A model generated the notes under the pieces. The model had not been told where the DNA came from and ran no database searches. It saw nothing but the letters and a program-made list of their open reading frames with translations. Shown here one piece after another: positions 1 through 64,000 of a stretch of DNA of 64,000 nucleotides (positions are counted from its first letter, which is position 1; every line of letters begins with the position of its first letter). Source of the DNA: Oscillospiraceae bacterium (GTDB taxonomy: Bacteria > Bacillota > Clostridia > Oscillospirales > Oscillospiraceae); assembly GCA_021770845.1 (NCBI GenBank), contig JAETQF010000016.1, forward strand, positions 1 to 64,000, given 5' to 3'. Made by a program: the position numbers and the translations under genes.

Positions 1-315
1 GCCGTGGAGAGCCTGGCGGATCTGGCCCAGGGCGGCGAGATCGCCCTGGAGATCAAGTCTGAGGGCGCCACCAAGGTGGAGGTGAACCTGGCGGCCAAGG
101 CTCTGATCGATGTGGCTGAGGAGACCGGCGCCGACCTGACGATCAAGAGCAGCGTGGCCACCATCACCATCCCCAACGAGGTGCTGGTCAACGAGTTCAC
201 CGGCATTGGCAGCGTGAAGGTGTCCGTGCAGGCCACGGGGAGCAGCGTGGGCTTCTCCATCCAGGCCAGCGGCAAGGCGCTGAAGAACATCAAGGGCCTG
301 TCGGTCGAGTTCTAA
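1..315 (+). CDS. C-terminal end of a cell-surface (S-layer-associated type) protein, 5' truncated
   Basis: The frame is open from the first base and ends at TAA 313-315, so only the last 104 residues are visible. They alternate short beta-strand-like stretches rich in Val, Ala, Gly, Thr and Ser, with phrases such as LTIKSSVATITIPNEVL. I associate this style with the beta-repeat modules of large secreted surface proteins of Oscillospiraceae. No catalytic motif, cell-wall sorting signal or SLH repeat is visible in the fragment. The GTG at position 4 is probably internal. A strong hairpin terminator follows. The surface-protein call rests on style of sequence only. Confidence 0.5.
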   Translation, partial: AVESLADLAQGGEIALEIKSEGATKVEVNLAAKALIDVAEETGADLTIKSSVATITIPNEVLVNEFTGIGSVKVSVQATGSSVGFSIQASGKALKNIKGLSVEF

Positions 316-372
316 TTGCGTTCAGACCGCGTCCAACGGCTCTGTGAGGCGTATCTGACGCGGTCCCGGCGG

Positions 373-401
373 AAAGGAGGGGGCTTCGGCCCCCTCCTTT
401 T
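373..401 (+). terminator. Rho-independent terminator
   Basis: Nine perfect base pairs, GGAGGGGGC (376-384) with GCCCCCTCC (389-397), closed by a TTCG tetraloop, preceded by AAA and followed by TTTT. It ends the transcript of the surface-protein gene and separates it from the polysaccharide genes. Confidence 0.85.
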
Positions 402-467
402 CCCGAATCCCCGGCGCTGGACGGCGGGGGTTTGGGAAAGGGAAGATCACGTAGGAGGCGGAATGAA

Positions 468-2798
468 ATGGCCCGAAAATCTCAACAGCCCGCGCCGCTC
501 CAGGCAGCCCTGAGAGGGGCGGATACCGCGGTGTCCGTGGGGGCTTTTTTCCTGGCGGTGTGTCTGAGCTCGGCGGCCACGGCCAAGTCCGCCGCCATGC
601 TGCTGACGGCGCTGGCGCTGTCCGCGGCGTTTTTGTTCTGGGGGCGGCTGCGGGATCGCATGAAGGCGCCCATGCTGGCCCTGGCGCTGGTGGTGCTGGT
701 GGACGGGCTCAGCTGCGGCTGGGCGGCGTCGGGCAAGTTCGCCCTGTTTGAGTTTTTGAAGGTGTTCAACGCGTTCTGCCTGACGCTGGCGCTGCTGGCC
801 TTTACCGGGGAGGAGCGGCCCGCGCGGAAGGTATGCGTGGTGCTGGAGGGGTTTGCCGCCGTGGCGGGGCTGACCAGCATCGATCTGCTGTCCACCCGTT
901 GGGTGAGCGGGGCGGTGCTGGGGATCCTGGGCTGGTTCACCCCGGATTACCTGGAGCTGGGGGCGGTGGAGGAGGGGGTTCGGATGACCTCCATCTTCCT
1001 GAGCCCCAACGTGTTTGCCGGGTGCATGGGCATCGGGGTGCTGCTGAGCCTGGGGCTGGCGGTCACCTCGGAAAAGCCGAGGGCGCGGGCGGCCCATCTG
1101 ATCTGCCTGTCGGTGAACGCCCTGTCCTTCGTGCTGGCCTTCAGCATGGGGGCGTGCGTGATGATCGTGCCGGCGTTCCTGGTGCTGCTGGCCCTGACGG
1201 AGAAGGAAAAGCGAACCGGCTTGTTCCTCCTGATGGTGGAGACGATGGTGGTGACGCTGCTGTGCGCCTTCCCCATCTCCCTGACCTCCATGACGGCCTG
1301 GACGGGCTTCCGCCCCATCCCCCTGCTGTGCACCGTGGCGGGGGCGGCGGCGCTGTGCGCCCTGGATCTGCTGGTGGGGCGGCGGCTGGCGGCGAAGCTG
1401 GCGGGCCACGGGCGGGCGGTGCTGATCCTCATCCTGGCCCTGCTGGCGGGGGCGGCCGTATTCCTTGGGGCCGCCCTTACCCTCACCACCGGGGTGGAGC
1501 TCCAGGCGGGGGAGAGCCTGCGGCGATCCGCGTACCCGGAGCCGGGGTCGTACACCGTGGAGGCGGCGGCGGAGGGCGATCCCGGGGTGGTGATTGAGAG
1601 CCAGAACCGGGCGGATACCATGATGCACACCAGCACGGAGCTGTACCGGGGCCCCCTGTCCCAGGCGGCGTTCACCGTGCGGTCGGACAGCCTGGTGGTG
1701 TGGTTCACCTTCAGCGCGGAGGCGGAGACACGTCTGGAGTCGGTGGAGTACATGGGGGAGACCGGCTCGGGGCGCGTGCCCCTGGGCTACCGGCTGCTGC
1801 CCGGGTTTATCGCCAACCGGATCCAGGGCCTGCGGGCCAACCAGAACGCCATCCAACGGTTCGTATTCTTTGAGGACGGGCTGAAGCTGTTTGCCCGCAG
1901 CCCGGTGATTGGGCTGGGTATGGGGGCCTTTGAGAACGGAGTGCGGGGGGTGCAGTCCTTCCGCTACGACACCAAATACGCCCACAACCACTACATCCAG
2001 GCTCTGGCGGAGACGGGGGTGGTGGGGCTGGCGCTGTTTTTGGGGCTGCTGGCGGTGTCCGGGATCTGCCTGTGGCGGGGGAGGAAGAAGCCGTTGGCCC
2101 CGGCGCTGGGGGCGGCGCTGGCGTTCATGGCCGGCCACGCGCTGGTGGAGTTCACCTTCTCCATCTACTGCTATCTGCCCATGGCCTTCGCGGTGTTTGC
2201 CGCCATCAGCCTGTACTGCGGGGATACGCTGCCGCTCCCTGCCTGGATGGGAAAAAAGGCGGTGAAAAACGGCCTTCTGCTGGGCATCTGCGCCCTGCTG
2301 GTTCTGTTCGCGGTGCTCCTGGGCTGCAACATCGCGGCCCAGAACCTGGTGGAACGGGACGCCAGCCTGGAGAACCTGGAGCGGGCGGCTGCCCTGGATC
2401 CCTTTGAGAAAGCGGACCATATGCTGTCCTACGTGGCCCAGGTAACCGGGAGCGGGGAGGAGGGAGACATACGGCAGAAGGCGGACGGCTACGCCGAACG
2501 GCTGGGGCGGATCGACTCCAACATCATCCCCTACTACCTGGCGGCGTACTACCTGGATCAGGGCCAGGTGGGGCAGGGGCTGGAGCAGGCGGAGCGGTAT
2601 GTGCGGTACGTGTCCGCCGACGGGGACGTGTGGCAGGACACCTTCAACCTGCTGGAGGGGTACGAGCAGGACACGGCGGAATACCGGGCGGGGGTGACCC
2701 ATATCGCGGATCTGCTGGATGCCTGGAACGGGGAAAACCTGGGAAAGATCGCGCTGGATGAGCAGACCCAGGCGTTCATCGCCCGAATACGATCATAA
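468..2798 (+). CDS. O-antigen ligase/polymerase (Wzy_C-like) membrane protein with extracytoplasmic C-terminal region
   Basis: A 776-residue polytopic membrane protein. Many hydrophobic segments fill roughly residues 20-325 and 525-640. The diagnostic Wzy_C signature HNHYIQALAETGVVGLALF lies near residue 505, after a long extracytoplasmic loop of about 150 residues. Members of this family join or polymerise glycan chains from lipid carriers at the outer face of the membrane. The last ~120 residues are soluble, helical and TPR-like. The ATG at 468 is chosen because AGGAGG sits about eight bases upstream; the reading frame opens earlier at a TTG (432) with no such site. The sugar transferase 23 bp downstream supports a role in exopolysaccharide or wall glycan assembly. 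Ligase versus polymerase cannot be decided from sequence. Confidence 0.85.
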   Translation: MARKSQQPAPLQAALRGADTAVSVGAFFLAVCLSSAATAKSAAMLLTALALSAAFLFWGRLRDRMKAPMLALALVVLVDGLSCGWAASGKFALFEFLKVFNAFCLTLALLAFTGEERPARKVCVVLEGFAAVAGLTSIDLLSTRWVSGAVLGILGWFTPDYLELGAVEEGVRMTSIFLSPNVFAGCMGIGVLLSLGLAVTSEKPRARAAHLICLSVNALSFVLAFSMGACVMIVPAFLVLLALTEKEKRTGLFLLMVETMVVTLLCAFPISLTSMTAWTGFRPIPLLCTVAGAAALCALDLLVGRRLAAKLAGHGRAVLILILALLAGAAVFLGAALTLTTGVELQAGESLRRSAYPEPGSYTVEAAAEGDPGVVIESQNRADTMMHTSTELYRGPLSQAAFTVRSDSLVVWFTFSAEAETRLESVEYMGETGSGRVPLGYRLLPGFIANRIQGLRANQNAIQRFVFFEDGLKLFARSPVIGLGMGAFENGVRGVQSFRYDTKYAHNHYIQALAETGVVGLALFLGLLAVSGICLWRGRKKPLAPALGAALAFMAGHALVEFTFSIYCYLPMAFAVFAAISLYCGDTLPLPAWMGKKAVKNGLLLGICALLVLFAVLLGCNIAAQNLVERDASLENLERAAALDPFEKADHMLSYVAQVTGSGEEGDIRQKADGYAERLGRIDSNIIPYYLAAYYLDQGQVGQGLEQAERYVRYVSADGDVWQDTFNLLEGYEQDTAEYRAGVTHIADLLDAWNGENLGKIALDEQTQAFIARIRS

Positions 2799-2821
2799 CG
2801 AGGGAAAAAGAGAGAACGAGC

Positions 2822-4213
2822 ATGATTAAAGAGAACCAACGGCTGCTGAACCGGCTTCACGTGATCAGCGACGGGGCCATGGTATACCTGTCCCTGCCTA
2901 TCGCGTTTTGGATCCGCTTCTACCTCCTGCCCGGCGGGGTCATCACGGTACCTCTGTCCCGGTATCTGACGCTGGGTGTGCTCCTCACCGCCGTCCAGCT
3001 CTTTGCCTACGCCGCCCTGGGGCTGTACCAGTCCTTCCGCAAGATCCGGCTGCGCCGGGAGCTGGAGAAGTTGTGGCTGGCGGGGGCGCTGGTGATGGGG
3101 GTGCTGCTCAGCTTCCTGTTTGTGCAGCACTATATCGACTTCTCCCGGCTGACCCTGGTGATCTGGTTTGTGCTGAGCACCGGGGCGCTGAGCTGCAAGC
3201 GGGTGCTGCTGCGCCGGGGCCTGGGATACTTCCGCCGGCGGGGCTATAACCAGAAGCACGTGCTGCTCATCGGGTGCGGGGAGATGGCCCGGGCCTACTG
3301 GGAGACGGTGCAGGGGGATCGGGAGCTGGGGTACACAGTGATAGGATATGTATCCTCACGCCGTGAGAAGGAACTGGGAGAGCTGGAACGGCTGGGCGGG
3401 TATGAGCAGCTGGAGCAGGCGCTGGATCAAAAGCGTCCGGACGAAGCGGTGTGCGCCATCGGGGCGGAGGACTACGGGCGGATGGCGGAGATCATTGAAG
3501 CCTGTGAAAAGGGGGGGATCAAGCTGTCCATCATCCCCTTTTACGCCAAGTATATGCCGTCCAACCCCCAGTTTGACGAGCTGGACGGCATCCCGCTGCT
3601 GAATTTCCGGCGGATTCCGTTGGACAACTGGGCCAACGCCTTCTGCAAGCGGGCCATGGATATCGTGGGGGCGCTGCTCCTGATCCTGCTGACCTCACCG
3701 GTGATGCTGGCCTGCGCCATCGGGGTGAAGCTGTCCTCACCGGGGCCGGTGCTGTTCAAGCAGGAGCGGATCGGCCGGAATAAGAAGCCCTTTTATATGT
3801 ACAAGTTCCGCTCCATGCGGGTGAACGGCGGGGAGAACACGGCGTGGAGCCGGGATCACGACGACCGGAAGACGAAATTCGGCGCGCTTATGCGCAAGTG
3901 CTCGCTGGACGAGCTGCCTCAGTTTTTCAACGTGCTGAAGGGGGATATGAGCCTGGTGGGGCCCAGGCCGGAGATCCCGTACTACGTGGAGAAGTTCAAG
4001 GAGGACGTGCCGCTGTACATGGTGAAGCACCAGGTGCGGCCGGGGATCACGGGCTGGGCCCAGGTGAACGGGCTGCGTGGGGACACGTCCATCAAGGCCC
4101 GGGTGGAGCACGATGTGTACTACATCGAGCACTGGAGCCTGCTGTTTGATATTGAGATCCTGCTGACCACGGTGTTCCGGGGCAAGTTTGTGAACAGCGA
4201 GGCGCTGGACTGA
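2822..4213 (+). CDS. Polyprenyl-phosphate sugar-1-phosphate transferase (exopolysaccharide initiating glycosyltransferase)
   Basis: A 463-residue protein with the layout of the WbaP/WcaJ class. Four N-terminal membrane segments (about residues 15-125) are followed by a Rossmann-like central domain (VLLIGCGEMARAY near 145). A re-entrant membrane helix (near 280) precedes the catalytic domain. Catalytic hallmarks are visible: YKFRSM, LDELPQFFNVLKGDMSLVGPRPE and VRPGITGWAQVNG. The enzyme transfers a sugar phosphate from a UDP-sugar to undecaprenyl phosphate as the first step of a repeat unit. It follows the Wzy_C gene by 23 bp, so the two are probably cotranscribed. No other glycosyltransferases, flippase or chain-length regulator appear nearby, so the remaining pathway genes must lie elsewhere. 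Which sugar is used is unknown. Confidence 0.93.
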   Translation: MIKENQRLLNRLHVISDGAMVYLSLPIAFWIRFYLLPGGVITVPLSRYLTLGVLLTAVQLFAYAALGLYQSFRKIRLRRELEKLWLAGALVMGVLLSFLFVQHYIDFSRLTLVIWFVLSTGALSCKRVLLRRGLGYFRRRGYNQKHVLLIGCGEMARAYWETVQGDRELGYTVIGYVSSRREKELGELERLGGYEQLEQALDQKRPDEAVCAIGAEDYGRMAEIIEACEKGGIKLSIIPFYAKYMPSNPQFDELDGIPLLNFRRIPLDNWANAFCKRAMDIVGALLLILLTSPVMLACAIGVKLSSPGPVLFKQERIGRNKKPFYMYKFRSMRVNGGENTAWSRDHDDRKTKFGALMRKCSLDELPQFFNVLKGDMSLVGPRPEIPYYVEKFKEDVPLYMVKHQVRPGITGWAQVNGLRGDTSIKARVEHDVYYIEHWSLLFDIEILLTTVFRGKFVNSEALD

Positions 4214-4618
4214 GCGGGATCTCATGGCGATCCCGTATGCGGGGCGGGTACTGCCGCAAGCACACCTCCATGGGCGCAAACTGTTTCTTACGGTATAATT
4301 GCCGGCCCGCAGGGGCAGATACGAACAAGGGAACTGCGAGCAGCCAGAGTTTACCTAAAGATCCGGTTCAGGCTGTTCATAAGTTTTGCTCTGCCCAAAA
4401 AATGATGGTGAAAAAGATCACAATTATTTTGAGATGGAAGTGCGCATGGGAGCGGGCAGGTTCTTTTATGGACACGTACCGGCCCCAACAAAACTCTGTA
4501 CTTGTTTAAGCCCTTCGGTTCCCGCCCTTGACTTCCCCGCGATCCGGAGTAAAATATTCTTATGGGATTCGGAAAACTCGGCGCGGGCGGGAACCGCCCC
4601 GCGGAAGGGAACCTGTAT
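4214..4618 (+). other. Intergenic stretch, no convincing gene
   Basis: About 400 bp between the sugar transferase and the HAD gene. A TATAAT at 4292-4297 lies mid-region but has no good -35 box. The sequence after it has several small complementary stretches, so a short untranslated RNA is conceivable. The only open frame (4237-4509) lacks a ribosome-binding site and gives an implausible product. A hairpin (about 4579-4602, CGCGGGCGG with CCGCCCCGCG) lies just ahead of the HAD Shine-Dalgarno sequence. Confidence 0.4.
4528..4555 (+). promoter_or_regulatory. Sigma-A-type promoter for the HAD/AI-2E pair
   Basis: TTGACT (4528-4533), a 16-bp spacer, then TAAAAT (4550-4555). It lies about 64 bp ahead of the HAD start codon, with a GC-rich hairpin in between. 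Confidence 0.6.
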
Positions 4619-5341
4619 ATGAAACTCACCACCGTATTGTTCGACCTGGACGGGACGCTGCTCCCCATGGATCAGGAGGAATTCACCCGGGGCTACTTTG
4701 GCCTGCTGACCCAAAAGGCGGCGCCCAGGGGCTATGACCCCCGGCAGCTCGTGGACGGGATCTGGGCGGGCACCGCCGCCATGGTGAAAAACGACGGCAG
4801 CCAGACCAACGAGGCCGCATTCTGGCGGAGGTTTGCCCAGATATTCGGCGAGGCCGCCCTGAAGGACAGGGATGTATTCGACGAATTCTACGCCAACGAG
4901 TTCCAGGCCGCCAAAGCCTTCTGCGGTTACAATCCCCAGGCCGCGGAAGCCGTCCGGGCTATGCGGAGGGCGGGCTGCCGGGTGGTTCTGGCCACCAACC
5001 CCATCTTCCCGGCGGCGGGCAACCGGGTTCGGCTGGGCTGGACGGGGCTGAAGCCGGAGGACTTCGCCCTGTGCACCACCTATGAGAATTCCCACTGGTG
5101 CAAGCCCAGCCTGGGCTATTACCGGGAGATCCTGGACGGCCTGGGCCTGGAGCCTGGGGAATGCCTCATGGTGGGCAACGACGCGGAGGAGGACATGGCG
5201 GCCCGGGAGCTGGGCCTGGAGGTATTCCTGCTCACCGACTGCCTGATCAATCGGACGGGCCGGGATCTCAGCCCCTATCCCCAGGGCGGCTTCTCGGACT
5301 TGATGGCCTATTGGACAGACCTGTGGGAGGGCGGCCTATGA
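4619..5341 (+). CDS. HAD-superfamily hydrolase
   Basis: A 240-residue Rossmann-fold phosphohydrolase. Motif I is DLDGTLLP, with nucleophile and acid Asp near residues 10 and 12. Motif II is the Thr in LATNP (near 125), motif III the Lys of CKPSLGYY, and motif IV GNDAEEDM with two acidic metal ligands. The alpha-helical cap between motifs I and II gives a phosphoglycolate-phosphatase-like architecture, but the substrate cannot be read. The ATG at 4619 follows GGAAGGGA; an upstream in-frame ATG (4562) lies at the promoter and is not used here. Its stop overlaps the next start as ATGA, so translation is probably coupled to the AI-2E-family protein. Confidence 0.88.
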   Translation: MKLTTVLFDLDGTLLPMDQEEFTRGYFGLLTQKAAPRGYDPRQLVDGIWAGTAAMVKNDGSQTNEAAFWRRFAQIFGEAALKDRDVFDEFYANEFQAAKAFCGYNPQAAEAVRAMRRAGCRVVLATNPIFPAAGNRVRLGWTGLKPEDFALCTTYENSHWCKPSLGYYREILDGLGLEPGECLMVGNDAEEDMAARELGLEVFLLTDCLINRTGRDLSPYPQGGFSDLMAYWTDLWEGGL

Positions 5342-6540
5342 ACCGGGAATTTCTCAAGAAGATTTTTTTCCAGTCCCTGACGGCCTTCCTGTCCCTGGCC
5401 CTGGCCATCCTGCTGTTCTTTGCCATTTTGAAGCTGGACGAGATCCGGGGGAGCTTCCACTGGCTGCTGGACGTCCTCACCCCCTTTCTCTACGGCGGCA
5501 CCATGGCCTACCTGCTGAAAACTCCCTGCGGCTTTCTGGAGCGGCAGTTTGAGGCGATCCTGCCGGACAAGCATAAAAGATGGGCCAACCTGCTCAGCGT
5601 GGTGGCGGTGATGCTGATCAGCGCGCTGATCCTCTACCTGCTGCTGAGCACGGTGCTGCCGGAGATGTGGGCCAGCATTGTGGCGCTGGCCACCGCCGTC
5701 CCGCCCAAGGTGGACGAGTTTACCAGGTGGGTGCTGTCCCACCTGGAGGGCAACGAGGTGCTCCAGAACTACGTGAACAACGCCTTCACCACCATAGAGG
5801 ACTGGGGGAAAAACTGGGCCACCACCGATCTCCTGCCCACCATGCAGGGCATGATGGGCGGGGTGGTCACCACTGTGGGGTCGGTGCTCACCGTGGCGAA
5901 AAACATCATCCTGGGCGTGATCATCTGCATCTATCTGCTGGCCAGCCGGAAGAAATTCACCCGCCACGCCAAGGCGCTGGTGTACGCCGTGTTCAAGCCG
6001 GAGCGGGCGGAAAAGCTGCTCAAGGAGTGCGCCCACATCGACGCCACCTTCGTGGGCTTCTTCGGCGGGAAAATTCTGGACAGCGCCATTGTAGGCCTGA
6101 TCTGCTATATTTTCTGTGCCATTATGTCGGTGGCCGCGGGCTTCCAGAATGCGGTGCTCATCAGCGTGATCATCGGCGTCACCAACGTGATCCCCTATTT
6201 TGGCCCCTTCATCGGGGCGGTGCCCGCCGCCCTGCTGATCCTTATCTCCAGCCCCCGCAACTGCCTGATCTTCCTGATCTTCATCGTCATCCTTCAGCAG
6301 TTCGACGGCAACGTGCTGGGCCCCAAGCTGCTGGCGGGCAGCGTGGGCCTCACCGGGTTCTGGGTGCTGTTCGCCATCACCCTGTTCCAGGGGCTGTTCG
6401 GCTTTGTGGGCATCCTGGTGGGGGTGCCGGTGTTCGCCGTCATCTACGATCTGGCCCGGCGGGCCATCCTGTCCGGGCTGAAAAAGCACGGGAAGCTGGA
6501 CGTGCTGGACAGCGGCGGCGGGCCGTTCCCGGAGCCTTGA
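5338..6540 (+). CDS. AI-2E-family (PerM/YtvI-type) membrane permease
   Basis: A 400-residue membrane protein with the family pattern: hydrophobic segments near residues 10-60, a soluble helical stretch (about 110-170), then several C-terminal segments. It carries the conserved GVTNVIPYFGPFIGAVPA region and a later QQFDGNVLGPKLL stretch typical of the family. Members range from autoinducer-2 exporters to YtvI-like proteins and Na+/H+ antiporters, so the transported solute is not predictable. The ATG overlaps the stop of the HAD gene; upstream codons in the same frame lie inside that gene and are rejected. No partner signalling genes are adjacent. Confidence 0.88.
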   Translation: MNREFLKKIFFQSLTAFLSLALAILLFFAILKLDEIRGSFHWLLDVLTPFLYGGTMAYLLKTPCGFLERQFEAILPDKHKRWANLLSVVAVMLISALILYLLLSTVLPEMWASIVALATAVPPKVDEFTRWVLSHLEGNEVLQNYVNNAFTTIEDWGKNWATTDLLPTMQGMMGGVVTTVGSVLTVAKNIILGVIICIYLLASRKKFTRHAKALVYAVFKPERAEKLLKECAHIDATFVGFFGGKILDSAIVGLICYIFCAIMSVAAGFQNAVLISVIIGVTNVIPYFGPFIGAVPAALLILISSPRNCLIFLIFIVILQQFDGNVLGPKLLAGSVGLTGFWVLFAITLFQGLFGFVGILVGVPVFAVIYDLARRAILSGLKKHGKLDVLDSGGGPFPEP

Positions 6541-6566
6541 CCAGGCGGCGGGCCCTATGATATGAT
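6537..6566 (+). promoter_or_regulatory. Probable promoter of the tldD gene
   Basis: TTGACC (6537-6542), an 18-bp spacer and TATGAT (6561-6566). It overlaps the stop codon of the preceding gene and ends about 36 bp before the start codon. Confidence 0.5.
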
Positions 6567-6601
6567 CATTCCGTATGTTCTGCGGAAAAGGAGGTTTTTC
6601 T

Positions 6602-8014
6602 GTGTTTCCAACCATTGATCAGGCCAAGCCCGGCCTGCAAAAGCTCATTACCGTTTTGGGGGAGACCTACCCCTACGCCTCCGTGCTGGCGGTGGCGGAC
6701 GACAGCCGCGCCTGGCGGATCAGCCGGAGCGGCATTAACATCGCCTCCGGCGGCTATGGCGGCGGCACCGGCTTCGTGGTGCGGGTGTTTGACGGCGTGG
6801 GCTGCGCCGAATACTCCTTCAACGAGTTCTCGGAGGACAGGATCCCCGCCCTGTGCGAGACGCTCTCCCGCCGCCTGGCGGAGCAGAACGCCGCCCTGGA
6901 CGGCTTCGCCCCCCTGCCCACCCCCATCCCGGCGGACGAGCCCGCCACGCTGAAGAAGGAGACCACCTGGCAGATCCACCCCCGGGAGCTGGGGGACGAG
7001 GCCATCGTGGCCAAGATCACCGCCCTGCGGGAAAAGACGCTGGCGGTGGACGATCGGATTCTGGACGCCCAGGCGGCGGTGACCTACCGCGGCTTCCGCA
7101 AGCTGTTCCTGTCCAAGCACCGGGATCTGGATCAGACCGTGATGTGGACCAACGCCATGCTGGCGGTGATGGCCTCCCGGGGGCAGGAGATCAAGCTGTC
7201 CTACCACCCCTTCTCCGTGCTGGGCGGCGCAGAGCTGCTGGACGAGATGGACGCCAAGGTGGAGCGGGCCGCCCGGGACGCCCTGGAGCTGCTGGACAGC
7301 CAGCCCATCCCGCCGGGGGAGTACGACTGCGTATGCGACCCGGCCACCACCGGCATGATCGTCCACGAGGCCTTCGGCCACGGGGTGGAGATGGATATGT
7401 TCGTCAAGGATCGGGCCCAGGCCAGACAGTTCATCGGGGACTACGTGGCCAGCCCCCTGGTGACCATGCACGACGGCGCCGCCGTGGACGAGTCCGCCAC
7501 CATGTTCTTTGACGACGAGGGCACCCTCACCGGGGACACCGTGATCATCGACCGGGGGGTGCTGAAAACCGGTATGTGCGACGCCCTGTCCGCCGCGCGC
7601 TTAGGCGTGGAACCTACAGGCAACGGCCGCCGGGAGAGCTACGAGCGCAAGGCCTACACCCGCATGACCAACACCTATTTCCAGGGCGGGGACTGCACGC
7701 CCGAGGAGATGATCGCCAGCGTGGAGGAGGGCTTCCTGCTGGAGTGCCCCTCCAGCGGCATGGAGGATCCCAAGAACTGGGGCATCCAGTGCATGGTGAC
7801 CACCGCCCGGGAGATCAAAAACGGAAAGCTGACGGGGAAGATCTACTCCCCCATCGTCCTCACCGGCTATGTGCCCGACCTGCTCAAGTCCGTCACCATG
7901 ATGAGCAAAGCGCCGGAGCTGTCCGGCAGCGGCTACTGCGGCAAGGGGCACAAGGAGTGGGTGAAGGTGTCGGACGGCGGCCCCTATATGAAGGCCCGCA
8001 TCCGGCTGGGCTGA
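6602..8014 (+). CDS. tldD: TldD-type zinc metalloprotease (peptidase U62 family)
   Basis: A 470-residue protein of the TldD/PmbA family. It carries the catalytic HExxxH motif (VHEAFGHGVEMDMF, His255, Glu256, His260) and the C-terminal GYCGKG segment whose Cys is the third zinc ligand in E. coli TldD. Together with its paralogue it should form a TldD-TldE heterodimer in the cytoplasm that degrades unfolded peptides, as known for processing of microcin B17 and CcdA. The GTG at 6602 is preferred because AAAGGAGG lies seven bases upstream; the ATG at 6575 is upstream of that site. The partner gene follows after 95 bp. Confidence 0.92.
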   Translation: MFPTIDQAKPGLQKLITVLGETYPYASVLAVADDSRAWRISRSGINIASGGYGGGTGFVVRVFDGVGCAEYSFNEFSEDRIPALCETLSRRLAEQNAALDGFAPLPTPIPADEPATLKKETTWQIHPRELGDEAIVAKITALREKTLAVDDRILDAQAAVTYRGFRKLFLSKHRDLDQTVMWTNAMLAVMASRGQEIKLSYHPFSVLGGAELLDEMDAKVERAARDALELLDSQPIPPGEYDCVCDPATTGMIVHEAFGHGVEMDMFVKDRAQARQFIGDYVASPLVTMHDGAAVDESATMFFDDEGTLTGDTVIIDRGVLKTGMCDALSAARLGVEPTGNGRRESYERKAYTRMTNTYFQGGDCTPEEMIASVEEGFLLECPSSGMEDPKNWGIQCMVTTAREIKNGKLTGKIYSPIVLTGYVPDLLKSVTMMSKAPELSGSGYCGKGHKEWVKVSDGGPYMKARIRLG

Positions 8015-8109
8015 ACCGAAAAAGAGCTTGAAACCGCTGACGGACAGGATCGCGATTCATACCGTTCCCGCCCGGCAACGGAACAATGCGATAAAGGGAT
8101 GAGTATATT

Positions 8110-9396
8110 TTGATACAGAGAATCAAGAGCGCCCTGGCCCGCCGGGGCATTGCCCTGTGGCGGATCAACGAGCGGGTGGAGGAGGCCGCCGAGCTGTTCT
8201 TCGTGAAGCGGCAGCTTGACACACGGCGGGTCAAGGACGTGCACAAGTACGAGGTCACCCTGTTCCGGGACGTGGAGGCGGAGGGTGGCGGCAAGCCCGC
8301 TCGGGGCTTCACCTCGGTGCAGCTCCTCCCGTCCATGGACGACGGGAAGCTGGACGAGGAGCTGCAAAAGGCGTATTACGCCGCCCAGTTCGCCGCCAAC
8401 CCCTGGTTTGAGCTGCCCGACCCGGTGCGGGCCCCCCTGGTGGAAAAGGCCGGGACACTGGCCCAGGCCCCCCTGGCCCAGAGCGCGGGGCAGATGGCAA
8501 AGGCCCTCTTTGCCCCCGACGTCCAGGAGGATGCCTTTGTCAACTCCGCCGAGGTGTTTGTCATCCGCAGCACCGACCGCATCTTCTCCTCGGAGGGGAC
8601 GGAGGTATCCTACACCGACGCCAGGGTGAAGGGCGAGTTTGTGGTGCAGTGCAAGGCCCCCGAGGACGTGGAGATGTTCCACGAGTTTGAGTACGACGAG
8701 CTGGACGGGGCCGCCCTGTCCGCCAAGGTGGCGGAGGCCCTCACCTTCGTCCGGGATCGGGCCCGGGCCCAAAAGGCCCTCAAGAGCGGGACGTACGACC
8801 TGGTGCTCAGCGGGGATCAGGTGGCCGAGGTGCTGAATTATTACTGGGAGCGCTCGTCCGCCTCCATGGTATACGCCAAGTACTCCACCTGGCAGCGGGG
8901 GGAGGACGTGCAGGGGGAGACGGAGGGCGAGCGGCTGGACGTGAAGCTGGCCGCCACCGAGCCCTACAGCCCGGAGGGCATCCCCATGGCCGGCCTGTCC
9001 CTGCTGGAGGGGGGCGTGCTGCAAGCCTACCACGGCCCCAACCGCTTCTGCCGCTACCTGGGGGTGAAGCCCACGGGGAGCTACGGGAAGCTGGTGTGCG
9101 GCAACGGCGCCGTCCCCTTCGAGGCGCTGAAGCGGGGCCCGGTTCTGTGGGCCGTGGCCTTCTCCGACTTCCAGATGGACGAGGCCAGCGCCCACTTCGG
9201 CGGCGAGATCCGCCTGGCCTATCTGATTGACGAGGACGGGACGGCAACGCCCGTCACCGGCGGCTCGGTGAACGGCAGCATTCTGGAGGCCCAGAAGGCC
9301 CTCATCTTCTCCACCGACCGCTACCTCACCGCCCGGTATGAAGGCCCCTACGCCGTCCGGCTGAAAAACGTCAGCGTGGCCGGCGCGGGAGAATAA
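8110..9396 (+). CDS. TldE/PmbA-type partner of TldD
   Basis: A 428-residue paralogue of the preceding protein. It shares the overall fold signatures (for example GIPMAGLSLLEGG and a C-terminal GGEIRLAYLID) but has no HExxxH zinc motif, which is what distinguishes the non-catalytic TldE/PmbA subunit. It probably shapes the substrate chamber of the heterodimer. The start is taken as TTG at 8110, ten bases after AAAGGGA; an ATG at 8099 is followed almost at once by a stop in its frame. A strong terminator follows, so the pair closes the transcription unit. Confidence 0.85.
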   Translation: MIQRIKSALARRGIALWRINERVEEAAELFFVKRQLDTRRVKDVHKYEVTLFRDVEAEGGGKPARGFTSVQLLPSMDDGKLDEELQKAYYAAQFAANPWFELPDPVRAPLVEKAGTLAQAPLAQSAGQMAKALFAPDVQEDAFVNSAEVFVIRSTDRIFSSEGTEVSYTDARVKGEFVVQCKAPEDVEMFHEFEYDELDGAALSAKVAEALTFVRDRARAQKALKSGTYDLVLSGDQVAEVLNYYWERSSASMVYAKYSTWQRGEDVQGETEGERLDVKLAATEPYSPEGIPMAGLSLLEGGVLQAYHGPNRFCRYLGVKPTGSYGKLVCGNGAVPFEALKRGPVLWAVAFSDFQMDEASAHFGGEIRLAYLIDEDGTATPVTGGSVNGSILEAQKALIFSTDRYLTARYEGPYAVRLKNVSVAGAGE

Positions 9397-9414
9397 TCCC
9401 ACTCTGAACAAAAC

Positions 9415-9456
9415 AGAAAAGGGCCGCGCCTGAACCCACAGGCGCGGCCCTTTTCT
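9415..9456 (+). terminator. Terminator of the tldD/tldE unit
   Basis: An 18-bp perfect stem, AGAAAAGGGCCGCGCCTG (9415-9432) pairing with 9439-9456, with a six-base loop and A- and T-rich flanks. The symmetry means it could act in both directions. Confidence 0.9.
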
Positions 9457-9507
9457 GAGCGAGTTCCCTAAAAGGTTCCGGCGGACAACGCCCGCCGGAA
9501 CCTAAAT

Positions 9508-9536
9508 AAAAAGACACGCCTCCCGGCGTGTCTTTT
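9508..9536 (-). terminator. Terminator reading on the minus strand, likely of tRNA-Gly
   Basis: Twelve base pairs, AAAAGACACGCC (9509-9520) with GGCGTGTCTTTT (9525-9536). On the minus strand the hairpin is followed by a TTTTTATTT tract. It is the first good terminator downstream of the tRNA, about 140 bp past its CCA end. Confidence 0.7.
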
Positions 9537-9552
9537 CTTAAGCCCTTCAAAA

Positions 9553-9673
9553 GCCGCCCGCAGGGCGGCCCCACCCGAGAGCCCAGCGAAGCGGGTCTCG
9601 GGTGGAAGCGAAGAAATTCCCACCAGAGTGCAGTTTTCGCCGAAGGCGGAAACGGAACGGTGGTGGGAATTTC
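9553..9673 (-). repeat. Array of three hairpins between tRNA-Gly and its terminator
   Basis: Three inverted repeats lie in a row: GCCGCCC/GGGCGGC (9553-9569), CCACCCGAGA/TCTCGGGTGG (9571-9605), and GAAATTCCCACCA (9613-9625) with TGGTGGGAATTTC (9661-9673). The 13-bp arms of the last are perfect and enclose a further small hairpin. No reading frame is convincing. The array would form the trailer of the tRNA transcript. Confidence 0.7.
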
Positions 9674-9678
9674 TGAGC

Positions 9679-9754
9679 TGGAGCGAGTGACGAGGCTCGA
9701 ACTCGCTACCTCCACCTTGGCAAGGTGGCGCTCTACCAGATGAGCTACACTCGC
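9679..9754 (-). tRNA. tRNA-Gly (anticodon GCC)
   Basis: On the minus strand the 76-nt sequence folds as a full cloverleaf. The acceptor stem is GCGAGTG/CACTCGC, the D-stem GCTC/GAGC, the anticodon stem CCACC/GGTGG with loop TTGCCAA (anticodon GCC), and the T-arm contains GTTCGAGC. The CCA end is encoded (TCCA). A consensus promoter lies directly upstream. Confidence 0.97.
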
Positions 9755-9767
9755 AGCGACAAAAGGG

Positions 9768-9796
9768 ATTGTAGCAAGAAATGGAGCGTTTGTCAA
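9768..9796 (-). promoter_or_regulatory. Consensus promoter of tRNA-Gly
   Basis: On the minus strand: TTGACA (9791-9796), a 17-bp spacer and TACAAT (9768-9773), 13 bp before the first tRNA base. One of the best sigma-A promoters in the window. Confidence 0.9.
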
Positions 9797-9839
9797 GGGG
9801 AAATGAAAAATTTCTTTGCCGTATAGGATCTGGAATAAT

Positions 9840-9854
9840 TGTCCAAACTGGACA
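9840..9854. promoter_or_regulatory. Inverted repeat upstream of the yaaL/bofA pair
   Basis: TGTCCA-AAC-TGGACA, a perfect palindrome with a three-base centre, about 33 bp before the DUF2508 start codon. It has the size of a repressor operator, but no adjacent regulator gene is seen and I could not place a good -35/-10 pair around it. Confidence 0.4.
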
Positions 9855-9887
9855 TAGAGTTTTGGTAAGGAAAGGAAGGTGAAGCCC

Positions 9888-10130
9888 ATGGCAGGAGCAG
9901 TCCGATCCAGCCGCCGCCAGGCGGCGGCCCGGGAGGAGGAGCGCAGGCAGCTGATGGAGGGGATGCGGGCCACCCGCACCCAGCTCAACCACGCCTACGC
10001 CCAGTTCAACTTTTACAGCGACCCGGATCTGGTGGACGCCTGCGTCTACGAGATCAACGCCCTGCAAAGCCGTTACTCCTACTACGTCCGGCAGATGAAG
10101 CAGATGGACGCCCGGGAGGACGCCGGATGA
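9888..10130 (+). CDS. DUF2508 (YaaL-like) protein
   Basis: A small, charged, mostly helical protein of 80 residues. The pattern of a basic N-terminus followed by LxxAYxxFNFYSDPDLVDACVYEIxALxxRYxYYxRQ matches the DUF2508/YaaL family. In Bacillus, yaaL sits between recR and bofA; here the bofA-like gene follows with an ATGA overlap, keeping half of that order, but no recR is present. The function of YaaL is unknown. The ATG at 9888 is preferred over the GTG at 9879, which overlaps the AAGGAAGG ribosome-binding site. Confidence 0.8.
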   Translation: MAGAVRSSRRQAAAREEERRQLMEGMRATRTQLNHAYAQFNFYSDPDLVDACVYEINALQSRYSYYVRQMKQMDAREDAG

Positions 10131-10381
10131 CCGGCTGGGGCTGGTGGGCGGCGGCGGGAGCGGCGCTGGTGGCGCTGGCCCTGTTCCGCCGCCCGCTGGG
10201 GGCGCTGTGCCGCCTGGCCGTCCGCTCGGGGCTGGGGCTGGTGTTTCTCTGGCTGTTCCAGGGGCTGGGCGGCCTGCTGGGGATCCATCTGGGGGTCAAT
10301 CTGTTCAACAGCCTGATCCTGGGCGCCCTCGGCCTGCCGGGGTTTGCCCTGCTCCTCATGGCCCAGTGGGCCGTACATTAG
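10127..10381 (+). CDS. BofA-like pro-sigma-K processing inhibitor family protein
   Basis: An 84-residue protein with two or three membrane segments. The C-terminal signature LGVNLFNSLILGALGLPGFALLL is the conserved core of the BofA family. In B. subtilis, BofA holds the SpoIVFB intramembrane protease inactive in the forespore outer membrane until sigma-K is needed. The homologue here is translationally coupled to the DUF2508 gene (ATGA overlap). Whether this organism sporulates cannot be judged from the window; many non-sporulating relatives keep the gene. Confidence 0.82.
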   Translation: MTGWGWWAAAGAALVALALFRRPLGALCRLAVRSGLGLVFLWLFQGLGGLLGIHLGVNLFNSLILGALGLPGFALLLMAQWAVH

Positions 10382-10454
10382 GGCTTTCGTCAAACCGCCC
10401 TGGTTTTTCGGGGGAATATTTACAATATTTTAATAAAATATCAAAAATTTTCTG

Positions 10455-10484
10455 TTGGATTCCGCCCCAATGCTGTGGTATGAT
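10455..10484 (+). promoter_or_regulatory. Probable promoter of the glycoside-hydrolase-like gene
   Basis: TTGGAT (10455-10460), an 18-bp spacer and TATGAT (10479-10484), preceded by an AT-rich stretch (10421-10455). It lies 88 bp before the start codon. Confidence 0.5.
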
Positions 10485-10571
10485 ACAAGCTGGAATGTTA
10501 CAGGGGTTCCGATCCGGACAACCGATGGAGCGCCTGCCGATCCCATAACATCCGCTGGGGAGGAACCGCCT

Positions 10572-11654
10572 ATGGCCGGACGGAAAAATCGCTACGGTTA
10601 CCACGAATACCGGGGGCGCAGCGGCGCCCGCCCGGTGCTGATCTTTATCATTGTGCTGCTGGCGGTGCTGCTGGCGGCCGGGGTGGCGTTCCTGGTATTC
10701 ATGGACGACTACATCAAATACACGCCCACCGGCATCGAAATCGACTGGCCCTGGCGGAGCAGCCCCACCCCGCCCCCCATCGCCAGCGACCCGGTGGTGA
10801 TCGAGACGGACGACGTGGTGACGGTGGAGCCCACCCCCGAGCCCACCCCCACCCCCACGCGGTCGCCCCAGTACGCCCCCATCGGGGCGGTGACGGTGAC
10901 CGCCGCCCAGCTGCGGGACGGCTCGGCGGCTCAGGCGGCGGCCTCCGCCGGGGCGGACGCCGTTATTGTGGAGATGAAGGGGATCAACGGCAAGCTGACG
11001 TGGCAGTCCGGCGCAGAGCTGGCGGCCACCCTGGGGGTGAACGCCGCCGACGATAAGGCCGCCCAGGCCGTGCGGGATCTGGCCCAGAGCGGCAATCTGT
11101 ACCTGGTGGCCCGGGTGCACTGCTTCCGGGATCCCGCCCTGTCCAACGGCAAGATCGGCTCCCTGCGGACAAAGAAAGGCAAGATCTGGTATGACCGCCG
11201 GGGCGTCTGCTGGAGCAGCCCCGCCGACCAGCAGGCAGCGGACTATCTGTCCGCCCTGTGCCTGGAGCTGGCGGACATGGGCTTTGACGAGATCCTGCTG
11301 GACGACGCCGGCTACCCCTGGGACGGCGAGGTGAACGTGCTGGCCACCAGCGACAACCGCCCGGAGGATCGCACCGTCCCGGTGTCCGCCTTCCTCACCC
11401 GGCTGTCCGGCGAGCTGCGGGAGCGGGGGGTCACCCTGTCGGTGTACGCTTATGAGAAGCTGCTGCCCGGCGAGGAGGTCTACAGCGGCCTCACCGCCGC
11501 GGTGCTGGCCCAGAACGCGGGCCGGGTATGGCTGGATCAGCGGGTGGAGCCGGAGCACTATGAGAGCGTCCTCACCGCCGCCGGCCTGGACAACCCCTCC
11601 GCCCGGATCGTGGCCCCCGCCGCCTCCGGCCGGGAGGGCAGCTGGTACCGCTGA
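10572..11654 (+). CDS. Membrane-anchored putative glycoside hydrolase (DUF4015-like)
   Basis: A 360-residue protein. A short basic cytoplasmic N-terminus leads into one membrane anchor (about residues 20-42), a Pro/Thr-rich linker (about 60-95), and a domain that reads as a TIM barrel. Phrases such as GADAVIVEMKGING, NLYLVARVHCFRDP and GFDEILLDDAGYPW match the DUF4015 putative glycosyl hydrolase family. The paired acidic residues in the last phrase could be catalytic. It should act outside the membrane, perhaps on wall or capsule glycans. The start is the ATG after GGGGAGGAA, not an upstream in-frame ATG at 10455 that falls in the promoter. The family has no established substrate that I know of. 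Confidence 0.7.
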   Translation: MAGRKNRYGYHEYRGRSGARPVLIFIIVLLAVLLAAGVAFLVFMDDYIKYTPTGIEIDWPWRSSPTPPPIASDPVVIETDDVVTVEPTPEPTPTPTRSPQYAPIGAVTVTAAQLRDGSAAQAAASAGADAVIVEMKGINGKLTWQSGAELAATLGVNAADDKAAQAVRDLAQSGNLYLVARVHCFRDPALSNGKIGSLRTKKGKIWYDRRGVCWSSPADQQAADYLSALCLELADMGFDEILLDDAGYPWDGEVNVLATSDNRPEDRTVPVSAFLTRLSGELRERGVTLSVYAYEKLLPGEEVYSGLTAAVLAQNAGRVWLDQRVEPEHYESVLTAAGLDNPSARIVAPAASGREGSWYR

Positions 11655-11699
11655 CCCGGGGCGCGGCCCCCGTTCACACACATATGGAAGGAGCGGCCC

Positions 11700-12431
11700 A
11701 TGTCAACTGAACTGCGGATCCGCAAGGCGGTGCCGGAGTACGACGGCACCCTGCGCAGCCACATGATCAAAATCCCCACCTGCATCTCCGAGTGCTCCGG
11801 CATCCGGGTGTTCGGGCGGCGGATCAAATCCCTGGCCTTCACCACCGACGTGGCCATCATCCGCAACATCAACGCCGACGCCATCATCGCCGTCTACCCC
11901 TTCACCCCCCAGCCCGCCATCCACCGGGCGGTGATGCAGGCGGCGGATATGCCGGTATTCGCCGGGGTGGGCGGCGGCGTCACCCGGGGGCCCCGGGTGC
12001 TGAACCTGGCCAACGACGCGGAGCACGAGGGGGCCTTCGGCGTGGTGGTGAACGCCCCCACCAGCAATGAGATCGTCCGCCTGCTCAAGCAGGTGCTGGA
12101 CATCCCCGTGGTGGTCACCGTGGTGTCGGACAAGACGGACGTGGCGGCGCGGCTGGCGGCGGGGGCGGACATTCTCAACATCTCCGGCGCCCAGCACACG
12201 CCGGATCTCGTCCGCCGGGTGCGGGAGCGGTTCCCCGACGTGCCCATCATCGCCACCGGCGGCCCCACCGACGACACCATTTTGGAAACCATCCACGCCG
12301 GGGCCAACGCCATCACCTACACACCCCCCACCAACGGGGAGCTGTTCGCCCAGTCCATGGCCCGCTACCGCCGGGAGCTGGACGTGGAACCCGCGGCGCA
12401 GCCACGACCCGGCCAACCCAATCTGCTTTGA
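11700..12431 (+). CDS. TIM-barrel protein of unknown function (often labelled hydrolase)
   Basis: A 243-residue protein with repeated beta/alpha units and a phosphate-binding-type C-terminal loop (IATGGPTDDTILETIHAGANAITYTPP). The sequence VFAGVGGGVT and the ILNISGAQHTPDLVR stretch also belong to this barrel. I recognise the family from Lachnospiraceae and Oscillospiraceae genomes, where it carries an automatic hydrolase label without biochemical support. It begins 45 bp after the preceding gene with a GGAAGGAGCG ribosome-binding site, and is closed by a strong terminator, so the two may be cotranscribed. Confidence 0.6.
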   Translation: MSTELRIRKAVPEYDGTLRSHMIKIPTCISECSGIRVFGRRIKSLAFTTDVAIIRNINADAIIAVYPFTPQPAIHRAVMQAADMPVFAGVGGGVTRGPRVLNLANDAEHEGAFGVVVNAPTSNEIVRLLKQVLDIPVVVTVVSDKTDVAARLAAGADILNISGAQHTPDLVRRVRERFPDVPIIATGGPTDDTILETIHAGANAITYTPPTNGELFAQSMARYRRELDVEPAAQPRPGQPNLL

Positions 12432-12437
12432 CATCCG

Positions 12438-12475
12438 AACCGTTCCCGCCCCCTGTCCGGGCGGGAACGGTTTTT
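12438..12475 (+). terminator. Rho-independent terminator
   Basis: Fourteen base pairs, AACCGTTCCCGCCC (12438-12451) with GGGCGGGAACGGTT (12459-12472), followed by TTT. It insulates the V-ATPase operon from upstream transcription. Confidence 0.9.
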
Positions 12476-12539
12476 GTTCCAATCTTTGGATATCTTTCTG
12501 ACAAAACGGGGAAGAATGTTCATTTCCCGTGGAAAAGGC

Positions 12540-12568
12540 TTGCGGTTTCGGGAAAGAAGTGGTAGAAT
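12540..12568 (+). promoter_or_regulatory. Promoter of the V-ATPase operon
   Basis: TTGCGG (12540-12545), a 17-bp spacer, TAGAAT (12563-12568). Transcription would start near 12575, just before the inverted repeat at 12581, and 61 bp before the first start codon. Confidence 0.75.
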
Positions 12569-12580
12569 TAAATCCATATG

Positions 12581-12611
12581 GGAGTTAAGGCAGATATTCT
12601 GACTTAACTCC
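12581..12611 (+). promoter_or_regulatory. Hairpin at the 5' end of the V-ATPase transcript
   Basis: GGAGTTAAG (12581-12589) pairs with CTTAACTCC (12603-12611), with a three-base inner CAG/CTG extension around a short loop. It starts only about six bases after the predicted transcription start and ends 25 bp before the start codon. There is no T-tract, so it is not a terminator. A 5' RNA-stabilising hairpin or a protein operator are both possible. Confidence 0.55.
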
Positions 12612-12636
12612 TACAAAGTGAAAGAGGTGAGGAATC

Positions 12637-12950
12637 ATGTCTTTAGAGGCCATCCAAACGATCACCGGCGCCGAACAGGCCGTCCGTGAGCAGAAGGCCC
12701 GGGCCGCCGACGAGGCCAAGCGCATCGTGGCGGAGGCCGAACGGGCCGGACGGCAGCTTGTGTCCGACGCCCGGGCCCAGGCCGAGGAAACGGTGAAGGC
12801 CATGCTGGCCGAAGCGGAGGCCAGGGCCGGGGAGCAATCCGCCCAGACCCTGGGCGACAGCGCCGCCCAGTGCGAGGCGCTGAAGCAGGCCGCGCGGGGC
12901 CGTCTGGAGCAGGCCGCCGGCCTGATTGTTGGAAGGGTAGGGAACAGCTG

Positions 12951-12951
<1 letters not shown>
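12637..12951 (+). CDS. V-type ATPase subunit G/H (peripheral-stalk coiled coil)
   Basis: A 104-residue, highly charged Ala/Glu/Arg-rich coiled coil (about residues 10-90) typical of the EG-stalk partner called NtpF in E. hirae or H in archaea. It should pair with subunit E (15456-16142) to form the peripheral stalk linking the ATP-driven head to subunit I. It is the first gene of the operon, matching the known ntpFIKECGABD order. Its stop overlaps the next start by one base, so translation is coupled. Confidence 0.8.
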
Positions 12952-15414
<2,463 letters not shown>

Positions 15415-15455
15415 GGCCTACCCTTTTAAATTCGGAAAGGCGGTAAACCAAACAC

Positions 15456-16142
15456 ATGAACGGAATTGAAAAGATTACCGCGCGCATCCAGGAGGACAGC
15501 CAGAAGGAGATCGACGCCATCCTGGCGGAGGCCCGGGCCAAGGCCGCGGAGATCACCGCCCAAGCCCAGGCGGAGGCCAAGGCCGCTGGCGAGGAGGTTC
15601 TGGCCCAGGGCCGCAGGGCCGCCGCCGAGCGGGAGGATCGCATGGCGTCCACCGCTCAGATGGAGTGCCGCAAGGCCATGCTGGCCGCCAAGCAGGAGGT
15701 CATCGAGGAGGCATTCCAGCTGGCCCACAAGAAGCTGCTGGCCCTGCCCACCGAGCAGTACGTGGCCCTGCTGGCCGGCCTGGCCGTGCAGGCGTCCACC
15801 ACCGGCAGGGAAAAGCTGATCTTCTCCCCCAGCGACCGGGCCCAGGTGGGCAAGGCGGTGGTGATGGCGGCCAACAAAAAGCTGGCCGAGGCCGTGGCCC
15901 CCAAGCTGCCCGAGGAGGTCGCCTCCTCCAAGGCCGGGGCCATCCTGGACAAGGTGGTGACCGGGGCCTCCGCGGTGCTCAACGGCACCGGTATGCTCAC
16001 CCTGGCGGAGGAGACCCGCCCCATGGACGGCGGCTTCATCCTCTCCGACGGCGCGGTGGAGGTCAACTGCACCTTTGACACCCTGATCCGGCTTCAGCGC
16101 GGCGCGCTGTCCGGCGAGGTGGCCAAAGTGCTGTTTGAATGA
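15456..16142 (+). CDS. ntpE: V-type ATPase subunit E (peripheral stalk)
   Basis: A 228-residue protein with a long N-terminal helix rich in Ala, Glu, Lys and Arg (about residues 1-100), followed by a globular C-terminal domain ending in the family phrase DGGFILSDGAVEVNCTFD. It forms the peripheral stalk with the G/H coiled coil and contacts subunits A, B and I. The start codon follows GGAAAGGCGG after a 41-bp gap from subunit K, the longest early gap in the operon. Confidence 0.93.
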   Translation: MNGIEKITARIQEDSQKEIDAILAEARAKAAEITAQAQAEAKAAGEEVLAQGRRAAAEREDRMASTAQMECRKAMLAAKQEVIEEAFQLAHKKLLALPTEQYVALLAGLAVQASTTGREKLIFSPSDRAQVGKAVVMAANKKLAEAVAPKLPEEVASSKAGAILDKVVTGASAVLNGTGMLTLAEETRPMDGGFILSDGAVEVNCTFDTLIRLQRGALSGEVAKVLFE

Positions 16143-16181
16143 CCCGCCCCTTTCAAACTGACTGTGAAAGGGGGAAACGAC

Positions 16182-17183
16182 TTGTCTAAAAAAATCAAGG
16201 AAACGGATTTTCTGTCCATCTCCGCCCGGGTGCGGGTGATGGAGACCCGGCTGCTCACCGCGGAGCGGATGGAGCGCATGATCGACGCCCGGGACGCCGG
16301 CGAGGCCGCCAAGGTGCTGGGCGAGTGCGGCTACCCTGACCTGAACGAGGTCACCCCCGCCGCGGTGGAGGAGATGCTGGCCCTGGCCCAGGGCGCCCTG
16401 TTCGAGGATCTGGGCAAAGCGGTGGGCAATCCCCCGTTGCTGGACGTGTTCCGGTGCCGGTACGACTACCACAATGCCAAGACCCTGGTGAAGGCGGCGG
16501 CGCTGGGCCTGGATCAGAAGCGCCTGCTCCTGCGGGGTGGGCGGTATGATCCGGAGAAGCTGGCGGAGGACTTCCACCGGGAGGATCTGCGGGCCTATGC
16601 CCCGGTGTTCCAGGAGGCGGTGGCCCACGCCCGGGAGCTGCTGGGCTCCTCCGGCGACCCCCAGCAGGCCGATTTCGTGCTGGATCGGGCCTATTATCAG
16701 GAGCTGGCGGCCCTGGCCAAGGCGTCCGGGAGCAAGTTCCTGGAGGGCTATGTGACCCTGGCCATCGACGGGGCCAACCTGCGCTCCGCCGTGCGGTGCG
16801 CCCGGCTGGACAAGGGCCCGGACTTCCTGCGGCTGGTGCTGGTGGAGGGGGGCTCGGTGCCCCCGGCGGATATCGCCGTCACCCCCGGCCCGGATCTGGC
16901 CCGGCTGTACCACGGCTCGCCCTTGCAGGCCGCGGCGGAGGCGGGGGCCGCTCTGGCGGCGCCCAACGGCGGGCCCCTCACCGAGTTTGAGCGTTTGTGC
17001 GACGACGCGCTGATGGCCTACATGACCCGCGCCCGGATGATCCCCTTCGGGGAGCAGCCCGTGGCCGCCTACCTGTACGCCCGGGAGGCGGAGGCCACCG
17101 CCATCCGCGTCATTCTCACCGGGCGCATGGCGGGCATCGACGGCACCACCATCCGGCAGCGCCTGCGCCGGGCCTACTGTTAA
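16182..17183 (+). CDS. ntpC: V-type ATPase subunit C (central-stalk adaptor, d-subunit)
   Basis: A 333-residue, all-helical protein of the AC39/NtpC family. It has internal three-fold similarity, with phrases such as FRCRYDYHNAKTLVKA and a closing EATAIRVILTGRMAGI. It caps the K ring and docks the D/F shaft. The TTG at 16182 is chosen because AAAGGGGG lies about eight bases upstream. The GTG at 16164 is ahead of that site. Confidence 0.93.
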   Translation: MSKKIKETDFLSISARVRVMETRLLTAERMERMIDARDAGEAAKVLGECGYPDLNEVTPAAVEEMLALAQGALFEDLGKAVGNPPLLDVFRCRYDYHNAKTLVKAAALGLDQKRLLLRGGRYDPEKLAEDFHREDLRAYAPVFQEAVAHARELLGSSGDPQQADFVLDRAYYQELAALAKASGSKFLEGYVTLAIDGANLRSAVRCARLDKGPDFLRLVLVEGGSVPPADIAVTPGPDLARLYHGSPLQAAAEAGAALAAPNGGPLTEFERLCDDALMAYMTRARMIPFGEQPVAAYLYAREAEATAIRVILTGRMAGIDGTTIRQRLRRAYC

Positions 17184-17195
17184 GGGGGGAGACTT

Positions 17196-17513
17196 ATGGC
17201 AAACAGCTATCAGATCGCCGTGCTGGGCGACAAGGACAGCGTCATGGGCTTCAAGGCCCTGGGCCTGACGGTTTTCCCTGTGGACAATGTGGAGGACGCC
17301 CGCCACACCCTCCACCGCATTGCCCGGGAGGACTTCGCGGTGGTGTATCTCACCGAGCAGCTGGCCGCCCAGATGGAGGCGGACATCGCCCGCTACAAGG
17401 ACGAGCTCACCCCGGCGATCATTTTAATCCCCGGCAAGGAGGGCAGCCTGGGGCTGGGCATGGCCAACATCAAGAAGTCTGTGGAGCGGGCTGTCGGCGC
17501 GGATATCCTGTAG
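17196..17513 (+). CDS. ntpG: V-type ATPase subunit F (central shaft)
   Basis: A 105-residue Rossmann-like protein. Typical features are IAVLGDKDSVMGFKALG at the N-terminus and a central VVYLTEQLA strand-helix. With subunit D it forms the rotating shaft and can modulate ATPase activity. It corresponds to ntpG in E. hirae and keeps that gene's position between C and A. An 84-bp GC-rich gap follows before subunit A. Confidence 0.93.
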   Translation: MANSYQIAVLGDKDSVMGFKALGLTVFPVDNVEDARHTLHRIAREDFAVVYLTEQLAAQMEADIARYKDELTPAIILIPGKEGSLGLGMANIKKSVERAVGADIL

Positions 17514-17597
17514 GGGCCGCCGTCCCCGGCGGCCCGCGCCCCGACAGGCGCGCGTATGATTTGAACAACGACCTTATGAAAGAAGGTATGCAGACCT

Positions 17598-19376
17598 ATG
17601 GGAAAAGTAGTTAAGGTCTCCGGCCCCCTGGTGGTGGCCACCGGCATGGCGGACGCCAATATGTCCGACGTGGTGCGCGTGGGCCCCGAGCGCCTCATCG
17701 GTGAGATCCTCACCATGAACGGCGACTCCGCCTCCATCCAGGTCTATGAGGAGACCTCCGGCCTGGGCCCCGGCACCGAAGTGGTGACCACCGGCTCCCC
17801 CATGAGCGTGGAGCTGGGCCCCGGCATGATTGAGAACATCTATGACGGCATCCAGCGCCCGCTGGAGAAGATCATGGAGAAGGTGCACGGCAACAACCTG
17901 CCCCGCGGCGTGGAGGTGCCCCCCATCGACCCCGAAAAGCTGTGGGACTTCACCCCCGTGGCCAAGGCAGGGGACAAGGTGGTGGGGGGCGACATCATCG
18001 GCACCGTCCCCGAGACCCCGGTGGTGCTCCATAAGATCATGGTGCCCCCCACCCTGAAGGGCACGCTGAAAAGCGTGGCGGCCGCCGGCCAGTACAACGT
18101 CCACCAGACGGTGGCGGTGCTCACCAAGGACGACGGCACCGAGGTGGAGTTGTCCATGAGCCAGAAGTGGCCCGTGCGTATCGGCCGCCCCTACAAGCAC
18201 AAGTACCCCCCCATCAAGCCCCTGTCCTCCGGGCAGCGGATTGTGGATACGTTCTTCCCCGTGGCCAAGGGCGGCACCGCCGCCATCCCCGGCCCCTTCG
18301 GCTCCGGCAAGACGGTGATGCAGCACGCCCTGGCCAAATGGTCGGACGTGGACATCGTGGTCTACATCGGCTGCGGCGAGCGCGGCAACGAGATGACCGA
18401 CGTGCTGCGGGAGTTCCCCGAGCTGGTGGACCCCCGCACCGGCGAGACGCTGATGAAGCGCACGGTGCTCATCGCCAACACCTCCGATATGCCGGTGGCC
18501 GCCCGTGAGGCGTCCATCTACACCGGCATCACCATCGCGGAGTATTTCCGGGACATGGGCTACGACGTGGCCGTCATTGCCGACTCCACCTCCCGCTGGG
18601 CCGAGGCCCTGCGTGAGATGTCCGGCCGTCTGGAGGAGATGCCCGGCGAGGAGGGCTACCCCGCCTACCTGGCCTCCCGTCTGGCCCAGTTCTACGAGCG
18701 GGCCGGCTCCGTGTCCTGCCTGGGCTCCGAGGAGGACAGACGGGGCAGCCTCACTGCCGTGGGCGCCGTGTCCCCCCCGGGCGGCGATTTGGCCGAGCCC
18801 GTGTCTCAGGGCACCATGCGCATCGTCAAGGTGTTCTGGGCCCTGGACGCCTCCCTGGCCTACAAGCGCCACTTCCCCGCCATCAACTGGCTCACCTCCC
18901 ACTCCCTGTACCTGGACTCCCTGAAGCCCTGGTTTGACGAGAACCTGGGCAAGGAGTTCCTCCAGAACCGGGAGAAGGCCATGAGCGTCCTCCAGCAGGA
19001 GGCCAGCCTGAACGAGATCGTGCAGCTGGTGGGTAAGGACTCCCTGTCCCCCAACGATCAGCTCACCCTGGAGACCGCCCGTATGGTGCGGGAGGACTTC
19101 CTCCAGCAGAACTCCTTCGTGGACATCGACTCCTTCTCCACCTACGACCGGCAGGAGAAGCTGCTGGCCATGATTCTGGACTACGACAAGCTGTGCCGGG
19201 ACGCCATCACCAAGGGCGCGCCGGTGGCCGACCTGTTCGTGATCCCCGCCCGTGAGCGCATCGGCCGCGCCAAGAGCGTGCCCGCCGACGAGTACCCCAA
19301 GGTGTACGCCGACATTGCCGACGCCATGGAAAAGGAGATCGACGAGGTCGTCAGAAAGGCAGGTGAGGAGCTGTGA
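17598..19376 (+). CDS. ntpA: V-type ATPase catalytic subunit A
   Basis: A 592-residue catalytic subunit, full length for the family. The P-loop [11 protein letters not shown] lies near residues 232-242, preceded by the non-homologous bulge insert typical of V-type A subunits (about 110-190). [38 protein letters not shown] and the [10 protein letters not shown] region are diagnostic. It hydrolyses ATP in the A3B3 head in the cytoplasm. The stop overlaps the start of subunit B by four bases (GTGA). Confidence 0.98.
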
Positions 19377-20755
19377 TCAAGGAATATAAAACCATCCAGG
19401 AGATCGCGTCCCCGCTGATGATGGTCAAGATGGTGGATCACGTCACCTACGACGAGCTGGCCGAGGTGGAGCTGCCCGACGGCACCATCCGCCGGGGCCA
19501 GGTGCTGGAGGTCAACGGCGACACCGCCGTGGTGCAGCTCTTTGAGTCCGCCGCCGGCATCAACCTGGCCCAGTCCAAGGTGCGCTTCCTGGGCCATCCC
19601 CTCCAGCTGGGCGTGTCCGGCGATATGCTGGGCCGGGTGTTCAACGGCATGGGTGTGCCCATCGACGGCGGCCCCGCCATCCTGGCGGAGGAGTACCGGG
19701 ACATCAACGGCCTGCCCATGAACCCCGCCGCCCGGGACTACCCCAACGAGTTCATCCAGACCGGCATCTCCACCATCGATGGCCTGAACACCCTGGTGCG
19801 CGGCCAGAAGCTGCCCATCTTCTCCGGCTCCGGCCTGCCCCACGCCAACCTGGCCGCCCAGATCGCCCGCCAGGCCAAGGTGCTGGGGGACGAGAGCGCC
19901 AACTTCGCCGTGGTGTTCGCCGCCATCGGCATCACCTTCGAGGAGTCCGAGTTCTTCGTCCAGGAGTTCAAGCGCACCGGCGCCATCGACCGTACGGTGC
20001 TGTTCACCAACCTGGCTGACGACCCCGCCGTGGAGCGTATTGCCACACCCCGGATGGCGCTGACCGCCGCGGAGTACCTGGCCTTTGAGAAGGATATGCA
20101 CGTGCTGGTCATCCTCACCGACATCACCAACTACGCCGAGGCCCTGCGTGAGGTGTCCGCCGCCAAGAAGGAGGTTCCGGGCCGCCGCGGCTTCCCCGGC
20201 TACCTGTACACCAACCTGGCCACCATCTACGAGCGGGCCGGCCGCCAGCTGGGCAAGCCCGGCTCCATCACCATGATCCCCATCCTCACCATGCCCGAGG
20301 ACGACAAGACCCACCCCATCCCCGACCTGACCGGCTATATCACCGAGGGCCAGATCATCCTGTCCCGGGCCCTGTACCGCCAGGGCATCAATCCTCCGGT
20401 GGACGTGCTGCCCTCCCTGTCCCGTCTGAAGGACAAGGGCATCGGCCCCGGCAAGACCCGGGAGGATCACGCCAACACCATGAACCAGCTCTTTGCCGCC
20501 TATTCCACCGGCAAGGACAACAAGGAGCTGATGTCCATCCTGGGCGAGGCGGCGCTGACCCCCACCGATCTGCTGTACGCCAAGTTTGCCGACGAGTTCG
20601 AGCGGCGCTACGTCAACCAGGGCTATGAGGAGAATCGCTCCATCGAGGAGACGCTGAACCTGGGCTGGGAGCTGCTGTCCATCCTGCCCACCGCCGAACT
20701 GAAGCGGATCAAGCAGGAGTATATTGACAAGTATTTGCCGAAAAAGGATCAGTAA
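19373..20755 (+). CDS. ntpB: V-type ATPase subunit B (regulatory nucleotide-binding)
   Basis: A 460-residue subunit with the A/B-type beta barrel and RecA-like core. The P-loop is replaced by the non-catalytic sequence [15 protein letters not shown], as in all B subunits. The family phrase [27 protein letters not shown] is split over residues about 245-270, with the arginine-finger region near [15 protein letters not shown]. The start is GTG at 19373, overlapping the stop of subunit A, which favours equal expression of A and B. Confidence 0.98.
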
Positions 20756-20767
20756 GGAGGGGTAAAC

Positions 20768-21481
20768 ATGGCAAACACCGTGGTAAACCCCACCCGAATG
20801 GAGCTCACCCGGCTGAAGGGCAAGCTGAAAACCGCCCAGCGGGGCCATAAGCTGCTCAAGGACAAGCGGGACGAGCTGATGAAGCAGTTCCTGGACACCG
20901 TGCGGGAGTTGCGCGCCCTGCGCTCACAGGTGGAGCAGGATCTTATGCGGGCCCACAGCTCCTTCACCGTGGCCTCCGCCCTGATGAGCGCCCAGGCCAT
21001 GGAGCAGGCGCTGATGTACCCCAAGCAGAGCGTGGAGCTGACTATGACGTTCCAGAACATCATGTCGGTGAACGTTCCGGTGTACCACTACCAGACCCGC
21101 ACCGACGACACCGGGGACATCTTCCCCTACGGCTTTGCCGCCACCAGCGGCGAGCTGGACGCGGCGGTGTCCGCCCTGGGCGAGGTGTTCCAGAATATGC
21201 TGAAGCTGGCCGAGACAGAAAAGGCCGCCCAGCTCATGGCGGAGGAGATCGAAAAGACCCGCCGGCGCGTCAACGCCCTGGAGTATGTGGTTATCCCCAA
21301 CACCCAGGAGAACATCCGGTATATCACCATGAAGCTGGACGAGAACGACCGGTCTACCACCACCCGGCTGATGAAGGTGAAGGATATGCTCCTGGCCGAG
21401 GCGCTGGAGGAGCGGAGAGCGGCGAACGACGCGGCAATCCGGGCCTTCGGCGGCAATCCGGAGGAGCCCAGGCAGATTTGA
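20768..21481 (+). CDS. ntpD: V-type ATPase subunit D (central shaft)
   Basis: A 237-residue protein made of two long helices, N-terminal (about 5-75) and C-terminal (about 120-210), forming the antiparallel coiled coil of the rotor shaft. NPTRMELTRLKGKLKTAQRG and VNALEYVVIPNTQENIRYI are the conserved family anchors. It is the last gene of the operon and is followed by a strong terminator. Confidence 0.96.
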   Translation: MANTVVNPTRMELTRLKGKLKTAQRGHKLLKDKRDELMKQFLDTVRELRALRSQVEQDLMRAHSSFTVASALMSAQAMEQALMYPKQSVELTMTFQNIMSVNVPVYHYQTRTDDTGDIFPYGFAATSGELDAAVSALGEVFQNMLKLAETEKAAQLMAEEIEKTRRRVNALEYVVIPNTQENIRYITMKLDENDRSTTTRLMKVKDMLLAEALEERRAANDAAIRAFGGNPEEPRQI

Positions 21482-21502
21482 GCACACCCCATCCCTATCG
21501 TC

Positions 21503-21537
21503 AAAAAGCCCCCTGGCCATTGGCCAGGGGGCTTTGT
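21503..21537 (+). terminator. Terminator between the V-ATPase operon and the convergent MFS gene
   Basis: AAAGCCCCCTGGCCA (21505-21519) pairs with TGGCCAGGGGGCTTT (21521-21535). Flanking A and T runs make it usable from both sides, for the V-ATPase operon and for the minus-strand transporter. Confidence 0.88.
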
Positions 21538-21555
21538 CATGGGCAGGGCCCGCAA

Positions 21556-22776
21556 TCAGGGTTTTTTCACGCTGAAATTCAGCACCAGCGCCACAGCGGA
21601 CAGCACCAGCAGCAGCGCGAAGGGGGCCACGTAGCTGCCCGCGCTGGTCAGCAGCATACTGGACACCGTGGCCAGCAGGGAGGCCCCCATCAGGTTGAAG
21701 TTCATGATGGAGAAGTTCATGGGGAAGTGCTTGGAGCCGTAAAACGCAGACACAAAGGCGGAGGAGATGGTGGGGCAGGAGCCATAGGAGAACCCGGTGA
21801 CACACAGGCCCGCCACGCACAGGGGGACGGAGCCGATGAGCACGGACAGCAGCGTCACCCCGGCGGCGGCAATGGCCACCACGTTGGCCAGCAGCATGGT
21901 CTTGCGGCGGCCCAGCCGGTCGAAGATGGCGCCGGTGGCGATGCGGCCCAGGCCGTTGCACACCGACAGCACCCCCACCAAGGTGGTGGCCAGCCCCGCC
22001 TCTGCCCCCACGGAGATGGACAGATCCCGGGCAAAGGAGATCACCGTGTTGCCCACCGCCGCCAGAAATACAATGCACACAAAGGCCCGCCAGAAGGTGA
22101 AGCGGCGCACCATCTCCCCGGGGGTGTAGTCCCGGGCCTCGAAGTCCTCGGAGGCGGCGCCCGCCTTGCGCTCCGGCTTGGGCAGCTCCAGCCCGGCGGG
22201 GGGGAGCCGGAGGAGGAGCCCGGCGGCCAGCAGGATGACCCCCAGCACCACGCCCAGCCCGGTGAAGGCGGCCCGCCAGCCCACAGCGGGGTGTTCCATC
22301 AGGGCGCTGACCGTGTTGCCCACCACCAGGGCGGAGGCCCCAAAGCCCATCATCAGCGCCCCGGAGCAGGTGCCCTTTTTGTCGGGGAACCAGGCGTTGA
22401 CGGTGGAGATGATCACATTGTAGGCGATGCCGATGCCCAGGCCCGCCAGCAGGCCGTAGCTGACGTACAGCATCACCACGCTGCCGCCGTCCAGCCGGGC
22501 GGTGAGGAAGAAGCCCAGGCAGGACAGCACGCCCGCCAGGATCAGCGACAGCCGGACGCCAATCCGCTTTGCCAGCACGCCGCCGGCCATGCCGCCCAGG
22601 CAGAAGAAGCACATCGTCAAGGTGAAGTTCAGGGCCAGCTGATCGGCCGTCCAGCCGAAGTCCGCCGCCAGGGGGGCCTTGAGGATAGACCAGCCGTAGA
22701 TGATGCCCGCGAACAGCAGGGCAATGACCCCCGCCGCCAGATACAGCCAGCGGACGGTCAGGCTTTTTTGATTCAT
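21556..22776 (-). CDS. MFS transporter of the oxalate/formate antiporter (OFA) type
   Basis: A 406-residue protein with twelve hydrophobic segments. The N-terminal phrase YGWSILKAPLAADFGWT and the VNAWFPDKKGTCSGALMMGFG stretch between segments 4 and 5 are hallmarks of the OFA group, which exchange carboxylates such as oxalate, formate or other monocarboxylic acids. The ATG at 22776 is preferred; a GTG four codons upstream overlaps the AGAGGTG ribosome-binding site. It lies divergently next to the 2-oxoacid oxidoreductase operon, and its promoter carries the same TTGCAA box as the gntR promoter. A likely role is uptake of the 2-oxoacid or export of the acid product. The exact substrate is unknown. 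Confidence 0.85.
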   Translation of the reverse strand: MNQKSLTVRWLYLAAGVIALLFAGIIYGWSILKAPLAADFGWTADQLALNFTLTMCFFCLGGMAGGVLAKRIGVRLSLILAGVLSCLGFFLTARLDGGSVVMLYVSYGLLAGLGIGIAYNVIISTVNAWFPDKKGTCSGALMMGFGASALVVGNTVSALMEHPAVGWRAAFTGLGVVLGVILLAAGLLLRLPPAGLELPKPERKAGAASEDFEARDYTPGEMVRRFTFWRAFVCIVFLAAVGNTVISFARDLSISVGAEAGLATTLVGVLSVCNGLGRIATGAIFDRLGRRKTMLLANVVAIAAAGVTLLSVLIGSVPLCVAGLCVTGFSYGSCPTISSAFVSAFYGSKHFPMNFSIMNFNLMGASLLATVSSMLLTSAGSYVAPFALLLVLSAVALVLNFSVKKP

Positions 22777-22836
22777 GGTATCCCACACCTCTCACATAAA
22801 ATGGAGGAAACGCCCCGAAGGAAGCGCCCTAAAATT

Positions 22837-22876
22837 TTGCAACATATATCTTACTAAAAATAATTTGATTTGTCTA
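22837..22876 (-). promoter_or_regulatory. Promoter and candidate operator of the MFS gene
   Basis: On the minus strand: TAGACA (22871-22876), a 17-bp spacer, TAAGAT (22848-22853). TTGCAA (22837-22842) lies five bases past the -10 box, at the expected transcription start. The same box at the same distance occurs in the gntR promoter (27190-27228). Confidence 0.6.
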
Positions 22877-22942
22877 CCCCCAAATGGCTAAACCGGCTGA
22901 AATTTTTGAGGCGGCGGAGCAGAACGACTCCCGCCTTCTTTA

Positions 22943-23017
22943 ATCTTGCAAAATATAAAATATTTTTTATAAAATGTACGATTTGTCCTTGCGTTTTTCT
23001 GCGGGATGAAGTATACT
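22943..23017 (+). promoter_or_regulatory. Promoter of the 2-oxoacid oxidoreductase operon with upstream operator-like box
   Basis: TTGCGT (22989-22994), a 17-bp spacer and TATACT (23012-23017) lead into the P-loop gene at 23046. The box ATCTTGCAAA (22943-22952) is identical over ten bases to the one in the gntR promoter (27187-27196). An AT-only stretch follows it. Confidence 0.65.
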
Positions 23018-23045
23018 CAGATCAGTGGTAAGGAGGTGCGGACTC

Positions 23046-23756
23046 ATGGGCAGACTCACCGGCCTGCCGGAAGGCCCCTGGCTGGACGGCGCACGGCATA
23101 ATTTCCTCTTTCTGGGAGAGACGGGCAGCGGCAAAAGCGAGATCGCCATCAGCTTCGCCCGGGCTCTGGCCCGGACGGATCCCCGCCCCGTCCATTTCTT
23201 CGATCTGGACATGACAAAGCCCCTGTTCCGCTCCCGGGACGCGGGGGTGGAGCTGGAGCGGGCCGGGGTCACCGTCCACTACCAGGAGCAGTTCATGGAC
23301 GCCCCCACCCTGGTGGGCGGCGTGGCCCCCACGCTGCGGGATGAAAGCCGCCTGACGGTGCTGGACGTGGGGGGCGACTACATCGGCGCCCGCTCCATCG
23401 GCGGCTTCGCGCCCCAGCTGAACCAGCCCTCCACCTCCGTATTCTATGTGATCAACGCTTACCGCCCCTGGTCGGACACCATCGAGCACATCGACGGGAC
23501 GCTGGGCAAAATCCTGGGGGTGTCCCACGTGAAGCTCACCCAGCTGTTCCTGGTGGCCAACCCCAACAACGGCCCGTCCACCACCCTGGACGAGGTGGTG
23601 GAGGGCTGCCGCCGGACGGACGCGCTGGTGGGGGAATACCTCCCCCTGTCCTTTGCCTGCGTCCGGGAGGAGCTGGCCGGGGAGGCGGCCAGGGCGCTTT
23701 CCATCCCCGTGTTCCCCCTGGAGCTGACGCTGACCTATCCCTGGCTGGATGATTGA
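23046..23756 (+). CDS. P-loop ATP/GTP-binding protein of unknown function, first gene of the oxidoreductase operon
   Basis: A 236-residue cytoplasmic protein with a clear Walker A motif GETGSGKS (residues 24-31). A FDLDMTKPLFRSRD stretch (about 53-66) may be switch-like, and the Walker-B-like strand LTVLDVGGDYIGA lies near 98-110. VIN, LVAN-type strands further on recall GTPase or CobW/MinD folds. The ATG follows AAGGAGG. It precedes the ferredoxin-like subunit by about 70 bp and is probably cotranscribed with the four oxidoreductase subunits. That placement suggests a role in enzyme maturation, Fe-S handling or regulation, which is inference. I do not recognise a named family. Confidence 0.65.
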   Translation: MGRLTGLPEGPWLDGARHNFLFLGETGSGKSEIAISFARALARTDPRPVHFFDLDMTKPLFRSRDAGVELERAGVTVHYQEQFMDAPTLVGGVAPTLRDESRLTVLDVGGDYIGARSIGGFAPQLNQPSTSVFYVINAYRPWSDTIEHIDGTLGKILGVSHVKLTQLFLVANPNNGPSTTLDEVVEGCRRTDALVGEYLPLSFACVREELAGEAARALSIPVFPLELTLTYPWLDD

Positions 23757-23825
23757 GGAAACTCACGGGGACAATTGGGCCCCGTAGTTGATATGTTTCA
23801 AAATGAGGAGAAAGGAGGGCTTTCC

Positions 23826-24029
23826 ATGGCAATGATCAAGGTGATCGCCGAGCGCTGCAAGAGCTGCGGGTACTGCGTCAAGTACTGCCCCAAGCAGGTG
23901 CTGGCGGTGGGCAGGCACGTCAATTCCAAGGGCTACGAGTACGTCGAGCCCGTCAACCAGGACGCGTGCATCGCCTGCTGTATGTGTGCCCGGATCTGTC
24001 CCGACGGCGCCATCGAAGTCTACAAGTAA
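23826..24029 (+). CDS. 2-oxoacid:ferredoxin oxidoreductase delta subunit (2x[4Fe-4S] ferredoxin)
   Basis: A 67-residue protein with two cysteine clusters, CKSCGYCVKYCP and CIACCMCARICP, each binding one [4Fe-4S] centre. It matches the VorD/KorD type of small electron-carrier subunit. It carries electrons from the thiamine-bound intermediate to free ferredoxin. The ATG at 23826 has an AAAGGAGGG site upstream; an earlier in-frame ATG at 23775 is not supported. It is followed by alpha, beta and gamma subunits. Confidence 0.93.
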   Translation: MAMIKVIAERCKSCGYCVKYCPKQVLAVGRHVNSKGYEYVEPVNQDACIACCMCARICPDGAIEVYK

Positions 24030-24045
24030 AAGGAGAGGAACGATT

Positions 24046-25125
24046 ATGGCAAGAGTATTGATGAAGGGCTGCGAGGCTATCGCCGAAGCGGCCGTCCGGG
24101 CCGGCTGTCGTTTCTTCGCCGGCTACCCCATCACCCCGCAGAACGAGATCCCCGAGTACTTCGCCCGCCGTATGCCCGAGGTGGGCGGCACCTTTGTCCA
24201 GGGCGAGTCCGAGGTGGCCTCCGTCAACATGGTGTACGGCGCCGCCGCCGCCGGCACCCGGAGCATGACCTCCTCCTCCTCTCCCGGCATCGCCCTCAAG
24301 AGCGAGGGCATCAGCTATTGCGCCGCCGCCCGGATCCCCATGGTGTACGCCAACATCTCCCGGGGCGGCCCCGGCGTGGGCGCCATCCAGCCCGCCCAGC
24401 AGGACTACTTCCAGGCCACCAAGGCCAGCGGCAACGGCGGCTTTGAGATGCTGGTGCTGGCCCCCTCCACCGTGCAGGAGGCGGTGGATCTCACCTATGC
24501 CGCCTTCGACTACGCCGACCGGGATCGCAACCCCGTCCTCATTCTGGCGGACGGCGTCATCGGCACCATGATGGAGCCGGTGGAGCTGCCCCCCATGAAG
24601 TCCGACGAGGAGATCGCCGCCATCAAAGCCTCCAAGGCCGCCTGGGCCTGCACCGGTCACCAGCTGGACTACGCCAACCGCTCCTGGATCCAGCCCGGCC
24701 AGTGGGACACCGTGAAAATGCAGCAGGAGAACGAGAAGGCCGCCGCCCTGTACGCCTCCTGGGAGAAGGACGTGCAGGTGGAGGAGTACCTGGTGGAGGA
24801 CGCGGAGGTGGTCATCGCCGCCTACGGCGTGTCCGCCCGCATCGGCAAGTCCGTGGTGGATCTCTGCCGGGCCGCGGGGAAGAAGGCGGGCCTCATCCGG
24901 CCCATCACCGTCCACCCCTTTCCCTACGCCGCCTTCGATCACATCAACTACAGCGTCTGCAAGGCCGTGCTGGACGTGGAGATGTCCATTCCCGCCCAGC
25001 TGGCGCAGGACGTGCGCATGGGCGTGAAGGGCCGCTGCCCCGTTGAGACCTGCCTGTGCTCCGGCGGCAACATCATGAGCCGGGAGGCCGTCCTCAGGGC
25101 CGTGGACGCCATTCTGGACAAGTAA
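24046..25125 (+). CDS. 2-oxoacid:ferredoxin oxidoreductase alpha subunit (VorB/KorA type)
   Basis: A 359-residue subunit containing the YPITPQNEIPEY motif of this enzyme family (near residues 26-37), QGESEVASVN, and the SSSSPGIALKSEG region. Oxidative decarboxylation of a 2-oxoacid with CoA gives acyl-CoA, CO2 and reduced ferredoxin. The four-subunit layout (delta, alpha, beta, gamma as separate genes) fits the 2-oxoisovalerate or 2-oxoglutarate enzymes rather than the fused pyruvate enzyme of clostridia. The neighbouring ptb and buk genes favour a branched-chain or other short-chain 2-oxoacid, which is inference. Confidence 0.9.
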   Translation: MARVLMKGCEAIAEAAVRAGCRFFAGYPITPQNEIPEYFARRMPEVGGTFVQGESEVASVNMVYGAAAAGTRSMTSSSSPGIALKSEGISYCAAARIPMVYANISRGGPGVGAIQPAQQDYFQATKASGNGGFEMLVLAPSTVQEAVDLTYAAFDYADRDRNPVLILADGVIGTMMEPVELPPMKSDEEIAAIKASKAAWACTGHQLDYANRSWIQPGQWDTVKMQQENEKAAALYASWEKDVQVEEYLVEDAEVVIAAYGVSARIGKSVVDLCRAAGKKAGLIRPITVHPFPYAAFDHINYSVCKAVLDVEMSIPAQLAQDVRMGVKGRCPVETCLCSGGNIMSREAVLRAVDAILDK

Positions 25126-25138
25126 GGGGGAGACAGAT

Positions 25139-25876
25139 ATGGAAAAGATTTATTCCCGCACCACCACCATCCAGGAGGACAAGGTGTCCGGGTTCTGCCC
25201 CGGCTGTATGCACTCCACCGTGATCAAGCTCATCGGCGAGGTGCTGGATGAGATGGGCCTGGTGGACAAGGCGGTCAGCGTGCTGGGCATCGGCTGCTGC
25301 GGCCTCCACATGGACTACATCGCCTACGACACCATCACCGCCCCCCACGGCCGGGCCACCGCCGTGGCCACCGGCATGAAGCGCACCAGCCCCGACAGCC
25401 TGGTGTTCACCTACCAGGGGGACGGCGACTTCGCCTCCATCGGCCTGGGCGAGTCCATCTCCGCCGCCAACCGGGGGGAGAACATCACCGTCATCTTCAT
25501 CAACAACGGCATCTATGGCATGACCGGCGGCCAGATGGCCCCCACCACCCTGCTGGGCATGAAGGCGTCCACCGCCCCCAAGGGCCGCATCGCCGAGGAG
25601 CACGGCTACCCCATGCATATGTGCGAGATTTTGAACCAGCTCACCGCCCCCCGCTACCTGGAGCGCACCAGCTGCAACACGCCCCAGAACGTGATCAAAA
25701 CCAAGAACGCCATCAAAAAAGCGTTTAAGAACCAGATCGAGGGCAAGGGTTTCTCTATGGTGGAGATCGTCACCAGCTGCCCCACCAACTGGGGCCTGGA
25801 TCCGCTGGACGCCCTGGACTTCATCGAGCAGAAGATGCTGCCCGAGTTCCCGCTGGGCGTCATCCGCGACAGATAA
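25139..25876 (+). CDS. 2-oxoacid:ferredoxin oxidoreductase beta subunit (thiamine-pyrophosphate-binding)
   Basis: A 245-residue catalytic subunit. FCPGCMHSTV near the N-terminus supplies the conserved CxxCH-type motif. GDGDFASIGLGE with the later NNGIYGMTGGQ is the GDG...NN thiamine diphosphate/Mg2+ site. The GIGCCG strand is also characteristic. The gene starts 13 bp after the alpha subunit and precedes gamma by 12 bp, so the subunits are made in step. Confidence 0.93.
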   Translation: MEKIYSRTTTIQEDKVSGFCPGCMHSTVIKLIGEVLDEMGLVDKAVSVLGIGCCGLHMDYIAYDTITAPHGRATAVATGMKRTSPDSLVFTYQGDGDFASIGLGESISAANRGENITVIFINNGIYGMTGGQMAPTTLLGMKASTAPKGRIAEEHGYPMHMCEILNQLTAPRYLERTSCNTPQNVIKTKNAIKKAFKNQIEGKGFSMVEIVTSCPTNWGLDPLDALDFIEQKMLPEFPLGVIRDR

Positions 25877-25888
25877 GGGGGTACGGAT

Positions 25889-26437
25889 ATGGAAACCAAT
25901 CTGTGTGTAGCCGGCTTCGGCGGGCAGGGCGTCATGACGCTGGGCAAGTTCCTGGCCAGCGCCGCCTGCGACGCCACCGACAAAAACGTCACCTTCTTCC
26001 CCTCCTACGGCGCGGAACAGCGGGGCGGCACCGCCAACTGCTTCGTGGTCATCTCCGACGGCATGATCGGCGCCCCCCTGGGGGACGTGATGGACGATCT
26101 GATCGTCATGAACGGCCCCTCCCTCAGCAAGTTCCTGAAAACCCTGAAGCCCGGCGGCACTCTGTTCATCAACAGCTCCATCGTGGACGAGAAGGACGTG
26201 GATCGGGACGACGTGAAGCTGGTGAAGGCCCCCGTCACCGAGCTGGCCCTGGAGATGGGCAATGCCAAGGTGCTGAACGTCATCATGCTGGGCGTGTACG
26301 TGGGCTATACCGAGGTGGTGCCCCCCAAGGTGGTGTGGGACACCATCGAGCACAAGCTGGGCAAGAAGCCCAAGCTGCTGCCCCTGAACAAGGCCGCCTT
26401 CGAGAAGGGCCTGGAGCTGGGCAGGGCGCAGAGATAA
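25889..26437 (+). CDS. 2-oxoacid:ferredoxin oxidoreductase gamma subunit
   Basis: A 182-residue subunit of the POR/KOR gamma family. GFGGQGVMTLGKFLASAA lies at the N-terminus and YGAEQRGGTANCFVVIS further on; both are conserved across the family. It completes the enzyme. A hairpin terminator follows 30 bp downstream, so ptb and buk are not on the same transcript. Confidence 0.93.
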   Translation: METNLCVAGFGGQGVMTLGKFLASAACDATDKNVTFFPSYGAEQRGGTANCFVVISDGMIGAPLGDVMDDLIVMNGPSLSKFLKTLKPGGTLFINSSIVDEKDVDRDDVKLVKAPVTELALEMGNAKVLNVIMLGVYVGYTEVVPPKVVWDTIEHKLGKKPKLLPLNKAAFEKGLELGRAQR

Positions 26438-26464
26438 CTTAGGCAAAGGGCCCAGGGCAGGAAA

Positions 26465-26496
26465 AAGGGCCGGTTCGCGGCGCGAACCGGCCCTTC
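26465..26496 (+). terminator. Terminator between the oxidoreductase operon and gntR
   Basis: GGGCCGGTTCGC (26467-26478) pairs with GCGAACCGGCCC (26482-26493) around GGC, with AAAAA before and TTCC after. On the minus strand the A run becomes a T-tract, so it also suits the convergent gntR gene. Confidence 0.82.
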
Positions 26497-26505
26497 CGGG
26501 CGAAG

Positions 26506-27153
26506 CTATTCGTGGTTTTTCAGCCATTCCAGGATGGCGGGAGCGGATCCCTCCATATAGGACTGAAGGGCGGTGCACACCGCCTCCGGATCCTGGTTCT
26601 TCACCCCGTCCCGCACCGCCGTCAGGTCGGGAAGGCGGCCGCTCCAGCCGGGGCACTCGGCGTAGATGTGCCGCAGCAGGAGCATCTGCCCCTGGATGGC
26701 TATCATGCTTCGATCCAGGCGGCGGTTGCCGCACTGGTGGTAGAACACCCCGATGAGGTTGTGCACCGCCTTCACCCCCTCCCGGGGGGAGCGGGCGTTC
26801 TCATAGCGGTCAAGCTGCTCCTCAATGGCCGCCAGCATCTCGTCCACGCTGCCGTTCTTCATGGCCAGCCGCACCGCCGCCTGCTGGAGGGTGAGGGCCA
26901 GCTCGTGGATCTCCCGGACGTCGTGTTCGTCCAGGGTCAGCACCCGGGCGCCCACGTTGTTCTCGTAGATCACCAGCTCCTCCTGCTGGAGCCGGTTCAC
27001 CGCCTCCCGGATGGGGGTGCAGCTCACCCCCAGCTCGGACTGGAGCTCGTTCACGTTGAGCCGGGCGCCCATGGGGATCTTCAGGGTGATGATGTCCTCC
27101 CGCAGTCTGGAGTAGATCTGATCCACCAGAGACGCCTTCTTGATTCGTGCCAT
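26506..27153 (-). CDS. GntR-family transcriptional regulator (FCD/FadR subfamily)
   Basis: A 215-residue regulator. The winged helix-turn-helix occupies about residues 8-75 (NVNELQSELGVSCTPIREAVNRL) and is followed by an all-helical FCD ligand-binding domain with the conserved HNLIGVFYHQCGNRRL segment. Such proteins sense small organic acids. It lies between the 2-oxoacid oxidoreductase operon and the divergent ptb-buk genes. Its promoter shares a TTGCAA box with the MFS promoter and with the oxidoreductase upstream region, so it is the likely regulator of the whole block. The start at 27153 is preferred over an upstream in-frame ATG (27195), which lies inside the predicted operator. Confidence 0.9.
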   Translation of the reverse strand: MARIKKASLVDQIYSRLREDIITLKIPMGARLNVNELQSELGVSCTPIREAVNRLQQEELVIYENNVGARVLTLDEHDVREIHELALTLQQAAVRLAMKNGSVDEMLAAIEEQLDRYENARSPREGVKAVHNLIGVFYHQCGNRRLDRSMIAIQGQMLLLRHIYAECPGWSGRLPDLTAVRDGVKNQDPEAVCTALQSYMEGSAPAILEWLKNHE

Positions 27154-27186
27154 TGCGCAACGCTCCCATCCGCCACATGATTTTAT

Positions 27187-27228
27187 ATCTTGCAAAGTAC
27201 ATTATACCGGGATCCCAAAAAATTGCAA
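27187..27228 (-). promoter_or_regulatory. gntR promoter with candidate autoregulatory operator
   Basis: On the minus strand: TTGCAA (27223-27228), a 16-bp spacer and TATAAT (27201-27206). The plus-strand box ATCTTGCAAA (27187-27196) lies five bases beyond the -10 box, covering the transcription start. The position would let the GntR protein repress itself and affect the divergent ptb gene. Confidence 0.68.
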
Positions 27229-27280
27229 GGGGAAATTTCCCCACCTGTCCCCTATCACAACACAGAAAGGAAGCTCCGCC

Positions 27281-28189
27281 ATGGTATTCAAAACCTTTGA
27301 TCAGCTCATTGAGCATCAGAAGGGCCACCCCGCCATGTCCCGCATGGCCATCGCCGCCGCCGGGGACGAGCACACCATTGAGGCCGCCCTCCACGCGCGG
27401 AAGGAGGGCATCGCCCACCCCATCCTGGTGGGTGACAAAACGCTGATCGACGAGGCCCTGGCCCATCTGGGCGAGACCGCCGCCCCCGAGGACGTCTATG
27501 ACGTGCCCGACCTGGCCGAATCCGCCCGGTTCGCCGTGGGCCTGGTGCGGGAGGGGAAGGCCGACTTCCTCATGAAGGGCAAGCTGGACACCTCCGTGCT
27601 GCTGAAGGCGGTGGTGGACAAGGAGCACGGCCTGGGCAAGGGCGGCGTCATGAGCCACTTCACCGCCTTTGAGGTGCCCTCCTACCACAAGCTGCTGGTG
27701 CCCGTGGACGGCGGCATGGTGACCTACCCCACCCTGGAGCAGAAAAAGTGCATCATCGAGAATACCGTGGGGGCCCTGCGGGCCATGGGCTACGAGTGCC
27801 CCAAGGTGGGCGTGGTGGCCTGCGTGGAGAAGCTCAATCCCAAGATGCCCGAGACGGTGGAGGGCGACGCCCTGAAGCAGATGAACCTGCGGGGCGAGAT
27901 CACCGGCTGTATCATCGAGGGCCCCATCTCCTACGACTGCGCCGTCAGCAAGGAGATCGCCGACTTCAAGGGCTTTGAGAGCCCCTGCGCCGGGGACTGC
28001 GACGTGCTGGTGGCCCCCAACATCCACGCCGGCAACCTGATGGGCAAGATGCTCACCGTCACCTGCGGGGCCAAGATGGCCGGCTTCATCGTGGGCGCCA
28101 AGTGTCCCATCGTCATGACCAGCCGGGGCTCCACTCCGCTGGAGAAGTACCTGTCCATCGTCATCTCTGCCGCCGCGGCCAGACAGTAA
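27281..28189 (+). CDS. ptb: Phosphate butyryltransferase
   Basis: A 302-residue member of the phosphate acetyl/butyryltransferase family. Anchors are FLMKGKLDTSVLLKAV, GGVMSHFTAFEVPSYHKLL and, near the end, PIVMTSRGSTPLEKYLSI. It exchanges CoA for phosphate on butyryl-CoA or branched acyl-CoAs in the cytoplasm. Length and the immediate downstream butyrate kinase distinguish it from a phosphotransacetylase. The ATG follows AAAGGAAG; the frame's upstream extension crosses the gntR regulatory region and is rejected. Confidence 0.93.
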   Translation: MVFKTFDQLIEHQKGHPAMSRMAIAAAGDEHTIEAALHARKEGIAHPILVGDKTLIDEALAHLGETAAPEDVYDVPDLAESARFAVGLVREGKADFLMKGKLDTSVLLKAVVDKEHGLGKGGVMSHFTAFEVPSYHKLLVPVDGGMVTYPTLEQKKCIIENTVGALRAMGYECPKVGVVACVEKLNPKMPETVEGDALKQMNLRGEITGCIIEGPISYDCAVSKEIADFKGFESPCAGDCDVLVAPNIHAGNLMGKMLTVTCGAKMAGFIVGAKCPIVMTSRGSTPLEKYLSIVISAAAARQ

Positions 28190-28199
28190 GGAGGCGCCC

Positions 28200-29282
28200 A
28201 TGGAAAAGCTGCTGATTTTGAATCCCGGCTCCACCTCCACCAAGATCGCCGTCTTTGAGGACGAGACGCCGCTGTTCACCGAGTCCATCGTCCACTCCCC
28301 GGAGGAGCTGGCCCCCTTTGAGCACGTGGCCGAGCAGTACGAGTTCCGCAAGGAGCTAATAGTCAAGACCCTCCAGGCCCACGGCGTGGCCCTGGAAAGC
28401 CTCACCGGCATCGTGTCCCGGGGGGGCCTGCTCACCCCCATCGAGGCCGGAGCCTATGAGGTCAACGACGACATGGTGTGGCAGCTCAAGAACAGGCCCC
28501 AGAATGAGCACGCCTCCAACGTGGGCGCCATGATCGCCCGGGCCATCAGCGTGGAGTACGGCATCCCCGCCTTCATCTATGACGGCATCACCGTGGACGA
28601 GCTGCTGCCCATCAACAAGATCACCGGCATCACCCAGTTCCGGCGCAAGGGCATGGGCCACAACCTGAACACCCGGGCCGCCGCCATGCGCTACGCCCGG
28701 GAAAGCGGCAAGAAGTACGAGGACATCACCGTCATTGTGGCCCACCTGGGGGGCGGCATCTCCGTCAACCTCCACCACAACGGCAAAATTGAGGACTTCA
28801 TCAACGACGAGGAGGGCCCCTTCTCCCCGGAGCGCTCCGGCGGTTTGCCCATGTTCGACGTGATCAGGATGTGCTTCGACGGCCAGCACACCTACAACTC
28901 CATGATGAAGCTGGTGAAGCGCCAGGGCGGCCTCATGTCCCACCTGGGCACCACCGACAGCCGGGCGGTGGAGAAGATGATCCAGGACGGCGACGAGCAC
29001 GCCAAGCTCATCTACGACGCCATGGCGCTGAACATCGCCAAGAACATCGCCAAGTGCGCCCCCAACGTGTGCGGCAGGGTGGACGCCATCCTGCTCACCG
29101 GCGGCATCGCCTACTCCAAGTACGTCACCGAATACATCCGGGAGCGGGTGGAATTCATCGCCCCCGTGGTGGTGTACGCCGGGGAGGACGAGATGCTCTC
29201 CCTGGCCCTGGGCGGCCTGCGGGTGCTGCGGGGTGAGGAGAAGGCCAAGCACTACACCAAGGTGGAGAACCCCGGTTACTAA
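28200..29282 (+). CDS. buk: Butyrate kinase
   Basis: A 360-residue ASKHA-fold kinase. The phosphate-1 loop ILNPGSTSTKIAVFEDE is at the N-terminus, VAHLGGGISVNLHHNGKIEDF is the central nucleotide-binding stretch, and ILLTGGIAYSKYV lies late, all diagnostic of butyrate/branched-chain-fatty-acid kinases. It converts acyl phosphate plus ADP to acid plus ATP. It is 10 bp downstream of ptb and completes a substrate-level phosphorylation module with the oxidoreductase. Oscillospiraceae commonly make butyrate by CoA-transferase instead, so branched acids are a plausible product. Confidence 0.95.
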   Translation: MEKLLILNPGSTSTKIAVFEDETPLFTESIVHSPEELAPFEHVAEQYEFRKELIVKTLQAHGVALESLTGIVSRGGLLTPIEAGAYEVNDDMVWQLKNRPQNEHASNVGAMIARAISVEYGIPAFIYDGITVDELLPINKITGITQFRRKGMGHNLNTRAAAMRYARESGKKYEDITVIVAHLGGGISVNLHHNGKIEDFINDEEGPFSPERSGGLPMFDVIRMCFDGQHTYNSMMKLVKRQGGLMSHLGTTDSRAVEKMIQDGDEHAKLIYDAMALNIAKNIAKCAPNVCGRVDAILLTGGIAYSKYVTEYIRERVEFIAPVVVYAGEDEMLSLALGGLRVLRGEEKAKHYTKVENPGY

Positions 29283-29298
29283 GTTCCTTTTTCTCGAC

Positions 29299-29334
29299 CT
29301 GCTTTTTCTCGAGAGAAAAAGTAGGCAAAAAGAG
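29299..29334 (+). repeat. Diverged copy of the TTTCTC/GAGAAA hairpin repeat
   Basis: CTGCTTTTTCTC (29299-29310) pairs with GAGAAAAAGTAG (29313-29324) and is followed by GCAAAAAGAGC. The same layout, a palindrome followed by (C)CAAA-GAGC, occurs at 40623-40662 and, inverted, at 41335-41373. This is a third, more diverged member of the family. Confidence 0.55.
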
Positions 29335-29415
29335 CTTGAAGCTCGCTTCGTTCCGCCTCCCGGAACAATCCTTTTTGCGACGGTGACGAAACACAGAGAA
29401 AATTTTGAACTGGGC

Positions 29416-29457
29416 AAAAGCGTCTCTCCTGTTTTTTGCGGGAGGGACGCTTTTTTG
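29416..29457 (+). terminator. Terminator after ptb-buk
   Basis: AAAAGCGTCTCTCC (29416-29429) pairs with GGAGGGACGCTTTT (29441-29454) with one G-T wobble, followed by TT. It separates buk from murE. Confidence 0.75.
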
Positions 29458-29503
29458 CGCAAAACCATAGACTGGGACAGCAAATTGTAAGGAGGCTCTC
29501 TCC

Positions 29504-30970
29504 ATGAAGCTGTCTCAGCTCTTGGCCGCCGCCGGGGCGGACTGTCCCCGGGAAGCGGACATATCCGCCCTCACCTGCGACGCCCGGGAGGTGATCCCCG
29601 GGGCGCTGTTCGCCGCCCTGCCCGGCTCACGGGCCGACGGCCGCGACTTTATCCCCCAGGCCCTGGCCCGGGGGGCGGCCGCCGTGATCTGCGCCCCGCC
29701 CCTGCCGGAGGGGGTGAACAGCGCGGCCTTTGAGGATCCCCGGGCCGCGTTCGCCCGGATGGCCGCCCAATTTTACGGCCATCCCGCCCGGGATCTTACC
29801 CTGATCGCCATCACCGGAACCAAGGGAAAAACCACCACCGCCCATATGCTGCGGGAGATTTTCTCCGCCGCCGGGTACAAAACCGGCATGATCGGCACAT
29901 TGGGTTCCTATATTGGCCGTGCGCCGCTGGCGGACGTGTCCCAGGCGGCTCCCAACACCACCCCCGAGCCCGCCGCCCTCCACCGCACCCTGCGGCAGAT
30001 GGCGGACGCCGGGTGCAGCCATGTCGTGATGGAGGTGTCCTCCCAGGCCATGAAGCTGCGGCGGGTGGAGGGCGTTGCCTTTGACGCCGCCCTGTTCCTC
30101 AACCTCACCCCCGATCACATCGGCGGGGCCGAGCACGCCGACTTCAATGAGTACCGCGCCTGCAAGGCCGCCCTGTTCCGCCAGTGCCGCCTGGCCCTGG
30201 GCAACGCTGACGATCCCAGCTGGCCCGTGATGGCACAGCAGGTTCCGGCTTCCGCCCCCGTCCTCACCTTCGGCTTCGGCTGGGGGGCGGATGTGCGGGG
30301 GCTGGCGGCGGGGCCGGATCCGGATCGCCCCTTTGCCGTCCGCCTGGAGACGGCGGGCGCCGCCCCCTACCACATTCCCCTGCCCGGGCGGTTCAACGCC
30401 CAAAACGCCCTGGCCGCCGTGGCCTTGGGGCGGACTCTGGGCCTGGACGACGGCGCCATCCGGGCGGGGCTGGCCCACACCTCCGTGCCCGGGCGGGCCC
30501 AGCGCTATCCCGCCCCAGCACCCTTCTCCGTGTTTATCGACTATGCCCACAACGGCGACAGCCTGCGCTCCCTGCTGTCCGCGCTGGCGGAGTGCCGCCC
30601 CCGGCGGATCCTGCTGGTGTTCGGCGCGGGGGGCGACCGCCCCAAGCTCCGCCGGACGGACATGGGCCGGGCCGCCGCCCAGGGGGCGGACTACGCCATT
30701 TTGACGGAGGATAACCCCCGCTCCGAGGGGACGGAGGACATCTGCGCGGACATTGAACGCGCCATCGCCGGGGCCATCCCCACGGAGGTGATCCCCGACC
30801 GGGCCGCCGCCATTGTCCGGGCCCTGGAGCTGGCGGAGCCGGGGGACGCGGTGGTGCTGGCGGGCAAGGGCCACGAGGGGTACATTGAGAAAAACGGCGT
30901 GCGCCGGCCCTTCTCGGAGTGGGCGGTGCTGGACGGGTATTTCCGAGGAAGGGAACAGCCCGCCGGATAG
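29504..30970 (+). CDS. murE: UDP-N-acetylmuramoyl-tripeptide synthetase (MurE)
   Basis: A 488-residue Mur ligase. The N-terminal UDP-binding domain occupies about residues 1-100. The ATP loop ITGTKGKTTTAHML is near 105. The central domain has MEVSSQAMKLRR and a KAALF-type carbamylated Lys position. A C-terminal FIDYAHNGDSL stretch is followed by ILTEDNPRSEGTEDI. The DNPR motif marks meso-diaminopimelate specificity in characterised enzymes. It adds the third residue to the peptidoglycan stem peptide. It stands alone, outside a dcw cluster, with its own AAGGAGG site, so a second copy may exist elsewhere in the genome. Confidence 0.9.
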   Translation: MKLSQLLAAAGADCPREADISALTCDAREVIPGALFAALPGSRADGRDFIPQALARGAAAVICAPPLPEGVNSAAFEDPRAAFARMAAQFYGHPARDLTLIAITGTKGKTTTAHMLREIFSAAGYKTGMIGTLGSYIGRAPLADVSQAAPNTTPEPAALHRTLRQMADAGCSHVVMEVSSQAMKLRRVEGVAFDAALFLNLTPDHIGGAEHADFNEYRACKAALFRQCRLALGNADDPSWPVMAQQVPASAPVLTFGFGWGADVRGLAAGPDPDRPFAVRLETAGAAPYHIPLPGRFNAQNALAAVALGRTLGLDDGAIRAGLAHTSVPGRAQRYPAPAPFSVFIDYAHNGDSLRSLLSALAECRPRRILLVFGAGGDRPKLRRTDMGRAAAQGADYAILTEDNPRSEGTEDICADIERAIAGAIPTEVIPDRAAAIVRALELAEPGDAVVLAGKGHEGYIEKNGVRRPFSEWAVLDGYFRGREQPAG

Positions 30971-30976
30971 TCAGAA

Positions 30977-31013
30977 AACGCGGCCCATCCCCAGTGTGGG
31001 GGCGGGCCGCGTT
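30977..31013 (+). terminator. Terminator between murE and the convergent VanZ-like gene
   Basis: AACGCGGCCC (30977-30986) pairs with GGGCCGCGTT (31004-31013), with an inner CCCC/GGGG pairing. The two convergent genes probably share it. Confidence 0.7.
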
Positions 31014-31016
31014 CCG

Positions 31017-32447
31017 CTATGCCAGGGCGGGGACAAACACCTGCCAGGGCCGGCCGCCCCGGAGCTCCTCGTCCTGATCGTCTGAGAGGGTGAAGTAGTA
31101 CACGGGCTGGCGGTAGCCCTTGCTGTCGGTGAGATATTCCAGATCGCACGCCACAACATGAACCTCCGCCGAAGCCAGCCGGCTGAAGCTGTAGGTGTTT
31201 CTGCTGTCGAAGCGGCCCGCCCGCAGGCGGTCGTAGGCCTCCCGCTCCGAGATCACGGGGGCGTCCCCGTGGAGGGTGACGGCGGCCATGGTGCTGTTTA
31301 CCTCGTAGAGCGCGCCGCCCTTGGCGATCCGGCACTCCAGCGCGCCGTCGTAGAACACGCCGTCCTCCTCCGCGTTGGCGGCGCGGAGGGTGTATTTTCC
31401 TTTGCCCTCGTCAAAGAACTGCGCGGCGGCGGGGACGGGGATGTCCAGCCCGTTCAGGGCGGCGCGGAGCTCCGTTTCGGTGATAGTGCCCCAGCTTTCG
31501 TATCTTCCGTCCACCCGGTAGTCGCTGTATTCGTAGGAACGGTCATTGTAGTTCACAATGATGCAGAAGGTGCTGTGATCGGAGTAGTAGGCGGTGTTGT
31601 CGTAGTATTCGATGTCAAACCGCTCCCCAGTGATATCCACCCCCTGGCGCCGGGCGAAGTCCAGGGCGAACTCGTCGCAGCTCTCCTTGGTGAAGGGCTC
31701 CGCCCAGTACACCCCGGCGGGGCCGGGCTGGTCGGACAGCGCGCAGTCCAGCACCCAGCTCGTCCGGCTGGTGTCGGCGGGGGCCACGGGAACGGGGCCG
31801 TCCGCCAGGTTGCCGTAGGGCTGGAGGCGGTAGGCCAGGAAGATCCCCGCCAGCACGGCGGCGGACAGAACGGGCAGGATGCTGTAAAGTGCCAGCGCTT
31901 TCCACTCCCGCCGGGAGAGGCTCAGGACGACGCGGTACAGGCAGTATCCCAGCATGGCCCCCAGGGTGTTGCAGAACAGGTCGTCCACGTCGGCCTGCCC
32001 CCGGCCGGTGACAAACTGGAGGGCTTCCACCAGAAGGGACGCGCCCGTCCCCGCCGCCAGCATCTGATACCACCGCTGGAACCGGGGAAAGGCCAGGGGC
32101 AGGATGATGCCAAATGGGATAAACATAGCGATATTCAACAGCGGGTTGAGCCAGACCTGGAGGGTAAAGGCGTTCCACGCCTCCCAAAAGGCCAGCAGAA
32201 AGTGGGTCTGCACAGGCGCCGGCCCGCTGTCCCCCATGCGAAGCAGCAGGGTGACGGTGGCCAGCCCGCCCAGATAGCACATCAGCAGGAGCAGGGCGGC
32301 GGCCTGCTTTTTGGGAACGGGGCGGCCCTGCTCCCGCCGCCGTTCGCAGTATTGGAACAGCAGCACGCCGCCAAACAGGGCGGCCAGCAGCGCCGGGCCA
32401 ACGGCCTTGGAACAGTACGTCAAAATGGTGTCGATGAAGCTATGCAC
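31017..32447 (-). CDS. VanZ-like membrane protein with large C-terminal extracytoplasmic domain
   Basis: A 476-residue protein. The N-terminal ~210 residues have about five membrane segments with the VanZ-family pattern: NPLLNIAMFIPFGIILPL, then GASLLVEALQFVTGRGQADVDDLFCNTLGAMLGY. One more segment near 205 is followed by about 265 residues with no membrane segment, rich in Tyr and Asp, which should lie outside. VanZ itself gives low-level teicoplanin resistance; most homologues are uncharacterised. The GTG at 32447 is chosen because AAGGGGG lies eight bases upstream. The reading frame extends to ATG 32654 through sequence that is not protein-like. Confidence 0.75.
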   Translation of the reverse strand: MHSFIDTILTYCSKAVGPALLAALFGGVLLFQYCERRREQGRPVPKKQAAALLLLMCYLGGLATVTLLLRMGDSGPAPVQTHFLLAFWEAWNAFTLQVWLNPLLNIAMFIPFGIILPLAFPRFQRWYQMLAAGTGASLLVEALQFVTGRGQADVDDLFCNTLGAMLGYCLYRVVLSLSRREWKALALYSILPVLSAAVLAGIFLAYRLQPYGNLADGPVPVAPADTSRTSWVLDCALSDQPGPAGVYWAEPFTKESCDEFALDFARRQGVDITGERFDIEYYDNTAYYSDHSTFCIIVNYNDRSYEYSDYRVDGRYESWGTITETELRAALNGLDIPVPAAAQFFDEGKGKYTLRAANAEEDGVFYDGALECRIAKGGALYEVNSTMAAVTLHGDAPVISEREAYDRLRAGRFDSRNTYSFSRLASAEVHVVACDLEYLTDSKGYRQPVYYFTLSDDQDEELRGGRPWQVFVPALA

Positions 32448-32772
32448 GGCGGTTTCCCCCTTCTCTGTGTCTGCTCCCATGATAGCAGGGGGCGCGGAGA
32501 AATGACTGACGGTTTCCCCACAAATTTCTTGCGATTTTCTTACGATTTGAGGAGACGCACGGTGAGGGCCCTCGCCCTGGGGGCGGGCGGCGATGGCGGC
32601 TTCACCGTCCGCGGCGAGGAGTTGCGGGGGCATGGCGGGGTACTTGTTTTGCAAAAATCTGGGGCGGGATCATCATAACATGAATGGGCATTTTTCGCAA
32701 CTTTTTTTAGAAAAGAGGATGGCCCATCCTCTCATTTAAGAGTTAAAAGTGGAGGAAACAGTGGAAAAAGAG

Positions 32773-32800
32773 TGGACTTTCAGAATGTTTATGGTATACT
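32773..32800 (+). promoter_or_regulatory. Promoter of the GH13 gene
   Basis: TGGACT (32773-32778), a 16-bp spacer and TATACT (32795-32800), 58 bp before the start codon, in an AT-rich gap. The 32448-32772 stretch upstream otherwise holds only the leader of the VanZ gene. Confidence 0.55.
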
Positions 32801-32858
32801 TTAACGGGGCGCGGCCGCGCCTACGCATTTTTCGCGAAAATTGAAGGGGGTATTGCAT

Positions 32859-34151
32859 ATGGCAAAAAGCACCGATAAAGCCTATCGAAATCAGATCATG
32901 TACTCCGTTTTTGTCCGGAACCATACGCCCGAGGGCACCTTCGAGGGGGTGGGCCGGGATCTGAAGCGGATCAAGGCCCTGGGGACGGATATCGTCTGGC
33001 TCATGCCCATCCATCCCATCGGGGAAAAGCACCGCAAGGGGACGCTGGGCAGCCCTTACGCCATCCGGGATTACCGGGCCGTCAACCCGGAGTACGGCAC
33101 GTTGGAGGACTTCCAGCGCCTGGTGGACGAGATCCACGCCCTGGGCATGAAGTGCGTCATCGACGTGGTATATAATCACACGTCCCCCGACTCTTGGCTG
33201 GCGGAGCACCACCCGGAGTGGTTCTACCACAAACCGGACGGCAGCTTCGGCAACCGGGTGGGGGACTGGTGGGACGTGATTGACCTGGACTATGGCAGCC
33301 CAGGCCTGTGGGACTACCAGATTGAGACGCTGAAATACTGGGCGGGGATGGTGGACGGCTTCCGCTGCGACGTGGCCCCTCTGGTGCCGCTGGACTTCTG
33401 GCTGCGGGCCCGGGCGGAGGTGGAGGCGGTGCGCCCCGGCTGCCTCTGGCTGGCGGAGTCGGTGGAGCCCACGTTTGTCCGGGAGGGCCGGGCGGGCGGC
33501 CTGGCGGTGCTGTCCGACGGGGAATGCTTCCAGGCGTTTGACGTCTGCTATGACTACGACATTTTCCACGACTTCCACAAGTACCTGCGGGGAGAGGCGC
33601 CGCTGGCCCTCTACGCGGATCGGATCAACCGCCAGGAGATCACCTATCCCGACAACTACGTGAAGCTGCGCTTCCTGGAGAACCATGATCAGGCCCGGGC
33701 GGCCTTTGTCATCCCCAGCGGGCTGGCCCGCCTCAACTGGACGGCCTTCACCTATTTCCAGAAGGGGATGACCCTGATCTACGCCGGACAGGAGGGGGAG
33801 TGCACCCACCGCCCCAGCCTGTTCGACAAGGACGACGTGGCCTGGAACCTGAACGAGGGCGTGACAAGGCTGTTCCAGCAGCTGGCGAAGCTGAAGCGCC
33901 ACCCCCTGCTGGCGGACAGCCGGTATGAGGTGACAGCCCTGCCCCGGGATATCCTGCGGGCCGAGCACCGGAAGGGCGCCCAGCGGCTCACCGGCCTGTT
34001 CAGCATGGGCGGGGAGTCCTCCCTGGCGCCGGTGGACGCGCCGGACGGCCTCTACCTCAACCTGCTGGACGAGCATGGCGGCTCGGTGGAGGTGTTTGGG
34101 GGCATGGTCAGCGTGAAGGGCGCGCCCCTGGTCTTTGAGTGGTCAGTTTAA
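32859..34151 (+). CDS. Alpha-amylase-family (GH13) glycoside hydrolase
   Basis: A 430-residue cytoplasmic enzyme without signal peptide. The GH13 regions are all present: VIDVVYNHTS (region I), GFRCDVAP with nucleophile Asp171, WLAESVEP with acid/base Glu200, and FLENHDQ with Asp277. The N-terminal QIMYSVFVRNHTPEGTF resembles small intracellular amylases and sucrose-phosphorylase-like enzymes. It may act on maltodextrins or glycogen fragments. The ATG at 32859 follows GAAGGGGG. Its last nine bases overlap the convergent cytidine deaminase gene. Confidence 0.9.
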   Translation: MAKSTDKAYRNQIMYSVFVRNHTPEGTFEGVGRDLKRIKALGTDIVWLMPIHPIGEKHRKGTLGSPYAIRDYRAVNPEYGTLEDFQRLVDEIHALGMKCVIDVVYNHTSPDSWLAEHHPEWFYHKPDGSFGNRVGDWWDVIDLDYGSPGLWDYQIETLKYWAGMVDGFRCDVAPLVPLDFWLRARAEVEAVRPGCLWLAESVEPTFVREGRAGGLAVLSDGECFQAFDVCYDYDIFHDFHKYLRGEAPLALYADRINRQEITYPDNYVKLRFLENHDQARAAFVIPSGLARLNWTAFTYFQKGMTLIYAGQEGECTHRPSLFDKDDVAWNLNEGVTRLFQQLAKLKRHPLLADSRYEVTALPRDILRAEHRKGAQRLTGLFSMGGESSLAPVDAPDGLYLNLLDEHGGSVEVFGGMVSVKGAPLVFEWSV

Positions 34152-34538
34152 GGAGGCCGGCCCGAACCCGTGGGGCAGCAGCTCCTTCAGGGGAAGGGTG
34201 ACGAACTGCCCGTCCCCCCGGGCAACCAGCACGGTGAGGCTGGGGGCGAACTCATAGAGCATCTGCCGGCAGGCCCCGCAGGGCCAGCAGTAGTCCTCCC
34301 CCCGGCCCACCACGGCCAGCCGGACGAAATCGTCCCGGTGCCCCTCGCTCACCGCCTTCACCAGGGCGGTGCGCTCGGCGCAGATGGTGGAGCCGTAGGC
34401 GGCGTTTTCCACGTTGCAGCCGGTGAACACCGTCCCGTCGGTGCACAGCAGGGCGGCCCCCACCGGGAAATGGGAGTAGGGGACATAGGAGCGATCCAGC
34501 ATGGTAAAGGCCAAATCCACCAGAGCCTGATCGGTCAT
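34143..34538 (-). CDS. cdd: Cytidine deaminase
   Basis: A 131-residue homotetrameric-type enzyme. It has the zinc site CAERTAL (Cys ligand and catalytic Glu) and PCGACRQ (two Cys ligands), and the substrate-binding phrase GCNVENAAYGST. It deaminates cytidine and deoxycytidine to uridine forms in pyrimidine salvage. The start is well placed behind AAGGAAGGAG on the minus strand. It converges on and overlaps the amylase gene at the 3' end. Confidence 0.96.
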   Translation of the reverse strand: MTDQALVDLAFTMLDRSYVPYSHFPVGAALLCTDGTVFTGCNVENAAYGSTICAERTALVKAVSEGHRDDFVRLAVVGRGEDYCWPCGACRQMLYEFAPSLTVLVARGDGQFVTLPLKELLPHGFGPASLN

Positions 34539-34698
34539 AAGAAAAACTCCTTCCTTACTTATTACATATAATGTAGTCGGAAATGGGGCGGGCTGTCCAT
34601 CCTGCCCCTCCCAGCCCCATTATATCAGATTTTTTTGCCCGGGGGAAGGGCTTGGGACGGCGCCGGAAGTTGTTCGGGACTTGTTCATATTTTTTCTG

Positions 34699-34727
34699 TT
34701 GCAATTCGTGTCGGTTTCTGCTATACT
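34699..34727 (+). promoter_or_regulatory. Promoter of the 34.8-kb membrane protein gene
   Basis: TTGCAA (34699-34704), a 17-bp spacer and TATACT (34722-34727). It leaves a leader of about 105 bp before the start codon, with no structure I recognise. Confidence 0.7.
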
Positions 34728-34837
34728 GTGATCTGCTTAACGCCGTGGGGCGGATTTTCTCCGGGGCGTCTGCACAGAATAATACCGATGCGGCTGGACA
34801 GCTCGAGGGGTTCGGCGCGACTGAAGATAAAGGACGG

Positions 34838-35611
34838 ATGAGAATGTTCGACAAGGGGAAACGGGAACAGCGTTACGAGAAGGAGGACGCCGCGTTTAAC
34901 AGAATGCTCCTCTGGCTGGCGGGAGCCGTGGTGGTGGAGCTGATTGTCCTGCTGGTAAAACAGGTCTATGTCAATATGCTCCTGGGCGTTGGGCTGGCAA
35001 TGGCGCTGATGTACTTCTTCCAGGTGTTCTCCGTGCTGGGCGTGGTGCTCACCGCGGCCGGGATCGTCTGGGCGGTGGTCTGGCACAGGAAGGGGAAGGG
35101 TGTCGTTCTTCCCTGCGCGCTGACGGCGGCGGCAGCGGGCCTGTGGATTCTGGCCCTGTTCGCCTATGCGCTGTCCGAGGTGGGGCTGAACATCGTGATG
35201 ATTCTGCCTGCCGTGGCGGCGGTGCTGATCGTGATCTTCTTCCTGTACCAGCGGGTATTTTTCCTCAACGCCCTGGTGTCGGCGGGGGGGCTGATGGCCC
35301 TGTGGCTGCACCGGCAGTATTACGCCACCCACGACAGGCTGATCACAGTCCTGTTTGTGGCGGGCTTTGTGGCCCTGGCCGCCGCCCTGGTGCTGACCTT
35401 TGTGCTGCGGGCCGGGGACGGCAAGCTGGGCGGCGTGCGGGTGATGCCCGCGGACACCAGCTATGTCATCACCTGGATCACCTGCGGGGTGACCGCCCTG
35501 ACCATGGCGCTGACCCTGATCCTGGGCGCTTCGGCGGGCCTGTACCTGCTGTTTGCCCTGGTGGGCTGGGTGTTCATCCAGGCGGTGTTCTTCACGGTGA
35601 AGCTGATGTAA
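34838..35611 (+). CDS. Polytopic membrane protein of unknown function
   Basis: A 257-residue protein with a charged N-terminus (residues 1-20) followed by seven or eight hydrophobic segments arranged in pairs. No conserved motif or known family is recognised. The ATG at 34838 lies close behind AAAGGACGG; another in-frame ATG two codons later is equally possible. The reading frame extends upstream into the promoter and is not coding there. It stands alone between cdd (divergent) and the ZIP transporter (convergent), so context gives no hint. Confidence 0.7.
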   Translation: MRMFDKGKREQRYEKEDAAFNRMLLWLAGAVVVELIVLLVKQVYVNMLLGVGLAMALMYFFQVFSVLGVVLTAAGIVWAVVWHRKGKGVVLPCALTAAAAGLWILALFAYALSEVGLNIVMILPAVAAVLIVIFFLYQRVFFLNALVSAGGLMALWLHRQYYATHDRLITVLFVAGFVALAAALVLTFVLRAGDGKLGGVRVMPADTSYVITWITCGVTALTMALTLILGASAGLYLLFALVGWVFIQAVFFTVKLM

Positions 35612-35621
35612 AAGCAAAAAA

Positions 35622-35651
35622 GCGGCGGGCCGCCCGAGGGCGGCCCGCCGC
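35622..35651 (-). terminator. Terminator of the ZIP transporter gene
   Basis: A 13-bp stem, GCGGCGGGCCGCC (35622-35634) with 35639-35651, loop CGAG. On the minus strand it is followed by a TTTTTTGCTTTT tract, so it terminates the ZIP gene; it may also stop the convergent gene. Confidence 0.8.
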
Positions 35652-35711
35652 AAACAGTGTTCAGGGCAAGGCAGACCGGGATGGTTTGCCTTGCCCTGCT
35701 TTTTCCACACG

Positions 35712-36506
35712 TCAATGGGCGTGCCCGTGCCCGAAGATCAGCAGCACCCCCAGGGCGAAGCCCACCACCGTGGCCAGCACGGCCCACCGGGACTTCCACT
35801 GGAGCGCCGCCTCGGGCAGCAGCTCGAAGAACACTACGTACAGCATGGCGCCCCCCGCCAGGGCCAGGGCGGCGGCCAGGGCGGCGGGGGCCTGGTTGCC
35901 CACGAAGTAGCCCAGCAGCGCCCCCGCCACCGTGGGCAGGCCGGACAGGGCGGCCACGGCGATGGCGCTGAAGGTTTTGGAGCCGTCGTGGAGGAGGGGG
36001 ACGGCGATGCTCATGCCCTCGGGCAGGTTGTGCAGGCCGATGGTGACGGCGGCCAGCACGCTGGCCAGGCAGATCCCCTGCACCGCCACCGTGGCCCCCA
36101 CCGCCATGCCCACCGGCACGTTGTGCAGGGCCACCGCCGCCGCCAGCACAATGCCGGCGGTGTGCAGGTCGTGGTGGCCGCAGGCGCAGGCGTGGGGGTG
36201 TTCGGCGTCCTCATGGTGGGCGCTCTTGTCGATCCAGCAGTTCAGCAGATAGGTGACCACAAAGCCCGCCACCAGCACCCCGGGCACCAGCAGCAGGGGG
36301 GCGGCGCCCCCCTCCAGGGCCTCCGCCGCCTCGGGCACCATGTCCAGCGCCACGATGGACAGCATCAGCCCCGCGGTAAAGCTGAGCAGCAGGCTCGTCC
36401 CCCGGTGGGACTCCCGCTTGATCAGGGCGGCCAGCCCGCCCCCCAGCGCCAGCCCGCCTACGCCGGTGGCGGCGGTGAGCAGCACGACGAATAAAACAGG
36501 ATTCAT
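35712..36506 (-). CDS. ZIP-family divalent metal transporter
   Basis: A 264-residue membrane protein with eight hydrophobic segments. The paired metal-site motifs ALHNVPVGMAVG and GLHNLPEGMSIA lie in segments 4 and 5. Between segments 3 and 4 is a His/Asp/Cys-rich cytoplasmic loop (about residues 95-115), and the C-terminus ends GHGHAH, both typical metal-sensing features. It resembles the ZupT/GufA branch that imports zinc or related ions. The two half-size TauE genes that follow upstream are on the same strand but separate. Confidence 0.92.
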   Translation of the reverse strand: MNPVLFVVLLTAATGVGGLALGGGLAALIKRESHRGTSLLLSFTAGLMLSIVALDMVPEAAEALEGGAAPLLLVPGVLVAGFVVTYLLNCWIDKSAHHEDAEHPHACACGHHDLHTAGIVLAAAVALHNVPVGMAVGATVAVQGICLASVLAAVTIGLHNLPEGMSIAVPLLHDGSKTFSAIAVAALSGLPTVAGALLGYFVGNQAPAALAAALALAGGAMLYVVFFELLPEAALQWKSRWAVLATVVGFALGVLLIFGHGHAH

Positions 36507-36606
36507 GGATTCGCGCTCCTAATGATAAAAATAGGCCGGACAGGCCGCGGGGCCGTCCGGCAGAGACTATCATATCACGGCGGGGCGGGAAAGGCAAGGA
36601 AAAAAA

Positions 36607-36969
36607 TTACTTTTCCTCCCGAAACAGCTCCCGCAGGCCGATGATCAGCAGAAAGACCCCAAAGCATTTCCGCAGCGCCTCCACATCCATGCCGGTGGCG
36701 GCCCAGGCCGCCAGGGCGGAGCACGCCAGCCCCGCGCAGATGGCCGGGATCAGGGCCCGCCGCTCCACGTAGCCGTTTTTGACGTGGGCGGGGAGGGCGG
36801 TGGCGGCGGCGGGGAGGAAGTAGAGCAGGTTGATCCCCTGGGCCAGGGGCTGGACCAGCCCGGTGAAGCTGGTCATATAGATCAGCAGCAGGGAGCCGCC
36901 CCCCACGCCCAGGCCGGACAGTACCCCGGTGGCCGCCCCCACCAGGGCGGCGACAAGCCAGTCAAGCAT
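36607..36969 (-). CDS. Half-size TauE/SafE (TSUP) family membrane protein, second of pair
   Basis: A 120-residue protein with four hydrophobic segments. The glycine-rich GAATGVLSGLGVGGGSLLLIYM at the N-terminus is the repeat signature of the TauE/SafE family. Full-length members have two such halves in about 250 residues, as at 46526-47293; here each half is a separate gene. It probably pairs with the product of 37060-37425 to form one transporter for small sulfur- or carbon-containing anions. Confidence 0.82.
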   Translation of the reverse strand: MLDWLVAALVGAATGVLSGLGVGGGSLLLIYMTSFTGLVQPLAQGINLLYFLPAAATALPAHVKNGYVERRALIPAICAGLACSALAAWAATGMDVEALRKCFGVFLLIIGLRELFREEK

Positions 36970-37059
36970 CCCGCTTCCCCCTTTCCCAACGGATCGTCAT
37001 GTCAATTCTCTATAAAACCGTTTACCTGTTTGATGGGGCCGCAGCCGCCAAGAAAAGTA

Positions 37060-37425
37060 TTACAGCAGGGCCTTCACCCCGCCGTACAGAATCAGCAGGG
37101 CAAAGCCCCGGCGCAGCCACACCATGGACAGCTTCCGGAACACCTTCCCGCCCACCAGTCCGCCCACCAGCCCGCCGGCCAGATAGGGCAGGGCGGCGGC
37201 CAGATCCAGATCCCCCCGGAACCAGTAGATCCCGGCGGACAGGGCGCACAGCGGCGCGATGATCGCCACCGACGTGGCGAAGGCCTTCCGCTGATCCAGC
37301 CCGCACTTTCCCGCCAGCAGGGGCACCAGCACCATGCCGCCGCCCCCGCCGAAAAAGCCGTTTACCACCCCGGCGGCCGCCCCTGCCAGGGCGAACCACA
37401 GGGCTTTGGAGTTCTTTTCCTTCAA
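37060..37425 (-). CDS. Half-size TauE/SafE (TSUP) family membrane protein, first of pair
   Basis: A 121-residue protein with four hydrophobic segments and the family repeat GAAAGVVNGFFGGGGGMVLVPLL. It begins with a short charged stretch and ends at GGVKALL. It precedes the second half gene by 90 bp on the same strand. The two share the family fold but are clearly diverged from each other, which fits an asymmetric heterodimer. Both end without frameshift, so this is a genuine split rather than a broken full-length gene. Confidence 0.82.
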   Translation of the reverse strand: MKEKNSKALWFALAGAAAGVVNGFFGGGGGMVLVPLLAGKCGLDQRKAFATSVAIIAPLCALSAGIYWFRGDLDLAAALPYLAGGLVGGLVGGKVFRKLSMVWLRRGFALLILYGGVKALL

Positions 37426-37492
37426 CGCGCATCACCTGTCTCCAGTATGCCGCCGCCGGGGGCGGACTATTCAAAATCTTCCGCCAATCCCC

Positions 37493-37538
37493 TTGACAAC
37501 TATTACGGATAGTGATACATTTATTACAGTAACCGTAA
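37493..37538 (+). promoter_or_regulatory. padR promoter with inverted-repeat operator
   Basis: TTGACA (37493-37498), a 17-bp spacer and TACATT (37516-37521). The arms TTACGG (37503-37508) and CCGTAA (37533-37538) flank the -10 box symmetrically. This spacing suits autoregulation by the PadR protein encoded next. Confidence 0.62.
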
Positions 37539-37555
37539 GAAAGGGGGGACGCGCC

Positions 37556-37942
37556 TTGCGGGACAACGCCAAGGGCGGCGCGCTGACCGAGGTGACCTTT
37601 TACATCCTGCTGGCCCTGCACAGGCCCCGGCACGGCTACGCCGTCATGCAGTTTGTGGAGGAAAAAACCGGCGGGCGGCTGACCCTGGGGGCGGGGACGC
37701 TGTACGGCGCCCTGAACGCCCTCCAGGAGAAGGGCTGGATCGCCCCGGTGGGGGCGGCGGACGCGGGGCGGAAAAAGGAGTTTGCCGTCACCCCCTTGGG
37801 CCGAGAGATGGCGGCCCGGGAGCTGGCGCGGCTGAAGGAGCTGGCAGACACGGCGGAGGAGATTTTAGAGGAGGCGCGCAATGGAGAAGCGATACCGTTA
37901 CTTCTGGACGCTGCTGGGGCTCCAGGCCCGGTGGCTGGATAA
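37556..37942 (+). CDS. PadR-family transcriptional regulator
   Basis: A 128-residue regulator. The PadR winged helix is clear: LTEVTFYILLALHRPRHGYAVM, then LGAGTLYGALNALQEKGWI and GRKKEFAVTPLGREM. A C-terminal helix mediates dimers. The start is TTG at 37556, behind AAGGGGGGA. Its last 62 bases overlap the DUF2812 gene, a common coupling in Firmicutes in which the PadR protein represses its own two-gene operon. Confidence 0.9.
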   Translation: MRDNAKGGALTEVTFYILLALHRPRHGYAVMQFVEEKTGGRLTLGAGTLYGALNALQEKGWIAPVGAADAGRKKEFAVTPLGREMAARELARLKELADTAEEILEEARNGEAIPLLLDAAGAPGPVAG

Positions 37943-38441
37943 GATGTCGGATGGGGGCCTGCGGCTGGTGCGGACGGAAAAGCTGCTGTACGAGTTCGAG
38001 CCCTGCGATCCGGGGGAGTACCGCTACTGCGTGGAGTTTGTGGCCCACCTGTCCCGGGACAGGGCGGAGGACTACGCCCGCTTCCTGGAGGACTGCGGCT
38101 ACCGGGTGTGGTTCAAAAACGCGAATCTGGACTGGAACGTGGGCAAGGTGGAGGCCCGCCCCTGGGCGGAGCCGGGGGGCCGCCTGGCCTCCAACGCCAC
38201 CACCTACAACCGGGAGCTGCTGATTGTGGAGAAAAAGAACGACGGGAAGCCCTTCCAGCTTCACTCGTCCAACGAGGACAAGGCGCGCTATTACATTCCT
38301 GATCCGGTATCAGATCGCCCTGGCCAGGCTGAAGCGGGAGGGCGGCCTCATGGAGTGAGCCGCGCCGGTCTTTGCTCTTTGACAGCCGCGGAAAAATGTC
38401 AAAACCCCGTCCCTTGCGTCCCGGAGGAAAACCCGGTATAA
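37881..38441 (+). CDS. DUF2812 protein, probably frameshifted near its C-terminus
   Basis: As read, a 186-residue protein. Residues 1-140 match the DUF2812 partner of PadR regulators (WLDKMSDGGLRL, then YRYCVEFVAHL and the DCGYRVWFKN phrase). Function is unknown; homologues are often membrane-linked. After NEDKARYYI (near 140) the frame becomes Pro/Gly/Cys-rich and runs through the promoter of the next gene. A one-base skip near 38296 would instead give FLIRYQIALARLKREGGLME and stop at 38358, a natural-looking amphipathic end. A frameshift or sequencing error is likely there. Confidence 0.65.
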   Translation: MEKRYRYFWTLLGLQARWLDKMSDGGLRLVRTEKLLYEFEPCDPGEYRYCVEFVAHLSRDRAEDYARFLEDCGYRVWFKNANLDWNVGKVEARPWAEPGGRLASNATTYNRELLIVEKKNDGKPFQLHSSNEDKARYYIPDPVSDRPGQAEAGGRPHGVSRAGLCSLTAAEKCQNPVPCVPEENPV

Positions 38442-38442
38442 T
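38414..38442 (+). promoter_or_regulatory. Promoter of the TetR gene
   Basis: TTGCGT (38414-38419), a 17-bp spacer and TATAAT (38437-38442), 33 bp before the start codon. Confidence 0.8.
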
Positions 38443-38475
38443 ACTTCCCAACAACCGGGGGAGGTTCGACGAAAA

Positions 38476-39036
38476 ATGCCAAAATCTACCAAAAATCAGA
38501 TCATGAGCGCCCTGGTGGGGCTGCTTCAGACCAAGCGCCTGGACGATATCACCGTCACGGAACTGGTAGAGCGGTGCGGCATCTCCCGGCAGGCGTTTTA
38601 TTACCACTTTTCCGATCTGTACGGCGTGGTGGACTACGGCATCCAGCAGCTGCTGGACGAGCTGGGCGTCACCGATCCGGAGCAGTGGCGGGAGCCGCTG
38701 GAGCGGACGCTGGCGCTGCTCCGGGAGAACCGGACGCTGGTGCTCAACGTGTACCGGGCCTACGAGCGCAGCTATGTGGAGCACGATCTGCGCCGCTGGG
38801 CCGCCCCCCTGGTGGAGGCCCGCACCCGGCTGGCCGCCCGGGGGTACGCCGTGACGGAGGATCAGATCGGCTTCATGACCGAGCTGCTCACCCAAGGGCT
38901 GGCCAGCACGGTGCTGAGCTGGGTGGAGCGGGGGATGCCCTCCAGCGTCATCGAGCGGCTGGATGATTTTGATATTTTGGTGGGGGGCTGCCTGGACTAT
39001 ACCATGGAGCGGCTGGCCCAGAAAAATGGGAAATAG
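38476..39036 (+). CDS. TetR/AcrR-family transcriptional regulator
   Basis: A 186-residue regulator. The N-terminal helix-turn-helix includes ITVTELVERCGISRQAFYYHFSDLYGVVDYGI (split here over residues 24-55). The C-terminal domain, with LVLNVYRAYERSYVEHDL, resembles the DhaS-like TetR group. It is encoded just ahead of a radical SAM gene in the same direction, with a terminator between, and may control that gene. Its ligand is unknown. Confidence 0.88.
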   Translation: MPKSTKNQIMSALVGLLQTKRLDDITVTELVERCGISRQAFYYHFSDLYGVVDYGIQQLLDELGVTDPEQWREPLERTLALLRENRTLVLNVYRAYERSYVEHDLRRWAAPLVEARTRLAARGYAVTEDQIGFMTELLTQGLASTVLSWVERGMPSSVIERLDDFDILVGGCLDYTMERLAQKNGK

Positions 39037-39065
39037 CGGGACAATTCGACAAAATTTTACATCGG

Positions 39066-39102
39066 CGCGGCCTTGTCAGACTTTTGACAAGGCCGCGTTT
39101 TC
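39066..39102 (+). terminator. Terminator after the TetR gene
   Basis: A 13-bp perfect stem, CGCGGCCTTGTCA (39066-39078) with TGACAAGGCCGCG (39085-39097), followed by TTTTCT. Its right arm contains TTGACA, which with TATGGA 17 bases later could double as a weak promoter for the radical SAM gene. Confidence 0.88.
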
Positions 39103-39184
39103 TGTCTATGGAAACCCGGAGGAGGGGGCGGTAAGATAAACCTGAGCAGCGGGGAAGACTCCCCGCGGAAAGGACGCGAGACGA

Positions 39185-40579
39185 ATGAGTATGATGAACA
39201 GCGTGAAACGGGCGGGTTTCCGGGCGATGTACGGCTACCTGGACAAGGATCCCGACGCCAATATCCCCCGCCTGATGGACTGGGTGGATCGCTTTGCCGG
39301 CAACGGCCCCAACAGCTTCCCCGACCAGCGGGCCGCCTTCCGCAAGGTGATCGAGAACCCGGACAACAACTGGTTCCGGCTCATCCGATCCATGTGGACG
39401 GACGTGGACGACGAGGTGCGCAAGACCTTTTTCGAGAACTTTATGCTCAACGGAAACCTCATCGGCTGGACCATCCAGGAGGAGGCCCGGGAGCGGTACG
39501 GCTGCAACATCCCCTGGGCCATCCTGCTGGATCCCACCTCCGCCTGCAACCTGCACTGTACCGGCTGCTGGGCGGCGGAGTATGGCAACAAGCTGAACCT
39601 CACCTTCGATGAGATCGACAGCATCATCACCCAGGGCAAGGAGCTGGGGGTATATATCTACATCTACACCGGCGGCGAGCCCATGGTGCGGAAGGACGAC
39701 CTCATCGCCCTGTGCAACAAGCACAGCGACTGCGAGTTCCTGTGCTTCACCAACGCCACTCTCATCGACGAGGACTTCGCCGACCAGATGCTGCGGGTGA
39801 AAAACTTCGTCCCCGCCATCAGCGTGGAGGGCTTTGAGGAGGCCACCGACGGCCGCCGGGGGGACGGCGTGTTCCAGAAGGTGCGCCGCGCCATGGACAT
39901 CCTGAAGGCCCGGAAGCTGCCCTTCGGCACCTCCTGCTGCTACACCAGCGCCAACCTGGACTCCATCAGCTCGGAGGAGTTTGTGGACAACCTGGTGGAC
40001 TGGGGGGCCAAATTCGCCTGGTACTTCCACTATATGCCGGTGGGCAACGACGCCGCCCCGGAGCTGATGCCCTCCCCGGAGCAGCGGGAGCAGATGTACG
40101 ACCGCATCCGGGCCTACCGCCAGACCAAGCCCCTGTTCGTCATCGACTTCCAGAACGACGGGGAGTACGTGGGGGGCTGCATCGCCGGGGGCCGGCGGTA
40201 TCTCCACATCAACGCCAACGGGGACGTGGATCCCTGTGTGTTCATCCACTACTCCGACTCCAACATCCGGGAGAAGTCCCTGCTGGACTGCCTGCGCGCC
40301 CCCATGTTCATGGCCTATCACGACGGCCAGCCCTTCAACGAGAACCACCTGAAGCCCTGCCCCATGCTGGAGAATCCGGAGAAGCTGCGGGAGATGGTAG
40401 AAAAGACCGGGGCCAGGTCTACCGACCTGCAATCTCCGGAGAGTGCGGAGCACCTGTGCGCCAAATGCGACGGCTACGCCCAGGCGTGGGATCCCACCGC
40501 CCAGCGGCTGTGGAGCTGCGGGCACAGCTGCGCCCAGTGCGGGCAGGAGGAGGCCGCTGCCCAGCGGCAGGCGGGGTAG
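39185..40579 (+). CDS. Radical SAM protein with C-terminal cysteine cluster
   Basis: A 464-residue enzyme. The radical SAM [4Fe-4S] motif CNLHCTGC places Cys121, Cys125 and Cys128, followed by the SAM-binding IYTGGEPMVRKDD. A SPASM-like middle region has GGCIAGGRRYLHINANGDVDPC. The extreme C-terminus adds CAKCDGY and CGHSCAQCGQ, a further metal-binding cluster. The N-terminal ~110 residues are a helical extension. Related proteins are common in gut Firmicutes next to TetR regulators; the reaction is unknown. No small precursor peptide gene was found nearby. Confidence 0.85.
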   Translation: MSMMNSVKRAGFRAMYGYLDKDPDANIPRLMDWVDRFAGNGPNSFPDQRAAFRKVIENPDNNWFRLIRSMWTDVDDEVRKTFFENFMLNGNLIGWTIQEEARERYGCNIPWAILLDPTSACNLHCTGCWAAEYGNKLNLTFDEIDSIITQGKELGVYIYIYTGGEPMVRKDDLIALCNKHSDCEFLCFTNATLIDEDFADQMLRVKNFVPAISVEGFEEATDGRRGDGVFQKVRRAMDILKARKLPFGTSCCYTSANLDSISSEEFVDNLVDWGAKFAWYFHYMPVGNDAAPELMPSPEQREQMYDRIRAYRQTKPLFVIDFQNDGEYVGGCIAGGRRYLHINANGDVDPCVFIHYSDSNIREKSLLDCLRAPMFMAYHDGQPFNENHLKPCPMLENPEKLREMVEKTGARSTDLQSPESAEHLCAKCDGYAQAWDPTAQRLWSCGHSCAQCGQEEAAAQRQAG

Positions 40580-40602
40580 GATATCCCCCCCTGGCGCAGG
40601 AG

Positions 40603-41394
40603 GGGGCGCCCCTGCGGGGGGCGTTACTTTCTCTCGCGCGAGAGAAAGTAACCAAAGAGCGCGCTTAGGGGGTGGCCACCGGTTCGGCTCCGGGCCAAAG
40701 GGCGGCCCTGCGCTCACAGGTTGGCCACCCCCTAAGAACCCCCATTAAGGTCAAGGGCACGTCGATTTTGCGGGGCGGGGGAGTGACCGGCGCGTGGGGG
40801 CTGGACTGGTGTACTTCCCATTGGTGCTGCCGCTCGTGTGTGGGACAACTTCCAGGCGGTGCCCTCGGTTGGCGCCTGGGTGGTGCGGTGGATGTTCAGG
40901 AGCGGTGGGAGGTGCACCGTCGATTTCAGGTTGTGGGAGAGTGACCGGCTATTGCGGGTTACGAATTAGTTTTACTTCTTTTTTCGGCCCACACCGGGCC
41001 TGCGTTTCTCGGGTACTGAAAACATGGGGTTCTCTTTCCAGCGCCTGAGCTTCTCAGGCTAACCACCGCGTTCCAGGTACGCGCCCGATACGCACCCGTG
41101 AAGCACCACCCGACACCCAGGCGCATCTGCCGTGGATCCCACCCACCTCTCAGTACCCACACCCTCAGCGGCAGCGGCGATAGGGGGATCCGCGTCCGTA
41201 TCATCTCCGCGCCGGAAGGGTATCCCTCCACGCTCCGATCTGACTCCCTCGTAAACGGGGGATTCTTAAGGGGGAGCCGTCCTGAGAGCGCAGGCCCGCC
41301 CTTTGGGCCTGTGCGAACCGGCGGCTCCCCCTTAAGCGTCCTTTTGGTTTCTTTTCCCACGAGGGAAAAGTAACGCCCCCGGCAGGGGCGCCCC
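40603..41394. repeat. Gene-free element bounded by two inverted, diverged copies of a ~140-bp hairpin repeat
   Basis: The left copy spans about 40603-40747 and the right copy, reversed, about 41253-41394. Both read from outside inwards: GGGGCGCCCCTGC, GTTACTTT, a palindrome ending AAA(C)CAAA, a (C)TTA(A)GGGGG arm, CCGGTTCG, CCAAAGGGCGG, CCTGCGCTC, then CCCCCTTAAG or CCCCCTAAG. The left palindrome (40623-40652) is perfect, 15+15 bases; the right one is imperfect. The ~500 bp between them (40748-41252) has no convincing reading frame, ribosome-binding site or RNA I recognise. The layout suggests a miniature non-autonomous mobile element or paired REP-like sequences. I cannot identify target-site duplications. 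Confidence 0.65.
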
Positions 41395-41438
41395 CTGCAA
41401 ACTTCCCGCCCCGGCAGGGGTACAATCAAAATTGCCCC

Positions 41439-41466
41439 TTGCAATTTCAGCGGGATATGTTACAAT
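41439..41466 (+). promoter_or_regulatory. Promoter of the ABC transporter operon
   Basis: TTGCAA (41439-41444), a 16-bp spacer and TACAAT (41461-41466), about 60 bp before the start codon and directly after the inverted-repeat element. Confidence 0.6.
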
Positions 41467-41525
41467 AGTCCCCGACAACTGAATACTGACAGTTGCGAGA
41501 AATGCAGTAGAAAGGAAGAAGCAAA

Positions 41526-43109
41526 ATGCCCAAGTTTGTCAAAAGGGCCCTTTTGCTGCTGGTCGTGCTGGCCATGCTGCCGGCTTCACTGTACGGATGT
41601 ACAGGAGGCACGGAGCCCACCCCCCCGGGGGCGAGCAACAGCGGGAGCCAACCGTCCGCTGCACAATCGGGCGAGTTACCCAACGGGAACTCAGTCACGG
41701 TAGGTATCGCACAGGATTTGAGCAACCTCGATCCCCAGCTGGCCGCTACGGCGGGGATCCGTGAGGTCTTGTTCAACATCTTCGAGGGACTGGTGAAGGC
41801 CAGCCCCGACGGTTCGGTGATCCCGGCCGTCGCCAGTGACTATGAGCTCTCCAAGGATGGCAAAACGTACACCTTCACCCTGCGGGAGGGCGTGACGTTC
41901 CACGACGGGAAGCCGGTCACGGCGGAAGATGTGATCTATTCCCTGGAACGCTGCGCCGGATCGGAGAACGAAGGAACGCCTCTGATCTCGGCGTTTTCTA
42001 ATGTCTCCAAGATTTACGCCCCGGACGAGACCCATGTGGTGATCGAGCTGGCGGAGCCCAGCCTGGAGTTCCTCTACTCCCTCACCGCCGCCATCATCCC
42101 CAAGGACTCCGGCCCCACCATCACCGACACCATGATCGGCACCGGGCCCTTCCGGTTCGTCTCCTACGCCCCCCAGGACAACCTGGTGATGGAGAAGTAC
42201 GACGGCTACTGGAACCAGGAGAAGGCCGCCAAGCTGGACAAGGTGACCTTCAAGATCATCACCGATACCAACGCCCTTGTGGTTGGGCTGAAGGGGGAGA
42301 CCCTGGATCTGGTGCTCCACCTGCCCAACACCCTGGAGAACGAGGTGAAGGACGACTTCACCGTCCTCCAGGACACCATGAAGCTGGTGCAGGCCCTCTA
42401 TCTGAACAACGCGGTGGAGCCCTTCAACAATGAGCTGGTGCGTCAGGCCATGTACTACGCCATCAATGTGGACGAGATCATCCAGTTTGTGTGCGACGGG
42501 GCGGGCGTGGCCACCGGCACCAGTATGTACCCCGCCCAGAGCAGGTACTTCCTGCCCGAGCTGGCGGACAACTACCAGCAGGACGTGGAAAAGGCCAAGG
42601 AGCTGCTGGCCCAGGCGGGCTATCCCGACGGGTTCTCCATGACCATCACCGCGCCCTCCAACTACATCCAGCACATGGACGCCGCCCAGGTGATCATCGA
42701 GCAGCTCAAGGCGGTGGGCATCACCGCGGAGCTGATCCCCGTGGAGTGGCAGAGCTGGGTGGACGACGTGTACCGGGGCCGGAACTACCAGTCCACGGTG
42801 TGCGCCATCGCGGCGGACGACATGACCGCCCGGGAGATGCTGGTGCGGTACATGAGCGACAACCGGAAGAACTTCATCGCCTTCCAGGACGAGGAGTTCG
42901 ACCAGGTGCTGACCCAGGCCCTGGCCTCCCTGGACGAGGAGGAGCAGACCACCCTGTACAAGCGGGCGGAGGAGATCCTCAACGAGAAGGCGGCCAGTCT
43001 GTGGATCCAGGATATGTGTGAGCTGGCGGTGATGAACCCTGATCTGGAGGGCTTCACCTTCTACTGCACCTACGTGCTGGATATGTCCACCATCGGGTAT
43101 AAACAATAG
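41526..43109 (+). CDS. ABC transporter substrate-binding lipoprotein (peptide/nickel family)
   Basis: A 527-residue extracytoplasmic binding protein of the SBP_bac_5 family. The signal peptide ends in the lipobox LYGC with Cys25 as lipid anchor, followed by a Thr/Ser/Gly/Pro linker (about 26-55). Family phrases include LDPQLAATAGIREVLFNIFEGLV and GTGPFRFVSYAPQDNLVMEKYDGYW. The ligand may be an oligopeptide, nickel chelate or similar. It is separated from the permease genes by an intraoperonic hairpin, which usually keeps the binding protein in excess. Confidence 0.93.
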   Translation: MPKFVKRALLLLVVLAMLPASLYGCTGGTEPTPPGASNSGSQPSAAQSGELPNGNSVTVGIAQDLSNLDPQLAATAGIREVLFNIFEGLVKASPDGSVIPAVASDYELSKDGKTYTFTLREGVTFHDGKPVTAEDVIYSLERCAGSENEGTPLISAFSNVSKIYAPDETHVVIELAEPSLEFLYSLTAAIIPKDSGPTITDTMIGTGPFRFVSYAPQDNLVMEKYDGYWNQEKAAKLDKVTFKIITDTNALVVGLKGETLDLVLHLPNTLENEVKDDFTVLQDTMKLVQALYLNNAVEPFNNELVRQAMYYAINVDEIIQFVCDGAGVATGTSMYPAQSRYFLPELADNYQQDVEKAKELLAQAGYPDGFSMTITAPSNYIQHMDAAQVIIEQLKAVGITAELIPVEWQSWVDDVYRGRNYQSTVCAIAADDMTAREMLVRYMSDNRKNFIAFQDEEFDQVLTQALASLDEEEQTTLYKRAEEILNEKAASLWIQDMCELAVMNPDLEGFTFYCTYVLDMSTIGYKQ

Positions 43110-43165
43110 CGTCCCCGCCGGAGGCGGGAATGCCAAAGGGGTGGAAGCTGTCCACCATCGGGTAT
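43084..43165 (+). repeat. Direct repeat of the 3' end of the binding-protein gene
   Basis: TGTCCACCATCGGGTAT occurs at 43084-43100, where it encodes the last residues MSTIGYK of the lipoprotein, and again at 43149-43165 beyond the stop codon. The 17 bases are identical and offset by 65. It looks like a small local duplication. Confidence 0.75.
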
Positions 43166-43177
43166 CAATAACCCCAG

Positions 43178-43212
43178 GGAGCGGGGCGCCCGCGGGCGCC
43201 CCGCTCCTTTCC
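43178..43212 (+). terminator. Intraoperonic hairpin/attenuator between binding protein and permeases
   Basis: GGAGCGGGGCGCC (43178-43190) pairs with GGCGCCCCGCTCC (43195-43207), followed by TTTCCC. The permease start lies 27 bp further. The weak T-tract would give partial termination. Confidence 0.75.
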
Positions 43213-43238
43213 CATGAATAGGAAAGGGGGCTTCTCCC

Positions 43239-44180
43239 ATGGGAAAAGCCTTGCTGAAGCGGCTGGCCCTGCTGATCGGCACCCTGCTGCTGGTGAGCGT
43301 GCTGGCCTTCACCGCGTTTTCCGTCATCCCCGGCGACCCCACCGCCTCGGTGCTGGGCATCGAAGCCACCGACCAGCAGATCGCCGCCTTCCGGGCCAAG
43401 CACGGCCTGGATCTGCCGGTGTGGGAGCGGTATGGGCACTGGCTGTCCGCCTTTGTCCGGGGGGACTTCGGCCAGTCCTTTAAATATGACAAACCGGTGG
43501 CGGAGCTGGTGATCAGCCAGATTCAGGTGACGCTGATGCTGGCGGCGGTGTCCTTCGCGCTGATCCTGGCCATCTCCCTGCCCCTGGGCCTTATCGCCGC
43601 CCGCCGGCCGGGGGGGATTGTGGATCGGGCGGTGACGGTGCTGACCCAGGTCACCATGTCGGTGCCCAACTTCATCATGGGCATCGGGCTGATGTTCGTC
43701 TTTGCCCTGGTGCTCAAGTGGTTCCGGCCGGAGTACGTCCCCCTGGAGCAGGGCCTGGGCCCCCACCTGGCCTTTCTGGTGTACCCCGCCCTGGCCATCG
43801 CCCTGCCCAAGAGCGCCATGACGGTGAAGCTCCTCCGGGGCTCCATTTTAGGGGAGCTGGATCAGGACTACATCCGCACCGCCTACAGCAAGGGCAACAG
43901 CCGGGGCTCCGCCCTGCGGCGGCACGTGCTGCGCAACGCCATGATCCCGGTGGTGACCTTTCTGGCCATGGCCATCGGAGACATTATGGCGGGCTCCATT
44001 GTGGTGGAGCAGGTGTTCGGCATCCCCGGCCTGGGCCGTATGCTCATCAGCTCCATCGGCAGCCGGGACTACCCGGTGGTGCAGGCCATCGTGGTGCTGC
44101 TGGCCGCGGTGGTGGTGGGCTGCAATTTCCTGGCGGATCTGCTCTACCGGGTGATGGATCCCCGGATCGAGGGCAGGTAA
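43239..44180 (+). CDS. ABC transporter permease (DppB/OppB type)
   Basis: A 313-residue permease with six membrane segments. The large extracytoplasmic loop after segment 1 contains GDPTASVLGIEATDQQIAAF, typical of DppB-like proteins, and the EAA-type cytoplasmic loop contains YIRTAYSKGNSRGSALRRH, which contacts the ATPases. The gene is preceded by GGAAAGGGGG and followed 13 bp later by the second permease. Confidence 0.95.
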   Translation: MGKALLKRLALLIGTLLLVSVLAFTAFSVIPGDPTASVLGIEATDQQIAAFRAKHGLDLPVWERYGHWLSAFVRGDFGQSFKYDKPVAELVISQIQVTLMLAAVSFALILAISLPLGLIAARRPGGIVDRAVTVLTQVTMSVPNFIMGIGLMFVFALVLKWFRPEYVPLEQGLGPHLAFLVYPALAIALPKSAMTVKLLRGSILGELDQDYIRTAYSKGNSRGSALRRHVLRNAMIPVVTFLAMAIGDIMAGSIVVEQVFGIPGLGRMLISSIGSRDYPVVQAIVVLLAAVVVGCNFLADLLYRVMDPRIEGR

Positions 44181-44193
44181 GGGAGAAACAAGT

Positions 44194-45009
44194 ATGAAGG
44201 TCAAGAAAAAAAGCTGGTATCTTACCATCGGCGGGCTGCTCACGGCCTGTATGCTGGTGTTTACCGCCGTCGGCCTGTTCTGGACGCCCTATAGTCCCAC
44301 CGCCGTGAGCGCCCCGGATCGGAGCGCCCCCCCCTCCGCCGCCCACCCCTTCGGCTGCGACCAGCTGGGGCGGGATGTGCTCTCCCGCACCCTGGAGGGG
44401 GCGGGCTCCACCCTGACCATCGCCCTGGCGGTGCTGGCGGTGGGGGCGGTGTGCGGCCTTGTCATCGGGGCGCTGTGCGGCTACTACGGCGGCGTGGCGG
44501 ACGCGCTGATCATGCGCTTGTGCGACGCGGTGGCCGCCTTCCCCAGCGTGCTGCTGGCGCTGGTGGTACTGGCCCTCACCGGGCCGGGGAAGTATAACGT
44601 CATCGGGGCCCTGGGGGTGCTGTTCATCCCCAGCTTCGCCCGGCTGGTGCGGGGGGAGTTCCTGAAGTACCGGGATCGGGACTTCGTGCAGTCCGCCCGG
44701 CTCATGGGGGTGTCACAGCTCCGGATCATCTTTGTCCATATCCTGCCCAATATCTGGCCGGTATTACTTTCCGGATTAACCATAGGCTTTAATAACGCTG
44801 TGTTGGCGGAGGCGTCCATGAGCTATCTGGGCATCGGCGTCAACGCCACCGAGCCCAGCCTGGGCTATATGCTGAAGGACGCCCAGGGCGTGCTGTTTAC
44901 CCTGCCCTGGTGCACCATTTTCCCGGCGCTGGCGGCCATCCTGCTGATCTTGGGCGTAGGCCTGCTGGGCGAGGGGATCCGGGAGCGGATGGGGGGGACG
45001 GCGGCATGA
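44194..45009 (+). CDS. ABC transporter permease (DppC/OppC type)
   Basis: A 271-residue permease. The family phrase HPFGCDQLGRDVLSRTLEGA follows the first membrane segment, and the EAA loop is DFVQSARLMGVSQLRIIFVHILPN. Six membrane segments are predicted. Its stop overlaps the start of the ATPase gene (ATGATG at 45006), so translation is coupled. Confidence 0.95.
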   Translation: MKVKKKSWYLTIGGLLTACMLVFTAVGLFWTPYSPTAVSAPDRSAPPSAAHPFGCDQLGRDVLSRTLEGAGSTLTIALAVLAVGAVCGLVIGALCGYYGGVADALIMRLCDAVAAFPSVLLALVVLALTGPGKYNVIGALGVLFIPSFARLVRGEFLKYRDRDFVQSARLMGVSQLRIIFVHILPNIWPVLLSGLTIGFNNAVLAEASMSYLGIGVNATEPSLGYMLKDAQGVLFTLPWCTIFPALAAILLILGVGLLGEGIRERMGGTAA

Positions 45010-45815
45010 TGCTGGACGTACAGGAGCTGTCGGTGACCTTCGCCGACAGGCAGGAACCCTTTACAGCGGTTGACAAATTTTCTCTCCAGATGGATCGGGG
45101 GGAGATCGTGGGCATCGTGGGGGAGTCCGGCTCGGGCAAGTCCATGACGGCCCACGCCCTCATGGGGCTCATCCCCCGCTCCCGGGCGGCGGTGACGGGC
45201 CGGGCCCTGTTCGAGGGGGTGGATCTGCTCCCCCTGCCCCGGGAGGTGCTGCGGCAGTATCAGGGCCGGGATCTGTCCATCATCTTCCAGGAGCCCATGA
45301 CCAGCCTGAACCCCACCATGCGCATCGGCAAGCAGGTGGAGGAGGCCCTGCGGATCCACGGAAAGCTGTCCCCCGGGGAGCGTAAAGCGAAAGCCCTTGC
45401 CGCCATGGAGCTGGCGGGTCTGCCTGACCCGGAGGGGCTGTACCGGCAGTACCCCCACCAGCTGTCCGGCGGGATGCGGCAGCGGGTGATGATCGCCGCG
45501 GCCCTGGTGCTGCGGCCCCGGCTGCTCATCGCTGACGAGCCCACCACGGCGCTGGACGTGACCATCCAGGCCCAGATCCTGGACACGCTGAAGGACATCA
45601 ACCGGCAGGAGGGCACTGCCATCCTGTTCATCTCCCACGACCTGGGGGTGGTGAAGGCGCTGTGCAGCCGGGTGGTGGTGATGAAGCAGGGGCGGATTGT
45701 GGAGACCGGCCCGGCGGAGCAGGTGTTCCACCATCCCAGGGAGGACTACACCAAGCTGCTCATCGCCTCCCGGCCCTCCCGGAAAAAGCTGAGAGGGGGC
45801 GGCGAGCATGAGTGA
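45006..45815 (+). CDS. ABC transporter ATPase (DppD/OppD type)
   Basis: A 269-residue ATPase. Walker A is GESGSGKS (near residue 38), the Q-loop FQEPMTSLNPT, the signature LSGGMRQR, Walker B LLIADEPTTALD, and the switch His in FISHDLG, so it is intact. It powers peptide-type uptake together with a DppF partner, which is damaged here. The C-terminus is shorter than usual and lacks most of the DppD-type extension. The start at 45006 overlaps the permease stop; an alternative ATG follows one codon later. Confidence 0.94.
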   Translation: MMLDVQELSVTFADRQEPFTAVDKFSLQMDRGEIVGIVGESGSGKSMTAHALMGLIPRSRAAVTGRALFEGVDLLPLPREVLRQYQGRDLSIIFQEPMTSLNPTMRIGKQVEEALRIHGKLSPGERKAKALAAMELAGLPDPEGLYRQYPHQLSGGMRQRVMIAAALVLRPRLLIADEPTTALDVTIQAQILDTLKDINRQEGTAILFISHDLGVVKALCSRVVVMKQGRIVETGPAEQVFHHPREDYTKLLIASRPSRKKLRGGGEHE

Positions 45816-46378
45816 ACCCATTGTGCGCATTGCCCACCTCAACAGCTGGTACGGCCGGGGGAAGGGGCGCAAGCAGGTGCTGCGGGACGTGTCCCTGGAG
45901 CTGGCCCCCGGCGAGGTGCTGGGCGTGGTGGGGGAGTCGGGCTCGGGCAAGTCCACCCTGGCCAAGTGCGTGCTGGGCATGGTGACGGACGTCACCGGCA
46001 CCCTGGAGGTGAACAGCCCCCGGCCCCAGATGGTGTTTCAGGATCCCTACGGCTCGCTGAACCCGGCGAAAACCGTGAGCTGGATCCTGGAGGAGCCCCT
46101 CCGGGAGCAGGCTCATCGTGCTGGACGAGCCGGTATCTGCCCTGGACGTGACGTTACAGGCCCAGATCCTCCGGCTGCTGGCGGATCTGAAGGAGGAGCT
46201 GGGGCTGTCCTACCTGTTCATCTCCCACGATCTGGCGGTGGTGTACCAGCTGTGCGACCGGGTGGCTGTGATGACGGGGGGCGGGATCGTGGAGGAGGGG
46301 GACGTGGACGAGATCTACGATCACCCCCGGCATGAGTATACGAAGAAGCTGCTGGCGGCCTCCCTGGCCCTGGACTGA
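45808..46378 (+). pseudogene. ABC transporter ATPase (DppF/OppF type) with internal deletion and frameshift
   Basis: The first part (45808 to about 46110) reads in frame with Walker A GESGSGKST and Q-loop [22 protein letters not shown]. From about 46111 another frame continues with [19 protein letters not shown] (Walker B, D-loop), FISHDLA and a normal C-terminus ending at 46378. The 60-70 residues that normally lie between, including the LSGGQ signature, are missing, and the junction changes frame. The product as read would be a truncated ATPase with a nonsense tail. It could be a real pseudogene or an assembly gap. The start overlaps the DppD stop by eight bases. Confidence 0.88.
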
Positions 46379-46430
46379 GACAGGCCGTTGATATCGGTAG
46401 GGGCGGACATTGTCCGCCTGTGGATCCGAA

Positions 46431-46467
46431 AAATGCCTCGGCGTTTGATACGCCGAGGCATTTTTTT
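46431..46467 (+). terminator. Terminator of the ABC transporter operon
   Basis: AAATGCCTCGGCG (46431-46443) pairs with CGCCGAGGCATTT (46451-46463), followed by TTTT. Strong stem and tail. Confidence 0.92.
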
Positions 46468-46476
46468 GCGCCCTTA

Positions 46477-46534
46477 TTGCAAAAAGGAATCGTTGCAGGA
46501 GAGGAAAAACAGATTGCAAAAGGAATCATTGCAG
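46477..46534. repeat. Short direct repeat at the 3' end of the TauE gene
   Basis: TTGCAAAAAGGAATCGTTGCAG (46477-46498) and TTGCAAAAGGAATCATTGCAG (46514-46534) differ by one indel and one base. The second copy contains the stop codon of the minus-strand TauE gene; the first is a duplicate beyond it. Confidence 0.75.
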
Positions 46535-47293
46535 CAGGTTGAAGATCAGGATGGCCCCGCCCAGCACCGTCAGCACCGCGCCGGTGGCCCGGTTGAGGAC
46601 GACGGGGCTGGCCTTATTGGCAAAGCGGGCGGCGATCCGGGCCCACAGCAGGGTGGACAGCACGCACAGCGCCAGCACCCACAGATCCGGCGCCCCGCCG
46701 ATGACGAAATGGCTGGCCGCGCCGGTGAAGGCGGTAAAGGCCATGATGAACACGCTGGTGCCCACGGCGGTTTTCAGCTCGTACCCCAGCACGCTGGTGA
46801 GGATGAGCAGCATCATCATGCCGCCCCCGGCTCCCACAAAGCCGCAGATGAAGCCCACCAGAGCGCCGCAGATCAGGGACTGGACGATCCGCTTTTTGGG
46901 ATCCACCGCCTCCATGGACTCCTTCGTCGTCATGACGGGCTTCACCAGGAACTTGATGCCCAGAAACAGGGTCATGACGGTGGAAAACCCGCCCATGGTG
47001 GACGGGGGCACCAGGCTGGACACCCAGCTCCCCACCAGGGTGAACGCCAGCACCGCCCCCATCATCACCAGGCCGCTTTTCACGTCCAGATTGCCGTTTT
47101 TGCGGTACGTCCAGGCGGAGATGGCGCTGGCCAGCACGTCGCTGGCCAGGGCGATGCCCACGGCGGCGTAGGGCTCCATGTGGAGGAAGGTGATCAGCAT
47201 GGGGCTGATGACGGCGGCGGCGCTCATGCCGGCGAAGCCGGTGCCCAGCCCCGCCCCGATTCCAGCCAGGAAACAGATGATAAAAGTAAACAT
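46526..47293 (-). CDS. Full-length TauE/SafE (TSUP) family transporter
   Basis: A 255-residue membrane protein with eight hydrophobic segments in two related halves: GAGLGTGFAGMSAAAVISPM near the start and GALVGFICGFVGAGGGMMMLLIL in the middle. The family exports or imports sulfite, sulfoacetate or other small anions. It starts nine bases after the stop of the MarR gene on the same strand, so the two form an operon and the regulator probably responds to the transported compound or its source. Confidence 0.9.
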   Translation of the reverse strand: MFTFIICFLAGIGAGLGTGFAGMSAAAVISPMLITFLHMEPYAAVGIALASDVLASAISAWTYRKNGNLDVKSGLVMMGAVLAFTLVGSWVSSLVPPSTMGGFSTVMTLFLGIKFLVKPVMTTKESMEAVDPKKRIVQSLICGALVGFICGFVGAGGGMMMLLILTSVLGYELKTAVGTSVFIMAFTAFTGAASHFVIGGAPDLWVLALCVLSTLLWARIAARFANKASPVVLNRATGAVLTVLGGAILIFNLLQ

Positions 47294-47302
47294 TGGGTAT
47301 TT

Positions 47303-47734
47303 TCACATCTCCTCATAGTCCCGGAGGTTCCGGGCGAATTTTTCCAGGAGCTGCTCCATGGTGTGCCGCTCCTCCGGGGTGACGCCCCGGTTCAGGGCGG
47401 CGAAGAACCGGGCCTGGGCCTCCAGCCCCTGCCGGAGGATCTCCTGGGCGGCGGGCAGGGGGGTGAGGCGGATCACCTTCCGGTTGCCGGGGGGGTGGCC
47501 GGCGGACAGCAGGCCCCTGTCCTGCAGGGCCCGGGCCGCCGCGGACACGTGGGACTTTGTCCACTGCCGCAGCCGCACCGCCTCCGCCGCCGTGTTCCGG
47601 TCGGGGTTGTTGTGGAGGAACAGCAGGAGATCCAGCTCCATCCGGGTGAGGCCGCAGCGCTGGGCCACCGGATCCAGGGCCTGATCGTACCGTTTTTTGA
47701 AGGCGCTCAGGTTTTCCAGAAAGAGGTTGAGCAT
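47303..47734 (-). CDS. MarR-family transcriptional regulator
   Basis: A 143-residue regulator with the MarR winged helix: LTRMELDLLLFLHNNP, NTAAEAVRLRQWTKSHVSAAARALQDRGLL (the recognition helix region) and RKVIRLTPL wing. It starts at ATG 47734 behind AAAGGAGG. It heads the operon with the TauE transporter, and its promoter carries a palindrome suited to autorepression. Confidence 0.9.
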   Translation of the reverse strand: MLNLFLENLSAFKKRYDQALDPVAQRCGLTRMELDLLLFLHNNPDRNTAAEAVRLRQWTKSHVSAAARALQDRGLLSAGHPPGNRKVIRLTPLPAAQEILRQGLEAQARFFAALNRGVTPEERHTMEQLLEKFARNLRDYEEM

Positions 47735-47749
47735 GGGGCCCCTCCTTTA

Positions 47750-47801
47750 TTGTTCTATTTTGAACTATATGGATTATACGACCGCCGCCGGAGTTTGTCA
47801 A
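47750..47801 (-). promoter_or_regulatory. marR promoter and operator
   Basis: On the minus strand: TTGACA (47796-47801), 17-bp spacer, TATAAT (47773-47778). The palindrome GTTC (47752-47755) with GAAC (47762-47765), extended by flanking weakly matching bases, lies at the transcription start. MarR proteins typically bind such sites to repress themselves. Confidence 0.85.
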
Positions 47802-48097
47802 GGGGGCGGCGGAAAAGTTTTCCCGGCCCGCCCGGTAGACCGCTTTTCCGGCGGCACCCTGCTGGAAGGGGGCGTGGTGGACTGCTACGTCAGGCTGGAG
47901 GATGATGGACGGACTTTGCGGGCACATATCAAAGCGGAGGCACCTGTATGGGTGTCTCCGCTTTTTCATGGCAGAAAAAATGTTGAAAAGCTGGGATTGT
48001 TCTGGTATCATTATCTTTGCAGTCGAAAGGAGGGAGTTGGTAGGGAATACATATTATCATAAATGAGGGATAATTTAGCAAAAGGGGTTGTGGTAGA
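47802..48097 (+). other. Gene-free junction between GC-rich core and AT-rich island
   Basis: About 300 bp. A short protein-like frame (about 47815-47975, with phrases GGVVDCYVRLEDDGRTLRAHI) has no start signal and may be a gene remnant. It is followed by a terminator-like hairpin: AAAGCGGAG (47931-47939) with CTCCGCTTT (47956-47964). Then TTGAAA (47983-47988), a 17-bp spacer and TATCAT (48006-48011) form a plausible promoter for the HNH gene. Base composition drops sharply to AT-rich from about 47970. Confidence 0.5.
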
Positions 48098-48448
48098 ATG
48101 AAGTTAGAGAAATTTTTGAATATGATAAACAGCGTGGATGCAGATTTATCCTATCGAGAAAAGGCGCTTCGTGCCGCACCGTCAAACAATGGCTGGTATC
48201 GGTGCAGAAAATGTGGTAAGAGCTTCCGTGCCTGTGATATGGACGCTGACCATATTCTACCACGAAGCCGAGGTGGTGGCAATGAAAAAGCTAATTTACA
48301 ACTAATCTGTAAACACTGTAACCGCTCAAAAGGTGCCGATACATCCGACACAGCAACAGATCTTATCAAAAACATCGCTATGCAGGAAAAGCAGCAAAAG
48401 GAAATAAAAAAAGTGCAAAGAGACTTTCTGAAGAAAATGTTTAAGTAA
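48098..48448 (+). CDS. HNH endonuclease
   Basis: A 116-residue protein. The HNH core runs from CRKCGKSF through DADHILPRSRGGGNEKANLQLICKHCNRSKG, with two CxxC zinc knuckles, the catalytic His in ADHI, and the central Asn. A lysine-rich helix follows. Codon use and AT content differ strongly from the flanking core genes, so it was probably acquired. It is 12 bp upstream of the unrecognised 48461-49426 gene, and the two look like one operon. Small HNH proteins occur in phage, restriction and toxin contexts; which applies here is not visible. Confidence 0.85.
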   Translation: MKLEKFLNMINSVDADLSYREKALRAAPSNNGWYRCRKCGKSFRACDMDADHILPRSRGGGNEKANLQLICKHCNRSKGADTSDTATDLIKNIAMQEKQQKEIKKVQRDFLKKMFK

Positions 48449-48460
48449 GGTGATAGTCAA

Positions 48461-49426
48461 ATGGATAATAAGCAAAAAGAGATTATGAAAATTGTTTCAA
48501 CTTCCTTACCTGAGTGCTGCAATGGGGCTTCATGTTACTGCTATGGCACAATTCCAGCGGATAAGTTTCGTAATGCCTGCAAAGAATACGCTGGATCTGT
48601 TGATTATTCTGAATGTATTGGATTAACAGATGAAACAGTGTTTGGAAGCGGGAAGCGAGGCTTTATCTTCACTTTTGATGGCTACTATTATACTGGATGC
48701 AGTTCAAAAAGATACTACACGGAAGGAAGAACGTTTAATAACCTTTCATCGTTGTATAATCTTTCTGCAATGAATAATATGTTGAAGCAACTTTATCAGA
48801 TAGCCACTAAAAAGTCTGGATTTGAAACATTCTTTGATTGTGCGTCAGCGGTCGCAGGTGAGTTTTTGAACCAGGCCGCAGAACAGATTCAACGAGATCA
48901 AGAGAAAAAAGATAGGCAAGAAACCGAAGAAATGATTGACACGTTGAAAGCCTGCAAAGCATTTTTGAAAGAATATCAGTCCATATTAAACCAGCTTGTG
49001 GAATATGATTTTCCAGAAATGGATTCGGAGGACTTTGAAACATACTATGCAACACTGTTCCGCTCGGCGGCTCTTTTGGCTAATGATACGGAGCTGTATG
49101 AGAAAACAGAAGGCGAGGTGCTGTCAGAAGAAACTGAGGAAACATTTGATTCCGTTGCGGAAACAGTCAATCTCATATCTGATTTGCTTGAAATGGATAC
49201 CGATGATCATGAGCCGATTTACTTGCGGCAGGCAATTCAGGCGTATCATTCCTCTGTAGACGCAATTGTGGACGAGGCAGAGGATGCAAGTGAGGACTAT
49301 GAGGATGTTGTTCGCCTGTTCAATAAAGGACAGCGTGCGGCTGGAAAGCTAAAAAAGAAAATGAAGGAGGCAATCAGTTCTATCAACGATGCACTTGAAC
49401 TCGCATATGAGGAACTGGATGACTAA
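48461..49426 (+). CDS. Acidic protein of unknown function with N-terminal PH-like domain, paired with HNH nuclease
   Basis: A 321-residue soluble protein. Residues about 20-110 contain the phrase SECIGLTDETVFGSGKRGFIF followed by aromatic strands (TFDGYYYTG). This resembles a small PH-like domain (xxDxTVFGSxxxGFxxTxxGxY) that I know from bacterial proteins of mixed function. The rest (about 140-321) is helical, very acidic and coiled-coil-like, ending ELAYEELDD. There is no catalytic motif or membrane segment. Strongly AT-rich like its HNH neighbour. An immunity-, sensor- or adaptor-type role in a two-gene accessory module is inference. Confidence 0.65.
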   Translation: MDNKQKEIMKIVSTSLPECCNGASCYCYGTIPADKFRNACKEYAGSVDYSECIGLTDETVFGSGKRGFIFTFDGYYYTGCSSKRYYTEGRTFNNLSSLYNLSAMNNMLKQLYQIATKKSGFETFFDCASAVAGEFLNQAAEQIQRDQEKKDRQETEEMIDTLKACKAFLKEYQSILNQLVEYDFPEMDSEDFETYYATLFRSAALLANDTELYEKTEGEVLSEETEETFDSVAETVNLISDLLEMDTDDHEPIYLRQAIQAYHSSVDAIVDEAEDASEDYEDVVRLFNKGQRAAGKLKKKMKEAISSINDALELAYEELDD

Positions 49427-49528
49427 AATAAGCAAAAAAGGCTGCTTTACTTTCGCAAGTAGAACGATATTCCGGACGCTAAACTAAAGGCATGGAAGCG
49501 CCACACGTTTGGATTGGAGGAATGCGCC

Positions 49529-50050
49529 ATGATGCCTATTTCCAGCCTCAACACCGCCGCCCAGCCTTTGAGGGCGGTAAACGGAACAGAAAAGCCCGCC
49601 GCCGTCCGGCGGCCCGGGGAGGAGGAGCCGGCCCGTCCGGCGGAGCCCAGGAGGGACGAGTACGTCCCGGAGGAAAAGCGGGGGCCCTCGGGCCGCTACT
49701 GGTCGGGCCGGGACGGGGACGGACAGCCCAGGATCTATTTTGACGATCCCCAGCGGGCGGCGGACGCCCCGGAGGAGCCCGCCGTCGGGCCGGAACAGGA
49801 CAGGGGATCGAAGGGCCCGGAGAAGAAGGACAGGGAGAACAAAGCGGAGCGCTGCACCGGCGACACCGGCAAGGTGGATCGGGAGATTGAGAAGCTGAAG
49901 CGGAAGCGGGCGGAGCTGGAGCAGCGCCTCAACACCGAGCGGGACGAGGCCAGGCGGGAGGATCTGGAACAGCAGCTTGCCCAGGTGGAGGCCGAGCTGC
50001 GCCAAAAGGACAACGACGGCTACAGACGGCGAAATACCGTGTTCTCCTGA
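49529..50050 (+). CDS. Small charged coiled-coil protein of unknown function
   Basis: A 173-residue protein. The N-terminal two thirds are disordered-looking, rich in Pro, Glu, Arg and Gly. The last ~60 residues form a coiled coil (VDREIEKLKRKRAELEQRL and ELRQKDND). No signal peptide or membrane segment. The ATG at 49529 has GGAGG eight bases upstream. Return to high GC here marks the end of the AT-rich island. I recognise no family. Confidence 0.6.
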   Translation: MMPISSLNTAAQPLRAVNGTEKPAAVRRPGEEEPARPAEPRRDEYVPEEKRGPSGRYWSGRDGDGQPRIYFDDPQRAADAPEEPAVGPEQDRGSKGPEKKDRENKAERCTGDTGKVDREIEKLKRKRAELEQRLNTERDEARREDLEQQLAQVEAELRQKDNDGYRRRNTVFS

Positions 50051-50095
50051 ATGAGGGACGGCGGTTCTGCGATTCGGGGCCGCCGTCCGCTGAAA

Positions 50096-50122
50096 AGCCT
50101 GCCTCCGGGCGGGCTTTTTTCC
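50096..50122 (+). terminator. Terminator before sbcD
   Basis: AAGCCTGCC with GGGCGGGCTT around TCC, followed by TTTT (about 50096-50120). A further inverted repeat, GACGGCGG/CCGCCGTC (50057-50088), lies just upstream. Confidence 0.65.
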
Positions 50123-50171
50123 TGGGGAAGTCCGGCGGGCGTAAACAGACCCTTTTTCCGGCGGCGGGTTC

Positions 50172-50200
50172 TTGTGGATCCCGTCGCTTTCCTGTATAAT
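50172..50200 (+). promoter_or_regulatory. Promoter of the sbcDC operon
   Basis: TTGTGG (50172-50177), a 17-bp spacer and TATAAT (50195-50200), 27 bp before the sbcD start. Confidence 0.72.
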
Positions 50201-50227
50201 AGGGCGCAGGAACAAGGGGGCGGCGCC

Positions 50228-51367
50228 ATGAAACTCATTCATCTCTCCGATCTGCACCTGGGCAAGCGGGTCAACGGCTTTTCCATGCTGGAGGATCAGC
50301 GGTACATCCTGGCGGAGATCCTGGACATTGTGGACAGGGAACAGCCGGAGGCGGTGCTCATCGCCGGGGACGTGTACGACAAGCCGGTGCCCCCCGCCGA
50401 GGCGGTGACCCTGCTGGACAGCTTTCTGGTGGAGCTGTCCCGGCGGGAGACCCAGGTCTTTGTGATCAGCGGCAACCACGACTCCCCGGAGCGCACGGCC
50501 TTCGGCGGGCGGCTCATGGAGGCCAGCGGCGTCCACATGGCCCCGGTGTACGACGGGCGGACGGCCCCGGTGACCCTCACGGACGAGTACGGCCCGGTGA
50601 ACCTCTACCTGCTGCCCTTTGTGAAGCCGGTGCAGATGCGCCGCCTGTTCCCGGATCAGGACATCGACGACTACACCGGGGCCATGGCCGCGGCCATCGG
50701 GGCCATGGGGGTGGACGCCTCCCTCCGGAACGTGCTGGCGGCCCACCAGTTTGTGACGGGCGCGGAGCGGTGCCAGTCGGAGGAGATCCCGGTGGGCGGG
50801 CTGGACAACGTGGACGCCTCGGTGTTCCAGCCCTTTGACTACGTGGCCCTGGGCCATCTCCACGGCCCCCAGCACGTGGGGCGGGAGACGGTGCGGTACT
50901 GCGGCTCGCCGCTGAAATACTCCTTCTCCGAGTGGCGGCAGCGCAAATCGGTTACGGTGGTGGAGCTGGGCCGGAAGGGGGAGGTGTCGGTGCGGGAGGC
51001 GCCCCTCGCCCCCCTGCGGGACATGGTGAAGCTCCGGGGAAGCTATGAGGAGCTTACCTGCCGGGACTATTATGAGGCGGAGGGCCGGGAGAGCTGCTAT
51101 GTCCACGTCACCCTCACCGACGAGGAGGACATCCCCGACGCCATGGCAAAGCTGCGGGTGTTCTACCCCCGGCTGATGGCGCTGGACTACGACAACAAGC
51201 GCACCCAGGCGGCGGGGGAGCTGGAGGCCGGGGAGGACGCGGCGCAAAAGTCCCCTCTGGAGCTGCTGGACGGCTTCTATGAGCAGCAGAACGGGCAGCC
51301 CATGGGGGAGGCCCAGCGGGCGCTGGCCCAGCGCCTGATCGAGGAGATCTGGGAGGGTGAGCCATGA
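50228..51367 (+). CDS. sbcD: Exonuclease SbcD (Mre11-type nuclease subunit)
   Basis: A 379-residue metallophosphoesterase. The metal-binding motifs are in order: LSDLHLGK (Asp, His), AGDVYDK (Asp), SGNHDSPER (Asn, His, Asp), then ALGHLHGPQ (His, His). With SbcC it cuts hairpins and processes DNA ends, as does Mre11-Rad50. The ATG at 50228 follows AAGGGGGCGG; the reading frame extends upstream through the promoter and is not coding. It overlaps sbcC by four bases (ATGA). Confidence 0.95.
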   Translation: MKLIHLSDLHLGKRVNGFSMLEDQRYILAEILDIVDREQPEAVLIAGDVYDKPVPPAEAVTLLDSFLVELSRRETQVFVISGNHDSPERTAFGGRLMEASGVHMAPVYDGRTAPVTLTDEYGPVNLYLLPFVKPVQMRRLFPDQDIDDYTGAMAAAIGAMGVDASLRNVLAAHQFVTGAERCQSEEIPVGGLDNVDASVFQPFDYVALGHLHGPQHVGRETVRYCGSPLKYSFSEWRQRKSVTVVELGRKGEVSVREAPLAPLRDMVKLRGSYEELTCRDYYEAEGRESCYVHVTLTDEEDIPDAMAKLRVFYPRLMALDYDNKRTQAAGELEAGEDAAQKSPLELLDGFYEQQNGQPMGEAQRALAQRLIEEIWEGEP

Positions 51368-54177
51368 GACCGTTAAAGCTGACTATATCCGCCTTCGGCT
51401 CCTATGCCGGGCGGCAGACGCTGGATCTGGAGCGGCTGGGGGCGGGGGGGCTGTACCTGATCACCGGGGACACCGGGGCGGGCAAGACCACCATTTTCGA
51501 CGCCATCGCCTATGCCCTCTACGGCGAGCCCAGCGGGGAGAACCGGGACGCCACCATGCTTCGCTCCAAGTACGCCAGCCCGGAGACGCCCACAGAGGTG
51601 GAGCTAATGTTCGCCTACGGGGACAAGACCTATACCGTCCGCCGCAGCCCCGACTACGAGCGGCCCGCCAAACGGGGGGGCGGCACCGTCCTCCAGAAGG
51701 CAGAGGCGGAGCTCACCCTGCCGGACGGGCGGGTGGTGACCCGCTCCAAAGAGGTCACCCGGGAGATCGTGGACATCACCGGCCTGGATCGGGAGCAGTT
51801 CACCCAGATCGCCATGATCGCCCAGGGGGATTTCCTCAAGCTGCTTGTGGCGGAGACCAAGAGCCGTCAGGAGATCTTCCGGAGGATTTTCAAAACCGGA
51901 TACTACAGGGCCCTCCAGGACAGGCTGAAGGAGGAGGCCGCCAAGCTGGAGCGGGCGTGCGACACGGCCCGGGCCAGCGTGCGGCAGTACATCGGCGGCG
52001 TGGCCGGCGGGGACGGCGAGCTGCTGGGGCCAAAGCTGGAGCTGGCGAAGCAGGGGATCCTGCCCTTCGAGGAGACGGTGGAGCTGATTGAGGGGCTGAT
52101 CGCCCGGGATCGGCAGGCCGGCGCGGAGGCCCAGAAGGCGCTGGACGGCCTGGATGGGGAACTGAACCAGGTGACCGAGCTGCTGGCCAAGGCGGAGGAG
52201 CGGAGCAGGACCGGCCAAAAGCTGGCGGCCGCCCGGAGCAGGCAAGAGGCGCTGAAGGTGGAGGCGGAGGGGGCCGGGAAGGCCCTGGCGGCGGAGCGGG
52301 AGCACGCCCCCCGGCGGGAGGAGCTGGCCCGGACGCTGGCGGCGCTGGAGGCGGAGCTGCCCCGCTACCAGGAGGTGGATCAGCGGCAGGGGGAGCTGAA
52401 CCGCCTGCTGGCGGAGATCGCCGCCCAACAGGAGGGGCTGGAGCGCCGGGAACAGACCCGGCAGGAGCAGGCCCAAAGGCTGGAGGCGGAGCGGCAGGAG
52501 GCCCAGGCCCTGGCCCCGGCGGCGGTGGAGCGGGAGCGGCTGCTGGGCCGCCGGGAGCGGGCCCGGGAGAAGAAGCGGGCGCTGAAGGAGCTGCTCAGCC
52601 TGCTGGAGGGCTGCGGCGCGGCCCGGAACCGGGCGGAGGCGGCCCAGCGGGACTATCAAAAAGCCAAGGGGCGGATGGAGCAGGCGGAGAAGGCCTACCG
52701 CCTGGGCTACCGGGCCTTTTTGGACGGGCAGGCCGGGGTGCTGGCCCAGGCCCTGAAGGAGGGGCAGCCCTGCCCGGTGTGCGGATCGCTTCATCATCCC
52801 GACCCGGCGGAGCCGGCCGCCGGAGCCCCCACCGAGGCGGAGCTGGAAGGGCTCAAGGAGGCAATGGAGGGGGCTCGAAAGAGGGCGGAGCAGCAGAGCC
52901 GCGCCGCGGGCGGGGAACAGGCCGCCCTGGCGGAGCGGGAGCGGCAGCTGCAAAATGAGCTGGCCCGGGCGGAGGTGGAGCAGATCGGAACCCGGCTGTA
53001 CGGGCAGGGGGCGGAGGATCCAGGGGGCAGCGGGCTGGATGAGGCGATGGAGCTCGTCCGGGCGGAGCTGAGGACGGCGGAGCTGGCCCTGGGGGAGCTG
53101 GACGAAAAGCTGGAGGAGGCGGAGCGCCGACTGAAGCGGGAGGCGGAGCTGAAGGATCTGCTGCCCGGCCGGGAGGCGGAGCTGCTGGCGCTGGAGCAGG
53201 CCCTGTCCGCCGCCCGGACGGAGCTGGCCCAGGCGGAGATCCGTCGGGAGAAGGCGGCGGGACAGCTGGAGGCCCTGCGGGGCGGGCTGAGCTGCCCCGA
53301 CGGAACCGCCGCCCTGGCGCGGCGGAACGCCCTGGCCGGGGAGCTGGCGGAGCTGGCCGGCCGGCTGCAAAGGGCGGAGGAGGCCGTCCAGGCCCTGGAG
53401 CGGGAGCGGGCGGGGCAGGAGGCGGTGATCCGGGAGCTGCTCACGCTGCTGGAACAGGGCGAGCCGGTGGACGAGGAGGCCCAGCAGCTCCGGGCCCGGG
53501 CGCTGAAGGAGCAGCGGGCGGCGGCGGAGGCGCTGCGACGGGATCTCCACGCCCGGCAGATGGGCAACGAGGCCGCCCTGGGCAAAATACTGGAGCAGGC
53601 GGAGGATCTCCGAAGGCTGGAGAAGGAATACGCCTGGGTGCGGGCCCTGTCGGACACGGCCAACGGGCGGCTGCCCAACAAGGAGAAGCTGGCCCTGGAG
53701 ACCTATGTCCAGGCCGCCTTTTTCGACCGGATTCTCCGGCGGGCCAATCTGCGGCTGCTGGTGATGAGCCGGAAGCAGTACGAGCTGAAGCGCCGGCGGG
53801 CGGCGGCGGACAACCGCAGCCAGAGCGGGCTGGAGCTGGACGTGGTGGATCACTACAACGGAACCCAGCGCAGCGTGAAGTCCCTGTCCGGCGGGGAGTC
53901 CTTCCAGGCGTCCCTGTCCCTGGCCCTGGGCCTGTCCGACGAGATCCAGGCGGCGGCGGGGGGCATCCGGCTGGACGCCATGTTCGTGGACGAGGGGTTC
54001 GGCTCCCTGGACGAGGAGGCCCTGGGCCAGGCCCTCCAGGCGCTGGACGGTCTGGCCCAGGGGAACCGGCTGGTGGGGATCATCTCCCATGTGGAGAGCC
54101 TGAAGGAGCGGATCGACCGGCAGATCGTGGTGACCAAGGACAGGGCCGGGGGAAGCCATGCGGAAATTGTAGTATAG
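51364..54177 (+). CDS. sbcC: Exonuclease SbcC (Rad50-type SMC ATPase)
   Basis: A 937-residue SMC-like protein. The Walker A GDTGAGKTT is near residue 35. Two long coiled coils (about 180-465 and 490-770) surround a zinc hook CPVC at residues 470-473. The C-terminal half of the ATPase has the signature SLSGGESFQASL and Walker B LDAMFVDEGFGSLDEEAL. It tethers and unwinds DNA ends for SbcD. The coiled coil is very rich in Glu, Ala, Leu and Arg, which produces long false reading frames on the opposite strand. Confidence 0.96.
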   Translation: MRPLKLTISAFGSYAGRQTLDLERLGAGGLYLITGDTGAGKTTIFDAIAYALYGEPSGENRDATMLRSKYASPETPTEVELMFAYGDKTYTVRRSPDYERPAKRGGGTVLQKAEAELTLPDGRVVTRSKEVTREIVDITGLDREQFTQIAMIAQGDFLKLLVAETKSRQEIFRRIFKTGYYRALQDRLKEEAAKLERACDTARASVRQYIGGVAGGDGELLGPKLELAKQGILPFEETVELIEGLIARDRQAGAEAQKALDGLDGELNQVTELLAKAEERSRTGQKLAAARSRQEALKVEAEGAGKALAAEREHAPRREELARTLAALEAELPRYQEVDQRQGELNRLLAEIAAQQEGLERREQTRQEQAQRLEAERQEAQALAPAAVERERLLGRRERAREKKRALKELLSLLEGCGAARNRAEAAQRDYQKAKGRMEQAEKAYRLGYRAFLDGQAGVLAQALKEGQPCPVCGSLHHPDPAEPAAGAPTEAELEGLKEAMEGARKRAEQQSRAAGGEQAALAERERQLQNELARAEVEQIGTRLYGQGAEDPGGSGLDEAMELVRAELRTAELALGELDEKLEEAERRLKREAELKDLLPGREAELLALEQALSAARTELAQAEIRREKAAGQLEALRGGLSCPDGTAALARRNALAGELAELAGRLQRAEEAVQALERERAGQEAVIRELLTLLEQGEPVDEEAQQLRARALKEQRAAAEALRRDLHARQMGNEAALGKILEQAEDLRRLEKEYAWVRALSDTANGRLPNKEKLALETYVQAAFFDRILRRANLRLLVMSRKQYELKRRRAAADNRSQSGLELDVVDHYNGTQRSVKSLSGGESFQASLSLALGLSDEIQAAAGGIRLDAMFVDEGFGSLDEEALGQALQALDGLAQGNRLVGIISHVESLKERIDRQIVVTKDRAGGSHAEIVV

Positions 54178-54189
54178 GAGGTACAGAAC

Positions 54190-54855
54190 ATGAAACGAAC
54201 CATCACCGTAAAGGGCGTGGGCACTGTGTCCGCCAGGCCGGACTACATCACCCTGACGCTGTCCATTACGGAGAAAAACATGGACTACGGGGCGGCCATG
54301 GACGGCGCCGCCGGCCGGATCGCCCGGCTGGAGGGGGCGGCGGCGGAGACGGGCTTTGAGAAGGGCGCGCTGAAAACCCTCAGCTTCAACGTGAACACCC
54401 AGTACGAGGGGGTGCGGGACGACCAGGGGAACTATCAGAACGTGTTCGCCGGGTACGCCTGCCTCTACCGGCTCAAGCTGGCCTTTGAGCTGGACAGCGG
54501 GCGGCTGGCGGACGTGCTGTCCGCCATCGCGGCCAGCGGCGCGGAGCCGGAGCTGAACATTGCCTTCACGGTGAAGGATCCGGAAAAGGTCAGCCAGGAG
54601 CTGCTGGCCAGCGCGGCGGCCAACGCCCGGGAGAAGGCGGAGGGGCTGTGCCGGGCCGCCGGGGTGGAGCTGGGCAGGCTGATCAGCATCAATTACAACT
54701 GGGACGAGCTGAACATCGTGTCCCCCACCCGGTATGAGCTGGCGGACTGCGCCATGCCCATGCTGGCGGCGGGGAAGCGGCGGGCGCCGGAGATCGAGCC
54801 GGACGACATCAATCTGCGGGACTCGGCGGCCTTTGTGTGGGAGCTGGGCGGCTGA
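54190..54855 (+). CDS. SIMPL-domain (DUF541) protein
   Basis: A 221-residue protein with the SIMPL/DUF541 pattern: ITVKGVGTVSARPDYITLTLSI at the N-terminus, FNVNTQYEGVRDDQG and ANAREKAEGLCRAAGVELGRLISI in the middle. Relatives form oligomeric cages in the periplasm or cell envelope (E. coli YggE), but this one has no clear signal peptide. It lies 12 bp after sbcC and is probably cotranscribed. Function unknown. Confidence 0.85.
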   Translation: MKRTITVKGVGTVSARPDYITLTLSITEKNMDYGAAMDGAAGRIARLEGAAAETGFEKGALKTLSFNVNTQYEGVRDDQGNYQNVFAGYACLYRLKLAFELDSGRLADVLSAIAASGAEPELNIAFTVKDPEKVSQELLASAAANAREKAEGLCRAAGVELGRLISINYNWDELNIVSPTRYELADCAMPMLAAGKRRAPEIEPDDINLRDSAAFVWELGG

Positions 54856-55007
54856 AAAAATTTGACAGCGTTCGCGCCGTCCGCCGTTTTGTTTCCAAAG
54901 AAAACCAGGGGGAGAACTTGAATACCCTTCCAAATCCTGCGGATAATACAAGTGGAACGATACAAACAAAGCCGCGGGCAGCCGCGGCAGGAAGCAGGAG
55001 GAAAACC

Positions 55008-55190
55008 ATGAAAGCAACCGGGATCGTGCGCCGCATCGACGATCTGGGCCGGGTGGTGATTCCCAAGGAGATCCGCCGCACCATGCGTATTCGGGAGGGC
55101 GACCCGTCACAGATAACGTTGGAATGGTGGGAAAGGTTCTGCTTCGGGATGATGGAGCTGTCAAAACGGGGCGGGTGGAGCGATACATAG
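55008..55190 (+). pseudogene. SpoVT/AbrB-type regulator, truncated after the DNA-binding domain start
   Basis: Residues 1-33 (IVRRIDDLGRVVIPKEIRRTM, then RIREGDP) are a near-consensus SpoVT/AbrB swapped-hairpin DNA-binding domain. Directly after REGDP the match ends and 27 unrelated residues (with WWERFCFG) lead to a stop at 55190, where a normal protein would continue with LEIF-type strands and a GAF domain. The abrupt switch suggests a recombination or deletion junction near 55107. A good ribosome-binding site (CAGGAGG) remains. The intact copy is presumably elsewhere. Confidence 0.78.
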
Positions 55191-55218
55191 GGGGCTTGCT
55201 GCTACTGATATAAAACAA

Positions 55219-55244
55219 GCGGGCGGGGATGCTTCCCCGCCCGC
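55219..55244 (-). terminator. Hairpin terminator, minus strand
   Basis: GCGGGCGGGG (55219-55228) pairs with CCCCGCCCGC (55235-55244). On the minus strand it is followed by TTGTTTTAT, directly after the stop of the Uma2 pseudogene. Confidence 0.7.
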
Positions 55245-55248
55245 GCTG

Positions 55249-55645
55249 CTATGCGAACAATACCTGGGACAGGTCGATGACGCAGTCCCCCAGGACGTTT
55301 ACCCTGAGCCTGCCCTCGGACGCGCCCTTGCAGCCGATGTCGTCCAGCTTGGAGGGAGCGCACACCACGGTGATGTCCGGAGCCACCAACGTGTCCACAT
55401 CCTCCGGAGAATCTCCGTTGCGTTCAAAGGGATGGACGGCAAAGGGGAGCTTGGTAGACTCTGCATTTCCTCCTTTTCAGGTGATCACGGAGCTGTCCGA
55501 ATAGCTTCTCACTGATTTCCTGATGGATTCTAACTGGAGCTGGAGCCATCATCACCAGGTTGCCATAGATCAATTCAATGCGTTCGTCTCCCTCCCGGGT
55601 CAGCGCATCGGCCAGGGTGTAACGGTTTCCTAACGGTAATGGCAT
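55249..55645 (-). pseudogene. Uma2-family endonuclease, frameshifted and internally deleted
   Basis: The minus strand begins with an intact N-terminus (LADALTREGDERIELIYGN, then EISEKLFGQLRDHLKRRKC). At about 55450 a run of four C where three are expected shifts the frame. In the corrected frame the family core continues: VYQAPFAVHPFERNGDS, VAPDITVVCAPSKLDDIGCKGA. It then jumps straight to the C-terminal phrase VNVLGDCVIDLSQ, missing the central EVLSPSTA part that the intact neighbour has. So there are two independent lesions. The family is a PD-(D/E)xK-like fold of unknown role. Confidence 0.82.
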
Positions 55646-55679
55646 ATGAATTACGCCTCATCGTGGCGTGATGGCGGTT

Positions 55680-56255
55680 TTAGGGCAGCATCCCGCTGAA
55701 AACGTCCTCCAATATGATCTCAAAATCATCGTAAAGACTGCATTTGAACTTTGTCACAACCTCCGCCCGCTCCGCCTCGGTCATTTTCTCCAGCATCCAG
55801 TCGGGGTAGATATGGTAAAGGTCAAATAGAACGTAAGACTGCCCCTCCAGACGGTGAATCTCTACCGACTTGTCGGCGGGGTTGACCAGCCAGTATTCCT
55901 GGACGCCGCATTTTTCATAGGCGTCCTTTTTGTAGCCTCGATCCCGTTTTGCGGTGCTGGGGGACAGAACCTCTACCACAAGGTCGGGAGCGCCGTGGAC
56001 GCCGTCGGTTTGGATCTTGCCACGGTCGCAGACCACCATCATGTCGGGGATGAAGCGGTCTTTTTCCGTGAGGTAGAGGTCGGTGCCGTCCGCAATGGCG
56101 GTGCATTGCTTGTGCTTTAGATAAGTCTCAAACAGGTGGGCGATGTTAAAGGCAATGCGGTTGTGATTGAACATGGGCCGGGGGGACATGGCGATAATCC
56201 TGCCGCCGATGAGCTCCTCCCGGATATCTTCCCGATATGCCAGATTATTTTCCAT
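55680..56255 (-). CDS. Uma2-family endonuclease (DUF820), intact
   Basis: A 191-residue protein with the full family pattern: EELIGGRIIAMSPRPMFNH, FIPDMMVVCDRGK, GAPDLVVEVLSPSTAKRDR, YEKCGVQEYWLVNP and a C-terminal strand region. The spaced acidic residues and Lys fit a restriction-endonuclease-like (PD-(D/E)xK) fold. Such genes are often multicopy and their biological role is unproven. The ATG at 56255 follows AAAGGAG. It lies 34 bp upstream of the decayed paralogue on the same strand. Confidence 0.88.
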   Translation of the reverse strand: MENNLAYREDIREELIGGRIIAMSPRPMFNHNRIAFNIAHLFETYLKHKQCTAIADGTDLYLTEKDRFIPDMMVVCDRGKIQTDGVHGAPDLVVEVLSPSTAKRDRGYKKDAYEKCGVQEYWLVNPADKSVEIHRLEGQSYVLFDLYHIYPDWMLEKMTEAERAEVVTKFKCSLYDDFEIILEDVFSGMLP

Positions 56256-56403
56256 AGATAGCGCTCCTTTCTTTTGAGCGTTTAACTTCTTGGCCCTATT
56301 ATAACTCAGGGAGGCGGATAAAACAAGGAAAAATGAAGGAGACAAACGGTCGGTTTGAATTGCAAATACTATTAAACAAACGTACCCAGAATAAAGAAAA
56401 GCA

Positions 56404-56499
56404 GGCGGTGCCACGCCCTTTACCATCATCCGGCAGGACATCGCGAAGATGCAGATACACGCTATCGTCAACGCGGTCAACACCACGCTGCAAATGGGT
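56404..56499 (+). pseudogene. Scrap of a macro-domain (ADP-ribose-binding) protein
   Basis: Read in the frame starting at 56404, the sequence gives GGATPFTIIRQDIAKMQ followed by IHAIVNAVNTTLQMG. This is the conserved first strand-helix of macro-domain proteins (PFxIIRxDIxxMxxDAIVNAANxxLxMG). No start codon or continuation is found: the match ends near 56499 and unrelated sequence follows. It is a short deletion remnant in the gap between Uma2 and the MATE gene (56256-56637), which holds nothing else I can support. Confidence 0.75.
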
Positions 56500-56637
56500 G
56501 CGTGCCGCAGACGCGCGAACCCGGACGGGAAGCAGAATCTTATCCTTGCAAATCATCTCTCGGGGCACTATAATGGCAGGCGAATCCCTACTGCCCCCCG
56601 ATATGCGGGGCCTCTGCCGTCATAGGAGATGATCCCG

Positions 56638-58002
56638 TTGTCAAAAGGAAATAACCTGGGGCGCGACCCCATGGTGGGCCTGCTGCTCCGGCTGGCTATT
56701 CCCACCATGCTGGCCCAGTTCATCAACGTCCTCTACAGCATTGTGGATCGGATGTTCATCGGGCATATCGCCGGGGTGGGCAGTCTGGCCCTGGCGGGGG
56801 TGGGGGTGTGCGGGCCCATCGTCACCCTGCTGTCCTCCTTCTCCATGCTGGTGGGGCTGGGCGGCACGCCGCTGATGGCCATGAAGCTGGGTGCCGGACA
56901 GAGGGAGGAGGCCGCGAACCTGCTGTCTAACTGCTTCCGCCTCCTGCTGGGGCTGGCCGTGGGGCTGAGCCTGCTGTTTTTCCTCTTGCGCCGCCAATTT
57001 CTCTGGTGGTTTGGGGCCAGTGCGGACACGTTCCCCTTCGCCCTGGAGTACATCACCATCTACATCGCCGGAACCGCCTTCGCCCTGCTGTCCGGCGGGC
57101 TCAACAGCTTCCTCATCGCCCAGGGCCGCTCCGGGTTGGGCATGGGTACGGTGGTGGTGGGTGCGGCGCTGAATATCGCGCTGGATCCGGTGTTCATCTT
57201 TGCACTGAATATGGGCGTATCCGGCGCGGCGTGGGCCACGGTGCTGTCTCAGGCGGCGTCCTGTGCCTTTGCCCTGGTATCCCTCCGTCTGCCCGGCCTG
57301 CCTGTTCGTCTGGGTTGGGGGCGCTTCCGGCCCGAGTTGTGCAAAAAAGTGGTGGTGCTGGGGATGGCGCCGTTCCTCACCTACGCCCTGGACAGCGTAA
57401 TTCTCATCATTATGAACACGGTCTTACAGCGCCGGGGCGGCCCTGGCGAGGGCGACCTGCTCATCACCTGCGGCACCATTGTGCAGAGCTATATGCTGCT
57501 CATCGCCACCCCTATGAGCGGCATCACCCTGGGCTGTCAGGGGGTGGTGAGCTTCAATTTGGGGGCGGCCAACCGGGAGCGGGTAAGGCAGGCCCTGCGG
57601 GGCGTGTTGCTTCTGTGTTTGGGATTTGCCGCGGTGATGCTGGTGGTGACACAGCTGTTCTCGCTGCAGTTTGTAGAGTTGTTCTCCAAGGATGAGGAGG
57701 TTCTGGTTCGGAGCGTCTCCTACATCAAACTGTACACGGCGGCGGCCCTGTGCATGGCCGTGCAGTGGACGGTGGTGGATATGTCCACCGCGCTGGGGCA
57801 GGTGGGATTGGCGCTATTCTGCTCGCTGGTGCGCAAGGGGCTGTTTGTCTCCGGAATTTTGCTGTTTCCGGCGCTGCTTACCGCCTCCGCCGCCTTTGCT
57901 GCGGAACCTTTCTGCGACGTGACCGCCAGCGTCCTCTCCGGCATTCTGTTTCTGCGCTTAGCCCCCAGGCTGCTGGACGCGCGATGTGGGGCGAGAGCGT
58001 GA
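56638..58002 (+). CDS. MATE-family multidrug/Na+ antiporter
   Basis: A 454-residue membrane protein with twelve hydrophobic segments in two similar bundles. Family phrases include LRLAIPTMLAQFINVLYSIVD, RMFIGH in segment 1-2, GAALNIALDPVFIF, and in the second half PMSGITLGCQGVVSFNLGAA. It exports drugs or other cations in exchange for Na+ or H+. The TTG at 56638 is chosen because AGGAG lies nine bases upstream; the ATG at 56629 immediately follows that site. The sodium V-ATPase could supply the gradient, which is inference. Confidence 0.9.
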   Translation: MSKGNNLGRDPMVGLLLRLAIPTMLAQFINVLYSIVDRMFIGHIAGVGSLALAGVGVCGPIVTLLSSFSMLVGLGGTPLMAMKLGAGQREEAANLLSNCFRLLLGLAVGLSLLFFLLRRQFLWWFGASADTFPFALEYITIYIAGTAFALLSGGLNSFLIAQGRSGLGMGTVVVGAALNIALDPVFIFALNMGVSGAAWATVLSQAASCAFALVSLRLPGLPVRLGWGRFRPELCKKVVVLGMAPFLTYALDSVILIIMNTVLQRRGGPGEGDLLITCGTIVQSYMLLIATPMSGITLGCQGVVSFNLGAANRERVRQALRGVLLLCLGFAAVMLVVTQLFSLQFVELFSKDEEVLVRSVSYIKLYTAAALCMAVQWTVVDMSTALGQVGLALFCSLVRKGLFVSGILLFPALLTASAAFAAEPFCDVTASVLSGILFLRLAPRLLDARCGARA

Positions 58003-58031
58003 CGCCGTATCCTGAAAAATTGCTGAACAGT

Positions 58032-58063
58032 AAGGCGAGAATCCGTTGCCGGATTCTCGCCTT
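58032..58063 (+). terminator. Terminator after the MATE gene
   Basis: AAGGCGAGAATCCG (58032-58045) pairs with CGGATTCTCGCCTT (58050-58063), loop TTGC. Followed by TGAGTTTGTT. Confidence 0.85.
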
Positions 58064-58167
58064 TGAGTTTGTTCCATTATGTTTACGCCGGGATTAATTT
58101 AAAAGGAACTTGAGAGCAAAATCTTCAAAAATGAAAAGAAAAATTACAAGTATACTTTAAATGATTC

Positions 58168-58196
58168 TTGACTATCATGAAGCTTAGAGGTAGAAT
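58168..58196 (+). promoter_or_regulatory. Promoter of the DUF4143 ATPase gene
   Basis: TTGACT (58168-58173), a 17-bp spacer and TAGAAT (58191-58196) in an AT-rich gap, 22 bp before the start codon. Confidence 0.72.
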
Positions 58197-58218
58197 AGAT
58201 CAAAAGGAAGGTGTCGAC

Positions 58219-59667
58219 ATGGCGATCACAAGCAAAGAGAGCATCCTAAAGGTGCTGACCGCTTACAACCCCTGGTGGAAAACAGGGGCCGTCAATCCCA
58301 AGCAGGCCAAGACCTACAAGCGATTTGCGTTCCATGAGGCCATGAAACGGCTGGAGCAGACCAACCTGCGCCGAACGATTATTATTACCGGAACCCGTCG
58401 GGTGGGCAAAACCACCATCCAATATCAAATGATCCAGGCGCTTCTGAACAAAGGGGTGGCGCCTCAAAAAATTGTGTTTGTTTCAATGGATCACCCCATG
58501 CTGAAGCTCAGTGGGTTCAGCGATGTGCTGGAGTGCTATCATGAGAACGTGTATGCCGAGCAGGATGTGTACTATTTTTTTGACGAGGTGCAGTACGCCC
58601 AGGATTGGGACAAGTGGCTGAAAACCATTTATGATATGCAGCCGGATACGCAGGTGGTGGCCACCGGTTCGGCGAGCCCTGCGCTGATGAAGGGCAGCCA
58701 GGAGAGTGGAGCAGGGCGCTGGTCGGTGATCCAGGTGCCTACCATGTCCTTTTATGAGTATTGCGAGCTGCTGGATGTGGATCGTCCCCAGCTTCCGGAG
58801 CATATGAAGATCACCTCTATGCTGCGCATGACCCAGCAGCAGCGCACCCAAGTGATGATGCAGCTGTCCAAGGTACAGAACCATGTTAACCGCTATTTAC
58901 AGGTGGGGGGCTTTCCGGAGCTGGTTCTGGCAGACAATGATATCATGGCCCAGCAGATCATGCGTGAGGATGTGGTGGACAAGGTGTTGAAGCGGGATTT
59001 GCCGTCCCTCTACAATATTCGGAACGCCACAGAGCTGGAGCGCATTTTCCTATACCTCTGCAACGTGTCCTCTGAGATCGTTTCCATTGAAGCGATTGCG
59101 AAAGAGCTTAGCGGGGTTTCCCGGCCTACGGTGGAAAACTATATCCAGTACCTGGAGAGCGCCAATCTGATCTATCAGAGCTGGCCGGTGGATATGGCGG
59201 GGAAGAAGGTGCTGAAGGCCCGGCCTAAAATCTATATCGCCGATGCCGCAATCCGCAACGCGGTGTTGATGGATGATTCCCTGTTGACTGACCCGGTGGA
59301 GATGGGAAAAATCGTGGAAACGGCGGTATATAAGCACGTAGCGGCATTTTATTACCAGCAGGCCACATCGGTGGGCTATTTCCGGGGCGGGAAAAAGGGG
59401 AAAGAGATCGACATTGTGGTGGAATATCCTGCTGCAGCCAATATTTTGATTGAGGTAAAGTATCGGGAGGGAGCCCCAATTTCTGATGATGATGCGATTG
59501 CGGAGCTGTGCGGGGAGGCTTCTGCGGCAATCGTCGTGACGAAAAGCGCCAGCGATTTTGGCATCCACAACACGAAGTGCGGGAAGGATATGCTGCGGAT
59601 ACCGGCGTTTGCGTTCCTGTATCTGCTGGGTCATGCGGAAAAGCATGGATATCGGGGGATCGAGTGA
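58219..59667 (+). CDS. AAA-type ATPase with DUF4143 domain
   Basis: A 482-residue protein. Walker A ITGTRRVGKTT (near residues 57-66) and Walker B VYYFFDEVQYAQDW (near 117-130) form an AAA_14 domain. The middle is a winged-helix-like region (VSRPTVENYIQYLESANLIYQS), and the C-terminus is DUF4143, with a nuclease-like EIDIVVE...IEVKYREG pattern (Asp, Glu-x-Lys) near 410-430. These proteins are abundant in gut bacteria and of unknown function, possibly DNA-related. The ATG follows AAGGAAGG. It stands alone. Confidence 0.88.
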   Translation: MAITSKESILKVLTAYNPWWKTGAVNPKQAKTYKRFAFHEAMKRLEQTNLRRTIIITGTRRVGKTTIQYQMIQALLNKGVAPQKIVFVSMDHPMLKLSGFSDVLECYHENVYAEQDVYYFFDEVQYAQDWDKWLKTIYDMQPDTQVVATGSASPALMKGSQESGAGRWSVIQVPTMSFYEYCELLDVDRPQLPEHMKITSMLRMTQQQRTQVMMQLSKVQNHVNRYLQVGGFPELVLADNDIMAQQIMREDVVDKVLKRDLPSLYNIRNATELERIFLYLCNVSSEIVSIEAIAKELSGVSRPTVENYIQYLESANLIYQSWPVDMAGKKVLKARPKIYIADAAIRNAVLMDDSLLTDPVEMGKIVETAVYKHVAAFYYQQATSVGYFRGGKKGKEIDIVVEYPAAANILIEVKYREGAPISDDDAIAELCGEASAAIVVTKSASDFGIHNTKCGKDMLRIPAFAFLYLLGHAEKHGYRGIE

Positions 59668-59934
59668 GAGGCGGATAGGTGCAAGGTGCTACTTCGACAC
59701 AAATCGCCTATAATAAGACTATTCTTGCTGGACAAGGGCAGAGATTCCGTGCCGCTGCCTGATTTTGCGGATAAGAAGGCCGTACTTCCATTCCAGGACA
59801 GCACCCCCGGCTGTACCCGCAGGTCTGTGCCTTCGCTGGAGCCCATGAGGCATTCAAAGATTACGCAATATGGAACGGCGAAAACGTGGAGAAACAGACG
59901 TATAGAAAAATAAAATGTTATTAGGAGATTAAAA
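59668..59934 (+). other. Intergenic stretch with possible gene remnant
   Basis: About 270 bp. One frame from about 59800 to 59912 reads smoothly (AGAHEAFKDYAIWNGENVEKQ) and stops at 59912, but there is no start codon or upstream continuation without stops. It may be the tail of a lost gene. A ribosome-binding site for the MazG-like gene (TTAGGAG) lies at 59920-59926. No RNA or repeat is evident. Confidence 0.4.
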
Positions 59935-60258
59935 ATGGAATCAACAGTATACAATAAGCTGGTTCGCGATCGAATCCCGGAATTGATAGAGTCGGATGGA
60001 AATATTTGTGTGACAGAAGAATTGCCTGATGTGCGTTATTTGGAAATGCTGGACATCAAATTAAGTGAAGAATTGGAAGAATATCAGGAAAGCAAATCTT
60101 TGGATGAATTAGCTGATTTGTTGGAAGTTATTCGGGCAGTGGTAAAAGCGAGAGGGTGGACTTGGGAACAGCTGGAGCAGGTAAGGGTGAACAAAGCCGC
60201 CCAACGGGGCGGCTTTGAAAATAAAATCCTGCTGCATGAGGTCATAAAGTGTGTGTAG
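59935..60258 (+). CDS. MazG-like nucleoside triphosphate pyrophosphohydrolase
   Basis: A 107-residue all-helical protein. YNKLVRDRIPELI at the N-terminus, then LSEELEEYQES and DELADLLEVIRAVV supply the acidic ExxE...ExxD Mg2+ site of the all-alpha NTP pyrophosphatase fold. AAQRGGFENKILL closes the family pattern. It would hydrolyse (d)NTPs or modified nucleotides. Related genes are frequent in phage and defence islands. Its last 17 bases overlap the convergent HKD nuclease gene. Confidence 0.85.
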   Translation: MESTVYNKLVRDRIPELIESDGNICVTEELPDVRYLEMLDIKLSEELEEYQESKSLDELADLLEVIRAVVKARGWTWEQLEQVRVNKAAQRGGFENKILLHEVIKCV

Positions 60259-61168
60259 TGATAAGTCCTCCGACGTAACGGATGCGTTGTGAATGAGATG
60301 GACGGTCAATTTTGAACTCTGGCATATCTAAATCAACGATCCAATTCAGTAAGTTACTGAGCAGCTCTTTTACCTCTCTGCGGTAAGGCTTGGGTTCGTT
60401 TAGGAGTGTGTTATGTAAGGCAACTGTAACTGCTCCAAAATACATTTCTTTGGGGTTCTGCTTTTCCAACAGATCGATTAACCAACGAAAACATTTTGCG
60501 TGTCTGAAAGCAAGAGAAATTGCGCCTGATGAAACGGGGCATGGAAGATCAAGAAAGGCTAAATCGTCGAAGTTTGCCTCATTTGGGTGAGAACACAAGG
60601 GAAAATCTTCTGTAAAAAGAATCGAATAATCTGGAACAAACAAATCTGCAATTGGCTGAGGCCATTGAAGGTTGGGACTGTGGGTAATATGATTGGCCAG
60701 AAAGTGCTGCATTTGGTCATATATATTGTCATTCATCTCTACAGATCCCCGTATGAGCTGTTCAAGAGATAGAACATCGTTTGCCTCTAATGTACAAATG
60801 GTGGCTATTTCATAATTTCCAGGATTGTGAAAACTAAGGCCGCTGTTAGTGACGTTAGCACTTCCTACAATGCAACGGAGATTGTCAAAGATGTAGGTCT
60901 TTGCGTGCAAATCCAGACGAAAATACAATTTCCAACCGTGCTGCTTACAATAAGGGTATATCTCTAAATCGGAAGCGCCGCTAAGGATATCATCTGGTCT
61001 GAAACGTACCACCAATTTCTTTTCAATAGCAGTATCAAGTATGCTGGAATTGAAAAACTCTATAAGTGGCAGCTTGCAATAGGCGGAAATAAATAGGAAG
61101 GATTCTGTGCTCTGTGCCAATTCATCCCGAATACGATCCAATATTTTTTGAGAAATTAAAAGAGACAC
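60242..61168 (-). CDS. HKD (phospholipase-D-like) nuclease
   Basis: A 308-residue protein of the PLD superfamily. One HKD motif is clear: LHAKTYIFDN with His88, Lys90 and Asp95, followed by VGSANVTNSGL (Gly102, Ser103, Asn105). With a single motif it would act as a dimer, like Nuc or BfiI. The N-terminal region (SFLFISAYCKLPLIEFF) is typical of NgoFVII-like DNA nucleases of restriction systems. The start is GTG at 61168 behind GGAGGG. It is the last of three minus-strand genes 20 bp apart, after the helicase and GHKL ATPase, and probably provides the effector cut. Confidence 0.82.
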   Translation of the reverse strand: MSLLISQKILDRIRDELAQSTESFLFISAYCKLPLIEFFNSSILDTAIEKKLVVRFRPDDILSGASDLEIYPYCKQHGWKLYFRLDLHAKTYIFDNLRCIVGSANVTNSGLSFHNPGNYEIATICTLEANDVLSLEQLIRGSVEMNDNIYDQMQHFLANHITHSPNLQWPQPIADLFVPDYSILFTEDFPLCSHPNEANFDDLAFLDLPCPVSSGAISLAFRHAKCFRWLIDLLEKQNPKEMYFGAVTVALHNTLLNEPKPYRREVKELLSNLLNWIVDLDMPEFKIDRPSHSQRIRYVGGLITTHTL

Positions 61169-61188
61169 ATGAATCCCTCCCTATTAAT

Positions 61189-62952
61189 TCAATTTGATTT
61201 TATTTGATTGAGGTAGGATTTCAGGCGATAATCCCACGTTTGAAGCAAGGTGTCATTTTGATCACTATTATGAATATTTGTAAGATCAATGGCCTTGGCA
61301 AGGGCAGCCAGGAACAATTCAAATGCAAGCTTGCTGTCTTCTGGCATCTTATCGATAAATTCGCTGTAGAAAATATGTGCAGTGTTGATCGTTGCAGCCA
61401 CATGGCCAAGACTAAAATCTGTGTCCAGGAATGGGCCATTTCTTCCTCTATCGCTGTATTCTAATGTGAGCTCTTGATCCAGCAGGGCCTTGATTTGCGC
61501 ATACGTTGGGTCTTGAATGCCGCTTTTGATTAAAGCGTCCTTGGCCCCTGCTTCTAACTGTTCAATGGGTGTAGTTTGGCTGATGTGTTCGGATTCACTG
61601 CCTGCATCGCCCAGTTCGTTTTCGACCGCCTGAACGATATTGCCGGCTTCAGAAGATACGATATCTTCTGGTTCCGCGCGACTACCCTTGCGAAGCACTT
61701 TGTTGTCTTCTACCATCTTTTTAATAGTGGGTATAATGACTTTTGCGAGCTTATCCCACAGCGTTTCTTCCTCAACCTCAGTTCGGTCATCATGCAATTC
61801 GACCTGCTGTTTGTTATTGGATACGCCGAAAAGTTCGTCCAGCACAGGGTCAAAGCATATCTCACAACCCCACCATCTATGATAGGGGTTGTTTGTTTTG
61901 TCATAGAAATCGAATGTACCAAAATCAATTTCACGATTAGCTCTAACAACGGAGATGCCTTCCAACTTTTTTACATATTTTCCAATTGGCTTGCTGCCGG
62001 GATCGCCTGTAGGAATTGCGGTTTGATCGTAAAATTCGGGACGGACTTTAGAAAAACGGATGATTACTTCAGACTCTTTGGTTTCCCCTGTTTTGGCATC
62101 AACATAGGGGAATACCATTTTTACCTTCCCATCATTAGTTCCATACGGAGTGAAGATGGGTTCAGTACAGTTGATATTGGCCCGTTCGGAGATATTTTCT
62201 GGGTCAGCAAGGTTACCAAGTACGTAATTTGTTTTTGCAAGGAAAAGAGGATCATTGGGCAGCACTTCAATAATATTGTCGTTTCCAATTGTAATTAGAC
62301 GAATATTATGGGTTCCATTTATGAGTAAATGACGGAACTTTCGGCCTAATGCAAACTCGAGCCTACTATTAAGAGCGGTCATCGTTTTCGGCTTGACATT
62401 GTCACAATTTTTCCAGTAAACAAGGGTACCGTGCTTGGTAAAGTCGAATATTTTTCCTTTGATATTATAGGTCAAAAAGTCCTGGAACTTTTTAGGGATT
62501 TCTATCTTTTGTGGATCGTCAATTTCTTCTTGCTCTCCTGTCTTAACCTTTTCAATATCCAGCCAAACTTGGTTGACAGGCATATCACGCTCGATTTCGT
62601 CTGTCCAGGAGTAGACTTCCACATTTGGAGTCACATGAAGTGAAGCTTGCGGCAGACCGACACCGAACCGTCCCATACCTTGGCGGCCAAACTTTGTGGT
62701 GAAACCGATGCCAAGGCAGCACGATAATTGCTCAATATCCATACCGCTGCCATTATCCAATATGCCGAATTCGTGGACAGCTTTTCTTCCGGTGGCAGGG
62801 TCAATATGTTCCGACATAATTACAAATATGTCATGTGCGTTGGCTTCAATGGAATTGTCAAGCAGTTCAGCCACGGCGCTATCAATGCTTTTGTAGCCAC
62901 TGCTGCGGAGGGCGTCTCCCATCTGCCTGATCTGAACGATACTTTGTCCCAT
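61189..62952 (-). CDS. GHKL ATPase of the MORC/MutL-like bacterial type
   Basis: A 587-residue protein. The N-terminal GHKL (Bergerat) domain is intact: motif N ELLDNSIEA with Glu29, Asp32 and Asn33, motif G1 ILDNGSGM with Asp66, and motif G2 RQGMGRFGVGLP. An S5-like middle domain follows, with FWC-type aromatic region HRWWGCEICFDPVLDELFG near residue 365. The C-terminal ~200 residues are helical and acidic. Bacterial relatives sit with helicases and nucleases in predicted restriction systems, and eukaryotic MORC ATPases are related. The ATG at 62952 follows GAGGAG; an upstream in-frame ATG (62982) would overlap the helicase gene. Confidence 0.85.
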   Translation of the reverse strand: MGQSIVQIRQMGDALRSSGYKSIDSAVAELLDNSIEANAHDIFVIMSEHIDPATGRKAVHEFGILDNGSGMDIEQLSCCLGIGFTTKFGRQGMGRFGVGLPQASLHVTPNVEVYSWTDEIERDMPVNQVWLDIEKVKTGEQEEIDDPQKIEIPKKFQDFLTYNIKGKIFDFTKHGTLVYWKNCDNVKPKTMTALNSRLEFALGRKFRHLLINGTHNIRLITIGNDNIIEVLPNDPLFLAKTNYVLGNLADPENISERANINCTEPIFTPYGTNDGKVKMVFPYVDAKTGETKESEVIIRFSKVRPEFYDQTAIPTGDPGSKPIGKYVKKLEGISVVRANREIDFGTFDFYDKTNNPYHRWWGCEICFDPVLDELFGVSNNKQQVELHDDRTEVEEETLWDKLAKVIIPTIKKMVEDNKVLRKGSRAEPEDIVSSEAGNIVQAVENELGDAGSESEHISQTTPIEQLEAGAKDALIKSGIQDPTYAQIKALLDQELTLEYSDRGRNGPFLDTDFSLGHVAATINTAHIFYSEFIDKMPEDSKLAFELFLAALAKAIDLTNIHNSDQNDTLLQTWDYRLKSYLNQIKSN

Positions 62953-62972
62953 ATGGCGTACTCCTCTCTTTC

Positions 62973-64000
62973 TTAGCTCCAATAAGTATCGAAATGGTTG
63001 AATGCCATGTTTGCATCAAAGCGGCCTAAATTATCTTTGATATCAATGAGCAGGCATTCTTTGTTGCCGCCCATCATGGGGCCTCTTAGACCGCGACCAA
63101 GCATCTGGCTGTACAAGACGATGGACTGTGTAGGGCGTGTGATAAAAACACATTGGATATTTGTGGAGTCAAATCCAGTTGTAAGTACCTCATAATTGAT
63201 TAGAATATTGATCGGATTGTCCCGGTCTTTAAAAGCCGAGATGGATTCTGCGCGATCAACTGCAGCCATCTCGCCAAGCACAAGCGCATTTGGAATATGT
63301 TCCAAAGATAGCATAAAAGACAGCAGCTTTGCGTGGGCAACGGAACAGGCAAATACAATAGTTGGCATTTGGTCGACAGACAATTTTCGGAGCCTATCCA
63401 TTATAGCAGCATTTCTACTTCGATTTTGCCCAATTATCTCTAATGCTGCTCTGCTGAAATCAACATAGCCATTTTCAAGCATTTGTGTTTGAATACTTTG
63501 GAGCTGCGTATGCGTAAACTGTTCAGTGTATATCAGCTGCTCTTTCTTAATTTTTGCCAGGATGTTTGATGTTTGAAAATAGCGTATGATATTCGTTTCA
63601 GTGGGGTGATTTAGATATGCTGCTTGAGACATATTCACTTGATTAATGACATTGATATCAATGCCAATAAGGCGATTTTCGAAAATGTTGGACAATAATT
63701 TGTTTTCATCGGCTGTCAATGTTGCTCGGCCAGGAGTAGCAGTCAACCCTAATAGGGATCGATCCTTTCCTTGAGGTGGGATGCTCATGAGCTCATCGAT
63801 GAGCTTCCGAGTTTCTGTTGCCGCAACTTTGTGGGCTTCGTCAAAAATAATCAGCCGTGCATCTTTTATGATTTGCAGAAAAAGTTCGGGTTGATTCTGT
63901 CGGATCGACTGGAGCTTCTGGATACCGCAAAACATGATTCCACGAAATCCATCTTGAGGAACCGCAATTTTGACTTTTCCCCAGAGCCTGTATGTGTCAA
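62973..64000 (-). CDS. Superfamily 2 (DEAH) helicase, 5' end beyond the window
   Basis: The minus-strand frame is open to the window edge, giving the last 341 residues. Motif II is IIFDEAHK, motif III LTATPGR, then motif IV-like IVFACSVAHA and, late, LTTGFDSTNI and YSQMLGRGLRG (motifs V and VI). The layout matches RAD25/restriction-type SF2 translocases. Motif I lies outside. It ends 20 bp before the GHKL gene, so translation of the three-gene set is probably coupled. As part of this operon it would move along or unwind target DNA. Confidence 0.88.
   Translation of the reverse strand, partial: DTYRLWGKVKIAVPQDGFRGIMFCGIQKLQSIRQNQPELFLQIIKDARLIIFDEAHKVAATETRKLIDELMSIPPQGKDRSLLGLTATPGRATLTADENKLLSNIFENRLIGIDINVINQVNMSQAAYLNHPTETNIIRYFQTSNILAKIKKEQLIYTEQFTHTQLQSIQTQMLENGYVDFSRAALEIIGQNRSRNAAIMDRLRKLSVDQMPTIVFACSVAHAKLLSFMLSLEHIPNALVLGEMAAVDRAESISAFKDRDNPINILINYEVLTTGFDSTNIQCVFITRPTQSIVLYSQMLGRGLRGPMMGGNKECLLIDIKDNLGRFDANMAFNHFDTYWS

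Follow-up and report, generated by a model that had tools for sequence, protein, structure and literature searches.

A helicase, GHKL ATPase and PLD nuclease operon linked to DNA phosphorothioation genes in an Oscillospiraceae bacterium: a probable restriction arm

Three adjoining genes of an Oscillospiraceae bacterium, encoding an SF2 helicase, a GHKL ATPase and a PLD nuclease, probably form the restriction (effector) arm of a phosphorothioation (PT)-based restriction-modification system; we put the probability of this reading at about 0.68. The trio shares an operon with DNA-sulfur genes, and so its probable role is to cut DNA in a sulfur-based phage defence. The window, that is the whole stretch of DNA analysed, covers positions 1 to 64,000 of contig JAETQF010000016.1 (assembly GCA_021770845.1), and contig positions above 64000 continue its numbering. 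The features of the locus are as follows.

55008..55105, plus strand: 5' portion of spoVT, which the carrier element interrupts
60242..61168, minus strand: PLD/HKD nuclease gene, third gene of the trio (308 aa; start GTG 61168)
61189..62952, minus strand: GHKL (MORC/MutL-like) ATPase gene, likely start ATG 62952 (ORF-finder version 61189-62982, TTG start, 597 aa)
62973..64000, minus strand: 3' part of the SF2 (RadD/ResIII-like) helicase gene (5'-open ORF 62973-63998, 341 aa)
62973 to contig position 64760, minus strand: whole helicase gene (595 aa)
64732-67032, minus strand, beyond the window: SspE-like gene
67016-68158, minus strand, beyond the window: SspA gene
68169-71810, minus strand, beyond the window: SspC gene
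71834-72709, minus strand, beyond the window: SspB gene
72725-74470, minus strand, beyond the window: SspD gene
75249-77486, plus strand, outside the window: serine recombinase gene at the right end of the element; its reading frame continues into the 3' portion of spoVT

The eight same-strand genes, in the order D-B-C-A-E-helicase-GHKL-PLD, are separated by gaps of 10-23 bp or overlap by 17-29 bp. In our reading of the sequence, AGAGGAG precedes ATG 62952 of the GHKL gene and GGAGGGA precedes GTG 61168 of the PLD gene. The GHKL gene most likely starts at ATG 62952, so that both gaps within the trio are exactly 20 bp; the open reading frames and start codons thus bear out the three minus-strand genes 20 bp apart described in the sequence-only reading. 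The same reading had called this DNA AT-rich relative to its surroundings, and indeed the GC content is 0.424 and 0.430 in the two 2-kb steps of 60001-64000, against 0.600-0.733 in 28 of the 29 steps from 1 to 58000 (the remaining step, 48001-50000, is at 0.478). The operon is carried by an element of about 22 kb, with a serine recombinase, inserted in spoVT. The sequence GGCGACCC at 55098-55105 is repeated at contig position 77043-77050. A search with a left cargo gene returned an 88% copy in another genome (G036) with no junction, and the right-flank search gave junctions.

The assignments of the three proteins rest on domains, motifs and folds. Pfam domains were PLDc_2 and PLDc for the PLD protein, HATPase_c_3 for the GHKL protein, and Helicase_C and ResIII for the helicase. 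The complete helicase carries PTGTGKT, DEAH, TATP and QMLGRGLR motifs; as the window covers just its C-terminal 341 aa, the DEAH motif lies within the window and the Walker A motif outside. An alignment of 54 rows showed H88, K90, N105 and E120 to be invariant in the PLD protein, and one of 62 rows showed the same for E39, D42, N43, D76, G78 and G80 in the GHKL protein. Because of this conservation the motifs are not due to chance, and the earlier description of the DEAH, GHKL and HKD motifs as intact proved correct. Structure comparison also backed the ATPase and nuclease assignments: the GHKL fold matched MORC2, SMCHD1 and MutL, with TRAP1/Hsp90 and topoisomerase VI-B matching about equally well, and the PLD fold matched Nuc, NucT and the NgoAVII R-protein (4rct, 1.1e-5, rank 18), all at the superfamily level (TM-score by query 0.3-0.4). 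The top NCBIfam model of the helicase was RadD (109.5 bits, far under the cut-off of 720 bits), and a PDB sequence search matched it to the RadD structure 6jde; this search gave nothing useful for the GHKL and DUF262 proteins and zero matches for the PLD protein. A search of a phage sequence collection gave one weak partial match.

Directly upstream of the trio, on the same strand, lies an sspD-sspB-sspC-sspA cassette with an SspE-like gene. PADLOC models were matched by SspA (1.3e-39), SspB (2.3e-59), SspC (4.1e-123) and SspD (5.9e-13). SspB carries DUF4007 (9.2e-83), and the best PADLOC match of SspD, a 581-aa PAPS reductase, was BrxP (8.5e-78). By sequence similarity, the cassette is thus of the SspABCD type, encoding together a predicted SspA cysteine desulfurase, SspB DUF4007 protein, SspC ATPase and SspD PAPS-reductase-type protein. 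The SspE-like protein matched GmrSD_N (DUF262) above cut-off (3.6e-24) and GmrSD_C (HNH/DUF1524) at 21.4 bits, just below the 23-bit cut-off; no SspE-named model was among its listed matches at E <= 10. Pfam detected no DNA methylase domain in any of the eight operon proteins, and a methylase-based system was rejected on this ground; SspD gave a weak MTase_II match of 21 bits with PADLOC. The sequence-only reading had expected either a methylase past 64000 or a system that works without self-marking. What is found there is the SspABCD-type cassette and the SspE-like gene, not an unrelated housekeeping operon, and with this cassette in the operon of the trio the missing self mark is probably backbone sulfur. 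PT would most likely serve as self mark, by analogy with what is published for DndFGH and SspFGH.

We scanned for related ATPases and analysed the best 80 of 311 relatives; since the query was built from five ATPases, every one adjoining ssp genes, and only the best relatives were retained, the linkage rates are biased upward. Among these best 80 of 311, a helicase gene was found in 78 loci, a PLD gene in 66 and one or more of sspB/C/D in 67. Two or more of these three ssp genes were present in 46 of the 51 loci with full context (at least 8.5 kb on either side), and one or more in all 45 of the PLD-bearing full-context loci. The order D-B-C-A-h-g-p (h-g-p, helicase-GHKL-PLD) occurred in 26 of the 80, next to divergent and facing cassettes: gene order varies and linkage is retained. 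Helicase and GHKL genes stood alone in 9 of the 80, and four full-context loci were without sspB/C/D (L072, L082, L086 and L111). In a separate set of 12 plasmid hits, ssp genes adjoined six of the eight helicase-GHKL pairs. One plasmid locus (L220) carried GHKL, helicase and PLD genes with ssp genes absent within 8.5 kb, and another (L216) had helicase-GHKL-nuclease genes adjoining SspF/G-like genes in place of the ssp cassette. In Trichormus variabilis, a plasmid carries the trio together with ssp genes. Since helicase, PLD and ssp genes recur across the best 80 of 311 loci, the trio are not chance neighbours, and the conserved neighbourhood on which the sequence-only reading depended was borne out. 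Pairwise distances over 54 loci, whose correlations are inflated by shared ancestry, gave r = 0.956 for helicase versus GHKL and r = 0.58-0.76 for the trio versus SspB/C/D; within the 25 long-SspD loci, GHKL versus SspB/C/D reached just 0.35-0.44. In this long-SspD group, distance correlations ignoring kinship hinted at the PLD protein tracking SspB/C (0.71-0.75) more than GHKL (0.55).

The slot after GHKL is occupied by an HNH nuclease gene in two loci (L097 and L110) and in L103 by a relative of a PADLOC 'Effector, Endonuclease' model; L111, a locus without sspB/C/D that has a nuclease-like gene after GHKL, carries a homologue of it. With such substitutes, the third gene acts as an interchangeable nuclease. 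At other loci, the ssp core carries different effector modules, PbeA/C or SspF/G.

Several known systems resemble the trio in part. The SspABCD-SspFGH system of Vibrio anguillarum FF-93 (mBio 2021, PMC8092258) joins the same kind of cassette to an adjoining three-gene restriction module and is compatible with SspE; it differs in that SspF has a Walker A motif and SspH is FtsK-like. We rejected identity with SspFGH: the PADLOC SspF and SspG models, which detected L168 (1.6e-208 and 1.2e-109) and also L184, were absent from the matches listed for the GHKL and PLD proteins (E <= 10) and for the helicase (E <= 0.01), and no FtsK-type domain was listed for the three proteins. DndCDEA-PbeABCD (Nat Commun 2019, PMC6459918) is likewise PT-coupled, with an SF2 helicase, a PLD/HKD nuclease domain and a dimerising ATPase. 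However, PbeA combines HKD and helicase in one protein and the ATPase PbeC is of the ABC and not the GHKL kind (PMC10853773), whereas the trio proteins are separate and no ABC ATPase is among them. A split PbeA was rejected as well: the helicase of the window scored 109.5 bits with RadD versus 53.5 with PbeA, six trio-type helicases gave 47-88 bits with PbeA models versus 808 and 820 bits for two real PbeA proteins, and, with a limit of E <= 10, the trio PLD profile matched none of 14 PbeA proteins.

The parallel drawn in the sequence-only reading was to the MORC/paraMORC-SFII systems of Iyer et al. 2008 (PMC2292703), in which a GHKL+S5 ATPase adjoins an SFII helicase and nucleases, including HKD, with DNA methylases as the modification part. 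It stands for the GHKL-type ATPase beside an SFII helicase and a nuclease; it fails for the methylase, the predicted modification here being phosphorothioation, a subject for which 'phosphorothio' has 0 occurrences in the main text of that paper. BREX type 4 (BrxP, BrxC, DUF4007, PglZ, BrxL; NAR 2026, PMC12839542) has in common with the operon a BrxP-like PAPS reductase, SspC/BrxC and DUF4007; it was rejected, with no PglZ in the genome (assembly 82% complete) and no PglZ or BrxL identified among the eight proteins of the operon. DISARM was also rejected: DrmC was the top PADLOC family of the PLD protein, but with just 28.9 bits (18.4 bits with NCBIfam DrmC, cut-off 133), and no DrmA or DrmB was among the listed matches of the operon, leaving the weak DrmC (PLD) and DrmD (helicase) similarity alone. 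NgoAVII/CglI-type systems are methylation-based, unlike the operon of the trio, and to our knowledge lack a GHKL ATPase. They share with the trio a separate PLD nuclease and a DEAD-type helicase (CglI: PMC5737866).

The linkage can also be read in other ways. The trio could stay inactive on unmodified DNA until PT marks trigger it to damage incoming DNA, as SspE itself is triggered (PMC8092258), in which case loss of sspABCD would silence the trio, not make it toxic. An SspE-like gene shares the operon, and the PLD-ssp linkage in the full-context loci is compatible with protecting and activating modes alike. We nevertheless consider this unlikely, as SspFGH and DndFGH, multi-gene partners already in the literature, target unmodified DNA (PMC8092258) and no PT-reader domain was among the general domain-model matches of the trio. 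Still more doubtful is a self-contained defence module that only travels alongside ssp cassettes in defence islands and makes no use of PT. Rakesh et al. 2024 make the case that DndFGH and modification are often uncoupled (PMC10853773), and the four full-context loci and plasmid locus L220 described above do have helicase-GHKL pairs, or all three genes, without visible ssp genes; against this stand the tightly spaced single operon found here, the recurrent D-B-C-A-h-g-p order with linkage kept in several others, and the correlation with SspB/C/D distances in the pooled set.

It is very improbable that the trio is an accessory to modification or to repair of PT-DNA, the helicase and GHKL protein opening or remodelling DNA for SspB/C/D, or the PLD protein processing failed PT sites. 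The top NCBIfam model of the helicase, although far under its cut-off, is a DNA repair helicase, GHKL resembles MutL, and the helicase-GHKL pair can occur without PLD. But there are also ssp cassettes with PbeA/C or SspF/G beside them and no trio, the SspBCD of the published account functions without it (PMC8092258), and a swappable nuclease suits an effector better.

For the trio as restriction arm, we propose the following course, by homology and from MORC/MutL. SspA, B, C and D would place sulfur in the host DNA backbone at a short motif. The GHKL ATPase would close on DNA as an ATP-driven dimer clamp and would form a working unit with the SF2 helicase/translocase, a pairing that the genome comparison shows. 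On DNA without the expected sulfur marks, this pair would license nicking or cutting by the PLD nuclease, and the SspE-like protein would be a second, PT-stimulated effector. The sequence-only reading had inferred an anti-phage module. The conserved set does resemble a restriction/defence module, for which cleavage and anti-phage activity are predicted.

The chances appear evenly balanced that the trio represents an undescribed class of PT restriction, in which a MORC-type GHKL clamp and a RadD-like helicase read backbone sulfur as self mark and deliver DNA lacking it to a nuclease that can be exchanged (PLD, HNH or Cap4-like). The trio would then be among the missing restriction partners of 'orphan' sspBCD across Bacillota, Spirochaetota, Actinomycetota, Cyanobacteriota, Pseudomonadota, Bacteroidota, Chloroflexota and more (taxa as named in sequence records), and, within the literature searched, the first MORC-like ATPase tied to backbone rather than base modification. 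That literature contained nothing combining 'phosphorothioation' with 'GHKL', nor a description of the gene make-up of the trio, which figures or supplements could still show. In the count of Wang et al. 2021, 2,211 of 2,678 sspBCD loci lacked both SspE and SspFGH; further restriction partners are one of two possibilities named for such loci (PMC8092258); the trio is a concrete candidate for this role. If this is true, the Ssp modification core would act as a chassis on which effector modules can be exchanged (SspE, SspFGH, PbeABCD-like and the trio), and MORC-like ATPases, whose relatives are described as silencing transposons in eukaryotes, would be linked to bacterial self/non-self discrimination via DNA backbone sulfur.

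Read past window position 64000, the contig (109,868 bases, of which the window is the first 64,000) places the PLD/HKD nuclease, GHKL MORC/MutL-like ATPase and SF2 helicase genes (hereafter the trio, p, g and h) downstream of DNA modification genes. The sequence-only reading had described three minus-strand genes spaced 20 bp apart in AT-rich DNA, and the open reading frames, start sites and base composition agree: both gaps measure 20 bp and hold plausible ribosome-binding sites, and GC falls to 0.42-0.43 at the trio. It had also supposed that a methylase lay beyond 64000 or that the system worked without self-marking. Modification genes do lie upstream; however, they are ssp genes on the strand of the trio, and the modification enzymes missed by that reading are therefore those of DNA phosphorothioation (PT). 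Eight genes from 60242 to 74470 look like a single operon, and a recombinase gene lies beyond them (contig numbering past 64000):

60242-61168, minus strand: PLD gene (open reading frame and Pfam PLDc_2)
61189-62952, minus strand: GHKL gene, likely ATG start (open reading frame and Pfam HATPase_c_3)
62973-64000, minus strand: 3' part of the helicase gene, whole gene to 64760, 595 aa (Pfam Helicase_C/ResIII)
64732-67032, minus strand: SspE-like gene, 766 aa, DUF262/GmrSD_N with an HNH-like C-terminus
67016-68158, minus strand: SspA, cysteine desulfurase, 380 aa
68169-71810, minus strand: SspC-type ATPase, 1213 aa
71834-72709, minus strand: SspB, DUF4007 protein, 291 aa
72725-74470, minus strand: SspD/BrxP, PAPS-reductase protein with ferredoxin domain, 581 aa
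75249-77486: large serine recombinase gene (Pfam Resolvase, Recombinase, zinc ribbon), right end of the element

This operon is cargo of an element of about 21.9 kb, from window position 55098 to contig position 77050, that splits spoVT, a sporulation gene. In two genomes of the same genus (G002, G017) spoVT is uninterrupted, and the match to 54893-55105 abuts the match from 77033 onwards. We read GGCGACCC, present at both junctions, as the probable shared core; the register of an alternative 10-mer from a plain repeat search was not supported by the junctions. The serine recombinase gene reads in frame into the 3' part of spoVT. In G032 a related recombinase is joined to the 3' part of spoVT beside a CAT-family gene; the 19.9 kb examined there did not show the opposite end. 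The element also carries an AAA_14/DUF4143 ATPase gene (58168-59667, plus strand). A 107-aa frame (59935-60258, plus strand) converges on the PLD gene and overlaps its end by 17 bp; it presumably resembles a MazG-like NTP pyrophosphohydrolase, and Pfam and NCBIfam searches gave no match. Two minus-strand frames (55424-55645 and 55680-56486) may be Uma2-family endonuclease fragments. A second GC drop, to 0.478 against a surrounding 0.63-0.67, occurs at 48001-50000.

The nuclease and GHKL assignments of the sequence-only reading were backed by structure comparison and invariant residues. The GHKL catalytic residues were invariant in a 62-row alignment, and the AlphaFold model (pLDDT 85.9) matched best MORC2 with DNA (Foldseek, 3.6e-12), then SMCHD1, MutL and MORC3, with TRAP1 and topoisomerase VI-B close behind and TM-scores by query of 0.3-0.4. 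In the nuclease, matched by Pfam PLD at residues 66-126, H88, K90, N105 and E120 were invariant (54 rows); its model (pLDDT 91.8) was closest to Nuc and NucT (8e-7 to 3e-6), and further PLD-fold matches included the NgoAVII R-protein (1.1e-5). The strict HKD..GSxN pattern was found in 60/66 PLD proteins, the remaining six being one short frame and five variants, and Walker A, DEAH-like and motif VI patterns were each present in 71 of 73 long helicase copies.

A tblastn search of 72,556 plasmids returned 30 records. In all of the first four examined (H1, H2, H14 and H7, from Treponema saccharophilum, Trichormus variabilis, Mesorhizobium onobrychidis and Hymenobacter sp.), DEAD/DEAH helicase, ATP-binding protein and phospholipase D genes were consecutive, near DUF4007, PAPS reductase and/or cysteine desulfurase genes. 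An alignment of these four GHKL proteins and that of the window was used to scan one genome per species (84,980 species), giving 363 stretches and 311 relatives, of which the best 80 were kept; neighbours were labelled with profiles made from the kept loci and iterated on the same loci. The trio proved to be conserved as neighbours across genomes, which the sequence-only reading had named as a check: among these best 80 of 311, helicase was present in 78, PLD in 66 and at least one of sspB/C/D in 67. Of the 51 loci flanked on each side by 8.5 kb or more, 46 had at least two of sspB/C/D; where PLD was also present, 45/45 had at least one and 44/45 at least two, the 45th (L074) showing SspA and a partial SspC at its edge. 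In nine of the 13 kept loci without sspB/C/D the flanks were shorter than this. The other four, with full context (L072, L082, L086, L111), are helicase-GHKL pairs lacking PLD and sspB/C/D within about 10 kb each side; the neighbours examined at L072 are metabolic and copper genes. On an archaeal contig titled Cenarchaeum sp. MAG (L093), the pair has a PLD-like gene on the opposite strand and is followed by elongation-factor-G-type and arginyl-tRNA-synthetase-type genes.

Gene orders in the 80 loci (labels at ≥60 bits; D, B, C, A for sspD, sspB, sspC, sspA) were D-B-C-A-h-g-p (26, and one more with DUF262), helicase-GHKL alone (9), D-C-B-A divergent from h-g-p (7), A opposed to B-C-D-h-g-p (6), B-C-D-h-g-p (4), h-g-p facing D-C-B (4), B-C-h-g-A (2) and arrangements met once each (21). 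Since the linkage persists through these rearrangements, it argues for function.

The nuclease position varies. Two Nostoc loci (L097, L110) lack PLD and carry between GHKL and SspA an HNH nuclease gene (Pfam HNH 8.8e-15 for L110, that of L097 being a close relative). Four loci (L103, L111, L213, L216) have a gene for a 343-361 aa protein next after GHKL; the L103 protein matches the PADLOC 'Effector, Endonuclease' model (1.8e-15), which we take to be Cap4-like, and the other three match the L103 protein. A 163-aa frame without Pfam match occupies this slot in L109.

The scan was biased, its query coming from five ssp-linked ATPases and its loci being only the best 80 of 311 relatives; we therefore examined 12 further plasmid records, picked from the tblastn listing with neighbours still unseen (16/30 in all; H3, H11, H12, H19 and the records ranked after H20 were left out). 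In 8/12 the gene directly before a close GHKL gene (score 600 bits or more) encoded the helicase. Six of these eight (L213, L214, L215, L219, L221, L222) had one or more of sspB/C/D no farther than 8.5 kb away, L217 showed no more than genes for a cysteine desulfurase and a DndB-like protein, and in L216 (Agrobacterium plasmid, 9022-13694) the helicase-GHKL-endonuclease set was directly followed by SspF-like, SspG-like and FtsK/SpoIIIE-domain genes. More distant GHKL proteins without helicase were found in L218, L223 and L224, the last two near genes with a PAPS reductase family annotation. L220 had GHKL, helicase and PLD genes arranged differently, with no ssp genes in the stretch seen. The GHKL family at large is therefore not limited to ssp loci, whereas the helicase-GHKL pair, in the loci seen, mostly is.

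Against the background, DUF4007 occurred in 29/398 phylum and 9/384 order genomes, and close GHKL (E < 1e-40) in 3/398 phylum (our own, G558, G673) and 2/394 order genomes (our own, G123), our own counted in each; every genome with close GHKL was DUF4007-positive. A reverse survey asked which genes adjoin the ssp core, with effector models run on examples. It covered 35 of the 36 DUF4007 loci outside our genome; the 36th, that of G123, is laid out as L043. Of 37 loci counted with our own, the trio was present in four (our own, L043, L167, L169), SspF- or SspG-like proteins in nine (L175 besides, solely through a match to an SspF-fusion protein), and DUF262 in four, one also with the trio and one also with PbeA; the remaining seven were fragments or had no recognised effector. 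A PbeA-like protein (at least 500 bits), each time with some PbeC-like match, was found in 14 of these 37 loci from the Bacillota samples (L156, L158, L161, L164-L166, L170, L174, L179, L180, L182, L183, L187, L188), and these cassettes are ssp, not Dnd; the founding Pbe paper places Pbe beside dnd genes (PMC6459918). With such varied effectors, the ssp core behaves like a chassis on which effector modules can be exchanged. L154 (14442-19013) encodes beside ssp genes a protein of about 1,500 aa whose N-terminal two thirds match PglW and kinase-type models and whose C-terminal third matches SspF, an apparent kinase-SspF fusion; L155, L162 and L173 have relatives of about 1,500 aa, also beside ssp genes. 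In L174 (6486-7460) and L178 (4878-5882), PLD relatives (E about 1e-30) lie near ssp cassettes that lack the GHKL/helicase pair, each relative adjoining genes for about 1,030 and 750 aa.

Where all six proteins were present (54 loci), pairwise distances, relatedness still included, clearly show two tight units, helicase-GHKL (r 0.956) and SspB-SspC (r 0.968). Trio-ssp pairs gave r 0.58 to 0.76, and 0/999 permutations attained any observed value. In loci with long SspD (n=25), r was 0.35-0.44 for GHKL and 0.41-0.50 for helicase against SspB/C/D, and 0.93 and 0.97 within the two units; with short SspD (n=29), trio-ssp values were 0.58-0.77. Because relatedness remains in the data, the correlation lends weak support to joint evolution of trio and ssp core.

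Gene content, linkage, intact active sites and folds are shown by the analysis. In the mechanism that we propose, PT would mark host DNA, the GHKL clamp would close, the helicase would translocate, and marked and unmarked DNA would be discriminated before cleavage. PT is favoured as the likely self mark on the precedent of two published partners: SspFGH and DndFGH attack DNA that is unmodified and are harmful to cells lacking PT, whereas SspE is stimulated by PT (PMC8092258). We considered whether the trio is itself SspF/SspG or PbeA: those models strongly recognise other ssp loci, and give the trio no match except a distant one to its helicase. In the mostly open-access main texts searched, the trio was not found described as a PT partner, and no paper contained 'phosphorothioation' and 'GHKL' together. 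We read the trio with the ssp core as a probable PT-based restriction system whose gene make-up was not found described in that literature; PT-based restriction is a known kind of system, and the trio would be a new restriction part for it.
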